This document shows, one piece after another, positions 1-64,000 of a DNA stretch of 64,000 nucleotides. Each line of letters begins with the position of its first letter. Position 1 is the first letter of the stretch. Origin of the DNA: Lunularia cruciata (Eukaryota > Streptophyta > Marchantiopsida > Lunulariales > Lunulariaceae). The stretch is taken from contig OX419760.1 in assembly GCA_948567375.1 (NCBI GenBank), positions 64,471,398-64,535,397 of the forward strand, in the 5' to 3' direction. The position numbers and the translations under genes were made by a program. Below the pieces are notes generated by a model. That model saw nothing but the letters and a program-made list of their open reading frames with translations. It ran no database searches and was not told the DNA's origin.

Positions 1-569
1 GTGGATGCATCTGCAGCAGTGACCAGGAGTGCAGTACGTGCTCCAAAGCCTAGAGGAGCATAGTGGAGTTGGACCCACAGAGAGGAGAGGTTGGGAGACA
101 GGTCAGACTTCCCTTGTCTTTCACGCTATCTGAGGCATTGCAGACAACATCCATGGTTCCTAGACATCCCAGTGCAGGTGTGGTAGGTGGTGATGGAGTG
201 TATGATGGACTACCTGCTAGTCAACCACCTACTACTACACAGACTGAGTCTAGCATGATGTTGGGGGCGGCTCAGCTGATTATGCGGCATCCTTTATTGT
301 CAGCCAGTGACATGTTTACATTGGGAGTTGACCCAGCCCCATTGTTCCGGTTGGCTGCCACGCTGTGTGAGAGTAGGGATGGTGCGGTTCCTACTACTAG
401 AGCAGAGGTGGTTGGTAGTGGAGTTGACTTGGTTGAGGAGCATGGGATCCGTTAAGCGACCAGTGGTTTATGGCAGGCAGCAACGGCTAGACTGGAGGAG
501 TTGCCAGCTAGACCGGCCTTTGAGAGAGCGCGGTTTACACCTGGTGTTTTCCTATTGGATAACCAAAGG

Positions 570-1110
570 GGGATTTTTTGTTTGGTGGGACCTTCAAGGA
601 AGGTCTATACACCACAGAGAGTCTTGTTAGACTCTGGTGCGTAGCCCCTTATGTTGGGGAAGGCTGCAGTTGTTGGTCTGGAGTTACGGAAGACCGATGT
701 GGAGAGGTGTCCATTTCAGATCCAGACATCTCTTGGTGGTGGTTTGACACAATACGTCACACGTGGAGAGCTTGTTGTCCAAGTTCAGCCTGGTCATCCG
801 ACTGATAGCTCGGTGGTGAGAGCTCAGGCTATTGCGACGATAGCTGAGTCATATGATGTGCTAGTTGGGGGAGCAATGTTATACCCCATGGGTTTCAGCA
901 TTGACTATTGGGAGGAGACAGCCTCTTATAGACCTAGTTGGCAGTATGGTGAGAGACGGGTATGTTGCCTACCAGTACGCTTCAGTAGTGGCAATCTTGG
1001 CTCACTACAGTCCGGGACCATGGCAGCATCACTTTTGGCTGTCAGCGGTGCAGTCACTTGGCCTGGTGACTTGTTGGAGGGGAACGCCCATGCAGAGGAT
1101 ACTCTAATAC
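570..1110 (+). other. Retropepsin-like aspartic protease domain
   Basis: A segment reading VLLDSGA begins at about 621, followed directly by the TAG at 642 and then PLMLG. This is the DSGA-type catalytic motif of retroelement proteases with a stop where a glutamine codon is plausible. Downstream, YDVLVGG (near 855-875) fits the conserved hydrophobic-then-glycine segment near the end of the retropepsin fold. The domain sits between the Gag remnant and the methyltransferase. It would cut the polyprotein, including release of the methyltransferase, if translated. Confidence 0.65.
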
Positions 1111-1334
1111 CAGAGGAGATCACTCGGCTATGGAGTACGAGTGGGATTGTTCCATCCACCTTGGATGTTCCATTGTGGAGTTCAGAGGAGGCATTGCAGT
1201 AGCATGCAGATTAGTTGGTGCAGCAGGCTTGGAGTAGAGCCTTTGTACCATCAGGGGATGAGTGTGAGGATGAGCCTCCAGAGGCGATTGCTTTGACACC
1301 TCTGGATACCACACTCATTGCTTGGCAGTATCTA

Positions 1335-2300
1335 GTAGAGGGGATATGCCTATTGGAGTTGTTTGGTGGGATCAGCACCGGACTAGCTGCGGTGTTACAG
1401 GCGGGTATCAGAGTACAGAGGTACTTGTATGTAGAGAGGGATGAGACTGCTAGGCGAGTCTCTCTACATCATGTGGCGCACTTGGCCTATCGGTATCCGG
1501 AGTTATTACCGATGTCAGCAGTCAGAGGTTACCAGAAGGCCCTACCAAGAGACATTTCCTTACTGGGGGTGCATGACCTAGAGAGACATGGGCCTATTCA
1601 CTTGGTGATTTTTGGATGGCCATGTCAGGGACATACACGTGCTGGTAGAGGATTGGGTCTTCAGGATCCTCGTTCTGGTGTGTTTTGGGAGATGTTACGG
1701 ATACTACGACATCTCCAAGTTCATCAGTCTGTTTCTCCAGCTTACCTTTTGGAGAACGTTCCTTTGATGGGGGATTCTTGCACTAGAGTGGTGGCGAGTA
1801 CACATCAGGTCCATTCTTGGATAGGACCTGCTGTATTGTTAGATGCAGCCAGAGTGGGATCACGGGCTCATCGTCTTCGTCTTTGGTGGACGAACCTCTT
1901 ACCCAGAGAGGTTTTACAGCATGCTTATGATGGGATTCAGCAATTGGACCACATTCTTGTTGATGATATCTTGGATGTTGGGCGTCAGTCTCAGACAGTG
2001 GTCGTGGCTGATAGGTCACCTATGGCAGTGGTGAACCTAGTTGGACAGCCTAGAGCTGCATTTCCCACACTCATGAGTTTCCCAGGCTCTCATGCTTTTT
2101 GAGAGGGAGGACCTGGACTTGTTTGGGACTCACAGTTACAGCAGTTGGTGGAGCCCAATGCTGATGAGAGAGAGCGGGCGATGGGTTTTTGCACCGGTAT
2201 TACCGCTGTTCTAGCAATGTCAGAGGCATCCAGGCATCAGGTGTTAGGTCAGGCTATGGACCTGAACTATTTGACCTGGATTGTGAGCCTTGGTTTGGCA
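1335..2300 (+). other. C5-cytosine DNA methyltransferase domain (DNMT3/DRM-like) inside the retrotransposon
   Basis: The expected motifs occur in order. Motif I reads LLELFGGISTGL from 1350 and binds S-adenosylmethionine. Motif IV reads GWPCQGHT with the catalytic cysteine codon at 1623-1625. Motif VI reads LLENV near 1746-1760. A motif VIII-like segment reads AHRLRLWWTN near 1866-1895. After a TGA at 2100 there are ERERAMGF (about 2166) and VLGQAMD (about 2241-2261), resembling motifs IX and X. The HR-x-R-x-x-W-x-N signature and preceding DAARV resemble DNMT3 and plant DRM catalytic domains more than DNMT1/CMT, and the motif order is not the rearranged DRM order. The enzyme would methylate DNA, perhaps the element's own cDNA. 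Methyltransferases captured by retrotransposons have been reported in charophytes and dinoflagellates (de Mendoza and colleagues, 2018, from memory). Confidence 0.88.
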
Positions 2301-2729
2301 GAGCAGCGTAGGATGCGCTTGATAGGCATCACCACTCAGACACTTGTGAGCCCTGTGCCTATCGAGACGATTCAGGCACATGCTGGGGGCGATGGACCGA
2401 GTGGACATGGTATTCTTGGGACACATCCAGTAGCTACTAGGGAGAGTGGTCTACTTGGAGTCCATCCAGGTGAGCGTGGGCTACTTGGATTACACCCTTG
2501 GTCCACATGGGATGCAGCTAGAGGACGTGTGGAGCTTGCAGCCAGAGTGGAGGGAGTTTTTCACACAGAGGTTGGGACCTCTAGTGGTCGGGAGCATGAC
2601 ACTATTGCTCCCAAGGGCCCAGTATAGCAGCTAGTCAGTACGTCTTCCACTCCTACTACAGTTACAAAGGATACTTCGGAGCCAGATCTTGGACCCAAGC
2701 TTACTGGAGAGGAAAGACAGAGGGTTTGG

Positions 2730-4130
2730 AGGTTCTTGAGGAGTCACACGAGTTGTTTTGCCTTCAATATGAAGGATTTGGGTGCTCTGAAGGGACTTGG
2801 TATACGGATTGAGCTGACTAGCGACACACCTATTTTCCGACGTCCTTATCAATATAGTGATATGGAGAGGACATTGATTCAGAGCCGGAGTAGTGACCTT
2901 TTTGAGGCTGGTTTGGTGGAGATTTCACATGGAGAGTATGCATCAGCGACAGTGATGCCAGCCAAGAAGGATATGCATGGCAACTATACAGATAGGCGGA
3001 TGTGTGGAGATTACCGTCCTATCAACCGACAGACCAGGGCTGATCGGTATGCCATGCCTACACCGGAGGAGATTTTTGATGCAATTGGGCATGCAAAGGT
3101 CTTTAGTACTTTGGATCTTTGAGCGGGATATCATCAGTTGCCGATCAGAGAGGAGGATAAGTCCAAGACAACATTTTGGGCTATTGATCCTCATGGCAAG
3201 GATGTGTTATATCAGTGGAGGTTCTTACCATTTGGGTTGAAGAACGCTCCTGTTGAGTTCCAGAGGGTCATGGATAGGATCCTAGCTGGATTGGATTTTG
3301 CTCGGTGCTATATTGATGACATTTTGATTTATAGCACTACTGTGGAGGAGCATGAGAGACAGTTGTTGGAGGTGTTTGAGAGGTTAAGATCTCCTGGACT
3401 CAAATTACATCTTGGGAAGTGTAGGTTCTTCCATGAGCAGGTTGAGTATTTGGGTCACACTATCTACCCCGGAGGACTTGGTGTTTAGCAGACCAAGGTG
3501 GAGGCTATTGCACGTATTCCTCGGCCTACGGATGTGAGCAGAGTGCAAGCATTCCTTGGGTTGGCGAACTTCTATCGCCGCTATGTTAGAGGATTTAGTG
3601 CCATTGCCAAGGCCTTGACGAAGCTGACCAAGCTTACATAGGAGTGGTGTTGGGGAGATGAGCAGGAGAGAGCTTTTGTAGAGCTCAAGGAGAGGTTGAC
3701 ATCTGCTCCTATTTTGAGGAGACCGATCAGGGGACGACCATTTCAGGTTCACACTGATTGGAGTATGTTGGGGCTTGGAGCGGTGCTCACCCAACATGAT
3801 GATGAGGAGAAGGAGTTTGTGGTGGCCTATGCTAGTCACTCCAACAATTCAGCAGAGGCGAAGTATAGTTCATATGAGGGAGAGTGCTTGGCAGCAGTTT
3901 GGGCAGTAGCACATTTCCGATGTTACCTATTTGGTAACCCCTTCACTCTCATCACTGATCATCAACCACTGAAGTGGTTGATGAAGTCCGACAAGCTTTT
4001 AGGGAAGCTTGCACGATGGGCTCTGATTTTACAAGAGTATGATTTCACGGTTGTTCATAGACCTGGAGTGGTGAACCGTGATGCAGATGGGTTGAGTAGA
4101 AACCCATGTCCTAGCCAGCAAGATCAGACC
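2730..4130 (+). other. Reverse transcriptase and RNase H domains (Ty3/gypsy)
   Basis: RT motifs include DYRPINRQT (near 3008-3035), STLDL followed by a TGA at 3120 and then AGYHQLPI, LPFGLKNAP (about 3225), and the catalytic YIDD at 3309-3320 followed by ILIYS. RNase H follows with VHTDWSMLGLGAVL (first catalytic aspartate near 3756), SYEGECLA (glutamate near 3880) and TDHQPLKWL (aspartate near 3957). Stops at 3120, 3486 and 3639 interrupt an otherwise continuous frame. The RT is a conventional Ty3/gypsy enzyme, and its active-site residues are retained. Confidence 0.9.
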
Positions 4131-4489
4131 GGAGCACGTTGGCATGGTGAGACAGATGAGGAGATGGTGCCAGGTTGGCATGCATCGGCCTTTCTGTGTA
4201 TATTTGCAGAGACTTTGGTGGTATCTCTCTCAACGCATACAGGAGGAGTTATTGAGGTCACAGATCTAGAGAGTGAAGATATTGGTACAGTTCAGCGAGA
4301 CATTCATGATGATGTCTTAGTGATGGACTATCTTCGCACTGGTGTTGTGGGTGGCACAGTTGGGGCCAAGGAGAGGGACCGTGTTCTTCAGCAAGCCAGA
4401 CGGTTCAGATTGGAGGGTAGACACCTTTTGCGTGTATGGGAGGATGGTAGAGTGCGAGTAGTACCACTTCCATCACAGAGGCCACAGTT

Positions 4490-5570
4490 GGTCCGTCATA
4501 CTCATGAGGAGCTAAGACATTTTGGAGTAAAGCGTACATATAGCTTACTCCAGAGTCATTATTGGTGGCGCGGTATGCAGACCGAGGTACAGCAGTTTGT
4601 TGCTAGATGTGTGGTTTGTGACCGAGTTAGAGCATCATTCAATGCTCCTACGCCATAGTTACACCCATTACCTATCATGGGATTGGGTTACCGTTGGAGT
4701 TTGGACTTCACCGGACCTTTACCGCTGACCGTGAGACATCATCGGTATGTTTTGGTGATGGTGGAGCACTTCTCCAAGTGGATTGAGTTGGTGGCACTTC
4801 TTGACAAGTCTAGTGAAGGGACAGCTTACTCATTCATGGATCGAGTTCTTAGTCATTTTGGTGCACCAGCTGAGGTTTTGACTGATCAGGGTACAGAGTT
4901 CTTGGGAGAGTTTCAGGTCTTGTGTGACAAGGCTTTGATTGATCATCGTACTACATCCTGAGATCACCCTGAGGCAGATGGCTTAGCAGAGAGAGTGGTT
5001 CAGACGGTGAAGAGAGGATTGCGAAAGTATGGTTTGCAGAGAGGCCACTTGGGAGATTGGGATCTCCAGTTACCTTGGTTGGCCATGGGCTATCAGTGGT
5101 TCAGCCGGCAAGCCTCCTTAGCATCCTTCTCTCCATACTTTCTACTCTATGGACGAGATCCAGATTTACCTACAGCCATTTGTCGAGATGCTACTGTAGT
5201 TTTGGACTTGGATGACCCCGATGTATGGATGAGCGCATGTTCTCAACGGGCAGAGATCTTTCGGAGAGTGATGCCGATGGCCTTTGAGAACTTGGCAATT
5301 GCTCAGCATAGAGATACTTTACGTTATGCTACCATTCGAGGAGGAGGTTATAGACCCTCGATCCGTCGATTTCATCCAGGCGACTATGTATATCTACAGT
5401 AGACAGCACCGACGACACTTGATGTTTCTACAGGCCGCACTATCTTGAGAGTGCGCGAGGTTTTGCCATCTGGAGTCCTTGTGTTAGAAGGACGTGATGG
5501 TGTTGTTTGGAAGGATCATGTGCGCAATTGTGCGCCATGCCACCTTCCAAACATTGATGGTACTATGGAC
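4490..5570 (+). other. Integrase domain (HHCC finger, catalytic core, C-terminal domain)
   Basis: An HHCC zinc finger runs from about 4497 to 4625 (HTHEELRHFG, then CVVCDR). The core contains WSLDFTG (first Asp codon 4704), VLTDQGTEF (second Asp 4884) and DHPEADGLAERV (Glu 4989), giving the DDE triad. Stops at 4656 and 4959 fall between and within these motifs without shifting frame. After the core, GDYVYLQ (about 5380-5400) and a basic, hydrophobic stretch to about 5570 form the likely SH3-like C-terminal domain, which leads directly into the PHD finger. Confidence 0.87.
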
Positions 5571-5603
5571 CCAAGCTTGGCATTTGTATGTGCAGGCTTG
5601 AGG

Positions 5604-5738
5604 TGTATGTTATGTGGCTCTTCTGGTGGAGTTGCTTCTATGTTAGTGTGTGATAGCTGTTTGAGAGGATGGCATATGGCATGTATGACTCCTCCCCTCA
5701 CGGTGGTTCCTCAGGGACAGTGGTTATGTCTTAGATGT
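5604..5738 (+). other. PHD zinc finger at the C terminus of the retrotransposon polyprotein
   Basis: The C4HC3 pattern is complete: CMLC at 5604, VCDSC, then WHMAC, and WLCLRC ending at 5738, with the usual tryptophan just before the last cysteine pair. PHD fingers read histone H3 tails in known proteins. Here the finger lies after the integrase C-terminal domain, where chromoviruses carry a chromodomain, so an integration-targeting or chromatin-reading role is a reasonable inference. I recall PHD-like tails on some algal Ty3 elements but cannot check it. Confidence 0.85.
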
Positions 5739-5744
5739 ACTTGA

Positions 5745-5913
5745 CCTGTAGCTAGTTCATTCTTTATATGGTATAGATTGCAGACAGGCGACTAACGATG
5801 GGGCTCCATAGCACCCGGCCTCCTGATCTTTGCCCATTAGAGGGTATACCATATACTTGGAGTAGATGGCTATCTGGAGTTAGAGGGACCTAACCGCTAG
5901 CTAGGGGGGCGAT
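5745..5913 (+). other. 3' untranslated region and polypurine tract of the methyltransferase element
   Basis: No conserved domain is visible after the PHD finger. The frame contains several stops here. The segment ends in a short G-rich run (about 5901-5911) immediately before the LTR, a suitable polypurine primer for plus-strand synthesis. Confidence 0.6.
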
Positions 5914-6471
5914 TGTGGCACTTTAGAGTCTATGTATGACTTATGTGTGAGTTGTGCTTTTATAGTGTATGATGTTGACAGCGATGTATGTTGTGTAACG
6001 ATGTATATACGCACGACAGCTATCACGCCATTTGTAGTTCCGCATCTAGATGCTCGGACACTGGAGTTCCAGTGATGGTAGTTAGAGTTATTCTAGCAGT
6101 TTCTCAAGGACTACTTTCTGACGGTTAGATTTTGTTTTTGGGGTATTGACTTCACGGTGGGGCCCACCGTCACTTTGCACCGTTTGCACCGTCGAGTGTG
6201 CCGTCAGCGGGACCGTTAGGGTTTCAGGGCTAGCTCAAGTCCAGGGGGTATAGTTTCGAAGTGAGCTCCAGAGAGCTCACTTCTCTGATGTTGAGCCTTC
6301 GAGTTCCTGGCTATGGTGGATAGAGGCCGGCGAGCGTCACCTGGATTCTCTATGCTTGAGTGGGTGTGGCTTGACTGTAATCAGTGCCTAGTTGTTGGCA
6401 GTTTATAGAGTGACAAATCAAGTACTGATCTGAGTTGAGTTGAGTTGAGAGTGTTAAGCAATCTGATTTAT
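5914..6471 (+). repeat. 3' LTR of the methyltransferase element
   Basis: It starts TGTGGCAC directly after the polypurine tract. Its first 105 bases recur almost unchanged at 6472, so its right boundary is inferred from that restart, giving about 558 bases. The right end does not show a clean CA, so the exact boundary is uncertain. The partner 5' LTR is outside the window. Confidence 0.6.
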
Positions 6472-6577
6472 TGTGGCACTTTAGAGTCTATGTATGACTT
6501 ATGTGTGAGTTGTGTTTTTATAGTGTATGATGTTGACAGCGATGTATGTTGTGTAGCGATGTATATACGCACGACAT
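6472..6577 (+). repeat. Second, truncated copy of the LTR start
   Basis: About 105 bases repeat 5914-6018 nearly perfectly (TGTGGCAC to ACGCACGACA). The sequence then switches abruptly to the 3' end of a different element. This is a junction left by a second insertion, a tandem LTR or recombination. Confidence 0.75.
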
Positions 6578-7250
6578 CGGAGATATTGGACCATAGACTC
6601 AGAAGTTTCTAAGACACCCGAGGTCTATGTTCGCGGGGATGCTCACATTTGAGAGAGGGGGTATGTGGCGCCCACATTTTTTGTTTTTTTTAAATAAAGA
6701 AGAAGAAGTGTATAGAGAAGTTGGATTGCACCTATATGGCCGAAGAAGGTGAAGAAAAGAGTCTTCGGGATGAAACCCAAAGTAAAGTGACTTTGGGTCA
6801 TAAAGCAAAGTACTCGAAAATGCCCTTTTAGCATACAACCCAAAGTAAAGTGTCTTTGTATTGGGAGGAGCTCAACCCAATGTGAAGACAATCTAACAAC
6901 CTTTTGTTGGAGCGAGAAATTCAAGAAGGGACCGTTCAAAAACTGGCGGTCCATACGCGCGAAGGTTAATTGATAGTGACAGGTGCATGCAGGAGGTGTG
7001 ATTTCTTGGTAGAAGCTCAAAGTGAAGAAAGACAAAGAAAGAGCAACTCTATAAAAATCAAACTTGCAACGGCAAAATGTCGAGTAATTTTCCTTCGCCG
7101 TTGAGAAGTCGTCTTGCAAGTGATCGTGGGAAGGGAAAGAGAGTTGGAATTGCGTTCATGTGTAAGGGAGAAGTTGCAAGAGTGAAATCGAGAGATAATG
7201 AGAAGGCAAAAGAGATGGGATGAGGGAAGAAGAACTCTGAATTTGCAATG
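6578..7250 (+). mobile_element. 3' end and probable LTR of another retroelement
   Basis: After the breakpoint at 6577 a short coding-like remnant precedes a purine-rich tract (GAGAGAGGGGGTA near 6650) and a TGTGGCGCCCACA start at about 6664, the layout of a polypurine tract and LTR. From 6664 to about 7250 no gene is recognisable. A matching second LTR of this sequence was not found, so the element cannot be delimited. Confidence 0.4.
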
Positions 7251-7389
7251 AGAAATCATGCGATTCAGAGGTTAGATGTGATTGCTAGGATCAAAGTCTT
7301 GAGCCGACTTTGGATCACTTTCTTGGCATGGAACTGGAATGTGAGCTTTCCAAGTTTCATGATAGAAATCATCAAGAGCAAGTGTCTTG

Positions 7390-8233
7390 ATGGACCCAAT
7401 GAAGAAGGGAAGAGAGGAAATCTACCTTGCTGGACAGAGTCGGATTGGAGACTTGTACTTGGGAAGGAAGCAGGCTCGGAACAAGGGGCCACGTTCTTGG
7501 GGAAGGGAGAGATAGCTCAAGAAACCCAAGAAGTGAGATGCATTCTCGTCAAAGTGGACAAAGAATGGGTACAAAGTTGAGAGCTACAAAGACCCTATGA
7601 AGAGAGGAATTGTGAGTGCACTGATGGCCATCCTAAAGCCGGAGAGAACCACCTATGTGATGAAACACCAAGCGGTGTTCTTTCACAAGTTATTGACAAG
7701 AGAACCGATCAATTGGGCAAGGTGTTTCCACGGGAGAACAAGGCAGATGGTGTGGAATTTGCGGGATAAATTGCCTCCACACTACATTGTGCCGTTTGCA
7801 ACGCATTTCTACCTCAGGCTAAATTTGTTGAACTTGGTAGAGCGAACTCGGATGGTGTCACACTTCTATCCTGATTTGTGAAAGAAGGTTGACATCAAGG
7901 AGCAGCAATACATCTTGCAAATCAGGAGCACCGACGACTACTACACAAAGACAAGGAAGAACGTGGAGGTCGTAGTGAGTAACCCAAATACAAAGAAAGA
8001 AAGGGTTTAGGGTGAAGCTGAAGACACGAAGAAACCTTAGAAGACCCGGAGAGGCATCCCGAGGCGAGGTATGGTGGTGATCGAGTCGGAGGATGAAGAC
8101 TCGGAAGGTGATGCTGAGCTTAAGACTGAAGACTTGGAGCACAAGGAGGAGCCTAAGCTAACCCTATAGAGTGGAGATACGAGTAGCGATAGCGATGAAG
8201 GAGGAGAAATGACATCGGTGCCGGTGGCCATAG

Positions 8234-8264
<31 letters not shown>

Positions 8265-9340
8265 GCAGGCAGAAATTGAAGTCGAGGACAACACACAATT
8301 GGAAGATGAAGTGATTATGCCCAAAGAGAAGAAGATTGCAGTATAGAGAGGAGTTTGCTTGAAATGTAAGGTTAAGTATGAAGCGGGTCCGAGTATGGTG
8401 AAGGAAGGAGCACCTGAAAGCTCAAGAAGTGAGGCGTCTATTCTAAAGAATTATTGAGAGGATCTTGTGAAGAAGAGTGACATAGCAAGGGAGAGACAAG
8501 AAGCAGAGTACAAGATCTTGAAGCATCAGTTTGCTGATTCAAGAGTAGAGGTTGTCCATGCTATGGCAAGGGTAGCAGCAAAGGATCAAGAACTTGATAG
8601 GGTGATGGAGAGTGTCGAGGGGAAGAAGCAACTTTGGCAGAGAGATTTGGTAGCACAGTATAGAGAAGAAGAAAGATTACGAGAGTTACTTTGTAATCAA
8701 GAGGAGAGAGTTGTACAAAAGGAGAAGGAGAAGGAGATGGTGAAAGCCGAGTTTGAGGCGGAGTTGGCGATGTACCAAGAGGATTGGCTTGCAGATTGAG
8801 AACGTGAAAGGAAGATGAGATTGGAGCCATTGAAGGAGATTGTCCTCAGGATGAATGTCATGCTAAGTATAGAGGCCAACATTCAGATTGAAGGGACGAG
8901 GCTGCACGAGTTGAAGTTGTTGGTGCAGGAGACGAGGCAAAGACAGGCAAAGGATAAAAATTTGAATGCCTTGTTAATTAGTCTCAGAACTCGTGTAGAC
9001 CGAAAGATCTTAGAGGTAGAGGATAACATTTTGATTAGATTAGACTTAGTGAAAATAAAGATAGAAAAACTTTGGAAAGATGTTAGAGCAAAACCCAAAG
9101 TAGATAACATAGGAGTGCAAATGTCTTCGGAGTTATTGGTGGAGACATTAGAGAAGAGTGGGTCGAGAGATAAGGTTAGATAGATTACCCACTAGTGGAA
9201 TCTCAGATCAAGAAAGAGAATTGTTGGATCTGGTAGAAGAAGTAGAAGATATGAAACCCGAGGACAGAGTAGTAAGAAGTAAATTTACTTTGGGTTTGGG
9301 TTTGAAAGCCAATGATGAAGTAGACATCGGATCAGAATAG
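7390..9340 (+). pseudogene. Retroelement-associated ORF with acidic tract and coiled coil, interrupted by nonsense codons
   Basis: From ATG 7390 one frame stays readable to about 9180 and then continues one frame over to a stop at 9338-9340. Interruptions are TAG at 7513, 8008, 8038, 8167 and 8344 and TGA at 7534, 7879, 8455 and 8797, all one transition from CAG or CGA. The first part (about 7590-7880) holds a compact domain with REPINWA and HYIVPFATHFYL, resembling a plant transposon-associated domain of unknown function. An acidic region follows, including a polyglutamate run encoded by a GAA microsatellite. The rest (8460-9180) is highly charged with heptad-like spacing typical of a long coiled coil. 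I do not recognise a catalytic motif. It may be an accessory ORF of a non-autonomous Ty3 element. Confidence 0.5.
8232..8263 (+). repeat. GAA trinucleotide microsatellite
   Basis: A run of about ten GAA units codes for polyglutamate within the acidic part of the surrounding ORF. Confidence 0.9.
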
Positions 9341-9933
9341 TAACAATTTTGAGATATGAAGAGGCAGATATGAAGCGGTGCATTGTCATTTTGGATCTAC
9401 AGGTTAGAAGAGTTGTTGTAGAACGGTATAGTTGTTAGAACTGTTGATTTGATTCACTATTTAAGAGTGGCATTCGTAGTCAGATGTTGTTCAGTGCTCA
9501 TTATTTCTGAGAATAGATAAAGCAAAGTGTTGTGAAGCAGTGCTCGTCACTTGAGCTTGATTCCGAGTATCAACTTTATAATTGTGTTTATGAGTGTTGG
9601 GAGAATTTCAAAGTGCAAGTCAATGTGTTTGTTGGATGTTAGATTACACAGCCTTGATCTTCATTTTGTGTATTTGATCTTGAGTGAAGTGCAATCAAAG
9701 CAATGCCTTGACAAATCTGAGAGGAATTGTAGTGTTGGTAGTATTCTACATTTATGAGTGCAGTGTGAGGTTGATGTGAAGCAATTTTGATCAAGGAAGT
9801 TGTGCCTTCAATGGAGGGGTGGAACACAATTTTGAGGCAAAGTGGTTTTGCATTGAAGTGCCATTTTTGGGAGAGCCTGAATCATCACAATCAAGATTGT
9901 TTGGAAAGATTTGATGGAGTTGTGATTAAGGAG
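9341..9933 (+). other. Non-coding stretch between the accessory ORF and the 202-bp repeat
   Basis: I see no coding potential beyond short random frames. The sequence is probably the untranslated 3' part of the preceding element. Confidence 0.5.
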
Positions 9934-10135
9934 TGTTAATTTGTGACAAGATTGCGAATCAGTGCTTGTTACTCTCTTCTGGGTGTGGTTTCTACCTGAG
10001 AGACTAAAGAAGAACTCAAGAAGAACTACATGTTATTGTTTGACTTTGTATTTGACCAATTCTGACTCGTATCTCTACGGGAATGAACTTTACTTACCTG
10101 ATTACTGCAAAAGTGATATTTGCCGGGTTGGCACA
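9934..10135 (+). repeat. 202-bp direct repeat, left copy (candidate LTR)
   Basis: It begins TGTTAAT and ends GGCACA, and is about 95 percent identical by eye to 12604-12805. Terminal TG and CA suggest LTRs. However, about nine further bases upstream (GATTAAGGA) are also shared, which host flank next to a 5' LTR should not be. The left copy may therefore be both the 3' LTR of the preceding unit and the 5' LTR of the next. Confidence 0.65.
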
Positions 10136-12603
10136 TGATTTTTCCCACCGTTGCCATGGATACAAATCTTGGAAGTGGAAGAATACAATGCCAAATTCAA
10201 AATTGGGTATCAACGCAATATGAATGTCTACATTAAGAGAACAATGGGAAGAGAGAGCTTGAAGACAAGCACTTCAGTGTGAAGAAGATGAACGTCTGAA
10301 CATCCCATCCACTGTTGACAAAACTGAACGAGAGGCGTTGGACTTTCAACTCCTTCACGAAGTGCAAGAAGCCCTGTGAGAACTTGACCACAAGAAATGC
10401 GAAGGCGGTTGGCATGGCTACTTTGCTTCTCCCTCTTCGTCCAAGAAGAAGAAAGTATCGAGTGGGCAAACATATGCATTGCGGCCCAATACACCGACTT
10501 CCCCTAGAGTTGTAAAGGAAGTTGTGTCCTTGAAGAACTTTGTTCAAGAAAAGACAACACAAACACTTACTGAAGACAAGTGTCAACATCTTCTACGAAC
10601 GATTCCTTGGTTGTCTCGAAGGAATTTTGAAGAACCAATCGAAGGTGTTGATCTTGAATCTTCCACTTGGGTTGAAGTCGACACCCTCATCGCAGAAATT
10701 GTTGAAGAAGACCCCACTTTGAATCTGACAAATTGGAATCCATGGGTTGACAACATGGTGTCGATACCAGCCAATCCTTCAGTTCCATCAAGTTCAACAC
10801 TACCTCAACCGATCCCAGTGCATCAAACAATGACTTCGTTGCCCGTCACCCGACACGCCTATCGGAAGTAGAAGGGGACAGAAAAAGACAAAGACCCCGA
10901 TGAATTCATTGAAGAATTTGAAGTCATCTCCTTTGCTAACAAGGAGCATGACTCGGCGGATCAATTGAGAATTTTCCCAAGTTTGCTCCGAAAGAAAGCT
11001 TGGAGCTGGTACACCCATGTGAACTAGAAGGGGTTTGTATTAGCGGACTGGGCAGACTTGAGAAACAACTTCCTGGAATGATTCCGGGAGGTTGATTATG
11101 ACACGGGTGTCTTCACGGCACTCAATGATTTAGACCGGGGCAAGAAGGAGAAGTTGAGAGACTACTCTGAGCGGTTCATGGCACTATTGAACCGAGTTCC
11201 CAAGCAATCGGGGGTGGTGGGTTACTCCGATGCCCAAGCCATTACCTGATTCCTCGGGGGACTTTCACCATAGATACAAATCTTTGCAAGGGAGAGGAAT
11301 GTAACTTCCTTTGACAAAGTACTCAAACATGTTGCTTGTTACGAGGCGGCCCACTCTCACTCTGCTGGTAACTGGATAAATCGAGAGAAGAAAGGCAAGA
11401 AGCCTAGAAGGAGAGCTTCACACAATACATCCCCTTCTTCGGACGAATCCTCTACATCTTTGAGCTCTTCTTCGGAATCCGAAGAAGAATCAAAGCCAAG
11501 ACAAGTTAGAAGACGTGGGGGCAAGAAACTAGTGACTTCTCCAATGAAGAGTGTAAATAAGGCAGATACCAAGCTGGATGCCCTCATCAAGGAGTTTTTG
11601 GATTTCAAGATCCAGATGATTGGGGCCAAAGACAGAAGGAAGGCCCCAACATTTGGGAGATCAAATGTATGGTGCACCGCATGTGGCAAATCAGGCCACG
11701 CAAAAACAAAATGCAATACTCGTAATGCATTCCCGGTGTAGCAAATTGATTGAGTTCTAGGATGGAACCAAGACGAGGATGAAAAGGCTATGTACCAAAC
11801 GCAAGAAGTACAGCCTCAAGCGAGCACATCGTACCAAGGTCCAAGGTTTGGACCAAGGGAGTATAACCCCAATGCTCCTCCACGAAGACCACCGATAAGC
11901 AACCAAAATAGCCCTCAGAATGTTGCACCCGGAGCCTGTTATAATTGTGGCTCAATGGGACATTGGTCTCTAAACTGTCCCAAGCCAAGAAGGCAAATCA
12001 AGTACGTTTTGCTGTGCGGAAATTGTAAAGGATCAAGACATACGGGCAACCAATGTCCTCACCCACCGAACCCGAAGCCGCCTGTAAAGTATGTACAGAC
12101 CCCCGCTGAGCGTGCAGCAATTCAGCCAAAGGGGGATACTAATGTAAATTGTATCACTCTTGAGGAAGAAAGACCTCAAGAAGGGAGTCCGGCCTCGGAA
12201 GGAGAATGGCCGGACCTTGAAATTTTGAAAGTTGAGACACGCTCCAGCAAGAAGAAGCGTGATGCCAAAGAACTGAGTATGACCTCGTTGTCTTCCAAAA
12301 AGGCGAAGAGACTACGCCCAAAGGTAATTCTTTTTGCTAAGGAGGAAAAGATCCAGGCAAAAGCCAAAGCTAAAGCCTTGCAGAAAGAACTAAAAGAGGA
12401 ACTACTCAAGACTCGGGAACCGAGTTTGGAAGAGGAGACGAAGACGAAGTCTCCAATTTTTCCGGCGGACATCCAATCCAAAGTAAAGGGTCTGATCCAA
12501 GCCAAGGTGGGCCAACCAGGGGAACCTCAGGTTAAGGCCATTAGCAAGCCCGTCACCATTTTGAAGCGTCCTAAAGTCAAGAGGGAACATGAAGATTAAG
12601 GAC
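10136..12603 (+). mobile_element. Gag-only (non-autonomous) Ty3-like unit between two 202-bp repeats
   Basis: The 2.47-kb interior holds a single long Gag frame and no protease, reverse transcriptase or integrase. With flanking direct repeats this resembles a non-autonomous LTR element that relies on another element's enzymes. No clear primer-binding site complementary to initiator tRNA-Met is visible after the left repeat. Confidence 0.55.
10224..12599 (+). pseudogene. Retrotransposon Gag polyprotein with three zinc knuckles, interrupted by nonsense codons
   Basis: From ATG 10224 the frame is continuous for 792 codons. Interruptions are TGA at 10260, 10377, 11079, 11247 and 11751 and TAG at 10869, 11025, 11271 and 11739; there is no frameshift. 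The capsid-like domain (about 10880-11340) shows the usual retrotransposon Gag features: DEFIEEFE, LRKKAWSWY, then LRDYSERFMALLNRVP. A serine-rich linker follows. Three CCHC knuckles come next: CTACGKSGHAKTKC (about 11670), CYNCGSMGHWSLNC (about 11937) and CGNCKGSRHTGNQC (about 12018). The C-terminal 180 residues are lysine- and glutamate-rich. It packages element RNA in known families. Confidence 0.8.
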
Positions 12604-12805
12604 TGTTAATTCGTGACAAGACTATGAATCAGTGCTTGTTACTCTCTTCTGGGTGTGGTTTCTACTTGAGAGACTAAAGAAGAACTCAAGAAGAACTACA
12701 TGTTACTGTTTGACTTTGTATTTGACCAATTCTGACTCGTATCTCTACGGGAATAAACTTTACTTACCTGATTACCGCAAAAGTGATATTTGCCGGGTTG
12801 TCACA
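12604..12805 (+). repeat. 202-bp direct repeat, right copy (candidate 3' LTR)
   Basis: It begins TGTTAAT four bases after the Gag stop and ends TGTCACA. It is nearly identical to 9934-10135, so the unit inserted fairly recently compared with its neighbours. No target-site duplication matches across the pair. Confidence 0.65.
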
Positions 12806-13520
12806 GTAATTACTAGACCTAGGAGGTGTTTTAGAGAGCGGATGGGATGTAGGCATTAGGAGAATAATTTCCCATACCTAGCTTCCCATTCTTGAATCTT
12901 ATTTTTTGGAAATTTTTTATGAAATTAGAACTTGATATGTTTTTTTTATATGGAAGTACTATTTTACCTGAATGTATCTTAATTTTTAGTTTATTACTTA
13001 TTTTAATAATCAATTTAACATTGACTAAAAAAATACAAATTGGTTATATTTTATCTCCTTAACAAGTTTACTAATAAGCTTAATAATATTATTATTTCAA
13101 TACAAAACATATCCAATTATTAGTTTTTTAGACTCATTTCAAACAGATAGTTTTAATAGAATATTTCAATCTTTTATAGTATTTTGATTTCACATCAAGA
13201 TTATGTACATCCAGTGTGAGCAAACAAGAGTATCTTTTGTCTTTATCACTTGGAGCAGAATTCATGGACAAAGTGATGAATTCACCAAACCCGGCGATTC
13301 TACTTGTGGTGGTAGATGATAGAGAGTGGGATTTGATAATCTTGATTCTATCATGATGTTATGGATCTAAATGTACCAAGTACTCACTCTTTCAACACAC
13401 AAGTGGAAATCCGTTATGTAGTTTGCCAAAAGTGATGTTTAGGGATTTTGTAGTATGCAATTTTGGTGACAAATATTATCAATGAGTGATAAACTCTAAG
13501 GTCCCATTGGTAGTTCCTAT
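12806..13520. other. AT-rich intergenic stretch
   Basis: It is strongly AT-rich, especially 12890-13140. I see no gene, RNA gene or repeat structure that I can support. Confidence 0.6.
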
Positions 13521-14404
13521 AGTTTTTGCTCTCTCTAGAGTGATCATTCTAGCCCTTTATTGAAGTAGTTACAATTGAACATTGGCCGTGAGTAAGAAGC
13601 ATGGATCTATAATTGCAAGAGTTGATGCAAGGAATGTAAGGGATATTGAACGAGTTTCAATAAATCAAGATGACCATGGAGGAATTGCAAAATCAAATAC
13701 ATACTATCAAGAGTAATCAAGTAATGTGAGAAGGGGAGTCATCTTAATAACCAACACCAACAATCAAAGTACCCGGATAGTTATGCATGCCAATGACACT
13801 AATTCCAATCAACAACCAAGCTACATTGTTACTACAAATGAAAAAGACATGCAACATTAAGCCTTACAAGGGATAACGTTCCATATGAGTTGTGGAAAAT
13901 TGGATTTAAAGAGTGAATCAATACCTTTGATTGTTCACAATGGAAATAATTGATCATTCTACAAGCATGTTTATATGTAAGTACTTGACTGATAAAGCCC
14001 TCATATGGTATGACACTTGGGAATAATCATTGTTGGTAGAAGAAAGAGAGGTCACTTGGACAACCATGCAAGAAAGGCTGCTCAAGAATTTCCAATCTAT
14101 GGGTTCTGTGCAAATGGCCTAAACTAAACTCTAGAGGTTGAAGCAAAGAATAACATACAAGAGTAGGTGGAGGTATTTTTGGATGTACAGGTTGTGATAA
14201 TTGATATGAGTCCAATCAAAGTTCTTGAAAATTTCAAGAGAGGATTGAAAGAGCATATTTGCCAAGAGGTAATGATGCAAAATCCTTGTATGGTATTTGA
14301 AACCATTGCTTGCACTCAAAGAATAACAGGGGCGCTTAGAGGAGGTGAAATGATAACACTGATGAGCTGAGATACACCATTTTGGTGGACCAATTCCTAT
14401 AGAA

Positions 14405-14680
14405 TTGTGCAAAATTTGGTTCCAAGATCAAGGAGAAAGACCATTTCAAGGAGAATGGAGATGGGTTGAAGAAAGGAGAGAAGGAGTCCCACAGGAAGAA
14501 GGGGCTCAAGCAAAAAAACAAAAATGTTACAATTGTGGTCAAATTGGGCACATAGCCATCAATTGTTGTTCTCGTCATCTTAGAGGCACTCAACCTCCAT
14601 ACAAGCAACCTTTGAACCACATAGAGAGACAAATTGAAGAGGAGGACATGGTAACCATATTAAAAAATGAAGATTGTTAG
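14405..14680 (+). pseudogene. Gag zinc-knuckle remnant of the chromovirus
   Basis: The fragment contains CYNCGQIGHIAINC, a CCHC knuckle, after a basic, glutamine-rich stretch. It ends at a stop before the protease fragment, which lies in another frame. The upstream Gag capsid part (about 13600-14400) is visible only as short pieces. Confidence 0.7.
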
Positions 14681-14741
14681 TAAATGTACCTTAAGACCAA
14701 ACTTGCTTAATGAAGAAGAGTAAAAGTGGGGGAGGAAGAGG

Positions 14742-15398
14742 ATGAGTGTGCAAAGATGGAGGAAGATAAATGCACAATTAATTGTTGTAAATGGAATGCT
14801 AGAAGGCAATCAGGTAAGAGTGTTGATAGACCATGGGGCAGTAGAGAATTTCTTGTCTCACTCTATTGCAATAAGGTTGGAAATGGAACTAGAGAAGGAT
14901 GAGAAGGACAAAGTAGACTTACCTAATGGTCAGATAGAGAGGATTGAGTCATTACCTAAAAAAGTGATACTCTCTATAGGACATTATCAAGAGGTAATCA
15001 AGTGACAAGTGATACAATTAGCTCATTATGATGTGATCTTAAGTATGCCATGGATGGAGCACTACAATCTCATGGTGGATTGGAGAAAGAGAGTAGTGAA
15101 AAATAGTCAATGGAAGATCTTTGGGATTAAAGGAAGATCACAAAGGCAAGAGCTGCCTCTATATGTCATAAGGACCACATCTATTGGTAAGACAGATAGA
15201 TTTTTTATGGGTATAATAAGAGAAGTCCATAGTGCACAACAAAATGGACAAATTCTTGAAAAATTAAAAGATATGGTCAATGAGTTCCAAAATGTCTTTC
15301 CGGATGGATTACCCATAGGTTTACCACCAAAAAAGAGAATAGATCATAAAATTGAGATGCTTCTTTGGAAGACATCTCCTTGTAAGGCTCCATATTGA
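14742..15398 (+). pseudogene. Protease and Pol linker remnant of the chromovirus
   Basis: The protease motif reads LIDHGAVENFLS, where families usually have D-S/T-G-A, so the second residue of the catalytic triplet is changed. The frame continues past a stop at 15003-15005 into YDVILSMPWMEHYN, the conserved segment of Ty3 proteases, then DGLPIGLPPKKRIDHKIE, the usual lead-in to reverse transcriptase. Confidence 0.7.
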
Positions 15399-15399
15399 C

Positions 15400-16062
15400 T
15401 ATCACCTCATGAGTTGGAGGAGTATAAGGCTCAAATTGAGGATATGTTGCAAAGGAGTTTATCCAACCCAACATATCACTATATGGGGCATCTATATTGT
15501 TTGTGAAGAAGAAGGATGGAACAATGCACATGTGCATTGACTATTGGAGACTAAATCAACAAATGGTGAAGAACAAATATCAATTACCTTGCATGGATGA
15601 CTTGTTTGATCAACTCAATGGGGCAAGGCACTTCACCAAACTTGATTTGCAGAGCAATTACAACCAAATCAAAATTGTAAAAGAAGACATATACAAAACT
15701 GCCTTTCAAACAAGGTATGATTACTTTGAGTACTTGGTGATACCATTTGGCCTCACCAATGTCCAATCACTTTCATGAGATAGATGAATGACATATTTTT
15801 TCCGTACTTGGATAATTTTGTTATCATTTTTCTTGATAACATCCTAGTCTATAATAGGACATTGACAGAGCACAAGCAACATTTGCAAGAAGTCCTCCTT
15901 ATTTTGCAATATAATCAATTGTATGCTAGAATCTCAAAGTACAAGTTTGACACATTTGAAGTAGACTACTTAGGGCATAGAGTAAGTGCAAAAGGTATCC
16001 AAATGTTAATAGATAAAATAAAAGTTATTCAAAAATGGAGTGCTCTAAAAGATCAGACTTAA
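15400..16062 (+). pseudogene. Reverse transcriptase remnant of the chromovirus
   Basis: Pieces in different frames show [44 protein letters not shown] and then FLDNILVYN. The last corresponds to the catalytic YxDD box, here altered to LDN, so the enzyme is inactivated. YLGHRVSAKGIQM follows near the end of the palm and thumb region. Confidence 0.75.
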
Positions 16063-17590
16063 CTTAAGAGTGTCTTGGGATTAATGGGTTCTTATCATGA
16101 ATTTTTCAAGGACTTCTCCAAGATTGCATAGCCTCTAACAACACTATTGGGCAAGAGGAAGAAGTGGATATAGGGTCCGCACAAGAATTGACATTTCAAG
16201 AGTTGAAAGATGTATTACTATATGCACCAATCTTGAAATGGTATGACCCAAAATGTTCAATCAAGATGGCTATAGATGCATCAAGTGTAGCAATAGGAGT
16301 AGTCCTACAACAAGAATGGTAGGAGGGATGGCACCTAATTGCATATTTCTCTTGTAAGTTATTACTAACATAATGCAACTATCATACCACCAAACAAGAA
16401 GAGTTGGAACCAAGCATTGGAAGCACTACCTAGGTGAGAAGGCATTTGTGGTAGAGACGGACCACAAACCTCTAGTCTACCTTAAGACATAAAAATATCT
16501 TTCTCTTCAAAAGATTTGGTGTGCTGAGTGGAGACAACAATTCAACATGACAATCAGATATGTGGAGGCAAGAAGTAACTTGCAGATGCATTCACCCAAA
16601 TGCCAATGGCAAACAATTTGGTGGTGGAAGTCAAGATGAACCCTAAATTCTGGCCCAAGATTCTTGTTGCTACAAAAACTGATCCATAGATTGTAGGTGC
16701 TCAATCATCTAAAGGCATCACTAGCACCCAAGGACTCACCTTCTGTGATAGTTAGTTATGGATCCTAGATGATACAAATCTAAGAACCACTACCCAAGTG
16801 GAATGTCATGATTCTGCCATTGCAAGTCACATTAGAGTGGACAAGACCTTTCATGCCGTCAAATGCCATTACTACTGGCCCAAGATGAGCAACAATGTGA
16901 TGGAATATGTTTGGAGTTGCCTACTTTGTCAACAAAATAAGGCTTCTAATCAAGCTCCCACATGACTCCTCCAACTTCTCCTCACTCCTACATAATGTTG
17001 GGAATAGGTAAGAATAGATCTTGTTTGTGAATTGTCCAAGACCACCTTTAGGTTTGACTCCATTGTAGTCTTTATTGATTGACTCAGCAAAATGATTCAT
17101 GTAAGTCCTACCACCAAGGATGTGATTGCTTTGCAACTAGCTCAATTGTACTTAGATGCAATCTTCTCCCATCATGACTTTTCTAGAGTGCTCATCATAG
17201 ATAGAGACACTCAATTCACTAGTTTGTTTTGGAGAGCACTCTTTGGGTTCTTCAAAACCAAATGTGCCATGTCCACAACTTACCATCTATAGACAGATGG
17301 ACAAATAGAGAGGGCAAATCACACTATGGAGTACATGCTTTGGAGCTTTACTTTGGATGAGCAAGAGAGTTGAGACACCTTACTCCCATTGGTGGAATTT
17401 TCTTACAACAATTTAGTGAATGTCTCCACACAAGTCACACCATTCTTCCTCATGTATGGAGAGCATCCTTTCATACCTTGAATCTCAATGAAGATCCATC
17501 TGATGGCTACTAAGGTTGACATTGTCAACACTTTTGTTTCTAGAATCCAATAGGGTGTAGAGAACTCTAAGCTTAGGTTGCAGATCGCTT
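16063..17590 (+). pseudogene. RNase H and integrase remnants of the chromovirus
   Basis: RNase H traces appear at 16255-16330 (a segment around aspartate-alanine-serine) and a TDHKPL-like stretch near 16458. Integrase is recognisable from the HHCC region (about 16835-16940) and the core (IDRDTQFTS near 17200 and TTYHL*TDGQ near 17275). Frames shift and stops are frequent. The order matches Ty3/gypsy. Confidence 0.6.
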
Positions 17591-17859
17591 AAAATTGGTA
17601 GAGTCAGTATGTGTATAAACACAGCCAACACATGGAGTTCAATGTGGGAGATCAAGTTTAGCTATCAACCACCAACCTCAAGTTAGTCAGTCCTCATAAG
17701 CTCTGACCTCATTTCATTGGACCTTTCTCCATCCTTTGTTGTATTGGCATTGTGGCCTATCACCGTGAGCTACCGCTGCATATGAAGATCCACTTGGTTT
17801 TTTGTGTGTCCTTATTACACCAATATGCTCCTTGACCATCCCATTTCTCTTCCATCCAA

Positions 17860-18090
17860 GAAAGTTGACCTTGTCCAACACTTCTTGATAAGGTAGAGGA
17901 GTATGAGGTCGATTACATTCTCCAAAAATGCATCTGTGGTATTTGCCATCCATGTGTAGAATATCTAGTCCATTGGAAAGGGTACTCACTATATGAGGCA
18001 ACATGGGAGCTAGCAACCAACTTGACCAATGCACTAGTGTTAGTTCAATCTTTTGAGCAACAACTTTGCAATGAGAACATTGCGTCTTAA
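17860..18090 (+). pseudogene. Chromodomain at the end of the chromovirus Pol
   Basis: From about 17951 the plus strand reads VEYLVHWKGYSLYEATWE followed by LATNLTNALV, the classic chromodomain core of plant chromoviruses, ending at TAA 18088-18090. The aromatic-cage tyrosine and tryptophans are present. Chromodomains direct integration to chromatin with particular histone marks in known chromoviruses. Confidence 0.85.
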
Positions 18091-18144
18091 AAGGGATGAG
18101 GTTTGTAATACAAGTAGCTAGACATATTATCTGGAGGGGAAAAT

Positions 18145-18720
18145 TGGCTTAGTAACATCTAGAAGGATGTTGTGCATAATGGGCTAAGAATATTAGATAG
18201 AGGTTTCACCAAAAGAGTACTTTTATTAATAGAGTAGAAGCTAAAAATAGCCTAAAAACTTTAGAGCCAATTTTGGAGGCCTAAATGAATGGATTAGGCC
18301 TTGAAATTTGAAAATACCTCCCACCTCTTTTGGGAAAAAACAAGTTTTCCTTTCACTCCCTTATGATTTTTCTCATCAAGAGCTTTCCAACGGTACCTCA
18401 CCCATAGGATTTTGAGCTTCCTACAATAAGATTCCCTAAAGATTCTCTTTGGTCAAACCCATTTGACCATCTAGATAGGACAAAGATTGACATGTCACCC
18501 ATCCAAACAACTAATCCAAGGATTGAGCTTGCTGATAGGTCACCAATCCATGTATCTGATCCAAGGGTGGAGCTTCCTTTGAGAGGATCTCCTTTGCTAT
18601 ATAATAAATAGAAGGTGCTCCTTTGGAGCATCGGAGTATTGAGTGTGAAACTTGCATTTTCTCTCTTTTATCTCTCTTGGAGAGTTCTCTTGTCCTTGGA
18701 TTATTACAAGAAGTGAGTAA
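18145..18720 (+). repeat. 3' LTR of the chromovirus
   Basis: A purine-rich tract (GGAGGGGAAAA, 18133-18143) precedes the LTR. A related sequence lies inverted at 62880-63480, which supports the boundaries over about 570 bases. Inside, TATATAATAAA (near 18595) is a likely TATA box of the LTR promoter. The right end is uncertain. Confidence 0.65.
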
Positions 18721-19515
18721 GGAGAATGAAAAATGAGACTCGAGATGGAGACTCAAGATTGAGAAGTCAAAATTTAAATTTTCTTGAAGATTACACTAAA
18801 GAAGTCAAACTGGAACAAAATTATCCAAAAGACCATCATTCTCACGATAGAAAAATTATCATGAAATTCTCTCATATACTATGTTTCACATGATATAGAA
18901 AGCTTATTCTTGTGAAAAATAATTCACACATTTTTTATGAGAGACAAATGCTCAAGTGAACAAGATACAATGAGAGTCAAGATAAATAATCCAAACAAAA
19001 AGACACAAAGCAAGACAAGAGAACCATGAAAAATAAATAAAATAAAATAAGAGATTGCTAAAAGCTCTCTATCACAAGTAATTTTGATATTGATCTTGAA
19101 GTATGCAACACCAAAACACAAAATTGAATAGTAAAATAAAGGTGATGATTGGCCTCCAAATCTCTAAAATATGCAATGGCATGATGAAAATGTAAGAGAT
19201 TCTCATGCTCTGGGCTAGATGTGGGGTACCTTTCTTGTTTGCTGCAAAAATGTAAATTGTGGGATGTCTTTCACTTTTGGTGATGCTAAATTTAATTCTC
19301 CCGCAACATTGTACTCTTTAGAATTTTAACTTCATTATAGAAATTAAGTAGAAAATGCTACACTTTGGTGCAAAATCTACAACTACATGCTAGGAGTAAG
19401 CTTGAATAAGAAATTGATGATATTCTTGTGACACCCGTGCCTAGTATTTTAACCTTTTTTTACATAGAATTAATTAATAAATGTCAATTTATAACCTTAA
19501 CTATATATTTCCTAT
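18721..19515. other. AT-rich intergenic stretch
   Basis: I see no gene or recognisable element. The segment lies between the chromovirus LTR and the first non-LTR element copy. Confidence 0.5.
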
Positions 19516-22110
19516 TAAACTCAAAACTATGTATGCTTCTTCTATCCCTTTGTTGACCATTCTAGGGATATTGATCCAATCATGGGAGTGGTTCACAACT
19601 CAAGTGGGTTATATCTTGGGGTTATTTGAGACTAGTTTTCCATTTCCAAATTTAAACCATACCTTGTACACTCCATGATCAGGCTAGATAGGCATTTCAT
19701 CTACCACTTGATTGTTTGGCATGTGATCCCTTGGACAAGTTAGCATGATTCCTATTATTCTTACTCCCTTGATGGTGCTTTAATTATATTAAAAGGGGAC
19801 ATGTGGAGCATAAAGAGGTGGCTATTAAATTTTGTTGATTCTAAGTGAGGGATTAGGCTGACTATATGAGGCGTTGGTTAGGGCCACACATTTTAGGAGT
19901 TAAATTCTACCACAAGATACCAAAAAGTCCACTTGATTACAATGGTATAGGACATTGGGGTCAAGCAAGATAGTTGAGTAGCACAAGCAATACACCTTTA
20001 TTTTTACACCTTTAGTCTTACCTCCAAGAGCATCTTAATCTACTTCAGTTTGGAGTAGCTACACCTAGAGGTTGTGAGGCTATATCTCTAAGCATTAAGC
20101 CCCTCTTATATATCCATCAGTAGTGGATCATCCTATAGGTGTCTCTTGGGTATCTATCTTTATAGAGCTTAGGAAGGCCGGTGGATCCTTGGTGAGTCTC
20201 ATTCCTTTTGTGCGGTTGTTCTATAACCCTCTTGATTTCCCTTACTACCAATATGGTTAGTCATAGGAGAAAGTCACCATCTTGGAGTCAGTTGTTGGTA
20301 CACAATAGGGAGATCCTTCAAAGGGAAATTTGTTTGCCATGGCTCACTTCAAAGCTCTTTTAACTACTACTTTTGCCATGCCAAGTTGTGTATTTCTCTC
20401 CTTGGTGGATGATACACACTTTATGGGCCCCATAGATCAGATTAGGCAAGCCTTTGATCACTTGACTACCAAGCTACTACTTGTAGGCTTGAGAGTCAAG
20501 GTGTCAAAGTGCAAAGCATGGTCCCTTTCAACTATCTCTCCTCACTTTGAGCTTCCAAAGTGGTGTCATATCTATAGATGAACTACATATTCTTGGATTA
20601 CTAGTAGTATCTGAGGATTTTATCACATGCTTCTTAGATGTTGCTCTTGCTGAGAATATTCTCCATGTGGATGACCTTCTTCTACTAGGAGATCTACAAG
20701 TGGCATTTGGTATACTCTCTTCTAGTGTTGCCCGTTGATCAACTTACCTTTTTTGCATGATTCTCCCTTTTTTTTGGCTTTCCTATTGTGTTTGAGCACT
20801 TTGGTGATGTCATTGGACCAAGGAAATTTGAGTGTGTGATGGAGGATTTGGCATATAGACAAACATCTTTATGGATCTTGTGTAGAAGAGTAGGACTATT
20901 AGATGTGGAGAAGACAACACCAATAACATCTTTAGGTAGTTGAGCTCTTGACACCCTTATTTTTCTCCCATTTTGTGGTTGCTACTAGGCCAATATTGGA
21001 GATATATATGACCAAGGTGGAGGAGAGATCCTTTTCTGTCCGGATGTTCTTATGGCAGACAAGATATGGTCTATCTCCACAAGCGCAAGAGGACCTTCCG
21101 TCCTTTACTTAACTATCATTAGAATGGACCAGAGGTTTAGAATCTTCCTTGATAGAGAACAATATCAGCATACGTTACATTCTTTCTTAGTTGAAGTCCA
21201 TTCCTCATGCCACTAGAGCACATCTTTGCTCTTGCTCCGGCAAGGATGCAAGCTCTTGGATCCTAGCTCAATTGTGCATTAGGGCATTTTGACTCGCACC
21301 AATGACCTTCTCTACAATGATGAGGATCCACTTAGGTTTGGTGCACTTGTCTACATCTTTGTTACTAACTTGTGAGTGTGGTTCTATACTAGAATGCAAC
21401 AACAATCCATATGACATGATGTCCTTTTGGAGGATAGAGGATAACTACCCATGATGTCATTAGGGATATAGTGTTTGTTATGGCACGAGAGAGTGGATAC
21501 CTTACTTGGAAGGAGCTTTTGTATGCTTTGCAAGTGATATCTATCAAAGCAGATTTATATTTGGTGTGAGATGATCAAGTGACAATGGTGGATGTTATGG
21601 GTTATAGATTCTACATGTGATGAAAATTTGGAGGGAATGATTACTCATCCTCTTGGATGGACGACACGGTGTAGCAACATGCAAGGTCTCCAAGTCTAAA
21701 ATTTTGTAGTGAAGTCACCTCTTTGTTCCTCTAGCCTTGGAGTTATATGGAGTGATGGACATTACGTTTGATACATTAGTCAAGGAGTGCGCGAGAGCTT
21801 ATCATATTAGATGTCAAGGATACCACTCTCACTCTCATACTTTGTAGTATATTGTAGACAACATGTGTTCGTCACTCCATAGAGAGCATTTGCAATAAGA
21901 GCAATCACACTAGGTGATGCTTCTTTTAAAGCTCCATTAATTTACAGACCTTACAACTTACCTAGCTCAGATATCTTAGGTGATGCTTCTTTTGAAGCTC
22001 CATTAATTTACAGACCTTACAACTTACCTAGCTCAGATATTAGCTCATATTGATACTCTTGGGTTAAGGTCCATTTGACCTCTTTTGTCTCCCCCTTGGA
22101 GGGAGACAAA
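19516..22110 (+). mobile_element. Non-LTR retrotransposon, older 5'-truncated copy A
   Basis: It aligns by eye with copy B (22888-26150) from about 19520, lacking B's N-terminal zinc-finger region. The RT motif C is visible as SLVDDTHFMGP (near 20400-20430). The cysteine-rich and endonuclease-like tail follows around 21360-21660. Frameshifts and stops are numerous. It contains a local 66-bp tandem duplication (21911-22040). The 3' hairpin present in other copies is degraded here (about 22050). Confidence 0.75.
21911..22040 (+). repeat. 66-bp tandem duplication in the 3' part of LINE copy A
   Basis: The unit starting TAGGTGATGC at 21911 repeats from 21977 with one or two differences. The single-copy equivalent occurs at 43980 and 25930 in other copies, so the duplication is local to this one. 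Confidence 0.9.
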
Positions 22111-22887
22111 GAGTTCTTAACTCAAAATCAAGAACCACCAAAATTTGACTATAACATAGTTCTACCCGGAAAGAAAAAGTTCCCCTACTTCTCACATAGA
22201 CTTCATGTAATTATCAGTAAAACCTTCTTCCGAGATTTCCAAAAGTCAAAAAGGCCCTTTTTGAAACCCTTGTTACACCAACTAAATTCTTGAATCCAAA
22301 CCTGCTGTGCCCACCAAAATTTTGTAGTCCTTCTGCAAACACAAAATACTGCAAAAGTCCTAAAGTCCAAAGCCTCATGCGGAGGCTTATGACTTTTGAC
22401 TTCTGATAGGATTGAGTCTATTGAGTCTCTTAGGATTGAGCTGCGGGAGAGTGTGGAGACGGGAGAGGAGAAGGAGAGATGTGAGACAATTTCTATAATT
22501 TCTGAGTGCTCTCTAGCATGTAGCATTCAAGTGAATAGTAGATTCTTTTCACTTTCAATTTTGGTTCCATTGGCACCTGGATTGAAGACTATGGAGAATG
22601 GAGTAGAAAGCTATGAAGATTTTTAGCTTTTTTAGGGTTTAGAGTGATCATTATACATTGAGAGTGATGGGTTGGGAATTTTCATTTCCAATCTCTTGGT
22701 TTTCATGATTAAGTTCCATGGGAATTAGTTTGAAAATTTTGGAGATGGAAATTGAAAGTTATGAGAGCTTATAGATTTTAGGGTTTGGAGAGATTGTTTT
22801 CTTATGTGAGTTGGGATGTGAGGGTTGTGATTTTGCAGATATGGGGACATATAGAGAGGAGCAGAATGTGTTACTATCACTATTCTT
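22111..22887. other. Stretch between LINE copies A and B
   Basis: I see no gene. Short open frames exist but carry no recognised motif. Part of it may be the 5' untranslated region of LINE copy B. Confidence 0.45.
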
Positions 22888-23334
22888 GTGCTAGCCATGG
22901 CTACTCCTTCCCATGTGGGGTCACCTAGAGCGGGTCGGGATACACCATGCCCGGTGTGTCATCAACGCTTTACCTCGCAAGGGGTAAAGACCCATGTGAG
23001 AAGGATGCACAAGGACTTTGATTTGACCTCTTGGGATGCGCACCTGAGACAATCGACCACATCGACAGTAGTGACACTTGGGATTATGCACGCTTCTTCT
23101 ATACCTTTGTTGATTGTTCCAAGGATACCGATCGAGTCGTGGGAGTGGTTAGCTTCTCAAGCGGGATGCATTTTGGGGTTATTTGAGACTAGTTTTCCAT
23201 GTCCACATCTATTCCATAGGCTACCCTACACACTCCATGATGAGGCTAGACAAGCTTTTTGCTTACCATTGGATTGTTTGGCACGTGATCCCATGGACGA
23301 GTTAGCATGGTTCCTATTCCTCCTACTCCCTTGA
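22888..23334 (+). pseudogene. N-terminal zinc-finger part of the LINE protein
   Basis: The frame starts at an ATG-like codon (MLAMATPSHVG) and holds one C2H2 finger, C-x2-C ... H-x3/4-H, followed by a segment conserved in copy A (SSIPLL ... SWEWL). Such fingers bind the target DNA site in R2-type elements; that role is inferred here. The open frame stops at 23334, and the RT part continues in other frames. Confidence 0.7.
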
Positions 23335-26150
23335 TGGTATCTTTGTTATGCTAGAGGGGGACATGCAAGGCATAGAGAGGTGGTAGCTAGATTTTGTCGA
23401 TTCTAAGCGGGGGATTGGGCAGCCCTTTAGGAGGAGTCTATTAGGGCTACACAATTTAGGAGTGGGCATTGTCATAGGATACAACAGATTCCACTTGATA
23501 ACGACAATGTAGGACATTGGGTCAGGCGAGAGAGTTTAGTAGAGCAGCACAAGCGCTACACCTTTTGTTTATAGCGAGTCCTACTGATAAGACCATCTCT
23601 TCCCTATGCTCATTGCATCCTATAGCAGTAGACGGACTACCACTAGAGGTCTTAGATTATCAGCCTAAGCAGCCTTTATGTCTTGATAGGTCGCTATTTG
23701 CACAAGCATTGTGCACTGCCCCTTGCCTTTCCTCAAGAAGCTTGTCATAGATGGTTTATGAGCACCTTAGAGATTACTTCCAGGCAGATGATCCTTCTAG
23801 TGGTTTTATTGAGTTGTTTTAGGTGGCTGTAGTAGTAGCAAGAGGAAATATTCCTATGTTTGTTAGTCGGGTGTTATGTGCTAGTTGACTTCTCGCAATG
23901 GAGAAGGACACGAGAGGCATTAGACCAATTGCTATTGGAGAGATCTTTTTGCGTTTGGTCAGTCATACCATAGTCCTTCAGCATCATTCTCACTTTTGAC
24001 AACACCTTAGTCCACATCAGTTTGGAGTAGCTACACTTGGAGGATGTGAGGCTATATCTCTAGGCATTAGAGCACTCCTAGATATCCATCTGGGGTGGGT
24101 CGTTCTATAGGTGGATGTTGAGAATGCTTTTAATAGCGTCTCACGTGCATCCATCTTTAGAGAGCTTAGGGAGGCTGGTGGATCCTTGGCTAGTTTCATT
24201 CCTTTTGTGTAGTCTTTTTATGGCTCTAAGGCTTCCCTTTATTACCAACATGGTGGTTCATAGGAGGGAGTCACCGTCTTGGTGTTAGCTATTGGTATAC
24301 ATCAGGGAGATCCTTTGGGGGGCCCTTATTTGCCATGGCTCACTTTAGAGCTCTCCTATCTACTACTTTGGCCATGCCAGGTTGTGTATTTCCCTCCTTG
24401 GTAGATGATACACACATCGTAGGCCCTATAGATCAGATTAGGCAGACCTTTGACTACTTGACTACCGAGCTACATCTAGTAGGCTTGAGAGTCAAGTGTC
24501 AAAGTGTAGGGCATGGTCCCCTTTAGGTATCCCTCCCCACCTTGAGCTTCAAGAGGGGTGTATCACATCCACAGATGGACTTTGTGTTCTTGGAGTGCCA
24601 GTACAATTGGAGGATTTTGTCACACGCTTCTTGGACGCTGCCCTTGTAGAGGATGTTCTCCATGTGGATGACCATCCATTACTAGGAGATCCGCAGGTGG
24701 CATTTGGTATACTCTCTTCCAGTATTGCTTGCCAACCATCCTATCTCATTTGTACAGTTCCCCCCTCACCGTCCTTCTTATCACGTCTGAGAGCATTTGA
24801 TAGGAGGATTATGGGAGTCTTTGATGATATTATTGGACCAAGGACTTTTGAGTGTGTGATAGGGGATTTGGCACGTAGACATACCTCTCTACCAATCTCA
24901 TGTGGTGGGGTTGGCTTGCTTTCTATGGAGGAGATGGCATCTATAGCATTTTTGGGCAGTTGTGCTCTCTCGGCACCCCTACTTTCCTCTCGTTTTGTGG
25001 TTGCTGATAAGCCGGTTTTGGAGACTTATGTGACCAAGGTGGAGGGAGGATCCTTTTCTCTCTAGGTGTTATTGCGGCAGACGAGAGATAGTCTATCCTC
25101 ATGAGCACGAGAGTGTTTTCCACCGTTTGCTTCACTAGATTGGACTAGAGGTTTATAGTCTTCCTTGATGGAGCGACAGTGTGAGCATACGCTGCATTCT
25201 CTCTTAGTTGACTCGTCCATTCCTTAGGCTACTAGAGCACGTCTACGCTCTTGCTCCGGCAAGGGTGTAGGCTCGTGGATCTTAGCTCGACCGTGCATTA
25301 GGGCTTTCCGACTCGCACTGGCTACTTTCTCTAATGTGATGAGATTTTGCCTAGGTTTGGTCCACCCATATGCATCTTCACTACTCACTTGTGAGTGTGG
25401 TTCTACACTAGATGCAGCGGCGGTCCACATGACACGGTGTCCTTTTGGAGGAGAGAGGATAGCTACCCATGATGCCATTAGAGACATAGTGTTTGCTATG
25501 GCGCGAGAGAGTGGATACTTTGCTTGGAGGGAGCGCTCGTACGCTTTGTAGACGATGCGTGTCAGGGCAGACTTATACTTGGTCCGAGATGATCAAGTGA
25601 CAATAGCGGATGTCGTGGTCACGGACCCTACGTGGGATACAATTTTGGAGGGAGTGATTACACATCCCCCTAATGGGCGGCGAGTGTAGCAGTAGGTCGC
25701 AAGGTCTCCAAGTATAGGGGCATGCAGCTAGGTCACTTATTTGTTCCTCTAGCCTTGGAGTTACATGGAGCGATGTACACGGCATTTGACACATTTGTCA
25801 GGGAGTGCATGAGAGTTTATCATGTTAGACGTAAGGGGTACCTCTCACTCTCATACTTTGTAGCATATTTTAGATAGTGTGTGTCCATTGCTCTAAAGAG
25901 TGCGGTGGCGGGTGCAATCCATAGGAGAGCAATCACATTGGGTATGTTTCTTATGATGTTGTAGTTGTATGTAGACCGGCCGACTTGCATAGGTCGGGTA
26001 TCTTAGGTGCAACGGGCAGATTTCTCGTAGGGACTCTATTGGGGCTTAGCCCCATGTTACCTTCTTTTTTGTCTCTCCCTTGTTCGGCTTGATGGGGTCT
26101 TCCATCCTTCTTTTTTCCTACGCGGTTGCCTTTTACTTGCGGAAATTCAG
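22888..26150 (+). mobile_element. Non-LTR retrotransposon with C2H2 finger and restriction-like endonuclease tail, copy B
   Basis: Domain order is an N-terminal C2H2 finger (CPVCHQRF to HVRRMH, near 22950-23010), RT in the middle, then a CCHC motif (CECGSTLDAAAVHMTRC, about 25395-25445) and a tail with ATHDAIRDIVFA and RADLYLVRDDQVTIADVVV (about 25565-25620). That order is typical of non-LTR elements with a restriction-like endonuclease rather than an AP endonuclease. RT motif A reads VDVENAFNS (near 24110), motif B GIHQGDPLGGPLF (about 24295-24330) and motif C LVDDTHIVGP (about 24400-24430). Frameshifts and stops make it a pseudo-element. The 3' end carries a GGGGCTTAGCCCC hairpin at 26041. 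Confidence 0.82.
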
Positions 26151-26335
26151 CATTCTACTTATCGCATGAGAAAGTGGGTCGTCATTGTAAACTCCTTTAG
26201 TGGTACGATCGGACTGCCGGAGGACAAGAAACTCATAATGGAACTCCAAGGTCAGAGCCAACAAAACTGACAGCTACAATTTGTAGTGCGTGTGAAATTT
26301 CCCGTGTCCTTGGTGTTTTTCTTCACATTTTCTGT

Positions 26336-26775
26336 CTAAAAATCACTGCTTCGACAGAGAGCCAACCTAAACTTGGCCTTGCCAGTGGCATTATCCAGTC
26401 CCGACTGAGCGGACTTCGAAGCATCCTTAGAAGATCCGTGGGCCTTACCAGCAGCGTCCTCAAAGCTTGATTTGGCTGACTTGCTCGCATCGTCTACCTT
26501 ACCTGCGGCTTTATCCTTCGTGTCGTCAGCGTTGTTCCTCAGATCCTGGCCCGCATTCTTGGTCTGGGCTGTAAGCTCGCCTGGCCTTGTCTTTTACCGT
26601 CTCAGATGCGCACTGTGCAGTTTCTTTAACATTTCCCGCAGCACCAGAGGCAGATTTCGCGGCTTTGTTGACCGCTTTTCACATTTTGTGCGGTATTCTC
26701 ATCGACTTCTTTGACAGAATTAACTACATTGGAACCATCATCTTTCGCTCTGATCACGAAGAGCGATGGGTGGAC
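26336..26775 (-). pseudogene. LEA-like protein fragment (alanine/lysine/aspartate-rich)
   Basis: On the minus strand, 26593 down to a TAG at 26338-26336 reads repeated units such as DDTKDKAAGKVDDASKSA, SFEDAAGKAHGSSKDASKSA and DNATGKAK. These are amphipathic, Lys/Ala/Asp-rich 11-mer-like repeats of group-3/LEA_4 proteins that protect cells in drying. Upstream, NKAAKSASGAAGNVKETA and SNVVNSVKEVDENTAQNV continue the character, but in two other frames, so two indels are needed. It is therefore a pseudogene, or an unusual gene whose intron positions I misread. The tail RLALCRSSDF does not look LEA-like. Confidence 0.5.
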
Positions 26776-26849
26776 CGAAGGAGATCAAGCTGTAGTCGAA
26801 ATCCACAAACGAAGACCACCGAAGTGAGTCGAGGATGCCATATTGACAA

Positions 26850-28190
26850 GAGCTCGCGGTAGAAATAGAAGAAATTTTCCTAGACACGGGTGGAAAATCA
26901 TCCAACTATGGACTTCATCAGTCCGGAAGGCCTGCTCAAAGGATCTAAACCCTAAATTGAGTCTAACGCTAGGTGAATTTTTCGACATGCTTAGTGCGAG
27001 AGTACTGTCCGGAGATTACCGTAATTGTGCAGATTAGTGTCAGGTCTAGGCTAGCAAATTCAGGCAGGAGCAGAAAAAACTAAGACGAAGAGTTGTGCCT
27101 GAAGTGCTGGGATGCACAATGCATGAATAATTGCTTTCTTCGTTCGGCAGAGGTCCGGTACTCCTCCAAATTGACCACTGCTGCATTTTTCGTGCGCGGG
27201 GATTTGTAGAAGTGCACAGCTTCCTGCTCACTTCAAATTGATCTGCGGATCGGATTGCAGTTTAGTGTCTTGCAATGTACGTGTCAACCACACTGCAATT
27301 CAATTGCTTTTCTTCGTTGTAGTGTGTCGTGGGAGCGAAGCATTTGATTGTACATTCAACAAGTGCTTGTCCTGCGGTATTTGAAAGCAGAAGCTCAGTG
27401 GTTCAATTTGCCCAGGTTCATATTGAGCTTTCAACCATCCGTGGTCCTTGAATGCAAATCATGAATTGAAAATTGGAAGTCTCAGCTTTCCGACTAATTT
27501 GCGGGAGATTTACTGCGACGGGGTGGGCGAAAATGATTTTCAATGAAAGCGGTAGCGAAACGTGGGCAGGGCAATTCCTAGGCCCAAATCTTCCGATCCT
27601 CTCTTCGACTCAGGTATTACAAGTGCCGAATTCTTCTCTTCGTGATCGGGATAGCAACAACTGCATCGAAGAGAATTCTTCTAGTCGTGACCGGGTTAGC
27701 AACTACTGCATGAAAGAGAATAACATGTAGATCGAAGTTAAAAAGCTGTGCAGTTTCAAGATAATATGTCGACGCTATACCTCAGAGTAACTTTGCACGT
27801 TTGAAGACCCCCTTACTGACACAATTTGTTTACGTTGTTGACATTTCACAATTGTGAGGTTATCATTGTGGTTAGTGTTGTAAATACGTATCGCCTACTG
27901 AAACGTCCACTATCAACAGGTTTAACCTCAATCCGTGTGATTGCATTATCTTGATTCAAAGGACTTGTATTGCAGACCAGGGCTAAAGAACTTGGTATCC
28001 TTTTTAAATTCTGAGATTCTCTGAAGTGAAGCATTGGAGTAGCCCCTAAGTAGGAACCTCACTTTGATTTTCAGGGTTGGAAGCCAGCGTCTTACAGGAA
28101 CTGACGACTTTCGCTTATGTATTGCATTATAATCATTATCTATGTAATAATGTACTCTACACGTTTGACTCTTGTTTCTGTGTGCTTCAG
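26850..28190. other. Upstream region of the UDP-sugar pyrophosphorylase gene
   Basis: The expected short N-terminal exon and promoter should lie here, but I could not fix them. A 45-bp tandem duplication occurs at 27628-27717. An open frame from 27473 to 27730 crosses it without recognisable homology. Confidence 0.4.
27628..27717 (+). repeat. 45-bp tandem duplication
   Basis: Two 45-base units beginning GAATTCTTCT (27628 and 27673) differ at several positions. Because 45 is a multiple of three, the duplication preserves the frame of a small open reading frame (27473-27730). Confidence 0.85.
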
Positions 28191-31100
28191 TGAAAGATGT
28201 CTATGCATGCCAACGATCACGGCTTTGGGTGTTTAACCTTAGGCTAAATTTACTGGCTTCTAATGGCATGGGACAGAAACAGTTGGCACACATGTTGATG
28301 GAGGAAGGACAAGCCCACTTGTTTACTACTTGGCCGGCACCCGGTGTAAATGATGCTGACAAGCTTCGCTTTTTTGGGCAAGTAAGTAGTCTTTTACGAA
28401 GTTAAGTCATCATAGCGTGAGGGACCAGTGAAATGCTCTACTGGCGAATTGCACTAGAATAATCAGTTTCCAGAGTACATCCTGGTTACCCACGTCATAT
28501 TTCCTGATAAGCTTTGATGAGACTCCCCCGACTCGCCTACTAACAGTTTCTCAGTATGTCCACTTTCGTATTAAAGGAATGCTTTTCATTGTCACTAACA
28601 TCCATTGCCTCCGTTGCTTCAATGGTTCCTGCTGAGTCTGACTCACTGCTCTGCTACACGCGATTGCTTCTTCTCAGCTGCCCATTTCTTCTGTTAAAGT
28701 TGCTCTCAGATTTTTGCAATTGTACATGCTACGCATGCTAACTGTCATTTACATTCTGCTTTCAATTATATCCGTCAACCCACAGATATATAAAGGTATG
28801 TTCTTTCGTTCTCAAACGTTGGCTGCCAATTGCTGGGTTTTGTGCTGCCGTTTCGGTATATACCATACTCGTTTGGGTGTGTGATGCTACTTTCCTTGTG
28901 CCATAGGCAGGCCAAAATTAATTTTATCATCCCTACCCCCTTGGTTTGTTTAGTTAGCAGCATTTCCAGGAAGACCGGAGTTTGCCCTGGCACTCATGGG
29001 CAATACAAAAACTCGGGCCGAGGCAATTACATCAAGCTATTTCGGCACCGTAGGCATTGACTAAGTCCGGGTGTTATCGTGCCAACTTACTTTGAAACCC
29101 TGCTATATCGCTTTTGTGTGTTGGTAGTGTTGATGGGCTCATGCTTCCATAGAGCATGTAGGGGTTAATCGGGGTCCTCATACACTAGCTCCCGGGGCGG
29201 AGAGATTCTCCATTTGAGAGTTATGCTGTTCATGTCCAATACACTAACCCTATGATCATGTCAAATACTATGCTGTGTCTCAAGGTTACACTTGCTCGCA
29301 CTCACTGTGTACTGCAGGTACGTATGCGTTACACCTTACATAATCATCAAAGTCACCATGGTACTAACTCCTGTATGCAGACCTACGCATGCTTCCCCCT
29401 CTGTAACTGAAAGTTATGAATTTTTGCTATGTTACTGTCAAGTATCAGAGTCAGTACAATTAGACGTGGGTATGGAACTGAGTTGTTTATAGCAGGTTCT
29501 ATATTCCACTACTCAATATGCGCTGCAGGGGTTTAGGTTTGCAACGACCTGTACATGCCACATTTTCAAGACGCTGAGTACGTAGTGGTGAAGGAATGGC
29601 ATCAAACTATACTAGGCAGGGAGTCGTCAGATATGTAGCCCTCTCCTTCTTCATTATTTGCGGCCTGGTCCTCACATAACAAAGTGATCAAATGTTTTCT
29701 CTCTAAACAAGGTGGCGAAGTTGGACTCAAATTATCCAGGTGGATTAGCCGCGTATATACGCAACGCTCGAAAACTACTTGCAGATTCAAAAGCTGGCAA
29801 AAACCCATTTAGTGGTTACGTTCCATCGGTAAGTGGTTACAATGTTGGAACTCTGATTTTGCTTTCTGGTGTCATTTGTTTCATAAAGACGCTCACCAGC
29901 CGGACTAGCACCCTAGAGTATAAAGTGGAGTTCCTTGGCACCGCGTTCAAGAGACTGGTGAGTTTGCTCCAGGTTTGATGAACTAACGTCATTGTCACTT
30001 CACCTTACTATGGAAGAGAAAATGGGTCTTGTAGTTTATTATGAACACTCAGTATGTCAACTCGGAGTGCTAGGAACACGTCCATCAGATCTTCAATTGC
30101 TTTAACCAGGGATAAATTCTGTTGGGGATCAATTGCTAAACCCAATTGTACCCACTCTGCCTTGCAAGTAGCATCCTCACGACCGTTGAACCCGGCAGCG
30201 TGCATGGACGGTGCTTCAAAACGTTTTGAATTTATGAAGTGGTACGTCCGATCGCAATCCGACCCTACACATTGGCTGGATGGTGCAAATTGCTAGTGCT
30301 GGGTTGGACGGCGCAAATGGTTCAAACACAGACCTCCAGTGACTAATCTCAAAAAAATGGAGAAAATATTTTCTGTCAGTCAGTTCTACATATATGAAGA
30401 TGCAAAATACAACTTTTCATTGGGACTTCAGTGTACCTTCAAAACGCCTGACAAACTTGTAATCCAGTGAAGGACGATCTTCGAATTATCAATGGTGATC
30501 GTTAAAACTCGCTTCAATGGCATTAGCTTTCGGAAGGCATCCATTTATAAAGAGAAATAATTGGTAGAGAAAATATTTAGATTCATTCCTCCGAAACTTG
30601 ACACGAGAGTTTAGAGGCCCTGATTACGAGTGAATTTCCCCGTTGAGTTAGGGTTATTTGATCGGTGTATGTTGCAGTTGCAACCAAGTAGTTCCAGAGC
30701 CTTGTTTTTCTACCCAGTTATTCAATCCTTTGCATTGTTCAGATGTCGCCGACTGCTGAACAATATGCACATATGGATCTAGTAGGTAGCCACACCTTAT
30801 ACTTCTCTTGTCATAGGATATTATATGAGGTGACCACGAAGCAAAGGAAGCAATTCTATGTCTAAATTGTTCTCCTCGAAAAAAATTCAATCTAGTGCAG
30901 TATTTGATATACACAGCCTGTGCGTCTATACACCCCGCTCACATCCTTCTTCACTGTAGACTTGCTGGTGCAAGATACGGACGGTTAGTGTTTCCCTGCA
31001 TCAATTTGGAAAGTAAGAACTATTCAACAATGCAGGTCAACTTGTTTCCCTCTCACAAACTCTATATGGTTGCTCATGATTAGCTACGAAGTCCGGATAT

Positions 31101-34100
31101 GCTTGAGCATCTCAAAGTAATTGGGCCGTGGGAGAGATTCCGAGTTCCTCTGCATTTGCTTTACCAGTTCAAGAGTTCAATTCATGTGCACGGAGAATTA
31201 ATCCAAAGTAAAGGTAGGATTAGTTGCATGTTCCAGAACTCTCCAGGTTCAAATTTGTGGTGCTGACAGGTTCCAGAAGGGGAAAAACTCGTGTATGGAG
31301 ACGAAAAGTTTATGGAGTATGAAGAGGCAGGTGTCAGGGAAGCCCAACATAGTGCCTTTGTCCTGGTCGCTGGTGGGCTAGGGGAGCGCCTTGGATACAG
31401 CGGTATTAAGGTTGTTGATGCTCCATCTGCTGATGTTAGCAACATGCTTGTAACTAGCTCTCCGTACATGTTGTTATGTTGATCGAAACCACAGCAGTTA
31501 GGTGGAACGTACATTGTTCAAGTTAGGTGGTGTGGAATGGATAACGTAGTGAAAATAGGCTTTGACGATAAATGATGATCTGTTTGAAGCTTATTCTTTT
31601 CGCTATCTACCCCTCAATCTAATAGAGTTACACTGGGAAATCAGGTCGCTCTACCAGCTGAGACAACAACTGAGACATCATTCCTACAGCTGTACGTAAA
31701 CACCATTCTGGCTTTTCAGGCAGCCAACTCCAAAGGTACTGAATCTTGGCGAGTCCCGGAGTCGAGAGTGGTGTATAGATTGTGCACACAGACGTAGCTA
31801 CTTTTCTACCCATGGATTTCTTGATTAAGCCTAGACAATAGCGCTGAAAGACACCAAGATGGGCAAGGGAGTGACGAGAGATCCGTGCTTTTGACCAGTG
31901 AAATATCCCGTTCTTGCTCGATATGATTTGTTAATGGTCGATGTTGCTTGCAGATTTGACCACAAGGACCGGGCCTATACCACTTGTAATTATGACGTCG
32001 GATGATACACATCAACAAACACTTGAACTCTTGGAAAAGAACAAGTACTTCGGGATGCTGCCTGATCAGATTCAGATTTTGAAACAGGTTCACCTTTCTT
32101 GGACCCTCCACAACATGGAAATGAAACTGAATAGTTACAGGTTATCATTATTACATTCTTACTTTTCGTATATAACGACCAACTGGTAGATTCACCAGAG
32201 ATGATTTATAATAAAAATTTACCCTGATTAGTGCATGAATGTGTATTCACAACACCATCTTGGCCGAGTTTAGAATTTTATGATCATTCTTCCCGTAGTC
32301 CTTATTTTCGACACCTTGCAAAATACATTTTGATCTAGTTTTCGTCTTGCAATACCTCCTGTACTGCGGGAGTGAATGTGTAGACTCTAGTTCGAGGGTT
32401 ATCTCCTGGAACTGGAGTCCATAGATTCACTTCAATTCACTTAAGGACATCATGAGCACCATGGATAGCATTTTTCTGGATAGACTACTGCAGACCAAAT
32501 TCCGTTTTCAACGTCACATGTGTATAGGAGAAGGTTGCTTGCTTAAGCGACAATGGTGCATCGATTGCTACAGATCCTTGGGACAACTTTGTTATTCAGG
32601 TACGGTGGGTATGTAAGGTGTAGACAAAGCCCTAGTGACATCTAGCGACGGTTGGAAAAGTCATCTCTCAGGGATTGCTGGTCCGGGGATTCTGTCCCAC
32701 AATACGGAATTGTTTGCTGATTCGACACAAGATACAGAATTCTTACTGAGTTGAGCCGCAGCATTAGCTAGCATAGCACTGAAGATTTTCGTCCCCGCTT
32801 TTTGTCCCTAATTGATGTTTCCTTTCGATGTAGGTTAGCAGAATTTGATGCATTGATGCACATGAACTTGAAATTTATCTATCTGATCCTGTCAAAATGC
32901 TACACATTCAATGAATTATTGCTTGTGGAGTAGTTGGAGACAAGCCTATGAAGTCTCTTCATTTAGCTGTGTAGTTTCCAGTTCCACACTTCCGCATAGA
33001 GGTCCTAAGCTCGTTATTCTCTGTGTACAGACTAAACCTCATGGTCACGGGGATGTTCATAAAATTCTCTTTAATAGTGGGCTTCTCTCAAGATGGTTCG
33101 TAATCCCATCTAATTTTCACTTCCCAGCAGAAGAGGGAGGCCACTTGTACTAAGAGTAAGAGGCAGAGTGTAATCATAAAATAGTGCGTGCCGTGGCCTT
33201 TTGACCTTAGATCCACGCCCTTGTTGGACGGTGCTAGTTATTTCTGCTCAGGGCAAGAGCAGTTAAATAATCGGTTTATACTGGGCTCGGTCTAGCTTGT
33301 GCTGTCGTTTGATGACATGCCGAGAATAAAATTGGTGCAATTTTTATTTGTATCTTGACCCAGGCATCAAGATGGTGTGAAATGGGTGCTCTTTTTCCAA
33401 GACACGAATGGATTGCTGTTTAAAGTAAGTAGCTCTTATCCTATTGTGTAATTGTCTGCATAATATAGTCAGGTATCTCGTTCTTGCAAGTCCTTGCAAG
33501 GGAGTGGCCATCAGGGTATTTGTTGTTGTGCTTAAGAAGTATGAGTTTCTCAGACGCGATGGTGATGGACGCAATTTGTTAGCACAAAAATACAGAACCC
33601 GTTGCAACAATCCAGTACAAGTTGAGTGATCCGGTCATTCTCATCCTTCAGCTTTTCTGAATGTAATCACTAGTTTCGCCCATTAACTTGCAGGCGATAC
33701 CAGCATCTTTGGGTGTAAGTGTGTTGAAAGATCTGGATGTGAACTCCCTCGCTGTTAATCGCAAGGCGAAGGAGGCTATTGGTGGGATTGCAAAGCTTAC
33801 TCATGAAAATGGTAAGGGCAGCACTACTAACCATGCAGAATTCCACAAGCCAAGTCTTGTGAGTGTAAAGGACCACCTTGCAGGTTACTGCCATAATGTA
33901 TGTGTAGCTAAAACTTCTGTTTTCTGGGAGTTACAGGATAACAGCATATGTATGTCTAGTCTAAGTCATCATGCTTGCTTTTCTATGTAACTGACAGACA
34001 TGAAGATTTTACTACTTTACTGTCAAATGTCAGAGTCCTGTCAGGCGTGGGTATGTTTACAATGGGTTCTGTAGTCAGTTACTCAATATGTCTAGACTGT

Positions 34101-37100
34101 ATACCATACTGTTGTTTGGGAGTCCTACTTGACTTCTGAATTCATATATACACTGTATACTTCACCTTCACCTTAATTCACTTCACCTCTGCTTTTCCCA
34201 TTGACTCGTCCCCTTCCCGTGCAGTGCTGAAGTTTTCTTGCTCCACTCGCATATAACTAACGAATCTCTGCTTGACTCTTTCTCATTGTTGTGTCCTGGA
34301 CTTTCTCTCTACTAATGAAGGTTTGTGATTTCAGGGATCCATCAGGGTATGTCTCGATTTCTTCCCTCATCTTACTCATGTGGATTCTTTTCTTTCTGGA
34401 CTGATCCTCACTATGTGGCTAAGACTCCAGCACTGATGTATTTGCCTGCACTTTTGCTAGCCCTTGCATTCCACACTTCCACTTCTGTTCTTTTTGACAT
34501 TCCCACTCCTTCTGAGCAGCACTTTAGGGGAGCAACCGAGTTTGCCTTGGCACTCATGAGTTTTCGAGCAGAAACTCAGTATGAGGGGTACTGACAATTG
34601 CTCAGCTACTTCGGCACTGCGTGAGGCACTGATTAAGTTGCAGGTGTTTTCATGAAGGTTTACTATGGCCATCTTCTGCTTCCCTTTGCTGTTTAGCGTC
34701 TCCGGACTCAAGCGTCCATAGCGCTTGTGTGATATAATTTATATCCTGTCTTTTTTCGCTTCGCTCTCATTACCCTGTTACACTTCGACAGGTTTCTGCA
34801 GCCACACCATCCTATAGCTCTCACATTGTTCAACTCCTCCATTCCCCAGCTAATTCCCTCATTATTTATCCTTCGCTCTTTGCTTGCTTCATAGGACCTC
34901 TGGTGTATACAGTGTTCCTACCAGACTACAACCCACGTTTTTTATTTTTATTGTTCACGCACTGCTTACTGGCAGTCTTTTACATAGTGTTACCTATATA
35001 TCTCGCAGTCGTTTGCATAGAGTTCTCGATTTCATGGTGGTTTACTAGTCTGTTAGCCATATGTTATTGTCAATTTGTTTCAATTATGTGTTTGCTTCAA
35101 GTTACATTTGATGCATTCTACATTTTGGATTTCTCACTATTCTAGCATTGTGAATCATGTACATCTTGCTTACCGATCATTTACACTTTATGAGTTTTGG
35201 ATAACCCGTTCCCAGAACGGCTTCTGTTCTGGGAACGGCTTCTGTTCTCATATACCAATATGTCTAGACTAATCCATCAACCATGAAGAAAGCTGTTGAC
35301 CATAGTAAAACAAAGAAGAGGGAAGTATTGGTGCCTAGCAGGGCGTTTATATTTATGTCCTCATCAGTCTCAATGTGGAGACCTGACCATCGGAATTTCA
35401 TTTGTATTTTATTGGCGGAGAAAGTTGAGTGATATCAGGAGAATGATCTTTATGCAGATGTGCGCTTGAAGTAAGGTCTTCGCTTTAAAGTATCCGTTTC
35501 AAGTAATATGTTCCTGACCAAAATCCAAAACCGCTGATCATGCAGGCTCGGAGATGGTTATCAACATAGAGTACAATCAATTGGATCCTCTCCTGCGTGC
35601 CACAGGTCAGCCGGAAGGAGATATTAATGATGAAACGGGCTTCTCCCCATTTCCCGGTAACATCAACCAGGTAGAAGCTCCATCTGAGCAATCCTTCACC
35701 TATCTCCTATATCCTTGAACATCTACTATAAGAAAGAGCTGCCACATTTTGCTCATATTAAGGCCATCTCGCCACCTCATGTCCTTTTGGATATTTCCTC
35801 CAAGAGTAAACTGGGGATTAAAAGATTCAGAGTCCGAGACATAAAGGAGAGTATGTAATTCTAAAAGGTGTACCTTGCTGCATGTAGAAAACTTGTTGAT
35901 AGCTCTGTCTCTGAAAACTACCCTCTCCACCTCATTCGGAAAAGGTTTTGCTTAGTTCTTCAAAATGGAACAGACATCCATGGTTAGTTGGGGCCTAGTG
36001 TCTACAGAGATTTGAGGAACCTGTTCTGTCAGCCAGGCAGGGAGCTTATGTCCGAGCCTGCCAGTAGCTACACCAACAGTCTTGATGTTAGAATTATAAT
36101 GAAGCGTTGTGTTAAATTACTGTTCACACGACTTAAGATAAATACATGAGTTATTCATTCTGATTCCTGTAGATAGCAAAGGTGTGCTCTCGAGTATGCT
36201 CATATACTTTGTTAGTTTAGTTAATCTTTAGTTTAGGGATTTCTTTTGTTTTTAATGCTTTGTTAGAACCCTCTAGAAACCTTGCTAAATATCTTCTACT
36301 TAGGGTAAAAAGGGGCGTAACCCTAATTAAGGTTAAGCAAAGCAACCCCCTAGGGTTTGCTTAAATGTTTATAAGAGTGCTTTCTGCTCTTGTTTCAGTT
36401 AGTTCTTCAACCAGGGTGATTCCCAACATCTCTTCCTTGCATTTCGTGAAATCCTGAGTTGCCTACCATCATCTCAGTATTGGAGACTACTAGTGCTGCA
36501 TGAGAGAACCTATTTGATGCCTGTGAGTTGTGATACAAAGAGAGAAGTCTAGTATTGCAGTAGTGATGTCTGATACATCAGAGATAAGAGGGAGTGATAG
36601 ACCTTCCACTTCAAAGACTAGGAAGCATGGTTCTCATCAGGTTATGGGCCCACAATCACCATTGGGGTTGATAGGAGAACTCAGAGAGCTAGAGAAACTA
36701 GGAAACACTAATTACAAAGCCTGGGCTTTGGATGTGAAGTGTATCCTAGGCAGTTATGACTGTTTAGACTTGGCATTAGAAACTCATGATATAGATGAGC
36801 TTGAGTTCAACAAGGAGGAGAAAATCAAGCATTCTACTACTAGGAGGTTTCTGCTAAGGGCTATGCAAGAACCAGTCAGAGACCTAGTAGACACTTATGC
36901 TTGGAGTTGGGAGATCTGGCTCAAACTCAAGAATTTTTACTCTGTTGAGAGGCTGGAAGTTCCAGTAGGATCTGGGATGGGATGTGGAACACTAAACTTG
37001 CAGATGGTGAAGACTTTACTTTGCACTTGTCAAAGTTACAGAAGGTCTTCAAGAGTGTCAAGGAGGATGGGTGTCCCCTTTCAGAGAAATATGAGATCAA

Positions 37101-40100
37101 CCATCTTTTGAAGACTCTCCCTCCAAGCTACCAGCCTATCAAAGTAGCTCTAAAAGTTCTACCTGTTGAAGTTGTCACATGGGATTATGTGATAAACAGA
37201 TTGCTGGTGTTTAGCAGAGACAGAGAGGACCTAGAGATGAAGTTTAATGATTTGGGAGATTCTGCTCTGTTCAGTGCTTCTTCTCAGTCAAGGAGAGTGC
37301 CTGATAGAAGAGTGAGCAAACCAGAGCAATCCAGAGTGAGTAAATCTGGTAAAGGGGTTAGTAGTGTTGCTAACATGATCTGTTATTTCTGTCATGAGAA
37401 AGGTCATGTTGCACCTATATATCCCAAGAGAGGAGAAAGGAGAGAACGAGAGCTGAAGAAGGTAGGCAAGGGACCTCAACCAGTAAGAGGTCGAAAATTT
37501 GCGAGTTCAGCTTACAACACAGAGGAGTGCAATGACATAAAAAGCGATGAGGAGGGGTACTCAGCAGAAAAGCTAGATTGTGGAATGTTGGTAGAATCGC
37601 AGTTGTCCATAAACGGTTCTGGATGGTTCTTGGATTCTGGAGCCACCTCTCATATCTGTTACCAGAAGGAGCTGTTCTCAACTCTTCAACCTCTGAAGAT
37701 TCCCAAGAGTGTTCGTTGTGGACGTGGGATTCTGAATCCAGTGTTAGGAATTGGCAAAGTTCCTATTACCTCCATGGGAAGATCTAACACAAGTTCTTGT
37801 AAGAGCTATTTGGAAGATGTGCTCTATGTTCCAGATTACACCAAGAACGTGATATCAGTACATCGCCTCATGGAGCATGGAGTGGATGTTCTGTTTGAAA
37901 GCAACAGAAATCAATGCACTTTGAAGAAAGGAGAGCTGGTTCTTGGATATGGCACTGCCAGAGGGAAGCTGTTCAAGTTGATGGAAGCTGATTGTTCTGA
38001 TTCTGCATTGGTAGCAGAAAACAGAAATGATATCCATCTGTGGCATTTGAGGTTAGGGCACTTGTCAGCGCAAAACCTATATGCTTTAGAGAAGGTAGTG
38101 GATGGGTTGAAACTGGATCCCAAGGGAAAACTCGAGTTCTGCATTGGGTGTGCAGAAGGTAAGGTACACAAGGCTCCTATCCCCAAGAAATCTTCATCTA
38201 GAGCTTCTGGTCTTCTAGATGTCATACATTCTGATGTATGGGGATACATGATTGAGAAGTCATTGAGTGGAGCAGCCTACTATATTTCCTTTGTGGATGA
38301 TTACAGTAGAAAGACCTTTATCTATCTCATGAAAAGCAAGGATGAAGTGCTGCGAAAATTCCAGAAGTTTGTAGCCATGGCTGAGTTGCAGACTGGGAGG
38401 AAAGTCAAGCGATTGAGAACATATGGAGGCAGAGAGTACAGGAATGAGGAATTCCTCTCTTTTCTGTCAGAGAAAGGAATTCTCCTTGACTGTACTGCGA
38501 GAGACAGTCCTGCACAGAATGGAGTTGCAGAAAGGTTGAATAGGACACTGGTGGACAAAGCATTGGCCATCTCCAACATGCCAAGTTGGAGAGAAAGTTT
38601 TGGGGTGCTGCAATTAGTACTGCAAATTTTCTCAGAACATCAGTGGTACCACAGCATTGCAAGGAAGAACTCCTGAATAATGTTGGAGTGGTAAGAGACC
38701 TAATCTTTCAGCTTTGAAAGTTTTTGGATGTCCTGCCTATGTTCATATTCCCAAGGAGCAAAGGAGGAAGTTCACAAAGAAGACTGAGAGAATGCTCTTT
38801 GTAGGATATGAAGAGGGACTGAAAGGATATTTTCTGTACAATCCTAAGTCTGGACAGATCATCAGAAGTAGAGATGTACTCTTTGATGAATTGAGTACTT
38901 GGAGTGAGAACTGTGATGAGTTGCAGAAGCAAGCTGATCAGTTTGATCAGCCTGATCAACCTATCTTCCCAAGCTGCAGAGTCAGTTTTTCAGATCAATC
39001 ATCAGAAGAGCAATCTCTACCTGAAGCTGATGGTTCACCAAAGGAGAGTCTGAAGGTGTACCAAAGAAGGCCTATACAGACGGTTGTTTCTGATCCTGAT
39101 ACTACAGAAGATGACTCCTAGAAGCAGACTGCAGATGCAGAATCTCTGAGTGAGATTCCAGAGATGTCAAGAGATGACATGAAACTTCTAGGCACAGAGC
39201 CAAGAAGATCACAGAGAGATAGGAAACGTATTGACAGACTTGGGTTTCTATCAGAAGAGATGTTAGATGAATCTTACATCTGTTATGAAGATTGTGATCC
39301 AGAAACTCTACAGGAAGCTATGCTCAGACCAGATTCGAGTCAGTGGGAGTTGGCTATAGCAGAAGAGAAGAAGTCTCTTCAGACTAATGGTACATGGGTA
39401 CTAGCTGACTTACCACCAGGTAGGAAAGCAATTGGTTGTAAATGGGTTTTCAGGGTCAAACGTGGAGCTGAGAATGAGATCCTGAAGTACAAGGCAAGAC
39501 TTGTTGCAAAGGGCTTCAATCAGAAAGCTCAATAGATTATTCAGAAACTTTTGCACCAGTTGCCAGGTATGGATCTATTCGCATGCTTCTAGCTCTTGCA
39601 GCAGAGAGAGATTGGGAAGTGGAGCAGTTAGATGTGAAAACAGCCTTTCTCAATGGAGATTTGAGAGAGACTATCTACATGGATGTTCCAGATGGATATA
39701 CTGAAGGCAAAGGAAAAGTATGCTTGCTTAAGAAGGCCTTATATGGTCTTAGGCAAGCTCCTAAAGCCTGGTATGAGAAACTAGACTCATACTTGAGAGA
39801 GCAGGATTTCAAACGAGCAGATTCTGACATGAGTGTGTATACTAGAGATGATGTATACATAGCTGTATATGTAGATGATCTACTACTGTTGGGGAACAGT
39901 GAATCTAAACCACACGAAAACAGCCTTTCTCAATGGAGATTTGAGAGAGACTATCTACATGGATGTTCCAGATGGATATACTGAAGGCAAAGGAAAAGTA
40001 TGCTTGCTTAAGAAGGCCTTATATGGTCTTAAGCAAGCTCCTAGAGACTGGTATGAGAAACTAGACTCATACTTGAGAGAGCAGGCAAACGAGCAGATTC

Positions 40101-43100
40101 TGATATGAGTGTATATACTAGAGATGATGTATACATAGCTGTATATGTAGATGATCTATTACTGTTGGGGAACAGAGAATCTATCAAAGGAGTGATAGAT
40201 TTCTTGTGCTCTGTTTTTGAGATGACTATCCTTGGTCCTGTAAAACTCGTTTTGGGAATCAAAGTGAGCAGAGACAGAGAAGCAGGATGGATCCGGATCA
40301 GTCAACCACAGTATGTGAGATCCATACTAGCTAAGTATCAGATGACAGAGGCAAATCCTGTCTCTACACCTCTTGATCTGGGGTGGAAGCACAGCAGAAC
40401 CATAGATGGGGAGATGAATCTCTGTGACAAAGTGTTGTATCAGAGTGCTCTTGGTTCTGTAATGTTTATCATGGTCTGTACAAGCCCAGACATATGCTTT
40501 GCAGTGAGAGCACTAGCTAGATATACTAGCAACCCTGCACAAGCACATTGGAAAGGTATAAAGAGAGTATTCAGGTACTTAAAGGGTACTCCAGGTGCAT
40601 TCTTGGAGTACAGAAAGCAAGGGAACATACTTGCTCCTACTCTTGAAGCATATACAGATGCTAGTTGGGGAGATGACACAGATAACAGCAGATCAACTAG
40701 TGGATATGTAGTTATGCTTAGTGTTGGAGCAATCAGTTGGCGTAGTAAACAGCAAACATCTGTTGCTCTGTCTACTACTGAGGCAGAATTTATGGCTGCT
40801 TCAAATGCTACTCAAGAAGTCATCTGGAACATGAGACTTCTTAAGGAGCTGGGTTTTGAGCAGGGAAATCCTACTACATTGTACTGTGACAATACAGGAA
40901 GTATAGCACTCAGCAAAAATCCTGTACATCACCCAAGGATTAAGCACATTGAGATTAGAAGAAGATTTGTAGAGGAGAAAGAAAAGGAGAATGTTGTGAA
41001 GTTAATTTACTGTCCTACACAGGAGATGACAGCAGATGTGTTTACAAAAGCACTACCTAAAGATAAACACATGAAATGTGTAGTAGAAATGGGAATAGGC
41101 CTAAACTCTCATTAAGTGGGAGTGTTAAATTAGGTAATCTCTAGTTTAGGGACTTTTTGTTAAAATCAGACAAAATAGGTACGGTTCATGTGCGAACACT
41201 GTTCATGTCCCATGTTCACATGCTTTCCATGAGCTGCATGTGTTACATGAGCACTATGGTAGCACACCTTTCAGTACACCCTTTAGCACACCTTTCAGTA
41301 CACTCTTCTATTTATATAATCCCAGTCAGGAGTTTCTTCTACTGGAGTTGATTTCTACCATTTCCCCTCTGCACCTCGTGAAGTCCTGAGCTGCCTCAGG
41401 AGTGTTCTGTATTGGAGTTCTGTATCTCAGTATTGGAGGTTATTTGTGTTGCGTGAGTGAACCGGTTGTCCTGTCTTTGAAAGCTAGGAGAGAGTTGAGT
41501 CTTTCTGTGTGCAATTAGGAGTGTCTGCTCTGGTGAGACTAGGGAAGCTGAGTGTTAGGATGTATGATACATCAGAAGTCAGAATGCCTGAGAATAGACC
41601 ATCTACTTCAAAGAACAGGAACAAAGGTTCTCATCATATACATTGCTGTCTACGTAGATGACTTGCTGCTGCTGGGAAATAGAGAATCTATCAATGGAGT
41701 GATAGATATCTTGTGTTCTGTCTTGGAGATGACCATCCTTGGTCCAGTCAAACTTCTTTTGGGGATTAAGGTGACTAGAGACAGAAAAGCAGGTTGGATT
41801 CGAATTAGTCAACCTCAGTATGTGAAATCTATACGAAATCTATATATGCTAAGGATCGCATGACTGAGGCAAAACCTGTCCCGACACCTCTTGAGCTAGG
41901 ATGGAAGTAGAGTGGAAGCATGGAAGAAGAGGTAACAGACCAAGACAGAACTTTTCAATTTCTTTACCAGAGTGCACTTGGTTCTCTGATGTTTATCATG
42001 GTTCGTACAAGACCAGATATCTGTTATGCAGTGGGAACACTTGCTAGATACACTAGTCAACCTACACAAACACATTGGAAGGGTGTGAAGAGAGTATTCA
42101 GATATTTGAAAGGCACTCAAGATGCTTTTTTGGAGTACAAGAAGCAGGGGAATACATCTTCTACTCTAATAGCATATATGGATGCTAGTTGGAGAGATGA
42201 TACTGATCACAGCAGATAAACTAGTGGATATGTGATCATGCTCAATGGTGGAGCAATCAGTTGGTGTAGTAAACGGCAAACATCTATTGCATTATCTACT
42301 AGAGGCAGAGTTCATGGCCGCCTCAAATGCTACGAAGGAAGTCATCTGGAACAGGAGACTTCTTAGGGAGTTGGAATTTGAACAGACAAATCCCACAACC
42401 TTGTATTGTGACAATACAGGAAGTACAGCATTTAGTAAAAATTCCGGACATCATCCAAGGACTAAGCATATACATATTAGAAGAAGGTTTGTAGAAGAGA
42501 AAGAGAAAGAAGTGTTGTGTAGTTAGTTTACTATCCTAGACAGGAAATGACAGCAGATGTGTTTACAAAAGCATTACCTAAAGATAAACACAGAAAATGT
42601 GCAGTAGATATGGAAATTGTACTAAACTCTCATTAAGTGAGAGTGTTAGATTTAGTTAATGTCTAGTTTAGTCAGAATCTCTAGTTGGTGTGGTTTTGTT
42701 TAGGTACCTCTAGGGTTCTGCCATCTCTTTAAGATAAAGTGAGGCGCAGCCAAAATTAGGTTTAGGAAAAACAACCTCTTACAGTTGGTATCTGTGTTTA
42801 TAATTGAGTTCTCTGAGTTTGGTATAGTCAGTTCTCCTGTAAGAATCATTCCTAGCAATACTCAATTCACACATTCTCTCTCTCTCTCTGAACCTTCAGA
42901 GATAGTACACATAGTTCACTTACGTAGCATGATAAACACTCTGATAAACAACACCTGAAACCATGTACAGGGTGTTAGGAATGACTCTTGCATCCCTAGC
43001 ACCTTGGACATGGTTTCAGTTGTTCTCTGTGTTATTTATCTTGAGATGTTTATCATGTTGCGGGAGTGCACTATTGTGTACTATCTCTGAAGACTCAGAG

Positions 43101-46100
43101 AGAGAGAGTGCGAGTTGAGTATTGTTGTGAACAATCAGGAATGTCTACTCAGGTGAGATTGGGAAAGCTGAGTACTAAGATGTCTGATACTTCAACATGA
43201 CCGAGGATAGACTTTCAATTTCATTCAGAGGAAACAACAATTCTCATCATTTAATGAGTTCTGGATCCTCCATTATTTGAGCGGCTTCTGTCCTCATAGC
43301 TAGTCCTCTAACACATTGCTCTGCTTCCCCGCTCTCTGAATGGCTTCTACTCTCTTTTTTCTTATACCCAGTCCTCTATCGTTTCGCCCCGCCTCAGTCA
43401 TAACACCATGCCCTCTCCCACTCCACCCATCCTCAACTAATACTTTTTCAAATGTGGCCTGTCTCATGGTTCCTACCCGTCTTTCAAACTTCATGGTTCC
43501 CTGCCCGACTTCCATTGGCAGACTGCTCAAGAATTCATGTCTGTCTCATCAGTCTGTGTTTACACATTGCTTACCACTTCTTTACATGCGTTGCTTTGCG
43601 ATTAACGATAACACGATGTTGTTGATTTCTCTATTGGTTTTCTATTACACGTTCTCTATTCCTTTACGCGCGTTACTGAGAGAGTTCCTTAGATAAGTTG
43701 CTATATGCATTTCGTTTACACGTTGGTTAACAGTTTCTCTGCATATTGTTATCCTCTGATAATTATATGATGTCGGTGCATAGCCTTACTTTCGATTTGT
43801 GAGTTGCACTTCATCATTTATCTGCATGTACTTTTCATATAGTTTTGGTTTTATTGTATTGCCATAGCATCTGCACTTGATGAGTTCCAGATATCCCGTT
43901 CCTCGAATGGCTTCTGCTCTCATCTCCTCATATCCAGAGGAGAGCATTGGCTGGTGCAATTCACAGGAGAGCCATCACACTAGGTGATGCCTTCTCCTGA
44001 TGCTCCAGTGTTTGTAAACCATACTACTTAAATAACTTAGATATTTTAGGTGCTGTAGGGCAGATTCTGACAGATACTATTGGGGCTTAGCCCCATTTTA
44101 CCCCCGTTATCTTTTCCTTGTATGGCTTGATGGGGTCTTCCCATCCTTCTTGCTTCACATGCAGTCGCGGTTTCTCCTTTGTCAGAAGAGGGAACCTCTC
44201 TCTGTTCCAAGTGTTGAATCAGACCACAAATGGTTCAGACTGAAAACTGTTGGTTGAGCCGACAAACGTCTGCGTCTCTTCGTCCTTGTTAGAAAATACA
44301 GAAGGTTTGACTGACGTTGCACTATTTGGAACACACTTTGGAAGTCAATTTGAGTATCAATATCAAATGAAGAACATGTATGTTGGACGAATACACTGAT
44401 ATCCATCAATGAGGACACTCTTGGATATTATGTCTTACTTTCGTAATTGTTGTCATTTCTTCACGCAGCTCGTACTGAAGCTCAGTTCATACATGAAAGA
44501 GTTGTCTAAGACGCAAGGAGCGATTGTGGAGTTTGTTAACCCCAAGTAAGGGAGCTACGGAAAAGCGTCCATAATGTGCTTTGTTTCTGATTCTCCACGG
44601 ACACTATAGCAAACTTTATGGGCGTCCCGTCCAAGTTACCTGATTTGGATTTTAGAAGAGTGGCACCGTAGGATGTTCTCTTTCTATCTGAATTTAATAT
44701 CTTAATTATGTATGTCTGGGTAAGAAGGGAAGGCTCTACAGGTAACGTTGATAAGGGTTTCCCCGATTTGTAGGTACAAAGATGAGAACAAAACATCCTT
44801 CAAGTCATCAACAAGATTGGAATGTATGATGCAAGACTATCCAAGGACACTACCTTCTTCAGCAAAGGTTGGCTTCACGGTGAGCCGTTGCTAGGGAAAC
44901 CTATAAGTAGCAATGTCTTCCTTCACTCATAATTGTTCACTCATTTGTACTCGTCGGTGCGTCTATCTAATAACTAACTCCTACTAAGATTGGTTATCAA
45001 TATGTCTATTTTAGTTAACATCTTCGTAAGGAGAAGTCTCGGTGTCGTTCTTAAGCTCCATGTGAGCTTTACTTTTATGTTTGATCTCCAAAACCGGCAG
45101 CTTATCATGTCATGCTTCTCACCTACTGTTTGACAGGTGTTGGACACCTGGCTAGCTTATGCCCCTGTGAAGAACAATCCAGAAGATGCCGCAAAGGTTG
45201 GTTTCTTGTGCTCAATGGTATTCAGCTGCCCCAAAAAGGTCGAGAACTTGCTATGCTGAATGATTTTATCGACTTAATTTTCATCGCATGATCATTTTGC
45301 CAATTATACGATTGGAACAGGTACCACGAGGCAACCCTGTCCACAGTGCAACATCTGGGGAGATGGCGATCTACAGAGCAAACTGCATGATCCTCCAAAG
45401 GGTAACCGCATGCTCAGGCTAGCCCTTGCAGCCGTTCGGGTGTGACATTTGTCTTGCAGATGAGATCGAAAGAAGTGACGAATACTGGGATTGTGCTTAC
45501 TTAATTTCCTTTGGTGCAGCTTATTTAGCCTGAATAATTTGAAATAAACTTGGAGTAGATGTGACCTGAAGGGGATGTATCTACCGGTTGGAATCGATGC
45601 ATCTTTTATCATGGATTTGTAAGTGAATGTGTAGGGACATTGATTTATGCACGTGTTAACCAAGATATCCAACTATCGATAAAATATAACAGTGCAATCA
45701 TCAACGGGTCTGTTTACACAGGCAGGTGCGACTATTGAGGGCCCGAAGGTGGAGATATTTAATGGCCAAGAGGTGGAGGTGTGGCCCCGTATTATATGGA
45801 GTCCGAAGTGGGCTTTGACATTTTCTGATGTGAAGAGAAAGGTGGAGGGTCTTTGGCAAATCTCTCAGAGATCGACCTTGGTCCTCCATGGTGATGATGT
45901 GACATTGAACAATCTTATACTTGATGGTGCTCTGTTTATACGTGCCACAGTCGGCTCGCAGGTGAGTCTGTCAAAAAGGTGAACGGGCAGCTTCACCATA
46001 TTCTAGGAGAGTAAAGTAAAGCTGAACCCAGAAAGTTTGGTTCTTTAAATTTCATTCAGAGCATTCTTCGACTAGAGGAAAATTTTGCAAGTTTTATGTC

Positions 46101-46338
46101 GAGAAGGTAATATAGCTTGCAAAGATTGTTGTCATACATCACAAATGATTGTGTGCAGGTTCAGGTCAGTGCCTTACGTGTCTCCAACGAGGGCTGGCAA
46201 ATTACTCATGTCGACTTCACTGACAAATCTTTTATCGAAGAAATCAGGATGAGGGGCTTCAAGTTTGAGCGCCTTGCTCAGCAAATCCTCTTCTTTGATC
46301 AACCCGGAGAGTGTTGCATTAGGAATGTATCCTTGTGA
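28191..46338 (+). CDS. USP: UDP-sugar pyrophosphorylase (USP), 16 exons recognised, N terminus not placed
   Basis: The enzyme makes UDP-sugars from sugar-1-phosphates and UTP in plant cytosol (salvage of monosaccharides, EC 2.7.7.64). Exons with GT/AG borders: 28191-28381, 29712-29828, 31270-31410, 31645-31735, 31954-32087, 32528-32599, 33031-33095, 33364-33424, 33694-33811, 35546-35670, 44469-44545, 44774-44879, 45137-45196, 45321-45401, 45722-45961 and 46159-46338 (TGA). Phases join without error, giving about 619 residues, near the usual 600-615. Landmarks are the nucleotide-binding loop [16 protein letters not shown] (exon 3), VIMTSDDTH (exon 5), [10 protein letters not shown] (exon 7), [12 protein letters not shown] (exon 8), [16 protein letters not shown] (exon 9) and [11 protein letters not shown] (exon 15). 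The first exon start is the strong acceptor at 28190; an alternative acceptor is 28242. The intron 35671-44468 holds a copia array. Confidence 0.93.
28430..29600 (+). repeat. Intronic repeat related to 33990-34740 and inverted at 47080-47390
   Basis: Segments of the first recognised intron recur in the intron after 33811 (for example 28970-29160 against 34530-34730, and 29400-29530 against 34000-34110). Parts recur inverted downstream of the gene. The copies are about 70-80 percent alike by eye. No coding domain is seen, so this is either an unclassified transposon or internal gene duplication. Confidence 0.5.
33990..34740 (+). repeat. Second copy of the intronic repeat
   Basis: It shares TACTGTCAA-TCAGAGTC, ACTCAATATG and GAGTTTGCC-TGGCACTCATG blocks with 28900-29580, in the same order reversed by blocks. 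It contains no splice-supported exon of the host gene. Confidence 0.45.
35208..35236. repeat. Perfect short inverted repeat in a dispersed motif
   Basis: GTTCCCAGAAC and its exact complement GTTCTGGGAAC flank a 7-base spacer. The neighbouring CGGCTTCTG-YYCTCAT motif recurs at about 43285, 43330, 43905 and 46775, mostly in or beside this gene's introns. Confidence 0.8.
35690..36110 (-). other. Unrecognised minus-strand coding-like stretch in the large intron
   Basis: On the minus strand a readable sequence of about 130 codons, broken by one stop near 35945, contains QPKLPAW-like and [19 protein letters not shown] segments (35700-35930). It looks coding in composition, and ends only about 30 bases from exon 10. 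I do not recognise the family. It may be a fragment of a transposon that inserted before the copia array. Confidence 0.25.
36210..36475 (+). repeat. LTR of copia unit 1 (5')
   Basis: The start is set by similarity to the LTRs at 41123 and 42644 (TGTTAG/AAT ... TAGTTTAG). The right end near 36475 (ATCTCA) is approximate, from comparison with the matching segment near 41427. Confidence 0.6.
36566..37500 (+). pseudogene. Copia Gag with zinc knuckle
   Basis: It starts at ATG 36566 (MSDTSEIRG), the same start sequence that recurs after the LTRs of units 2 and 3. The UBN2-like Gag region includes [13 protein letters not shown] and FLLRAM. A frameshift lies near 36975, after which [18 protein letters not shown] continues. 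The knuckle reads [14 protein letters not shown], where the last cysteine is replaced by tyrosine, so zinc binding is probably lost. Confidence 0.8.
37600..38700 (+). pseudogene. Copia protease and integrase
   Basis: The protease motif is [12 protein letters not shown] (about 37624). The pre-integrase finger shows [10 protein letters not shown] and [11 protein letters not shown]. The integrase core begins DVIHSDVWG (first Asp near 38231) and [11 protein letters not shown]. The second catalytic site reads LRTYGGREY (about 38416) where copia elements have the T-D-N-G-G form, so a catalytic aspartate is lost. [18 protein letters not shown] carries the glutamate. A frameshift follows near 38600. 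Confidence 0.85.
38714..41115 (+). pseudogene. Copia reverse transcriptase and RNase H with internal duplication
   Basis: Segments: integrase tail and linker 38714-39119, then RT from 39290 ([32 protein letters not shown]). After a frameshift near 39530 come [11 protein letters not shown] and [13 protein letters not shown] 270-base block (39636-39907) is repeated at 39916-40183 with a 4-base deletion, so two YVDD catalytic boxes exist. RNase H follows, with [22 protein letters not shown] and [11 protein letters not shown]. The frame ends at TAA 41113-41115. Confidence 0.88.
39636..40183 (+). repeat. Tandem direct duplication of about 270 bp within the copia RT gene
   Basis: GAAAACAGCC at 39636 restarts at 39916. 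The two copies are nearly identical over about 270 bases and both include the RT YVDD box. The second copy lacks four bases after GAGAGAGCAG. The join carries the 8-base stray ACCACACG. Confidence 0.93.
41123..42643 (+). mobile_element. Copia unit 2, internally deleted
   Basis: It starts with an LTR (TGTTAAATTA at 41123). A Gag start with the same opening residues is at 41561 (MYDTSEV, then RPSTSK). After about 25 codons the sequence jumps to the middle of RT ([17 protein letters not shown], from about 41638), deleting about 3.2 kb relative to unit 1. RT and RNase H then follow to 42535 with several breaks (a stop near 42217 and a frameshift near 42300). The polypurine tract is just before 42644. 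Confidence 0.85.
41920..42535 (+). pseudogene. RNase H remnant of copia unit 2
   Basis: [14 protein letters not shown] and [13 protein letters not shown] mark the RT tail. [10 protein letters not shown] has Met where unit 1 has Thr. [15 protein letters not shown] and [12 protein letters not shown] are the RNase H motifs, in shifted frames. Confidence 0.8.
42644..43255 (+). mobile_element. Copia unit 3: LTR and Gag start only
   Basis: The LTR begins TGTTAGATTT at 42644. The leader and a third Gag start (ATGTCTGATAC at about 43181) follow, broken within a few codons. At about 43255 the copy ends abruptly against another repeat. The LTR-leader region contains a large inverted repeat (42848-43141). 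Confidence 0.75.
42848..43141. repeat. Large inverted repeat (fold-back) in copia unit 3
   Basis: The left arm (about 42848-42966, including CTCTCTCTCT and GATAGTACAC) is the reverse complement of the right arm (about 43007-43141), with a spacer of about 40 bases. By comparison with unit 2 the right arm is the normal LTR-leader sequence and the left arm an inverted copy of it. Confidence 0.8.
43256..43935. other. Non-coding intron stretch with dispersed CGGCTTCTG motifs
   Basis: It contains three copies of a motif shaped GAAYGGCTTCTRYYCTC (about 43285, 43330 and 43905). No gene is seen. Confidence 0.4.
43936..44165 (+). mobile_element. 3' tail of the non-LTR retrotransposon in a USP intron
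   Basis: About 230 bases match the 3' end of LINE copy B (25910-26140), including AGCCATCACACTAGGTGATGC, the hairpin GGGGCTTAGCCCC (44082-44094) and GATGGGGTCTTCCCATCC. It is a severely 5'-truncated insertion. Confidence 0.8.
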
Positions 46339-46980
46339 ACTTTCAAATTGGTTCTTATCGACCCACAATCCTCTTGTCTCATTTGCCCTCTTTCAAATTG
46401 GTTCTTATCTTATCGTTCCTTCTTCAAAATCCACAAAGTTCCAAAAGTGATGAAGGAAGTTCATCTCGTGCTGAATCCGTTAAGGGAGAATGAGGTATCA
46501 AGTAAAGTACATCAGGATAATTGCTACATCCGAGTCTGGTCGATTTGTCCGATGAATTGGTTTGGCCTATGTCGACAGAGTAAATCACCAGTTCCATCAA
46601 CTCAGAAGTTAGAACCGTAATTTCTTCTTCTTCTGTGAGTATGTAATACTTATAAAACTCAAACTCTTGGAGGACGAGTGCTAATTCATTATTTGATGAT
46701 CGAACGTTGTCTAAGCCCTAAATTGAGTCTAACATGAACTTTCTAAATCAACTATATAATCCTCCGTTCTTCGAACGGCTTCTGCCCTCATGTCTGAATA
46801 TATAATCCTCCATCTCGTTCCCATTTTCAACACAATACCCTTGAAAGCAAGGAAAGGCGTGACCAAAGTGAAAGATCTCCGAAGACTCGGAAACTGCGAC
46901 TTGTTATCACTAGCAAACTTATAACAAAACCTATTAAATTTGCGGGAAAATCGCTATTTGTGGTAAAAGGCGACCATGTA
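46339..46980. other. Downstream of USP
   Basis: I see no gene. It probably holds the 3' UTR of USP, with a direct repeat of TTTCAAATTGGTTCTTATC (46340 and 46391). One copy of the dispersed CGGCTTCTG motif is near 46775. Confidence 0.45.
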
Positions 46981-46984
46981 GAGA

Positions 46985-47070
46985 ACACGAAGGATGGGAA
47001 GACCCTCTCAAGCCCGGACAAGGGAGAGACGAGAAAGGTAAAATGGGGCTAGGCCCCAATTGGCTATTTG
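46985..47070 (-). mobile_element. LINE 3' tail, minus strand
   Basis: The reverse complement reads GGGGCCTAGCCCC (47044-47058), then a CTCTCCCTTGT-CGG block and GGGTCTTCCCATCCTTC, matching the tail of LINE copy B. Confidence 0.75.
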
Positions 47071-47454
47071 TGTGGGGCTAGGCTATTTGTGTTCACATTC
47101 TGCTTTCAATTCTATGCATGCTGTATGATTAGTAAGACAGTTAGCACGCGTAGCATGCAAGTTTAGAAAATCTGAGCAATTTTTAGAGAAGAAATGGGGA
47201 GCTTAGGAGAAGCAACTGCGATGTGGAGCCCAACTCAGCAGGAACCACTGACCAACGAAGGCAATCAATGTTAAGAGACATTGAAAGAGGATTCCTTTAA
47301 TCCGGAAGTGGACTTACTGAAAAATTGTTAGTGGGCGAGCCGGGAAAGTCTCATCAAAGTTGTATCAGAAAATGTTTCGTGGGTGACCAGTTCGCATTCT
47401 AGAAACTTTTAATCCGGTGTAATCTGGAGCGGATTTCCCTAGTCCTTCACTTGC

Positions 47455-47560
47455 TATGGTGACTTGTTGGGGTTTAGCTCCATTTTATCTCTTATGTTTT
47501 ATCCTTGTTGGATTGATGGGACCTTCCCATTCTTTTTATTATCCTACGCGGTGCCCCTAG
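47455..47560 (+). mobile_element. LINE 3' tail, plus strand, inside the inverted USP duplicate
   Basis: GTTGGGGTTTAGCTCCATTTTAT (hairpin form degraded), GATTGATGGGACCTTCCCATTC and CCTACGCGGT match the end of LINE copy B. It interrupts the inverted duplicate. Confidence 0.7.
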
Positions 47561-47580
47561 ACTACTTACTTGCTCGGAAG

Positions 47581-47720
47581 AGCTTGTCAGCATCAGTTAT
47601 GCGGGTGGCCGGCTAAATAGTAAACAAAGGGGCAAGTTCGCAAAAGACTGATTACTCAAAACAGCGAAGCTTGTCAGCATCATTTACACCGGGGGCCTGC
47701 CAAGTAGTAAACAAGTGGGC
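47581..47720. repeat. About 86-bp tandem duplication
   Basis: AGCTTGTCAGCATCA and TAGTAAACAA occur at 47586 and again at about 47668, spaced by about 84 bases. The unit corresponds to the end of the copied USP exon on the other strand, so part of the exon copy is present twice. Confidence 0.75.
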
Positions 47721-48069
47721 TCGACTTTCCTCCATCAACGTGTGTGCCCACTGTTTCTGCCCCATGCCATTAAAAAGCACGTGAATTTAGCCTAAGGTTA
47801 TACACCTTAAAGCCGTGAACGTGGGGCATGCATATCATCTTCCCGTGAAGCATATAGCAACCAGTGTAGAATATATTATGACATTTATTTTTAATTTATC
47901 ACATAGATTAAAAAAAGTTTATTACATAGATAATAACTAGAAAAGACGCAAACGAGAATTATCAGTTCTAGTAAGATGCTAACTTCCAACTCTGAAAACG
48001 AAGGTGAGGTTTCTACTTAGGGCTCCAATGCTTCACTTCAGAATCTTATAGTCATTTAAAAAAAAATTT

Positions 48070-49670
48070 AGACATATATTCATTATTATAACTATAAATG
48101 TAGTTTAGGGAATGTACCTTTATTTCACGATAAAAAGTAACAAACACATAATCTGGATGCCGAGGATGTGGCTTTTTTGTTTATCGTTTCCACGATTTTT
48201 CATTTTCATTTCCTCTTATAACTTTTCAAAGAAGAAGAATTCATTAGTGCAAACCTTTGAAATGCAAACCATAACTGGAAGTTATTCACGAATGCTTTCA
48301 ACACAGACATTGTCCATCACATCTGCTTGTAGATTTCAAGGTCCGGTTAAGAACATTCTTTTCGTAGCAAGTTGCGGATTATTATTTACACGATTACTTT
48401 GCCATCCTCCCATTTTTCAGGAAGGTTTCTCCTTGCAAGCGAGGTTGAAAGGAAAGCACATGTGAGGTTTAATGATGCGATTGAGTTGACGGTAGGGAGT
48501 AACATAATTTGCTATCCCAATCACAGGCGTCCGCTTATGTTGTGCGCAGTGTTCACACATTATACGTTCGTAAGCTGTCCGGGTTGCAAGTGATACCTAC
48601 AAGTTTTCAGAATGAGAATTTGTCTTCCTAGTTGGCAACGACTCGTCTTTCCACCTATCTTACAACTAATGTTACTTTTAAAGGTGCACGTTTCATTTTT
48701 CAAGCGTACTACTGCTGGCGCTGATACTTCAGCTGTGTGCCGCATGATAATCTTAAACCGTCAATTCTATTAGGTCCAAATAGTCAGCTCTCTAATTCCC
48801 TCAAAATCTTGCCATCCTTTTGTTTGGCTTGATGAGATTTTTGTCTACACTTTTCCTGCTCACGGTCTCCTCTTCGCTCTGTTCCAGTCCCAGGCTTGTG
48901 ACGTATATCCTATGTCGGCATTACACATACATTTTCCCCGTCCGAGGCGCGTCCTGAAGAACGGTGCTTCAATAAAAGTGTGCCAAGGCCCTATCAATAT
49001 CTGTGACGTTCGTGGTGTGCACTAGCGATGCGGTTGACCCGAGAGGCCACATAGCATAGCAGTATCTGAGATTTGTGGAGTTCCTCACAAGTATCGACCT
49101 GTGAACTAAGTCGAACGGTGACTGATACAATTGCATAGACGAAGGGAGCGGTCAGTACAATGCCCACTTTAGAATGGCTGGCCAAACTCAGTTACGAGAC
49201 TGGACGAGTAAGAGTAATTCGCCATGATATTCAGGAGGAAAGCGTACGATTAAGGTCACTTTCAGAACGGTTGGGCCGATGTCAATTCTAGGGGTATTCT
49301 AAGTTTCGTTCGGATCCGGCCAAATTCACATGCTTGTCAACTCGTTTATCTTCCTTCTTGCAAGCGACTGCCAAAGGAAAACACATGTGAGGTCCATAAC
49401 GCCCTAAGTCTTGAACTGCCGTGTAACCATAGACTATAATGTAACATACAAAACGGACGGGGTTCACAAAAAGTGTTGAGGATCTTGAAAGACATGCTCA
49501 ACCGGGTATTAAGCTCTCTAATAGCTATCTAAATTTTCCTGTCATTCTCTGTGCGTGTAAGAAAAAGAAATATAACAAAGTGATCAAAGGAATTCATCAT
49601 GAACCGCCGCTTGTAAGCCCACTTTTATAAGTGGTGAATGAGAACAGATATAACCCTCGGGATAAACCAA
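48070..49670. other. Intergenic region between USP duplicate and eS21
   Basis: I recognise no gene. A block around 48425-48480 (CCTTGCAAGCGA, AAAGCACATGTGAGGT) is similar to 49355-49400, suggesting a degenerate dispersed repeat. Confidence 0.4.
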
Positions 49671-49671
49671 T

Positions 49672-50197
49672 TCATTGGTTTAACTCGGCCTTTTTCTTCG
49701 CCCATAGGCGATCCAATGCACTGTCGCCATCACCCTGCCGATGGCAACAGGAAACAAAGTAAGCTCATAACAGGACACAGCTGCACAAACTGGGAGAAAT
49801 TCTCACGAAGCTAGAAGTCGCCAGCAACGCCAATCTGGACATAGAGATGTAGTACCTGAGCGCGGACAAAGCCGCATAGGGCGAAGGTGGAAAAAGCACC
49901 GGTGTAGATGCCATTCTCGTCGAGGTGTCCAACGTTAAGTTGGACAGACGCGTGGTCTTTGGATGTTATGAGTCGATTGGTGGAAGAACTGGAAAGGAAA
50001 GTAGACGTTAACTCAGGCCGATGCTACTAAGAGCTTTGAAAATTCAATAGATTAATCGAATTGCACACCATGATCAAAGTGCAAAATGCAATGTGATCAA
50101 GTCGATTGATTTCAATTCCATGGTTGCAGACAGTGCGCAGGACGTACCACTTCCTTGGGATGTACAGGTCAACATTTTCTCCTTCTTCGTTCTGCAT
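49672..50197 (-). CDS. RPS21: 40S ribosomal protein S21 (eS21)
   Basis: A small-subunit ribosomal protein that binds near the mRNA exit side of the 40S platform. Minus-strand exons: 50197-50148 (ATG to phase 2), 49988-49856 and 49734-49672 (TGA), total 246 bases, 81 residues, the normal length for eS21. Splice borders are GTACGT...CAG, GTACTA...CAG. Exon 1 reads [16 protein letters not shown]; exon 2 opens [17 protein letters not shown] and continues to [17 protein letters not shown]; exon 3 reads [20 protein letters not shown]. All are conserved positions of the family. The ATG at 50195-50197 is chosen because the family starts MQN; an in-frame upstream Met at 50258-50260 would add residues unlike any eS21. 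Confidence 0.95.
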
Positions 50198-50450
50198 CTT
50201 CGTTCGAGGAGGGCTCGATGACAACCTTGGGCGGCAGCTTCGGAGAAGCGACTCGCTCAAAACGAACGAAGCAAGTAAGTGGCTCCCTGCCGAGCTCGCT
50301 ACGCACCAGCTGCTGATGGAAACGACTGCAGACCACCAACGGTGTCACGAGAGATTTGACCTACTGCTGAGAAACCCAGCTGTGTTCCTAAACCAGCTCA
50401 GGTTGGGAGCTTTACATAATGAGCATAAAACTTGGAGGGGTGGGTAGAAA
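50198..50450 (-). promoter_or_regulatory. 5' UTR and proximal promoter of RPS21
   Basis: The segment upstream of the RPS21 start is similar to 51455-51645 further upstream (shared blocks include GATGGAAACGACTGCAGACCA and TTTGACCTACT on the plus strand). The nearer copy lacks the telobox found in the farther one. TSS and core elements are not evident. Confidence 0.45.
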
Positions 50451-51400
50451 CGCCAGAAAACCCCAGTTATGGGGATTTTCGACCGTAAAATTGAAGCTTT
50501 GGAATACAGAATGGGGCGGGAAGAGAGACCAACATCATAAGATCTGGACATTGGAATTGGGTTATGGCGACTTGGAACAGCAATCTAGTCTTGGACCTAC
50601 GAATCTGACGCATACTGCATTTGGTACTACGATCAACTAAAATGTGAAGTCAATCACATCACTCAAACAAAAGGGCCTTGCCAGTTTAAAATCCCCCTCC
50701 CTGTGGGGAGTTTGCTCAGACAATACTGAAATCGTCACAAAAGACCATCGCTCTCCGGATGTTCTTGGCCGTACGCCGAGCAAAGGCGAAGATTGCCATC
50801 ACGTGGACGCACTGACGGGAAGGAATAACTGGCTAGAAAGCAGTAAAGACGAGAACTCAATAACATAAAAATTCGTGAGATAGCGCAGTGCCCAGGATTA
50901 AACACGACGCAAAGCCAATTTCGCATCCCCTGGAGCCACTGTCAGGCATGAAACAACTGGCTAGAATGCAGTAAACGAGAAACTGATGAGCTCGGACACT
51001 CTAGAGTGGGACAGCACAATGCCCATGCTTTAGACTTGTGCTGACCAAATCGCAACCAAACCAATTAGGTTCAAGCGACTGAAACCTCTAGTCTTCTGAT
51101 GAAATGTTTTGCTTTGAATCAGTAAGATCCTCCAACAGTTGGGCCAAAGAATGGCTGCCCCCAGTTTCCTTTATTAGTGTAGTGGCAAGCAGCTAGGGAT
51201 TCACGACAGAGTTGGGGCCAACCACCGAGATGATGAATGTGTGCGCCAAAAAAAATAGCCTACATTGTTAATAATGATCGGTGCAAAATTTTGACGAGAG
51301 CTACAGCCAGCACCAAATTATGCATTTGCAAAACCCTTTTGTCCGCGGAGGAAACAGCTCAGATTGAAAGTTCATGCGCACGAACGATTTCATGCAGCAG
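50450..51400. other. Intergenic stretch with a diverged local repeat
   Basis: I see no gene. A block ACTGGCTAGAA-GCAGTAAA occurs at about 50829 and 50959, followed by GCACAATGCCC-like matches, suggesting an old 130-bp tandem duplication. Confidence 0.4.
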
Positions 51401-51439
51401 ATTGAAACACATAACTACACTACAACACCACGGGACGGG

Positions 51440-51650
51440 GACTTACCGAGCGGGGGACTCGATGCCAACCTGAAGCAGTACTTCCGGAGGAAATGCGATC
51501 GAATGAACGAGCACATAAGTAGGCTCCCTAAAACCCTAAACTCCCCGCCGCGCTCTCTTTGCACCTGCTGCTGATGGAAACGACTGCAGACCAGCAATGG
51601 AGTCACCAGAGTTTTGACCTACTCCTGACCACACGTTTCTCGACGTCTTT
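51440..51650 (-). promoter_or_regulatory. Duplicate of the RPS21 promoter region with telobox and possible donor site
   Basis: On the minus strand the segment resembles the RPS21 5' region and contains TTTAGGGTTTTAGGG (51528-51542), a telobox motif typical of plant ribosomal protein promoters. Where the near copy has the coding start, this one reads CTCGGTAAGTCC (about 51450), a consensus 5' splice site. It could be the true first, non-coding exon of RPS21 spliced over about 1.2 kb, or a dead duplicate. Confidence 0.4.
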
Positions 51651-51759
51651 CAATTCCCGTCAAGCGAGCGAACGTCCAGAACCCTGTGTCCGCGGAGGAA
51701 ACATGAGTTCGAGGGCTAACTCAGAACATGGCAAGAATATATCTCCTAGGCTCTAAAAG

Positions 51760-53665
51760 AATCACCACAATTAATGTTTGTGTTATCTATTTTTAATGTA
51801 AAGTTGATTATCGCACCACAACCCGGAAACTTAGCGCGACATGCATACTACGGTAAGGACATAGGACTACACGTATATCAAGATACTGTACACACTCAGA
51901 TGCGAGAACGTGAGTAGATGCTAGAAAACATGTGCGAACAAGAGGAAGTGCCAAACGAGGATAATACTGGGTTTGAACTTGGGACTTCCTGGCTATTTAT
52001 ATCGACCCCTACACTAAACTTGGTTGAGTTGCTCCCGAACGATTTACGGTGAGGTGTACATCAATTGTTGCGGTTCCATTTTCACTTTCTCGAAATTCTC
52101 GGAAGGGATTTATATTATAGCTTTCTCTAGTACCTGGAAAATTCCATAAAGGTTTTCATGGGCAACATATATAACTTTCATGGACAGTAATATCGGGAAT
52201 CTAAAAGTATTTAATGAGAATTATTACCTAAATACTGAGGATCATTATCTAAAAGTATTTAATGAGTAGCTCTAAAAGTTTCATGGGGATTTGAACTCAT
52301 GACCCACAGTAGGGGTGCAGGGTTTAGGCTTTTGGAGTACCCGTACTAATTTATGGGTAGATTGTAAAAAGATGCATGGGTAGCAGGAATACATTAAGGT
52401 TTTAAGGGGAAATGTATGTAGCCGGAAATATCTTTATGGGCATTTGAAAAGATGACCAGTAGTTTTACAAGTTATAAGTGATTTGGTAAAGTCTAGTGAT
52501 ATCAAATTAAAATTCATCTAACTAAATGTAACTAGGTTAAGGATGATCTCGGTAAAGCCCAATGATATCAAATTAAAATGTATCTGACTAAATGTAATGG
52601 TTAAATTTCCAATTCTAATTTGTTAGGGACATTCATTTTTAAATCAACTCCTACATTTTGTTATCTCTAAACTATTATAGTAGTATAAGAATTTCACCCC
52701 ATATAATTTTGAAAATCTAGAATTTGAAACCCCCTTGTGTATTTCAAGCATTTATTCATATATAGTAATCTCATCGCTTGATTTTGAATTTTAGTTCTTG
52801 CTAATGATTCATGAAAAGAGCTAAAGCTAATCAAAATTGCATGACCTTGGTTGTATTAAAGCGAGACCAACACCATCACACTTGCTCTTGTTCACCGCAC
52901 CTCCACATGTTCTCTTGCGGTCATTCACTTCCAAGCTCTCCTTGCTCTTTGCTCTTCCTCTTGATACCTTACACCTTGTGTGTGCAATTTCTACAATCTA
53001 ATCCAAGCTTCCTTTGCCCTTTGCTCCTTCTCTCAATACCTTACGATTTCTATATCAAATTAGTTATAGTTGATAGTTATAGTTGGATCCATTGTCAAAT
53101 CCAAGTTGGATCCAAGCCATCAAGATGCCTTGCACAAGCACTCATAGTATTCTTCTTTAGAAAATTGCAAAATTAATCTAGTTGATTTTGAGTGCAAAAA
53201 TGGAGAGTGAAATCTCAAGGAGTTGCTCAATTAGGATGAATGGAATAAATGGAGCTTGGAAGATGAAGAAGATTCTATTTAAGTACTCATAATGACATGG
53301 AATTATACACTAAAATCATGTTATCTATAAGATAGTATGTATTTGGAGCAATGAATTTGTATTGAACTTTTTTTGTGGATTAGATGCTCAAGCATTTAGA
53401 GAGCTTACTAAAATGGATTTATTATGCTCCAAGTTTTAGTAAATGTCATAAAAAATTATGGAGTATTTCAAAATGCCTCTAGAAGAACACACATGTGGAT
53501 GGAATGTGCACTTACTCTTGATAATTTTGGCCATCATGGTAATGGGGCAAATGAGACAAGAGGATTAAACCTATGGGAGATTAGTGTAAGCTTTGCAATT
53601 TTTGCTCCAAGAGAGGCAAATGGCAAAGGGAAAGAGAAATGAGGATTTGCAAATAATATTGGACA
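51760..53665. other. AT-rich intergenic stretch
   Basis: I see no supported gene. Repeated wording such as CTAAAAGTATTTAATGAG (52200 and 52250) and GGTAAAG-C-AATGATATCAAATTAAAAT (52485 and 52550) shows small local duplications. Confidence 0.45.
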
Positions 53666-53670
53666 TCTAG

Positions 53671-54777
53671 TGTAACAATATGGAGTTTACATACGAGTTA
53701 ATCAAGACTTATGAAGTAGAAAATAAGCCAAGAATTATAAGAGCATCTAGGAAGCTTATTGGTACCTTCCAAATATTGGGTAACATGTATGCCAAGTGGT
53801 GACTTCTAGGAGGAAATTTTTTAGGAAGTTTATCGATTAGCTTAGCTTGCATGCCTAGTTAGCAACTTCTGGAAAGAAGCTTCTTGGTTAACTTACCTTG
53901 CACTCTAAGAAGGTGGCTTTTAGGAAGCTTCTTGAGAAGCTTTTCATGAGTTTTGAATGTTTGCCATAAATAATAAAGCCCAAGCTCATGCTAAGCATTC
54001 ACAATTTCACTCATTCAATAATCCCAATGTAATCTTTCATCTTGATCTTCCATTCTTCTATTTCTCTCCATGGTCTTTTACAACTAGCTAGGGAGAGAAG
54101 ACACATTTGAGAGAAATGAGGAAGATAAAAAGAGGAAGGATGTTTTTTCAAAGAGGAAAAATAGAGAGGAGAAATTCAAATTCAATAAAAAATATGAAGA
54201 GGGAAATAAGGAGAAAAAATTCAAAATTGAGAGAAAATAGAAGAGGAAACACATAAGAATGACATTTTTTAAAGAGAGGAAGGAAGGAGAGAGGTCAAGA
54301 AGGATATTTAGCAAAAAGAGGAAAAAAGGAGGATAAGAGTTAGAAAGCCATTTTCAAAACCATGCATCCATGCTTGTAAACCATGATCAATTTGCACAAA
54401 GAAGAGAGGAGAGAGGACGGGGTGAGGGATTTGGAACAAGAGTTATAACAATATAGAGTTTACACACAAGTTAGTTGACTAAAAAAAGTAGCAAATAGGC
54501 CAAATTAGCCAAGAATTATAAAAGTATTCTAAAAGCATCTAGGAATGGGTAATGTGCATGCCACGTGGTGATTTCTAGGAGGAAGCTTCTTGAGAAGCTT
54601 CACAACTTTCTTAGTTTGCATGCAAAGTATGTGGCTTCTCAAGAGCCTTGTATGTTCCCTATAAATACCAAAGTTCAAGCTCATGCTAGGCATTTGGAGT
54701 TTCACTCATTCAAGAGTCCCCATATGATCTTTCATTCCAATCTTCCATTCTCCTAATTTTCTCCTTGTTCTTTTACA
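53671..54777 (+). mobile_element. TRIM-like element: two long direct repeats around a 361-bp purine-rich core
   Basis: The left repeat (53671-54082) begins TGTAACAATATGGAG and ends TTTTACA; the right repeat (54444-54777) begins TATAACAATATAGAG and ends TTTTACA. Shared blocks include CCAAGAATTATAA, CTAGGAGGAA, CAAGCTCATGCTA and TTCACTCATTCAA, in order. The internal core (54083-54443) is very A/G-rich and non-coding, as in terminal-repeat retrotransposons in miniature. No target-site duplication is seen, and the repeats have diverged by indels, so it is old. Confidence 0.5.
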
Positions 54778-54860
54778 ATAACATGCATTTCAAGGAGGGA
54801 GTATGACGTGAAAGAATCAAGAAGAGAGAGACCAAAAGCATTTCACAAAGGCAAGGCAAG

Positions 54861-55226
54861 ATGGAAATTGAGGAGTATCATAGAGAGGTTGAAAGTGATC
54901 ATATGGAAGAGATGCTCAAAGGACCATGGCTGATCAAGTTTTATACCATTGTTGATTCCAGGCCATACATGAAGTGGTGTTGGTTGGATAAAAATCAAAT
55001 CCAAGAAGTAGCAGAAGACATTTGGGAAATCAATTTGGGTGCACTTGGCTTGAAAATAACATTTGGTATTGAGTATACAAAACCTTATGTGAGTGATAAT
55101 CAAATTTTTCTCAAAAGATGTTTTGTTGGCTGTATAATTCTATATGCCAAATCCCAAAACTATGTTAAATCAAATTTGGAATACCTTGAATTTGATTGTC
55201 AAGTAGACAAGTTGCATGGTGGATAA
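54861..55226 (+). CDS. Hypothetical protein, 121 residues
   Basis: An open frame from ATG 54861 (MEIEEYHREVESDH) to TAA 55224-55226 with aromatic-rich composition (YMKWCWLDKN, EDIWEIN). It lies just after the TRIM-like repeats in AT-rich sequence. I do not recognise the family and see no intron or promoter signal. It may be a chance frame or a fragment of an element. Confidence 0.25.
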   Translation: MEIEEYHREVESDHMEEMLKGPWLIKFYTIVDSRPYMKWCWLDKNQIQEVAEDIWEINLGALGLKITFGIEYTKPYVSDNQIFLKRCFVGCIILYAKSQNYVKSNLEYLEFDCQVDKLHGG

Positions 55227-55975
55227 ACCCTAAACATGACTACCATGCAAACTAGTGTATGCCACACAAACCATGTTGTATAGTTTACACTGATATGTTT
55301 ATTAATTATTATAGTCCCATTTTCACCTTTGCAAAGTACTTAGCATGTGTACTAAGGAATATGATTCATAAAATTACTTTGGTATTCTTATATTCATAAG
55401 CAATCAATTAAGTCTTATATTTTGTAATCCCATGTGTTTATTGATTCATTCTATTCATTAATGTTGTTTAATAAAAAAAAATTGTTTGCTTTCTTTCCCA
55501 ATTTCCTCCAAGAAAAAAAATTGGGGAAAGAGAATGAACCAACAAGCTAGTAGCAAGTAGCCATAATGTAGCTATAGATCCGTGCAACATTAAACAAAAG
55601 AGACTCTTATTTGTACCAGGTGAATATCCTTGTACAACATCAAATAAAATCCCAAGAAAAACCAATACTTAGAGTGTGATTTGTATTTCCAACACAAAAT
55701 GTAAGTCTCATGTACACAATACTACAAAGAGCTACCCATGTAGTACAAGAATTTACATTAAGGATGCCAAGAAAGCTTGGCGTAAGAGAATATCATATTA
55801 CAACAATTGATCAATAGAGGGTATATTTGAGTTCTACATGAGTTCTCATGCTAAGTTAGAGCCATAGCAAGATTAAGATTATATATCTCATTGGCTGAAA
55901 AAGAGTCACCGCAATTAACTAGTTATTTTATCTTCAATAAATAGTTGATTCTAACACTAGTTATTGATAAGACAA
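55227..55975. other. AT-rich stretch
   Basis: No gene is seen. A short fold-back (TCTTTCCCAATTT with AAATTGGGGAAAGA) lies at about 55491-55532. Confidence 0.5.
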
Positions 55976-55977
55976 AG

Positions 55978-56810
55978 GATGGGAAGATCCCATTGAGCAA
56001 AATAAAGAGAGCCTTTGACATAGGGGTAAAATGGGACCAAGCTCCATGAATTTTCCCTACAACACTTGAGATATTTAAAGTAGCTAAGTTGTATGGTTTA
56101 CAAATAAATCAAGTATCAAAAAAAGCATCATCTAGTGTGATTTTTCTCTTATGGATCATACCAATCAATGATTTTTGTAGAGTAAGGGACACTTAAAATA
56201 AAATATGTTGTCAAATATGAAAGTAAGAGCAATTTCATTGACATCTAGAATGATATGTATTGGTGTATTCTTTGAAAAATGTGTCAAATGCTATAACATC
56301 CATCATTTTATATAATTCCAATGCTAGAGGAAGAAAGAGATGACCTCATTGGATACCTTTATACTTGGAGATCTTGCATGCTATTACTTCATTCACCACT
56401 CATCCAAAAGGATGGGTGGTCATTCCTTCCAACACTACATGATGGTGAGTTTATAACAACAATATATAGTACATTTACCTTATCATCTTGAACCAAATAT
56501 AAGTTTACATTGATTTGTGTTGTCTACAAAACATACCAACAATCCCTCCAAGGTAAAGTATACACTCTTTCATGCCATAGCAAACACTATATCATTGAAA
56601 ATATCATGTGCAGCTATCCTTTGTCCTCCAAAACACATTGTCACATATGGACTTCTTCTGCATCTAGTATAGAATCAATGAGTAATGAAAATGTTGATAG
56701 GTGGACCAAACCTAGGCAAAACCTCATCGCAATCGCAGTAGAGAAAGTAATTAGTATGAATTGAATTGCCATAATGTTCAGTCGAGCTAGGATCAATCTA
56801 AAGAGTTCCT
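55978..56810 (-). mobile_element. 5'-truncated LINE copy C, minus strand
   Basis: The reverse complement follows LINE copy B from about 25270 to its tail: TGAGGTTTTGCCTAGGTTTGG, the cysteine-rich CCHC region, the endonuclease-like region, and the tail with CTTCCCATCC. The hairpin is degraded (ATGGGACCAAGCTCCAT, 56031-56047). It is more AT-rich than copy B, consistent with C-to-T decay. Confidence 0.8.
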
Positions 56811-56883
56811 CATTATTCTTTCAATCAGTGGTATTCTTCCATATAAACCATAAAACTCACCTTTAGAGAAAATAACTCTACAA

Positions 56884-56995
56884 AATAACAAGAAGGATGT
56901 GAAGACTCGTCAAGATAAGAGAAGACATAGATAAGACATAACACCAAGTACAATGGGGTTAAGCCCCGTAAGTATCCAATACACTCAAAACGGTT
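56884..56995 (-). mobile_element. LINE 3' tail D, minus strand
   Basis: The reverse complement reads GGGGCTTAACCCC (56954-56968), then CTTATC-TGTCTTCTC and a TTCACATCCTTCTT block. It lies next to copy C in the same orientation. Confidence 0.7.
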
Positions 56996-57980
56996 CTATT
57001 CAAATTAGAACAACAAATCATTTTCAAAGTCAAATCGTGAGTGGTTCAAATCATATCTTTTTTTAAATATAATAAAAGTGAATGTATACACTGGAATCTA
57101 TTGTACCTCTACTGCTGTCTAGAAGGTTGCGAAGGGTAGGTGATGTTCTGTATGTTTCCAATCATTAGGGCTTTCGGGTTAGTTTTCCTCGTCTTGGACC
57201 ACATTCTGACCTGCAGGTAAGAACAACACAAATGTTTCTCCAAGACCATTGCTCTTGTATGAGGTGTTCTTGCGATGAAGAGCACAGTAAGGAGCGCTGC
57301 GAGCGGGAAAGGAGCAAAAGCGGCTCCGTCTTCGTTTTGCCGCTCGCCGGAGTTTTCGTGTCGAAACACGGCAAGGCAGGCTATATCGCCTCTCAGGGTA
57401 TTCACGCGAACATTGAGATGCAATTTCTTTTGAGAGGCGTTTGAGATTGGCCTAGCGTTTGGGCAGAAACTCGAACTGTGGGAATCAGTCAGTTCGCTTC
57501 TTCACTCGGAAGTGCGTATTTGTATTTTTCTCCCTCCTGTTCCTTTCGCCAGCACATTTTTGCCTTCGAATTGTTATCTCATGATTCTTTGCTCTTTGTC
57601 TCACAGCGTTTTACGGTCAGTTATGTTGGTGTGGAGGAAGTAAAGAGGTCGAGGAATTGCTTGATCGGTGCTTGTTATTGATTTTTCCTTTCAGCTCGGA
57701 TATGTGCCTTTTTGTCGATGGCAATTCTAAATTTATGAAACACTTGTTAAATCCCTACATTTTGGAGATGTCAATCTGGAGCCTCTTCGGTCGGTATCGA
57801 AGTATATACCGTGTTTGTTATCATTATGCTGAATCTGGAGAGCTATCATTCCCCTCTTGAGTTTTCCTCTATTATTCTATGTTCTAATTGGGTTCCATTT
57901 CTGGGCTTAGGTCTGTGAGCCGTCGAAACAAAGCCATATTCTCTCGTGGAGTTACGAGTCCCATCTTCGAGAACTGTGCA
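56996..57980. promoter_or_regulatory. Upstream region of PRMT10
   Basis: The PRMT10 promoter and 5' UTR should lie here. A GC-richer block (57200-57440) contrasts with the AT-rich sequence to its left and may be the start of the transcribed region. The acceptor-like TTTCTGGGCTTAG (57898-57910) could end a 5' UTR intron. No core motif is certain. Confidence 0.35.
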
Positions 57981-61123
<3,143 letters not shown>

Positions 61124-62220
61124 TCGACTCAGGGACAGTTTACTAGGGATTCAGATCGACTCGTGCCTCTTAGAAGAGCAAATGGCCGGGTTATCACCAA
61201 AAGGATTAGTGACTATAGGAATATGAGAGTTACATCCGTGGAAGAGTCTGCAGGGAGCAGATTCTCAATTTTCTTGGTTACAGGAACCTTATATGGATAT
61301 TCTTTGGAGATCTTACAATCAAACACAACACGCCATGCCTTGTGTAATAGCGAGATCAATCGATCCGTTAAGACGAGATGTGAGCGGTATGTTCTTCTCG
61401 TCATGCGTAACGTAACGTGGCACATTAATCCTACTTGGCAAGTAATCTCTTTGACGACTAGACCATGTCCTTGTATTTCCTTACCTACGCGGTCGTCTTT
61501 GTTTATCGTGGCAATTCGGAAACCGACTGAATTTCTGTTATTGAGGGTCTTTGAATTGAGTCACTTCAATACTCTAGAGAACGATGCCTAGAATCTGTGA
61601 CACATAGAAATGTGTAATTTTGGGGCAAGTGGTCTGCTAAGGAAGAGAACAAAATGATCCATGTCCAGCTATGGGCGGAATGCATGTTGGATGGGTGGAA
61701 TTTTAAAAGTCGGAAACGGATTTTAAACAACAGTTTCGGATCGGAGTGCACAGCCCGAATCGAAGGAAATTAGGTTCAGTCTGAATTCTTCGTTCATGTT
61801 GAAATCTAATCAATTCAATTCGGACTTAATTCTCAACCCGATTTCAGGGCCAGACTGGGGCTTGCACGAAGGTTGTTAGATTGACTCAAGATGAACGGTA
61901 AATTCGGTCGGATTTGAGCCCAACTAGAAAGAGCTAATCAAACTTCCGAGCCAGAGTGTGTTTTGGGCCCGGTCCGAATTGAAGCGCGATGGACAAGAAG
62001 TTACAACTTTGACCCGGACGGGAAGTCAGACCAAAGAACCTAACTTTCCAAAGAAAGGGAAATTAGCCCGAAAGATGACCTTGGGATTTAGCGGAAAACA
62101 GCAGTTAGGAAGATCGGAAACTTTCTCTTTCTGGAAGTACTACGCTTAGTTTAAGCTGGAAAAAGATTGAGGTTTCTTGTGGACTACAAATGAGATCTTG
62201 CAAACAAGCTATTTACATTT
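61124..62220. other. Downstream of PRMT10
   Basis: Probable 3' UTR then intergenic sequence. No gene is seen. The segment 61690-62030 is rich in TTCGG/CCGAA-type short words, an unusual but unexplained composition. Confidence 0.4.
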
Positions 62221-62224
62221 TGGT

Positions 62225-62300
62225 TGAGAAAGGAGTGGCAAGAGGCTCTGAAAAAGATCCGAGAAAGGAGTGGCAAGAGGCTCTGAAAAAAATCAGAGAA
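62225..62300 (+). repeat. Short tandem duplication, 35 bp unit
   Basis: GAGAAAGGAGTGGCAAGAGG followed by CTCTGAAAAAGATC occurs at about 62226 and again at 62261. It sits at the edge of the larger subtelomeric duplication. Confidence 0.85.
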
Positions 62301-62304
62301 AGGC

Positions 62305-62776
62305 AGACAAAGTTATCACCGAGCAATTGAGGAGCAAAAGTAGAATTATGGTGTTCAAAATAAGGTACTTATCACCTCAAACTTCATGAACTAAGGTTGT
62401 GGAAGAGTGTCTTGGTGATTTCCTTAAGAACAAAGATGGCTCAATTGAGAAAAAGGTGTTTTTGTGAAGGCAATGCTACTCCACCCAGTCAAAACCTTTG
62501 TGAGGGGATATATGGTTTGATAGGATTGAGCATCAATAGACAAAACTATCACCGAGCACTTGAGGAGAAAAAGTAGAATTATAGTGTTCAAAAGAAGGGT
62601 ATCTCTAGCCTTTTCACCTCAACTTTCAAGAACTAAGGTGGAGGATTAGTCTCTTGACTATTTTCTTAACAATATATATGACTCAATAGAGAAAAAGTTT
62701 GGTGCTACCAATTCTACTCCACCCAATCAAACCTTTGAGAGGGGATATATGCTTTGATAGGATTGAGCATCAACAT
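62305..62776 (+). repeat. Subtelomeric tandem duplication, about 235 bp unit
   Basis: Two imperfect units start AGACAAAGTTATCACCGAGCA (about 62307) and AGACAAAACTATCACCGAGCA (about 62537). Both end TTTGATAGGATTGAGCATCAA. They differ by substitutions and short indels. No coding content is evident. Confidence 0.85.
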
Positions 62777-62879
62777 AAATAGTTCTCCAGAGTACTTAAG
62801 AGTGGGATTGTTAATTTTAGGGATGAAAAGTTCTAATTGTTTCATGATCAAAGGTGATTTGTTTGAACCTAATATTTTG

Positions 62880-63485
62880 TAGAGGAATCTAGTGTTTAAT
62901 CTAGTGTAGAGGAATCTAATGAGTACACAAGAACTTCCAATAGAAACACAAGAGAAGAAACACAAGGCTTTAGCCCTCAATACTCTGATGCCCCAAAGCA
63001 CCACCTTGTCTTTATTATATCGCAACGAGTATCCTCTCAAAGGGAACTCCACCTTTGGATCAGATACATGGATTGTTGACATGTTAGTGAGCTCCACCTT
63101 TAGATTATTTGCATGGATGCATGACACGTCAATCTTTATCCTATTTGTTTGGTCAAACAAGTTTGACCAAACAAGTTTGACCAGAGAGAATCTTAAGGGA
63201 ATATTCTTACAAGAAGCTTAGAACAACATGGGTGAGGTATAGTTGGAAAGCTCTCAACAAGACTAACATAGGGGGCTATTTTCTCAAAGGAAGCAAGGGA
63301 ATCTTTCCAATTTTGAAGCCTAATTCATACGTTTAGATCTTCAAAATTGGCTCTAAAGTTTTGACCTCTACCCTATTAGTGGAAATATTCTTTTAGTGAC
63401 ACCTTTATATGATCTATATAGACAATTACTTATAACTTCCTTCAAGATATTACCAAACCAATTTCCACATGTAGATAATAAGGGT
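62880..63485 (-). mobile_element. Inverted fragment of the chromovirus LTR
   Basis: The reverse complement aligns along its whole length with 18125-18720 (shared words include CTTTAGAGCCAATTTTG, GAGCTTTCCAAC, ATCCATGTATCTGATCCAA and TTTGAGAGGATMC). It also includes about 20 bases left of the LTR start, so it is the end of an element, not a clean solo LTR. Confidence 0.75.
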
Positions 63486-63690
63486 TGCTAATGGCAGTGG
63501 CATGAAAAGTTTGTTTAAAAATGCAGCATTGTTCTAACAAGAGTAGTCATTTCAGAATACTTTTGCAATGAGGGTGGACTCACCTTAGTGGTTCAAGATA
63601 GGAATGAAAATAGATTTTTCAAGCATGAGAGTTTGACTCCCTTCTAGTGGCTAAAGTTCGGACTTGAACCCCCTTACTGGTTCAACTTAA
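63486..63690. other. Short unique stretch before the telomeric tract
   Basis: No feature is seen between the inverted LTR and the first telomere-like repeats. Confidence 0.5.
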
Positions 63691-63694
63691 GGAC

Positions 63695-64000
63695 TTAGGG
63701 TTTAAGGGTTAAGGGTTAAGGGTTTAAGGGCTAAGGGTTATAGGTTTTAGGGGTTTAGGGTTTGAGTCTAGCGTTTAGGGTTTACGGTCAAGGGTTTAGG
63801 GATAGGGTTTAGCGTTGGGTTTAGGGGTTTAGGGGTTTAGGGTTTAGGGTTTAGGGGTTTAGGGTTTAGTGTTGGGTTTAGGGTTTAGGGTTTAGGGTTT
63901 AGGTTTTGGGTTTAGGGTTTAGGGTTTAGGGTTTAGGGTTTAGGGTTTTAGGGTTTTAGGGTTTAGGGTGGGGTTTAGGGTTTAGGGTTTAGGGTTTAGG
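63695..64000 (+). repeat. Telomeric TTTAGGG tract with degenerate proximal end
   Basis: At the left, variants such as TTAAGGG, TTTAAGGG, CTAAGGG and TTATAGG predominate. From about 63825 the canonical TTTAGGG becomes regular, with occasional TTTAGGGG, TTTTAGGG and GTTGGG. The G-rich strand reads 5' to 3' toward the right edge, the orientation of a right-hand chromosome end. An internal telomeric block cannot be excluded from the window alone. Confidence 0.93.

Follow-up and report, generated by a model that had tools for sequence, protein, structure and literature searches.

Hosts silence transposons by cytosine methylation, so that a retrotransposon bringing its own DNMT3 presents a paradox, and the role of such an enzyme was left open by the 2018 work. 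The same question is raised by a stretch of 64,000 nucleotides from the liverwort Lunularia cruciata, here called the window. Its first part (1-5744) is occupied by the Pol side of a Ty3/gypsy element, which corresponds to the element's second half. The domains are arranged as (Gag)-PR-MT / RT-RH-IN-PHD: protease (PR), cytosine methyltransferase (MT), reverse transcriptase (RT), RNase H (RH), integrase (IN) and a PHD finger. All lie in one frame, with codon starts divisible by 3. The preliminary description of this DNA, a Ty3/gypsy element with a cytosine MT between protease and RT, was borne out by Pfam, alignments and motifs.

All of the domains were found on the plus strand. The aspartic protease region (522-1032, borders estimated from alignment to the Marchantia proteins P0229 and P0237) contains LLDSGA at 624-641, with a TAG immediately 3' at 642. 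The C5-cytosine MT domain of DNMT3 type (1335-2282; Pfam PF00145) is 74% identical to P0001 over 316 columns, has its catalytic Cys codon at 1623 and is broken by a TGA at 2100-2102. It is followed by a tail with the motif HPWSTWD (2283-2624), which from this motif and a near-equal end distance in P0008 and P0229 would be the C-terminus of a presumed Gag-PR-MT ORF. The RT (2769-3515; YIDD at 3309, stops at 3120 and 3486) was recognized by Pfam RVT_1 in its second half (2.3e-25), by 76% identity to Marchantia P0244 over 190 columns and by Ty3 RT as the best match in the PDB (1.2e-21). RNase H (3651-4040; Pfam RT_RNaseH, 4.2e-36) and the integrase, with an H2C2 zinc domain and an rve core (4470-4955; Pfam Integrase_H2C2, 6.9e-17, and rve, 1.5e-13; stop at 4656), complete the PR-RT-RH-IN order of Ty3/gypsy elements, as given by Pfam and the alignments. 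The C-terminus of the integrase is a PHD finger (5604-5738; Pfam PHD PF00628, E 6.1e-10), which is conserved in relatives and was not mentioned in the preliminary description; the terminator TGA is at 5742. The N-terminal part of Gag lies upstream of the window, with residue 459 of P0229 aligning at position 66. No frameshift was seen, single tblastn matches spanning 66-2597 (P0229) and 2682-5738 (P0290). Two 107-nt terminal-repeat pieces follow on the plus strand at 5912-6018 and 6470-6576; they are 98% identical and LTR-like, although their assignment is unsure. The pair may belong to the LTR, and the 5' end of the element lies outside the window.

The MT motifs had also been described as lying in one frame with an upstream DSGA protease and a downstream YIDD RT. 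They do so, but the frame is not open in this copy. Between 3 and 5744 there are 14 in-frame stops, of which 12 are disabling, one (2625) is probably natural and one is the terminator at 5742. Among the disabling stops are TGA 2100, which interrupts the MT, TAG 1200 and TAG 1212, which lie between PR and MT, and the stop at 51, counted although it has no aligned relative. The copy in the window is dead and decayed. Five of the 12 disabling stops (642, 1200, 2100, 3120 and 5400) fall where the majority of relatives carry a Q or R from which the stop can be reached by a single C-to-T change (CAG to TAG, CGA to TGA); at TAG 642 the residue is Q in 39 of 42 relatives. At 4656 (Q in 11/46) and 4959 (R in 34/73) the residue one C-to-T step away is merely the commonest. 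At 1212, R is found in 41 of 53 relatives but no Arg codon is one step away, and at 453, 3486 and 3639 the relatives have mixed residues. The CpG observed/expected ratio is 0.43 in the coding part of the element vs. 0.50 in the rest of the window, which is not distinctive. Decay of this copy driven by methylated cytosines is possible, the signal in this test being weak.

Other repeats were observed in the window. A second, degenerate gypsy RT and integrase (15458-17478), with 25-57% identity in pieces to the relatives of the MT element, served as an outgroup. At 36527-41115 there is a degenerate Ty1/copia element (zinc knuckle, integrase and RT by eye) with strong CpG depletion (observed/expected 0.13) and a duplicated RT part, the copies being about 1.5 kb apart and 80-89% identical. 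A 281-aa ORF (11754-12599) with a CCHC-like zinc knuckle is Gag-like by eye; it is flanked by a 212-nt direct repeat (95%) at 9924 and 12594 (region 9924-12805) that may be an LTR pair. The region 19660-26000 contains two diverged block copies about 3.6-4 kb apart, with pieces 73-87% identical, and a degenerate TTTAGGG array of the plant telomere type was found at 63751-63990. Neither a tRNA nor an Rfam match at gathering score was found in the window.

The MT motifs originally listed, I (LLELFGG), IV (GWPCQG, Cys codon 1623), VI (ENV), VIII-like (HRLRLWW) and IX/X (ERERAMGF, LGQAMD), are present, and Pfam DNA_methylase gave the window MT 31.4 bits vs. a cut-off of 22. In the PDB, the intact relative P0001 matched DNMT3A best (6e-12; residues 47-231 and 320-353, in linear order) and DNMT3B next. 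Weaker matches were DRM chains (1.2e-8 to 1.7e-4, query 43-170 only), HaeIII (3.5e-4), HhaI (3.8e-3) and DNMT2-type enzymes (7e-3 to 1.4). A DNMT3-type motif order had been proposed and was confirmed: the motifs run linearly from I to X with a catalytic PC and ENV, and DNMT3A ranked first. The additional label "DRM-like" had to be dropped, since the order is linear as in DNMT3 and not permuted (VI-X before I-V) as in DRM. A DRM identity was also rejected on the matches, query 43-170 covering just the C-terminal part of the DRM chains whereas DNMT3A matches in linear order. So was a bacterial restriction MT, HaeIII (3.5e-4) and HhaI (about 4e-3) lying far below DNMT3A (6e-12). Grouping with bacterial enzymes, which had been set in advance as evidence against the proposal, was not seen with the one bacterial row included (HhaI), and the scores also favor DNMT3A. 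In that tree a 100/99 branch separates HhaI and DNMT2, as a pair, from DNMT3A plus the family; its branches are very long, DNMT3A falls inside layout A (defined below) and the window row was in the wrong frame. Judged by the PDB matches, the MT is of DNMT3 type, neither DRM nor bacterial.

Relatives were collected by protein searches that spanned lengths of about 162-516 and 690-2190 aa, a range in which single-ORF elements near 3000 aa would be missed. The MT search returned 108 proteins, with Calypogeia fissa, Marchantia polymorpha, M. paleacea, Riccia sorocarpa, Sphagnum troendelagicum, S. tenellum and Closterium sp. NIES-54 as named hosts; the Closterium sp. NIES-54 match is a 200-aa MT with Pol parts not in view. 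A second MT search, among longer proteins (about 690-2190 aa), added 77 more, including numerous gene models from Marchantia as well as single proteins from Calypogeia and Sphagnum fallax. An integrase-PHD search returned 420 proteins, and the best 120 of the 420 were taken further. No confirmed relative was found in the viral-contig or genome-contig sequence collections. The MT rows nearest to the window are P0232 (Calypogeia), P0001, P0231 and P0229 (Marchantia). The relatives keep the MT joined to Pol parts, an arrangement seen in Marchantia, Calypogeia, Riccia and Sphagnum; the preliminary description had asked for further copies with the MT in frame with Pol, and those found come from relatives elsewhere. 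Sphagnum P0017, with 69% identity to the piece from the window, Marchantia P0229 and Calypogeia P0232 (77 and 75% to P0001) have MTs that resemble each other closely in view of the distance between their hosts. This closeness could reflect horizontal transfer.

Custom domain profiles were run on 305 proteins and distinguished two layouts, PR-MT-RT-RH-IN-PHD (A, that of the window) and RT-RH-MT-IN-PHD (B). In 13 of the 34 proteins with both MT and RT, the MT precedes the RT (layout A), six of the 13 being annotated gene models from bryophytes; the other 21 are ordered RT-RH-MT (layout B). Two layout-B proteins have additional parts: P0272, a Pol, carries an extra precomputed domain, PF21743, and P0283 (EukProt gene3516-biopygen5211), an MT-IN-PHD protein of 2140 aa, has about 1100 residues beyond the PHD. 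For the MT tree, the 76 of 186 MT-match proteins with one stretch of at least 270 residues were reduced to 56 by an 82% redundancy filter, giving 58 rows with the window and DNMT3A. With DNMT3A as the root, 24 layout-B rows and P0095, a protein that runs from MT into H2C2, form one clade (99/99). Omission of the long row P0304 left a single branch dividing A from B (SH-aLRT 98.9), with P0095 assigned by hand to B and the six other unassigned rows to A. The RT tree (8 A rows including the window, 20 B rows) has the same single A/B split (97/98). When it was rooted on Ty3 and the window's second RT, B formed one clade (98/97) nested among A rows, so that layout A would be the older order; the support of this root is just 84/96, with one long outgroup row, a Ty3 row spanning 45% of the columns and P0304 again left out.

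Since one branch separates the layouts in both the MT and the RT trees, the MT probably moved once within Pol, and the simplest account of these trees is one MT capture followed by one such move. The possibility was considered that DNMT3 was captured twice independently, once per layout. The clean split of the layouts would agree with this, and independent captures in other elements are described by De Mendoza et al. (PMC5890265). However, A and B share a longer motif II-IV stretch (57-62 residues in nine family rows vs. 40 in DNMT3A), the region preceding motif IX is likewise longer in both (65-75 vs. 61), the same RT/IN/PHD family surrounds the MT in both, and B nests among the A rows in the rooted RT tree (root 84/96). 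Two captures are for these reasons considered unlikely. An assembly chimera, or a chance insertion of an MT beside a gypsy element, has a negligible chance: nothing was found in its favor, and the same order recurs in gene models from Marchantia, Riccia and Sphagnum as well as numerous other contigs, intact relatives included.

The residues required of an active MT were compared in an alignment with DNMT3A, using the longer, non-redundant rows with the six unassigned rows counted as A and P0095 left out. The catalytic Cys is kept in all 56 MTs (32/32 of layout A, window included, and 24/24 of layout B). The Glu of ENV is present in 31/32 layout-A and 24/24 layout-B rows, and the two Arg of HRxR in 31/32 and 30/32 rows of layout A and in 24/24 and 24/24 of layout B. 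In P0075, a shorter relative outside the counted rows, Tyr replaces the catalytic Cys. For the 16 proteins with all three domains, 14 of them layout B, the mean pairwise identity was 42.6% for MT, 47.2% for RT and 43.9% for IN, and the MT and RT identities across these proteins had a correlation of 0.83. The window is 42.6, 44.1 and 44.7% identical to P0269 in MT, RT and IN, respectively, and 69.4 and 76.7% identical to P0237 in MT and RT. Against P0290, the MT (38.6%) is clearly less conserved than the RT (53.4%) and IN (63.5%). These identities indicate that the MT is constrained, but less so than RT and IN in part of layout A.

The position of the stop behind the MT bears on how much of the enzyme is made. 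In the 29 proteins where a PR precedes a complete MT, the C-terminus lies 63-187 aa beyond the MT, and in 14 more, with the protease not in view, 61-101 aa beyond it; some ends among the 29 may be contig or gene-model ends, and three Marchantia models are marked partial. The tail lengths recur (85 aa in six proteins, 101 in six), as do the C-terminal ends ALSATK and GNGASSSN. A CCHC knuckle is present in 22 of the 29, and 19 of these also start with Met, so that these proteins look like whole Gag-PR-MT ORFs. One of the 29, P0285, falls outside the window's 25-row clade. In the window the tail is closed by TAG CAG CTA (2625-2633, plus strand). This TAG is 37 codons past HPWSTWD vs. 36 in P0229 and 38 in P0008, and its matching place, a recurring end of the first ORF in the relatives, makes decay an unlikely origin. 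The CAGCTA that follows fits CARYYA, the type I readthrough consensus after UAG in tobamoviruses, which are plant viruses (PMC5382211), and 2625 is the sole in-frame stop of the window in this context. TAG-CARYYA occurs 7 times on both strands of the whole window vs. 4.7 expected, so only its place makes 2625 notable, and the context is known from one DNA sequence, that of the window.

The stop does not extend to the whole of layout A. Five proteins (P0233, P0237, P0239, P0241 and P0260) run from PR-MT into RT or RNase H; all of these, and Riccia P0083 too, come from gene annotation, in which predicted introns may bypass the stop. Seven other layout-A proteins (P0268, P0273, P0280, P0281, P0290, P0292 and P0304) read from MT to RT without a stop, which confines it to part of the layout. 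Gag-PR-MT seems to form a separate ORF in the window's lineage. A presumed leaky stop 3' of the MT would place the enzyme in the abundant product; the MT is probably made at Gag level and packed in particles, where it could methylate cDNA.

The PHD finger was present in 23 of the 30 proteins with MT and IN, among them P0120, a gene model from Marchantia in which the order of the pieces is disturbed. Of the seven proteins without it, six end 0-76 residues past the IN match and the seventh, P0297, runs into a PHD-like stretch that is broken. In the PDB, the P0109 finger matched CHD4, MLL3, PHF12, DPF3 and KDM5B best, followed by PHF21A, ATXR5, UHRF1 and AIRE; several, not all, of these proteins read the unmodified H3 N-terminus or H3K4me0. 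Readers of H3K4me3 carry a cage Trp. The commonest forms of the finger (SRGW, STGW and NGGY; 39 of 80 complete fingers) have Gly at that position. Many H3K4me0 readers have an acidic residue before the first Cys, and the window PHD has none there. No chromodomain was found in the window ORFs or in the six relatives scanned, the C-terminus of the integrase being occupied by the PHD.

DNA methylation proteins in retrotransposons have precedents. Animal DNMT3A, with its ADD and MTase domains, has the same type of MT domain, and its ADD is an H3-reading zinc finger, so that a reader of this kind is paired with a DNMT3 writer. Unlike DNMT3A, the element has these as separate polyprotein parts, its finger is a classical PHD by Pfam, and the equivalent of R882, an interface residue in DNMT3A, is mostly Glu (28/32 layout-A rows). 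Chromoviruses, the chromodomain Ty3/gypsy elements, likewise have a chromatin-reader-type domain at the integrase C-terminus, but theirs is a chromodomain and that of the window element a PHD finger. Arthropod retrotransposons reportedly captured a methyl-CpG-binding domain, as De Mendoza et al. are said to have described in 2019; this is again a captured DNA-methylation protein, although a methyl-CpG reader and not a writer.

The nearest systems are those of De Mendoza et al. 2018 (PMC5890265), who describe KnitGypsy-Dnmt3 in Klebsormidium, as well as dinoflagellate DIRS and LINE elements with DNMT3. KnitGypsy-Dnmt3 of Klebsormidium nitens is, like the present element, an LTR gypsy Pol with a DNMT3-type MT, without rearrangement, and its MT is reported there to be under purifying selection. 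A DNMT3 within a gypsy Pol polyprotein is a feature of layouts A and B as well, the lineage of the window having its MT before a stop. KnitGypsy-Dnmt3 differs in that it is reported from one charophyte and is described with the MT in the Pol ORF, whereas in the window lineage it is apparently in a Gag-PR ORF. Its repeats are given as DIRS-like in order, A-coding-B-A-B (PMC5890265), and the term PHD is absent from the main text of that paper. SymbioDIRS-Dnmt3 of dinoflagellates has a DNMT3-type MT in Pol and two coexisting domain orders, as here, but belongs to the tyrosine-recombinase DIRS class. According to the same paper (PMC5890265), its MTs methylate CG in yeast and were the only ones to show activity; KnitGypsy-Dnmt3 gave no methylation in yeast, a result the authors called inconclusive. 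A 2025 survey refers to DNMT3 in streptophyte and dinoflagellate retrotransposons as something already reported (PMC12344493). In the open-licence literature, including the available parts of PMC6453930, PMC9516144, PMC10952607 and PMC3286476, no bryophyte case, no gypsy-integrase PHD and no later report was found. MT-carrying retrotransposons are known from an alga and from dinoflagellates; the bryophyte distribution, the linked PHD, the two Pol layouts and the probable Gag-level supply of the MT look new.

A mechanism can be put together from these features, and as a whole it is offered tentatively, its chance approaching an even one. The MT would be translated as the C-terminus of Gag-PR-MT, and the leaky UAG at 2625, in its CARYYA context, would let a minority of ribosomes continue to RT-RH-IN-PHD, so that the MT would be packed at Gag level. 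The packed enzyme would methylate double-stranded cDNA in the particle or pre-integration complex, and the new copy would in that case arrive already marked; we infer that the element may mark its own cDNA in this way. The PHD, possibly a reader of unmethylated H3K4, would steer the integrase to silent chromatin, where an insertion would be less harmful and less exposed. The kept catalytic residues, the recurrent stop behind the MT, the linked PHD and the CG methylation by SymbioDIRS MTs favor this mechanism; the negative yeast result for KnitGypsy-Dnmt3, the lower MT identity to P0290, the Tyr of P0075 and the layout-A proteins without the stop count against it. For the finger, CHD4, KDM5B, PHF21A and ATXR5 among the PDB matches are in its favor, MLL3, PHF12 and DPF3 and the missing acidic residue are not. 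A broader reading, which we regard as rather doubtful, is that of a complete reader-writer device: a DNMT3 writer made in Gag amounts through the leaky UAG and present in every particle would methylate the cDNA ahead of integration, and an H3-reading PHD on the integrase would direct it to silent chromatin. The writer, captured a single time at the Gag side, would later have been relocated to a place in Pol between RNase H and integrase, its dose changing from Gag to Pol level.

Other roles for the MT have to be weighed against self-marking of the cDNA. The enzyme might act in trans, its target being the host genome or further copies of the element and not its own cDNA; it could, for example, hold down copy number or attract host silencing. 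Accidental action on the host genome and slower retrotransposition are raised as options by De Mendoza et al. (PMC5890265), and a Gag-level supply would ease spill-over onto the host genome. However, that the MT has remained linked to Pol parts across its one probable relocation favors a function within the replication cycle, and action in trans is judged to have perhaps one chance in several. Less probable still is that the MT works on RNA (genomic RNA or primer tRNA) as DNMT2 does, or that its part in the particle is to bind nucleic acid without catalysis. Packing with Gag would place the MT beside RNA, and the absence of DNA methylation by KnitGypsy-Dnmt3 in yeast (PMC5890265) would fit, but the DNMT2-type matches are weak (7e-3 to 1.4 vs. 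6e-12 for DNMT3A) and the catalytic motifs are kept. That the MT is a functionless passenger kept by chance is very improbable. This copy is indeed broken inside the MT (TGA 2100), and the comparison with P0290 gives the MT a lower conservation than RT and IN, but the catalytic residues are kept down to about 35-40% identity in both layouts and the mean conservation of the MT is close to that of IN.

Both liverworts and mosses have these elements, and one of the hosts is the genetic model Marchantia polymorpha, so that the question of why a retrotransposon carries a DNMT3 can be tested in a plant with good genetics. The two layouts point to a question of dose and timing, Gag-level against Pol-level supply of the MT, and the linked PHD suggests that marking and targeting belong together.
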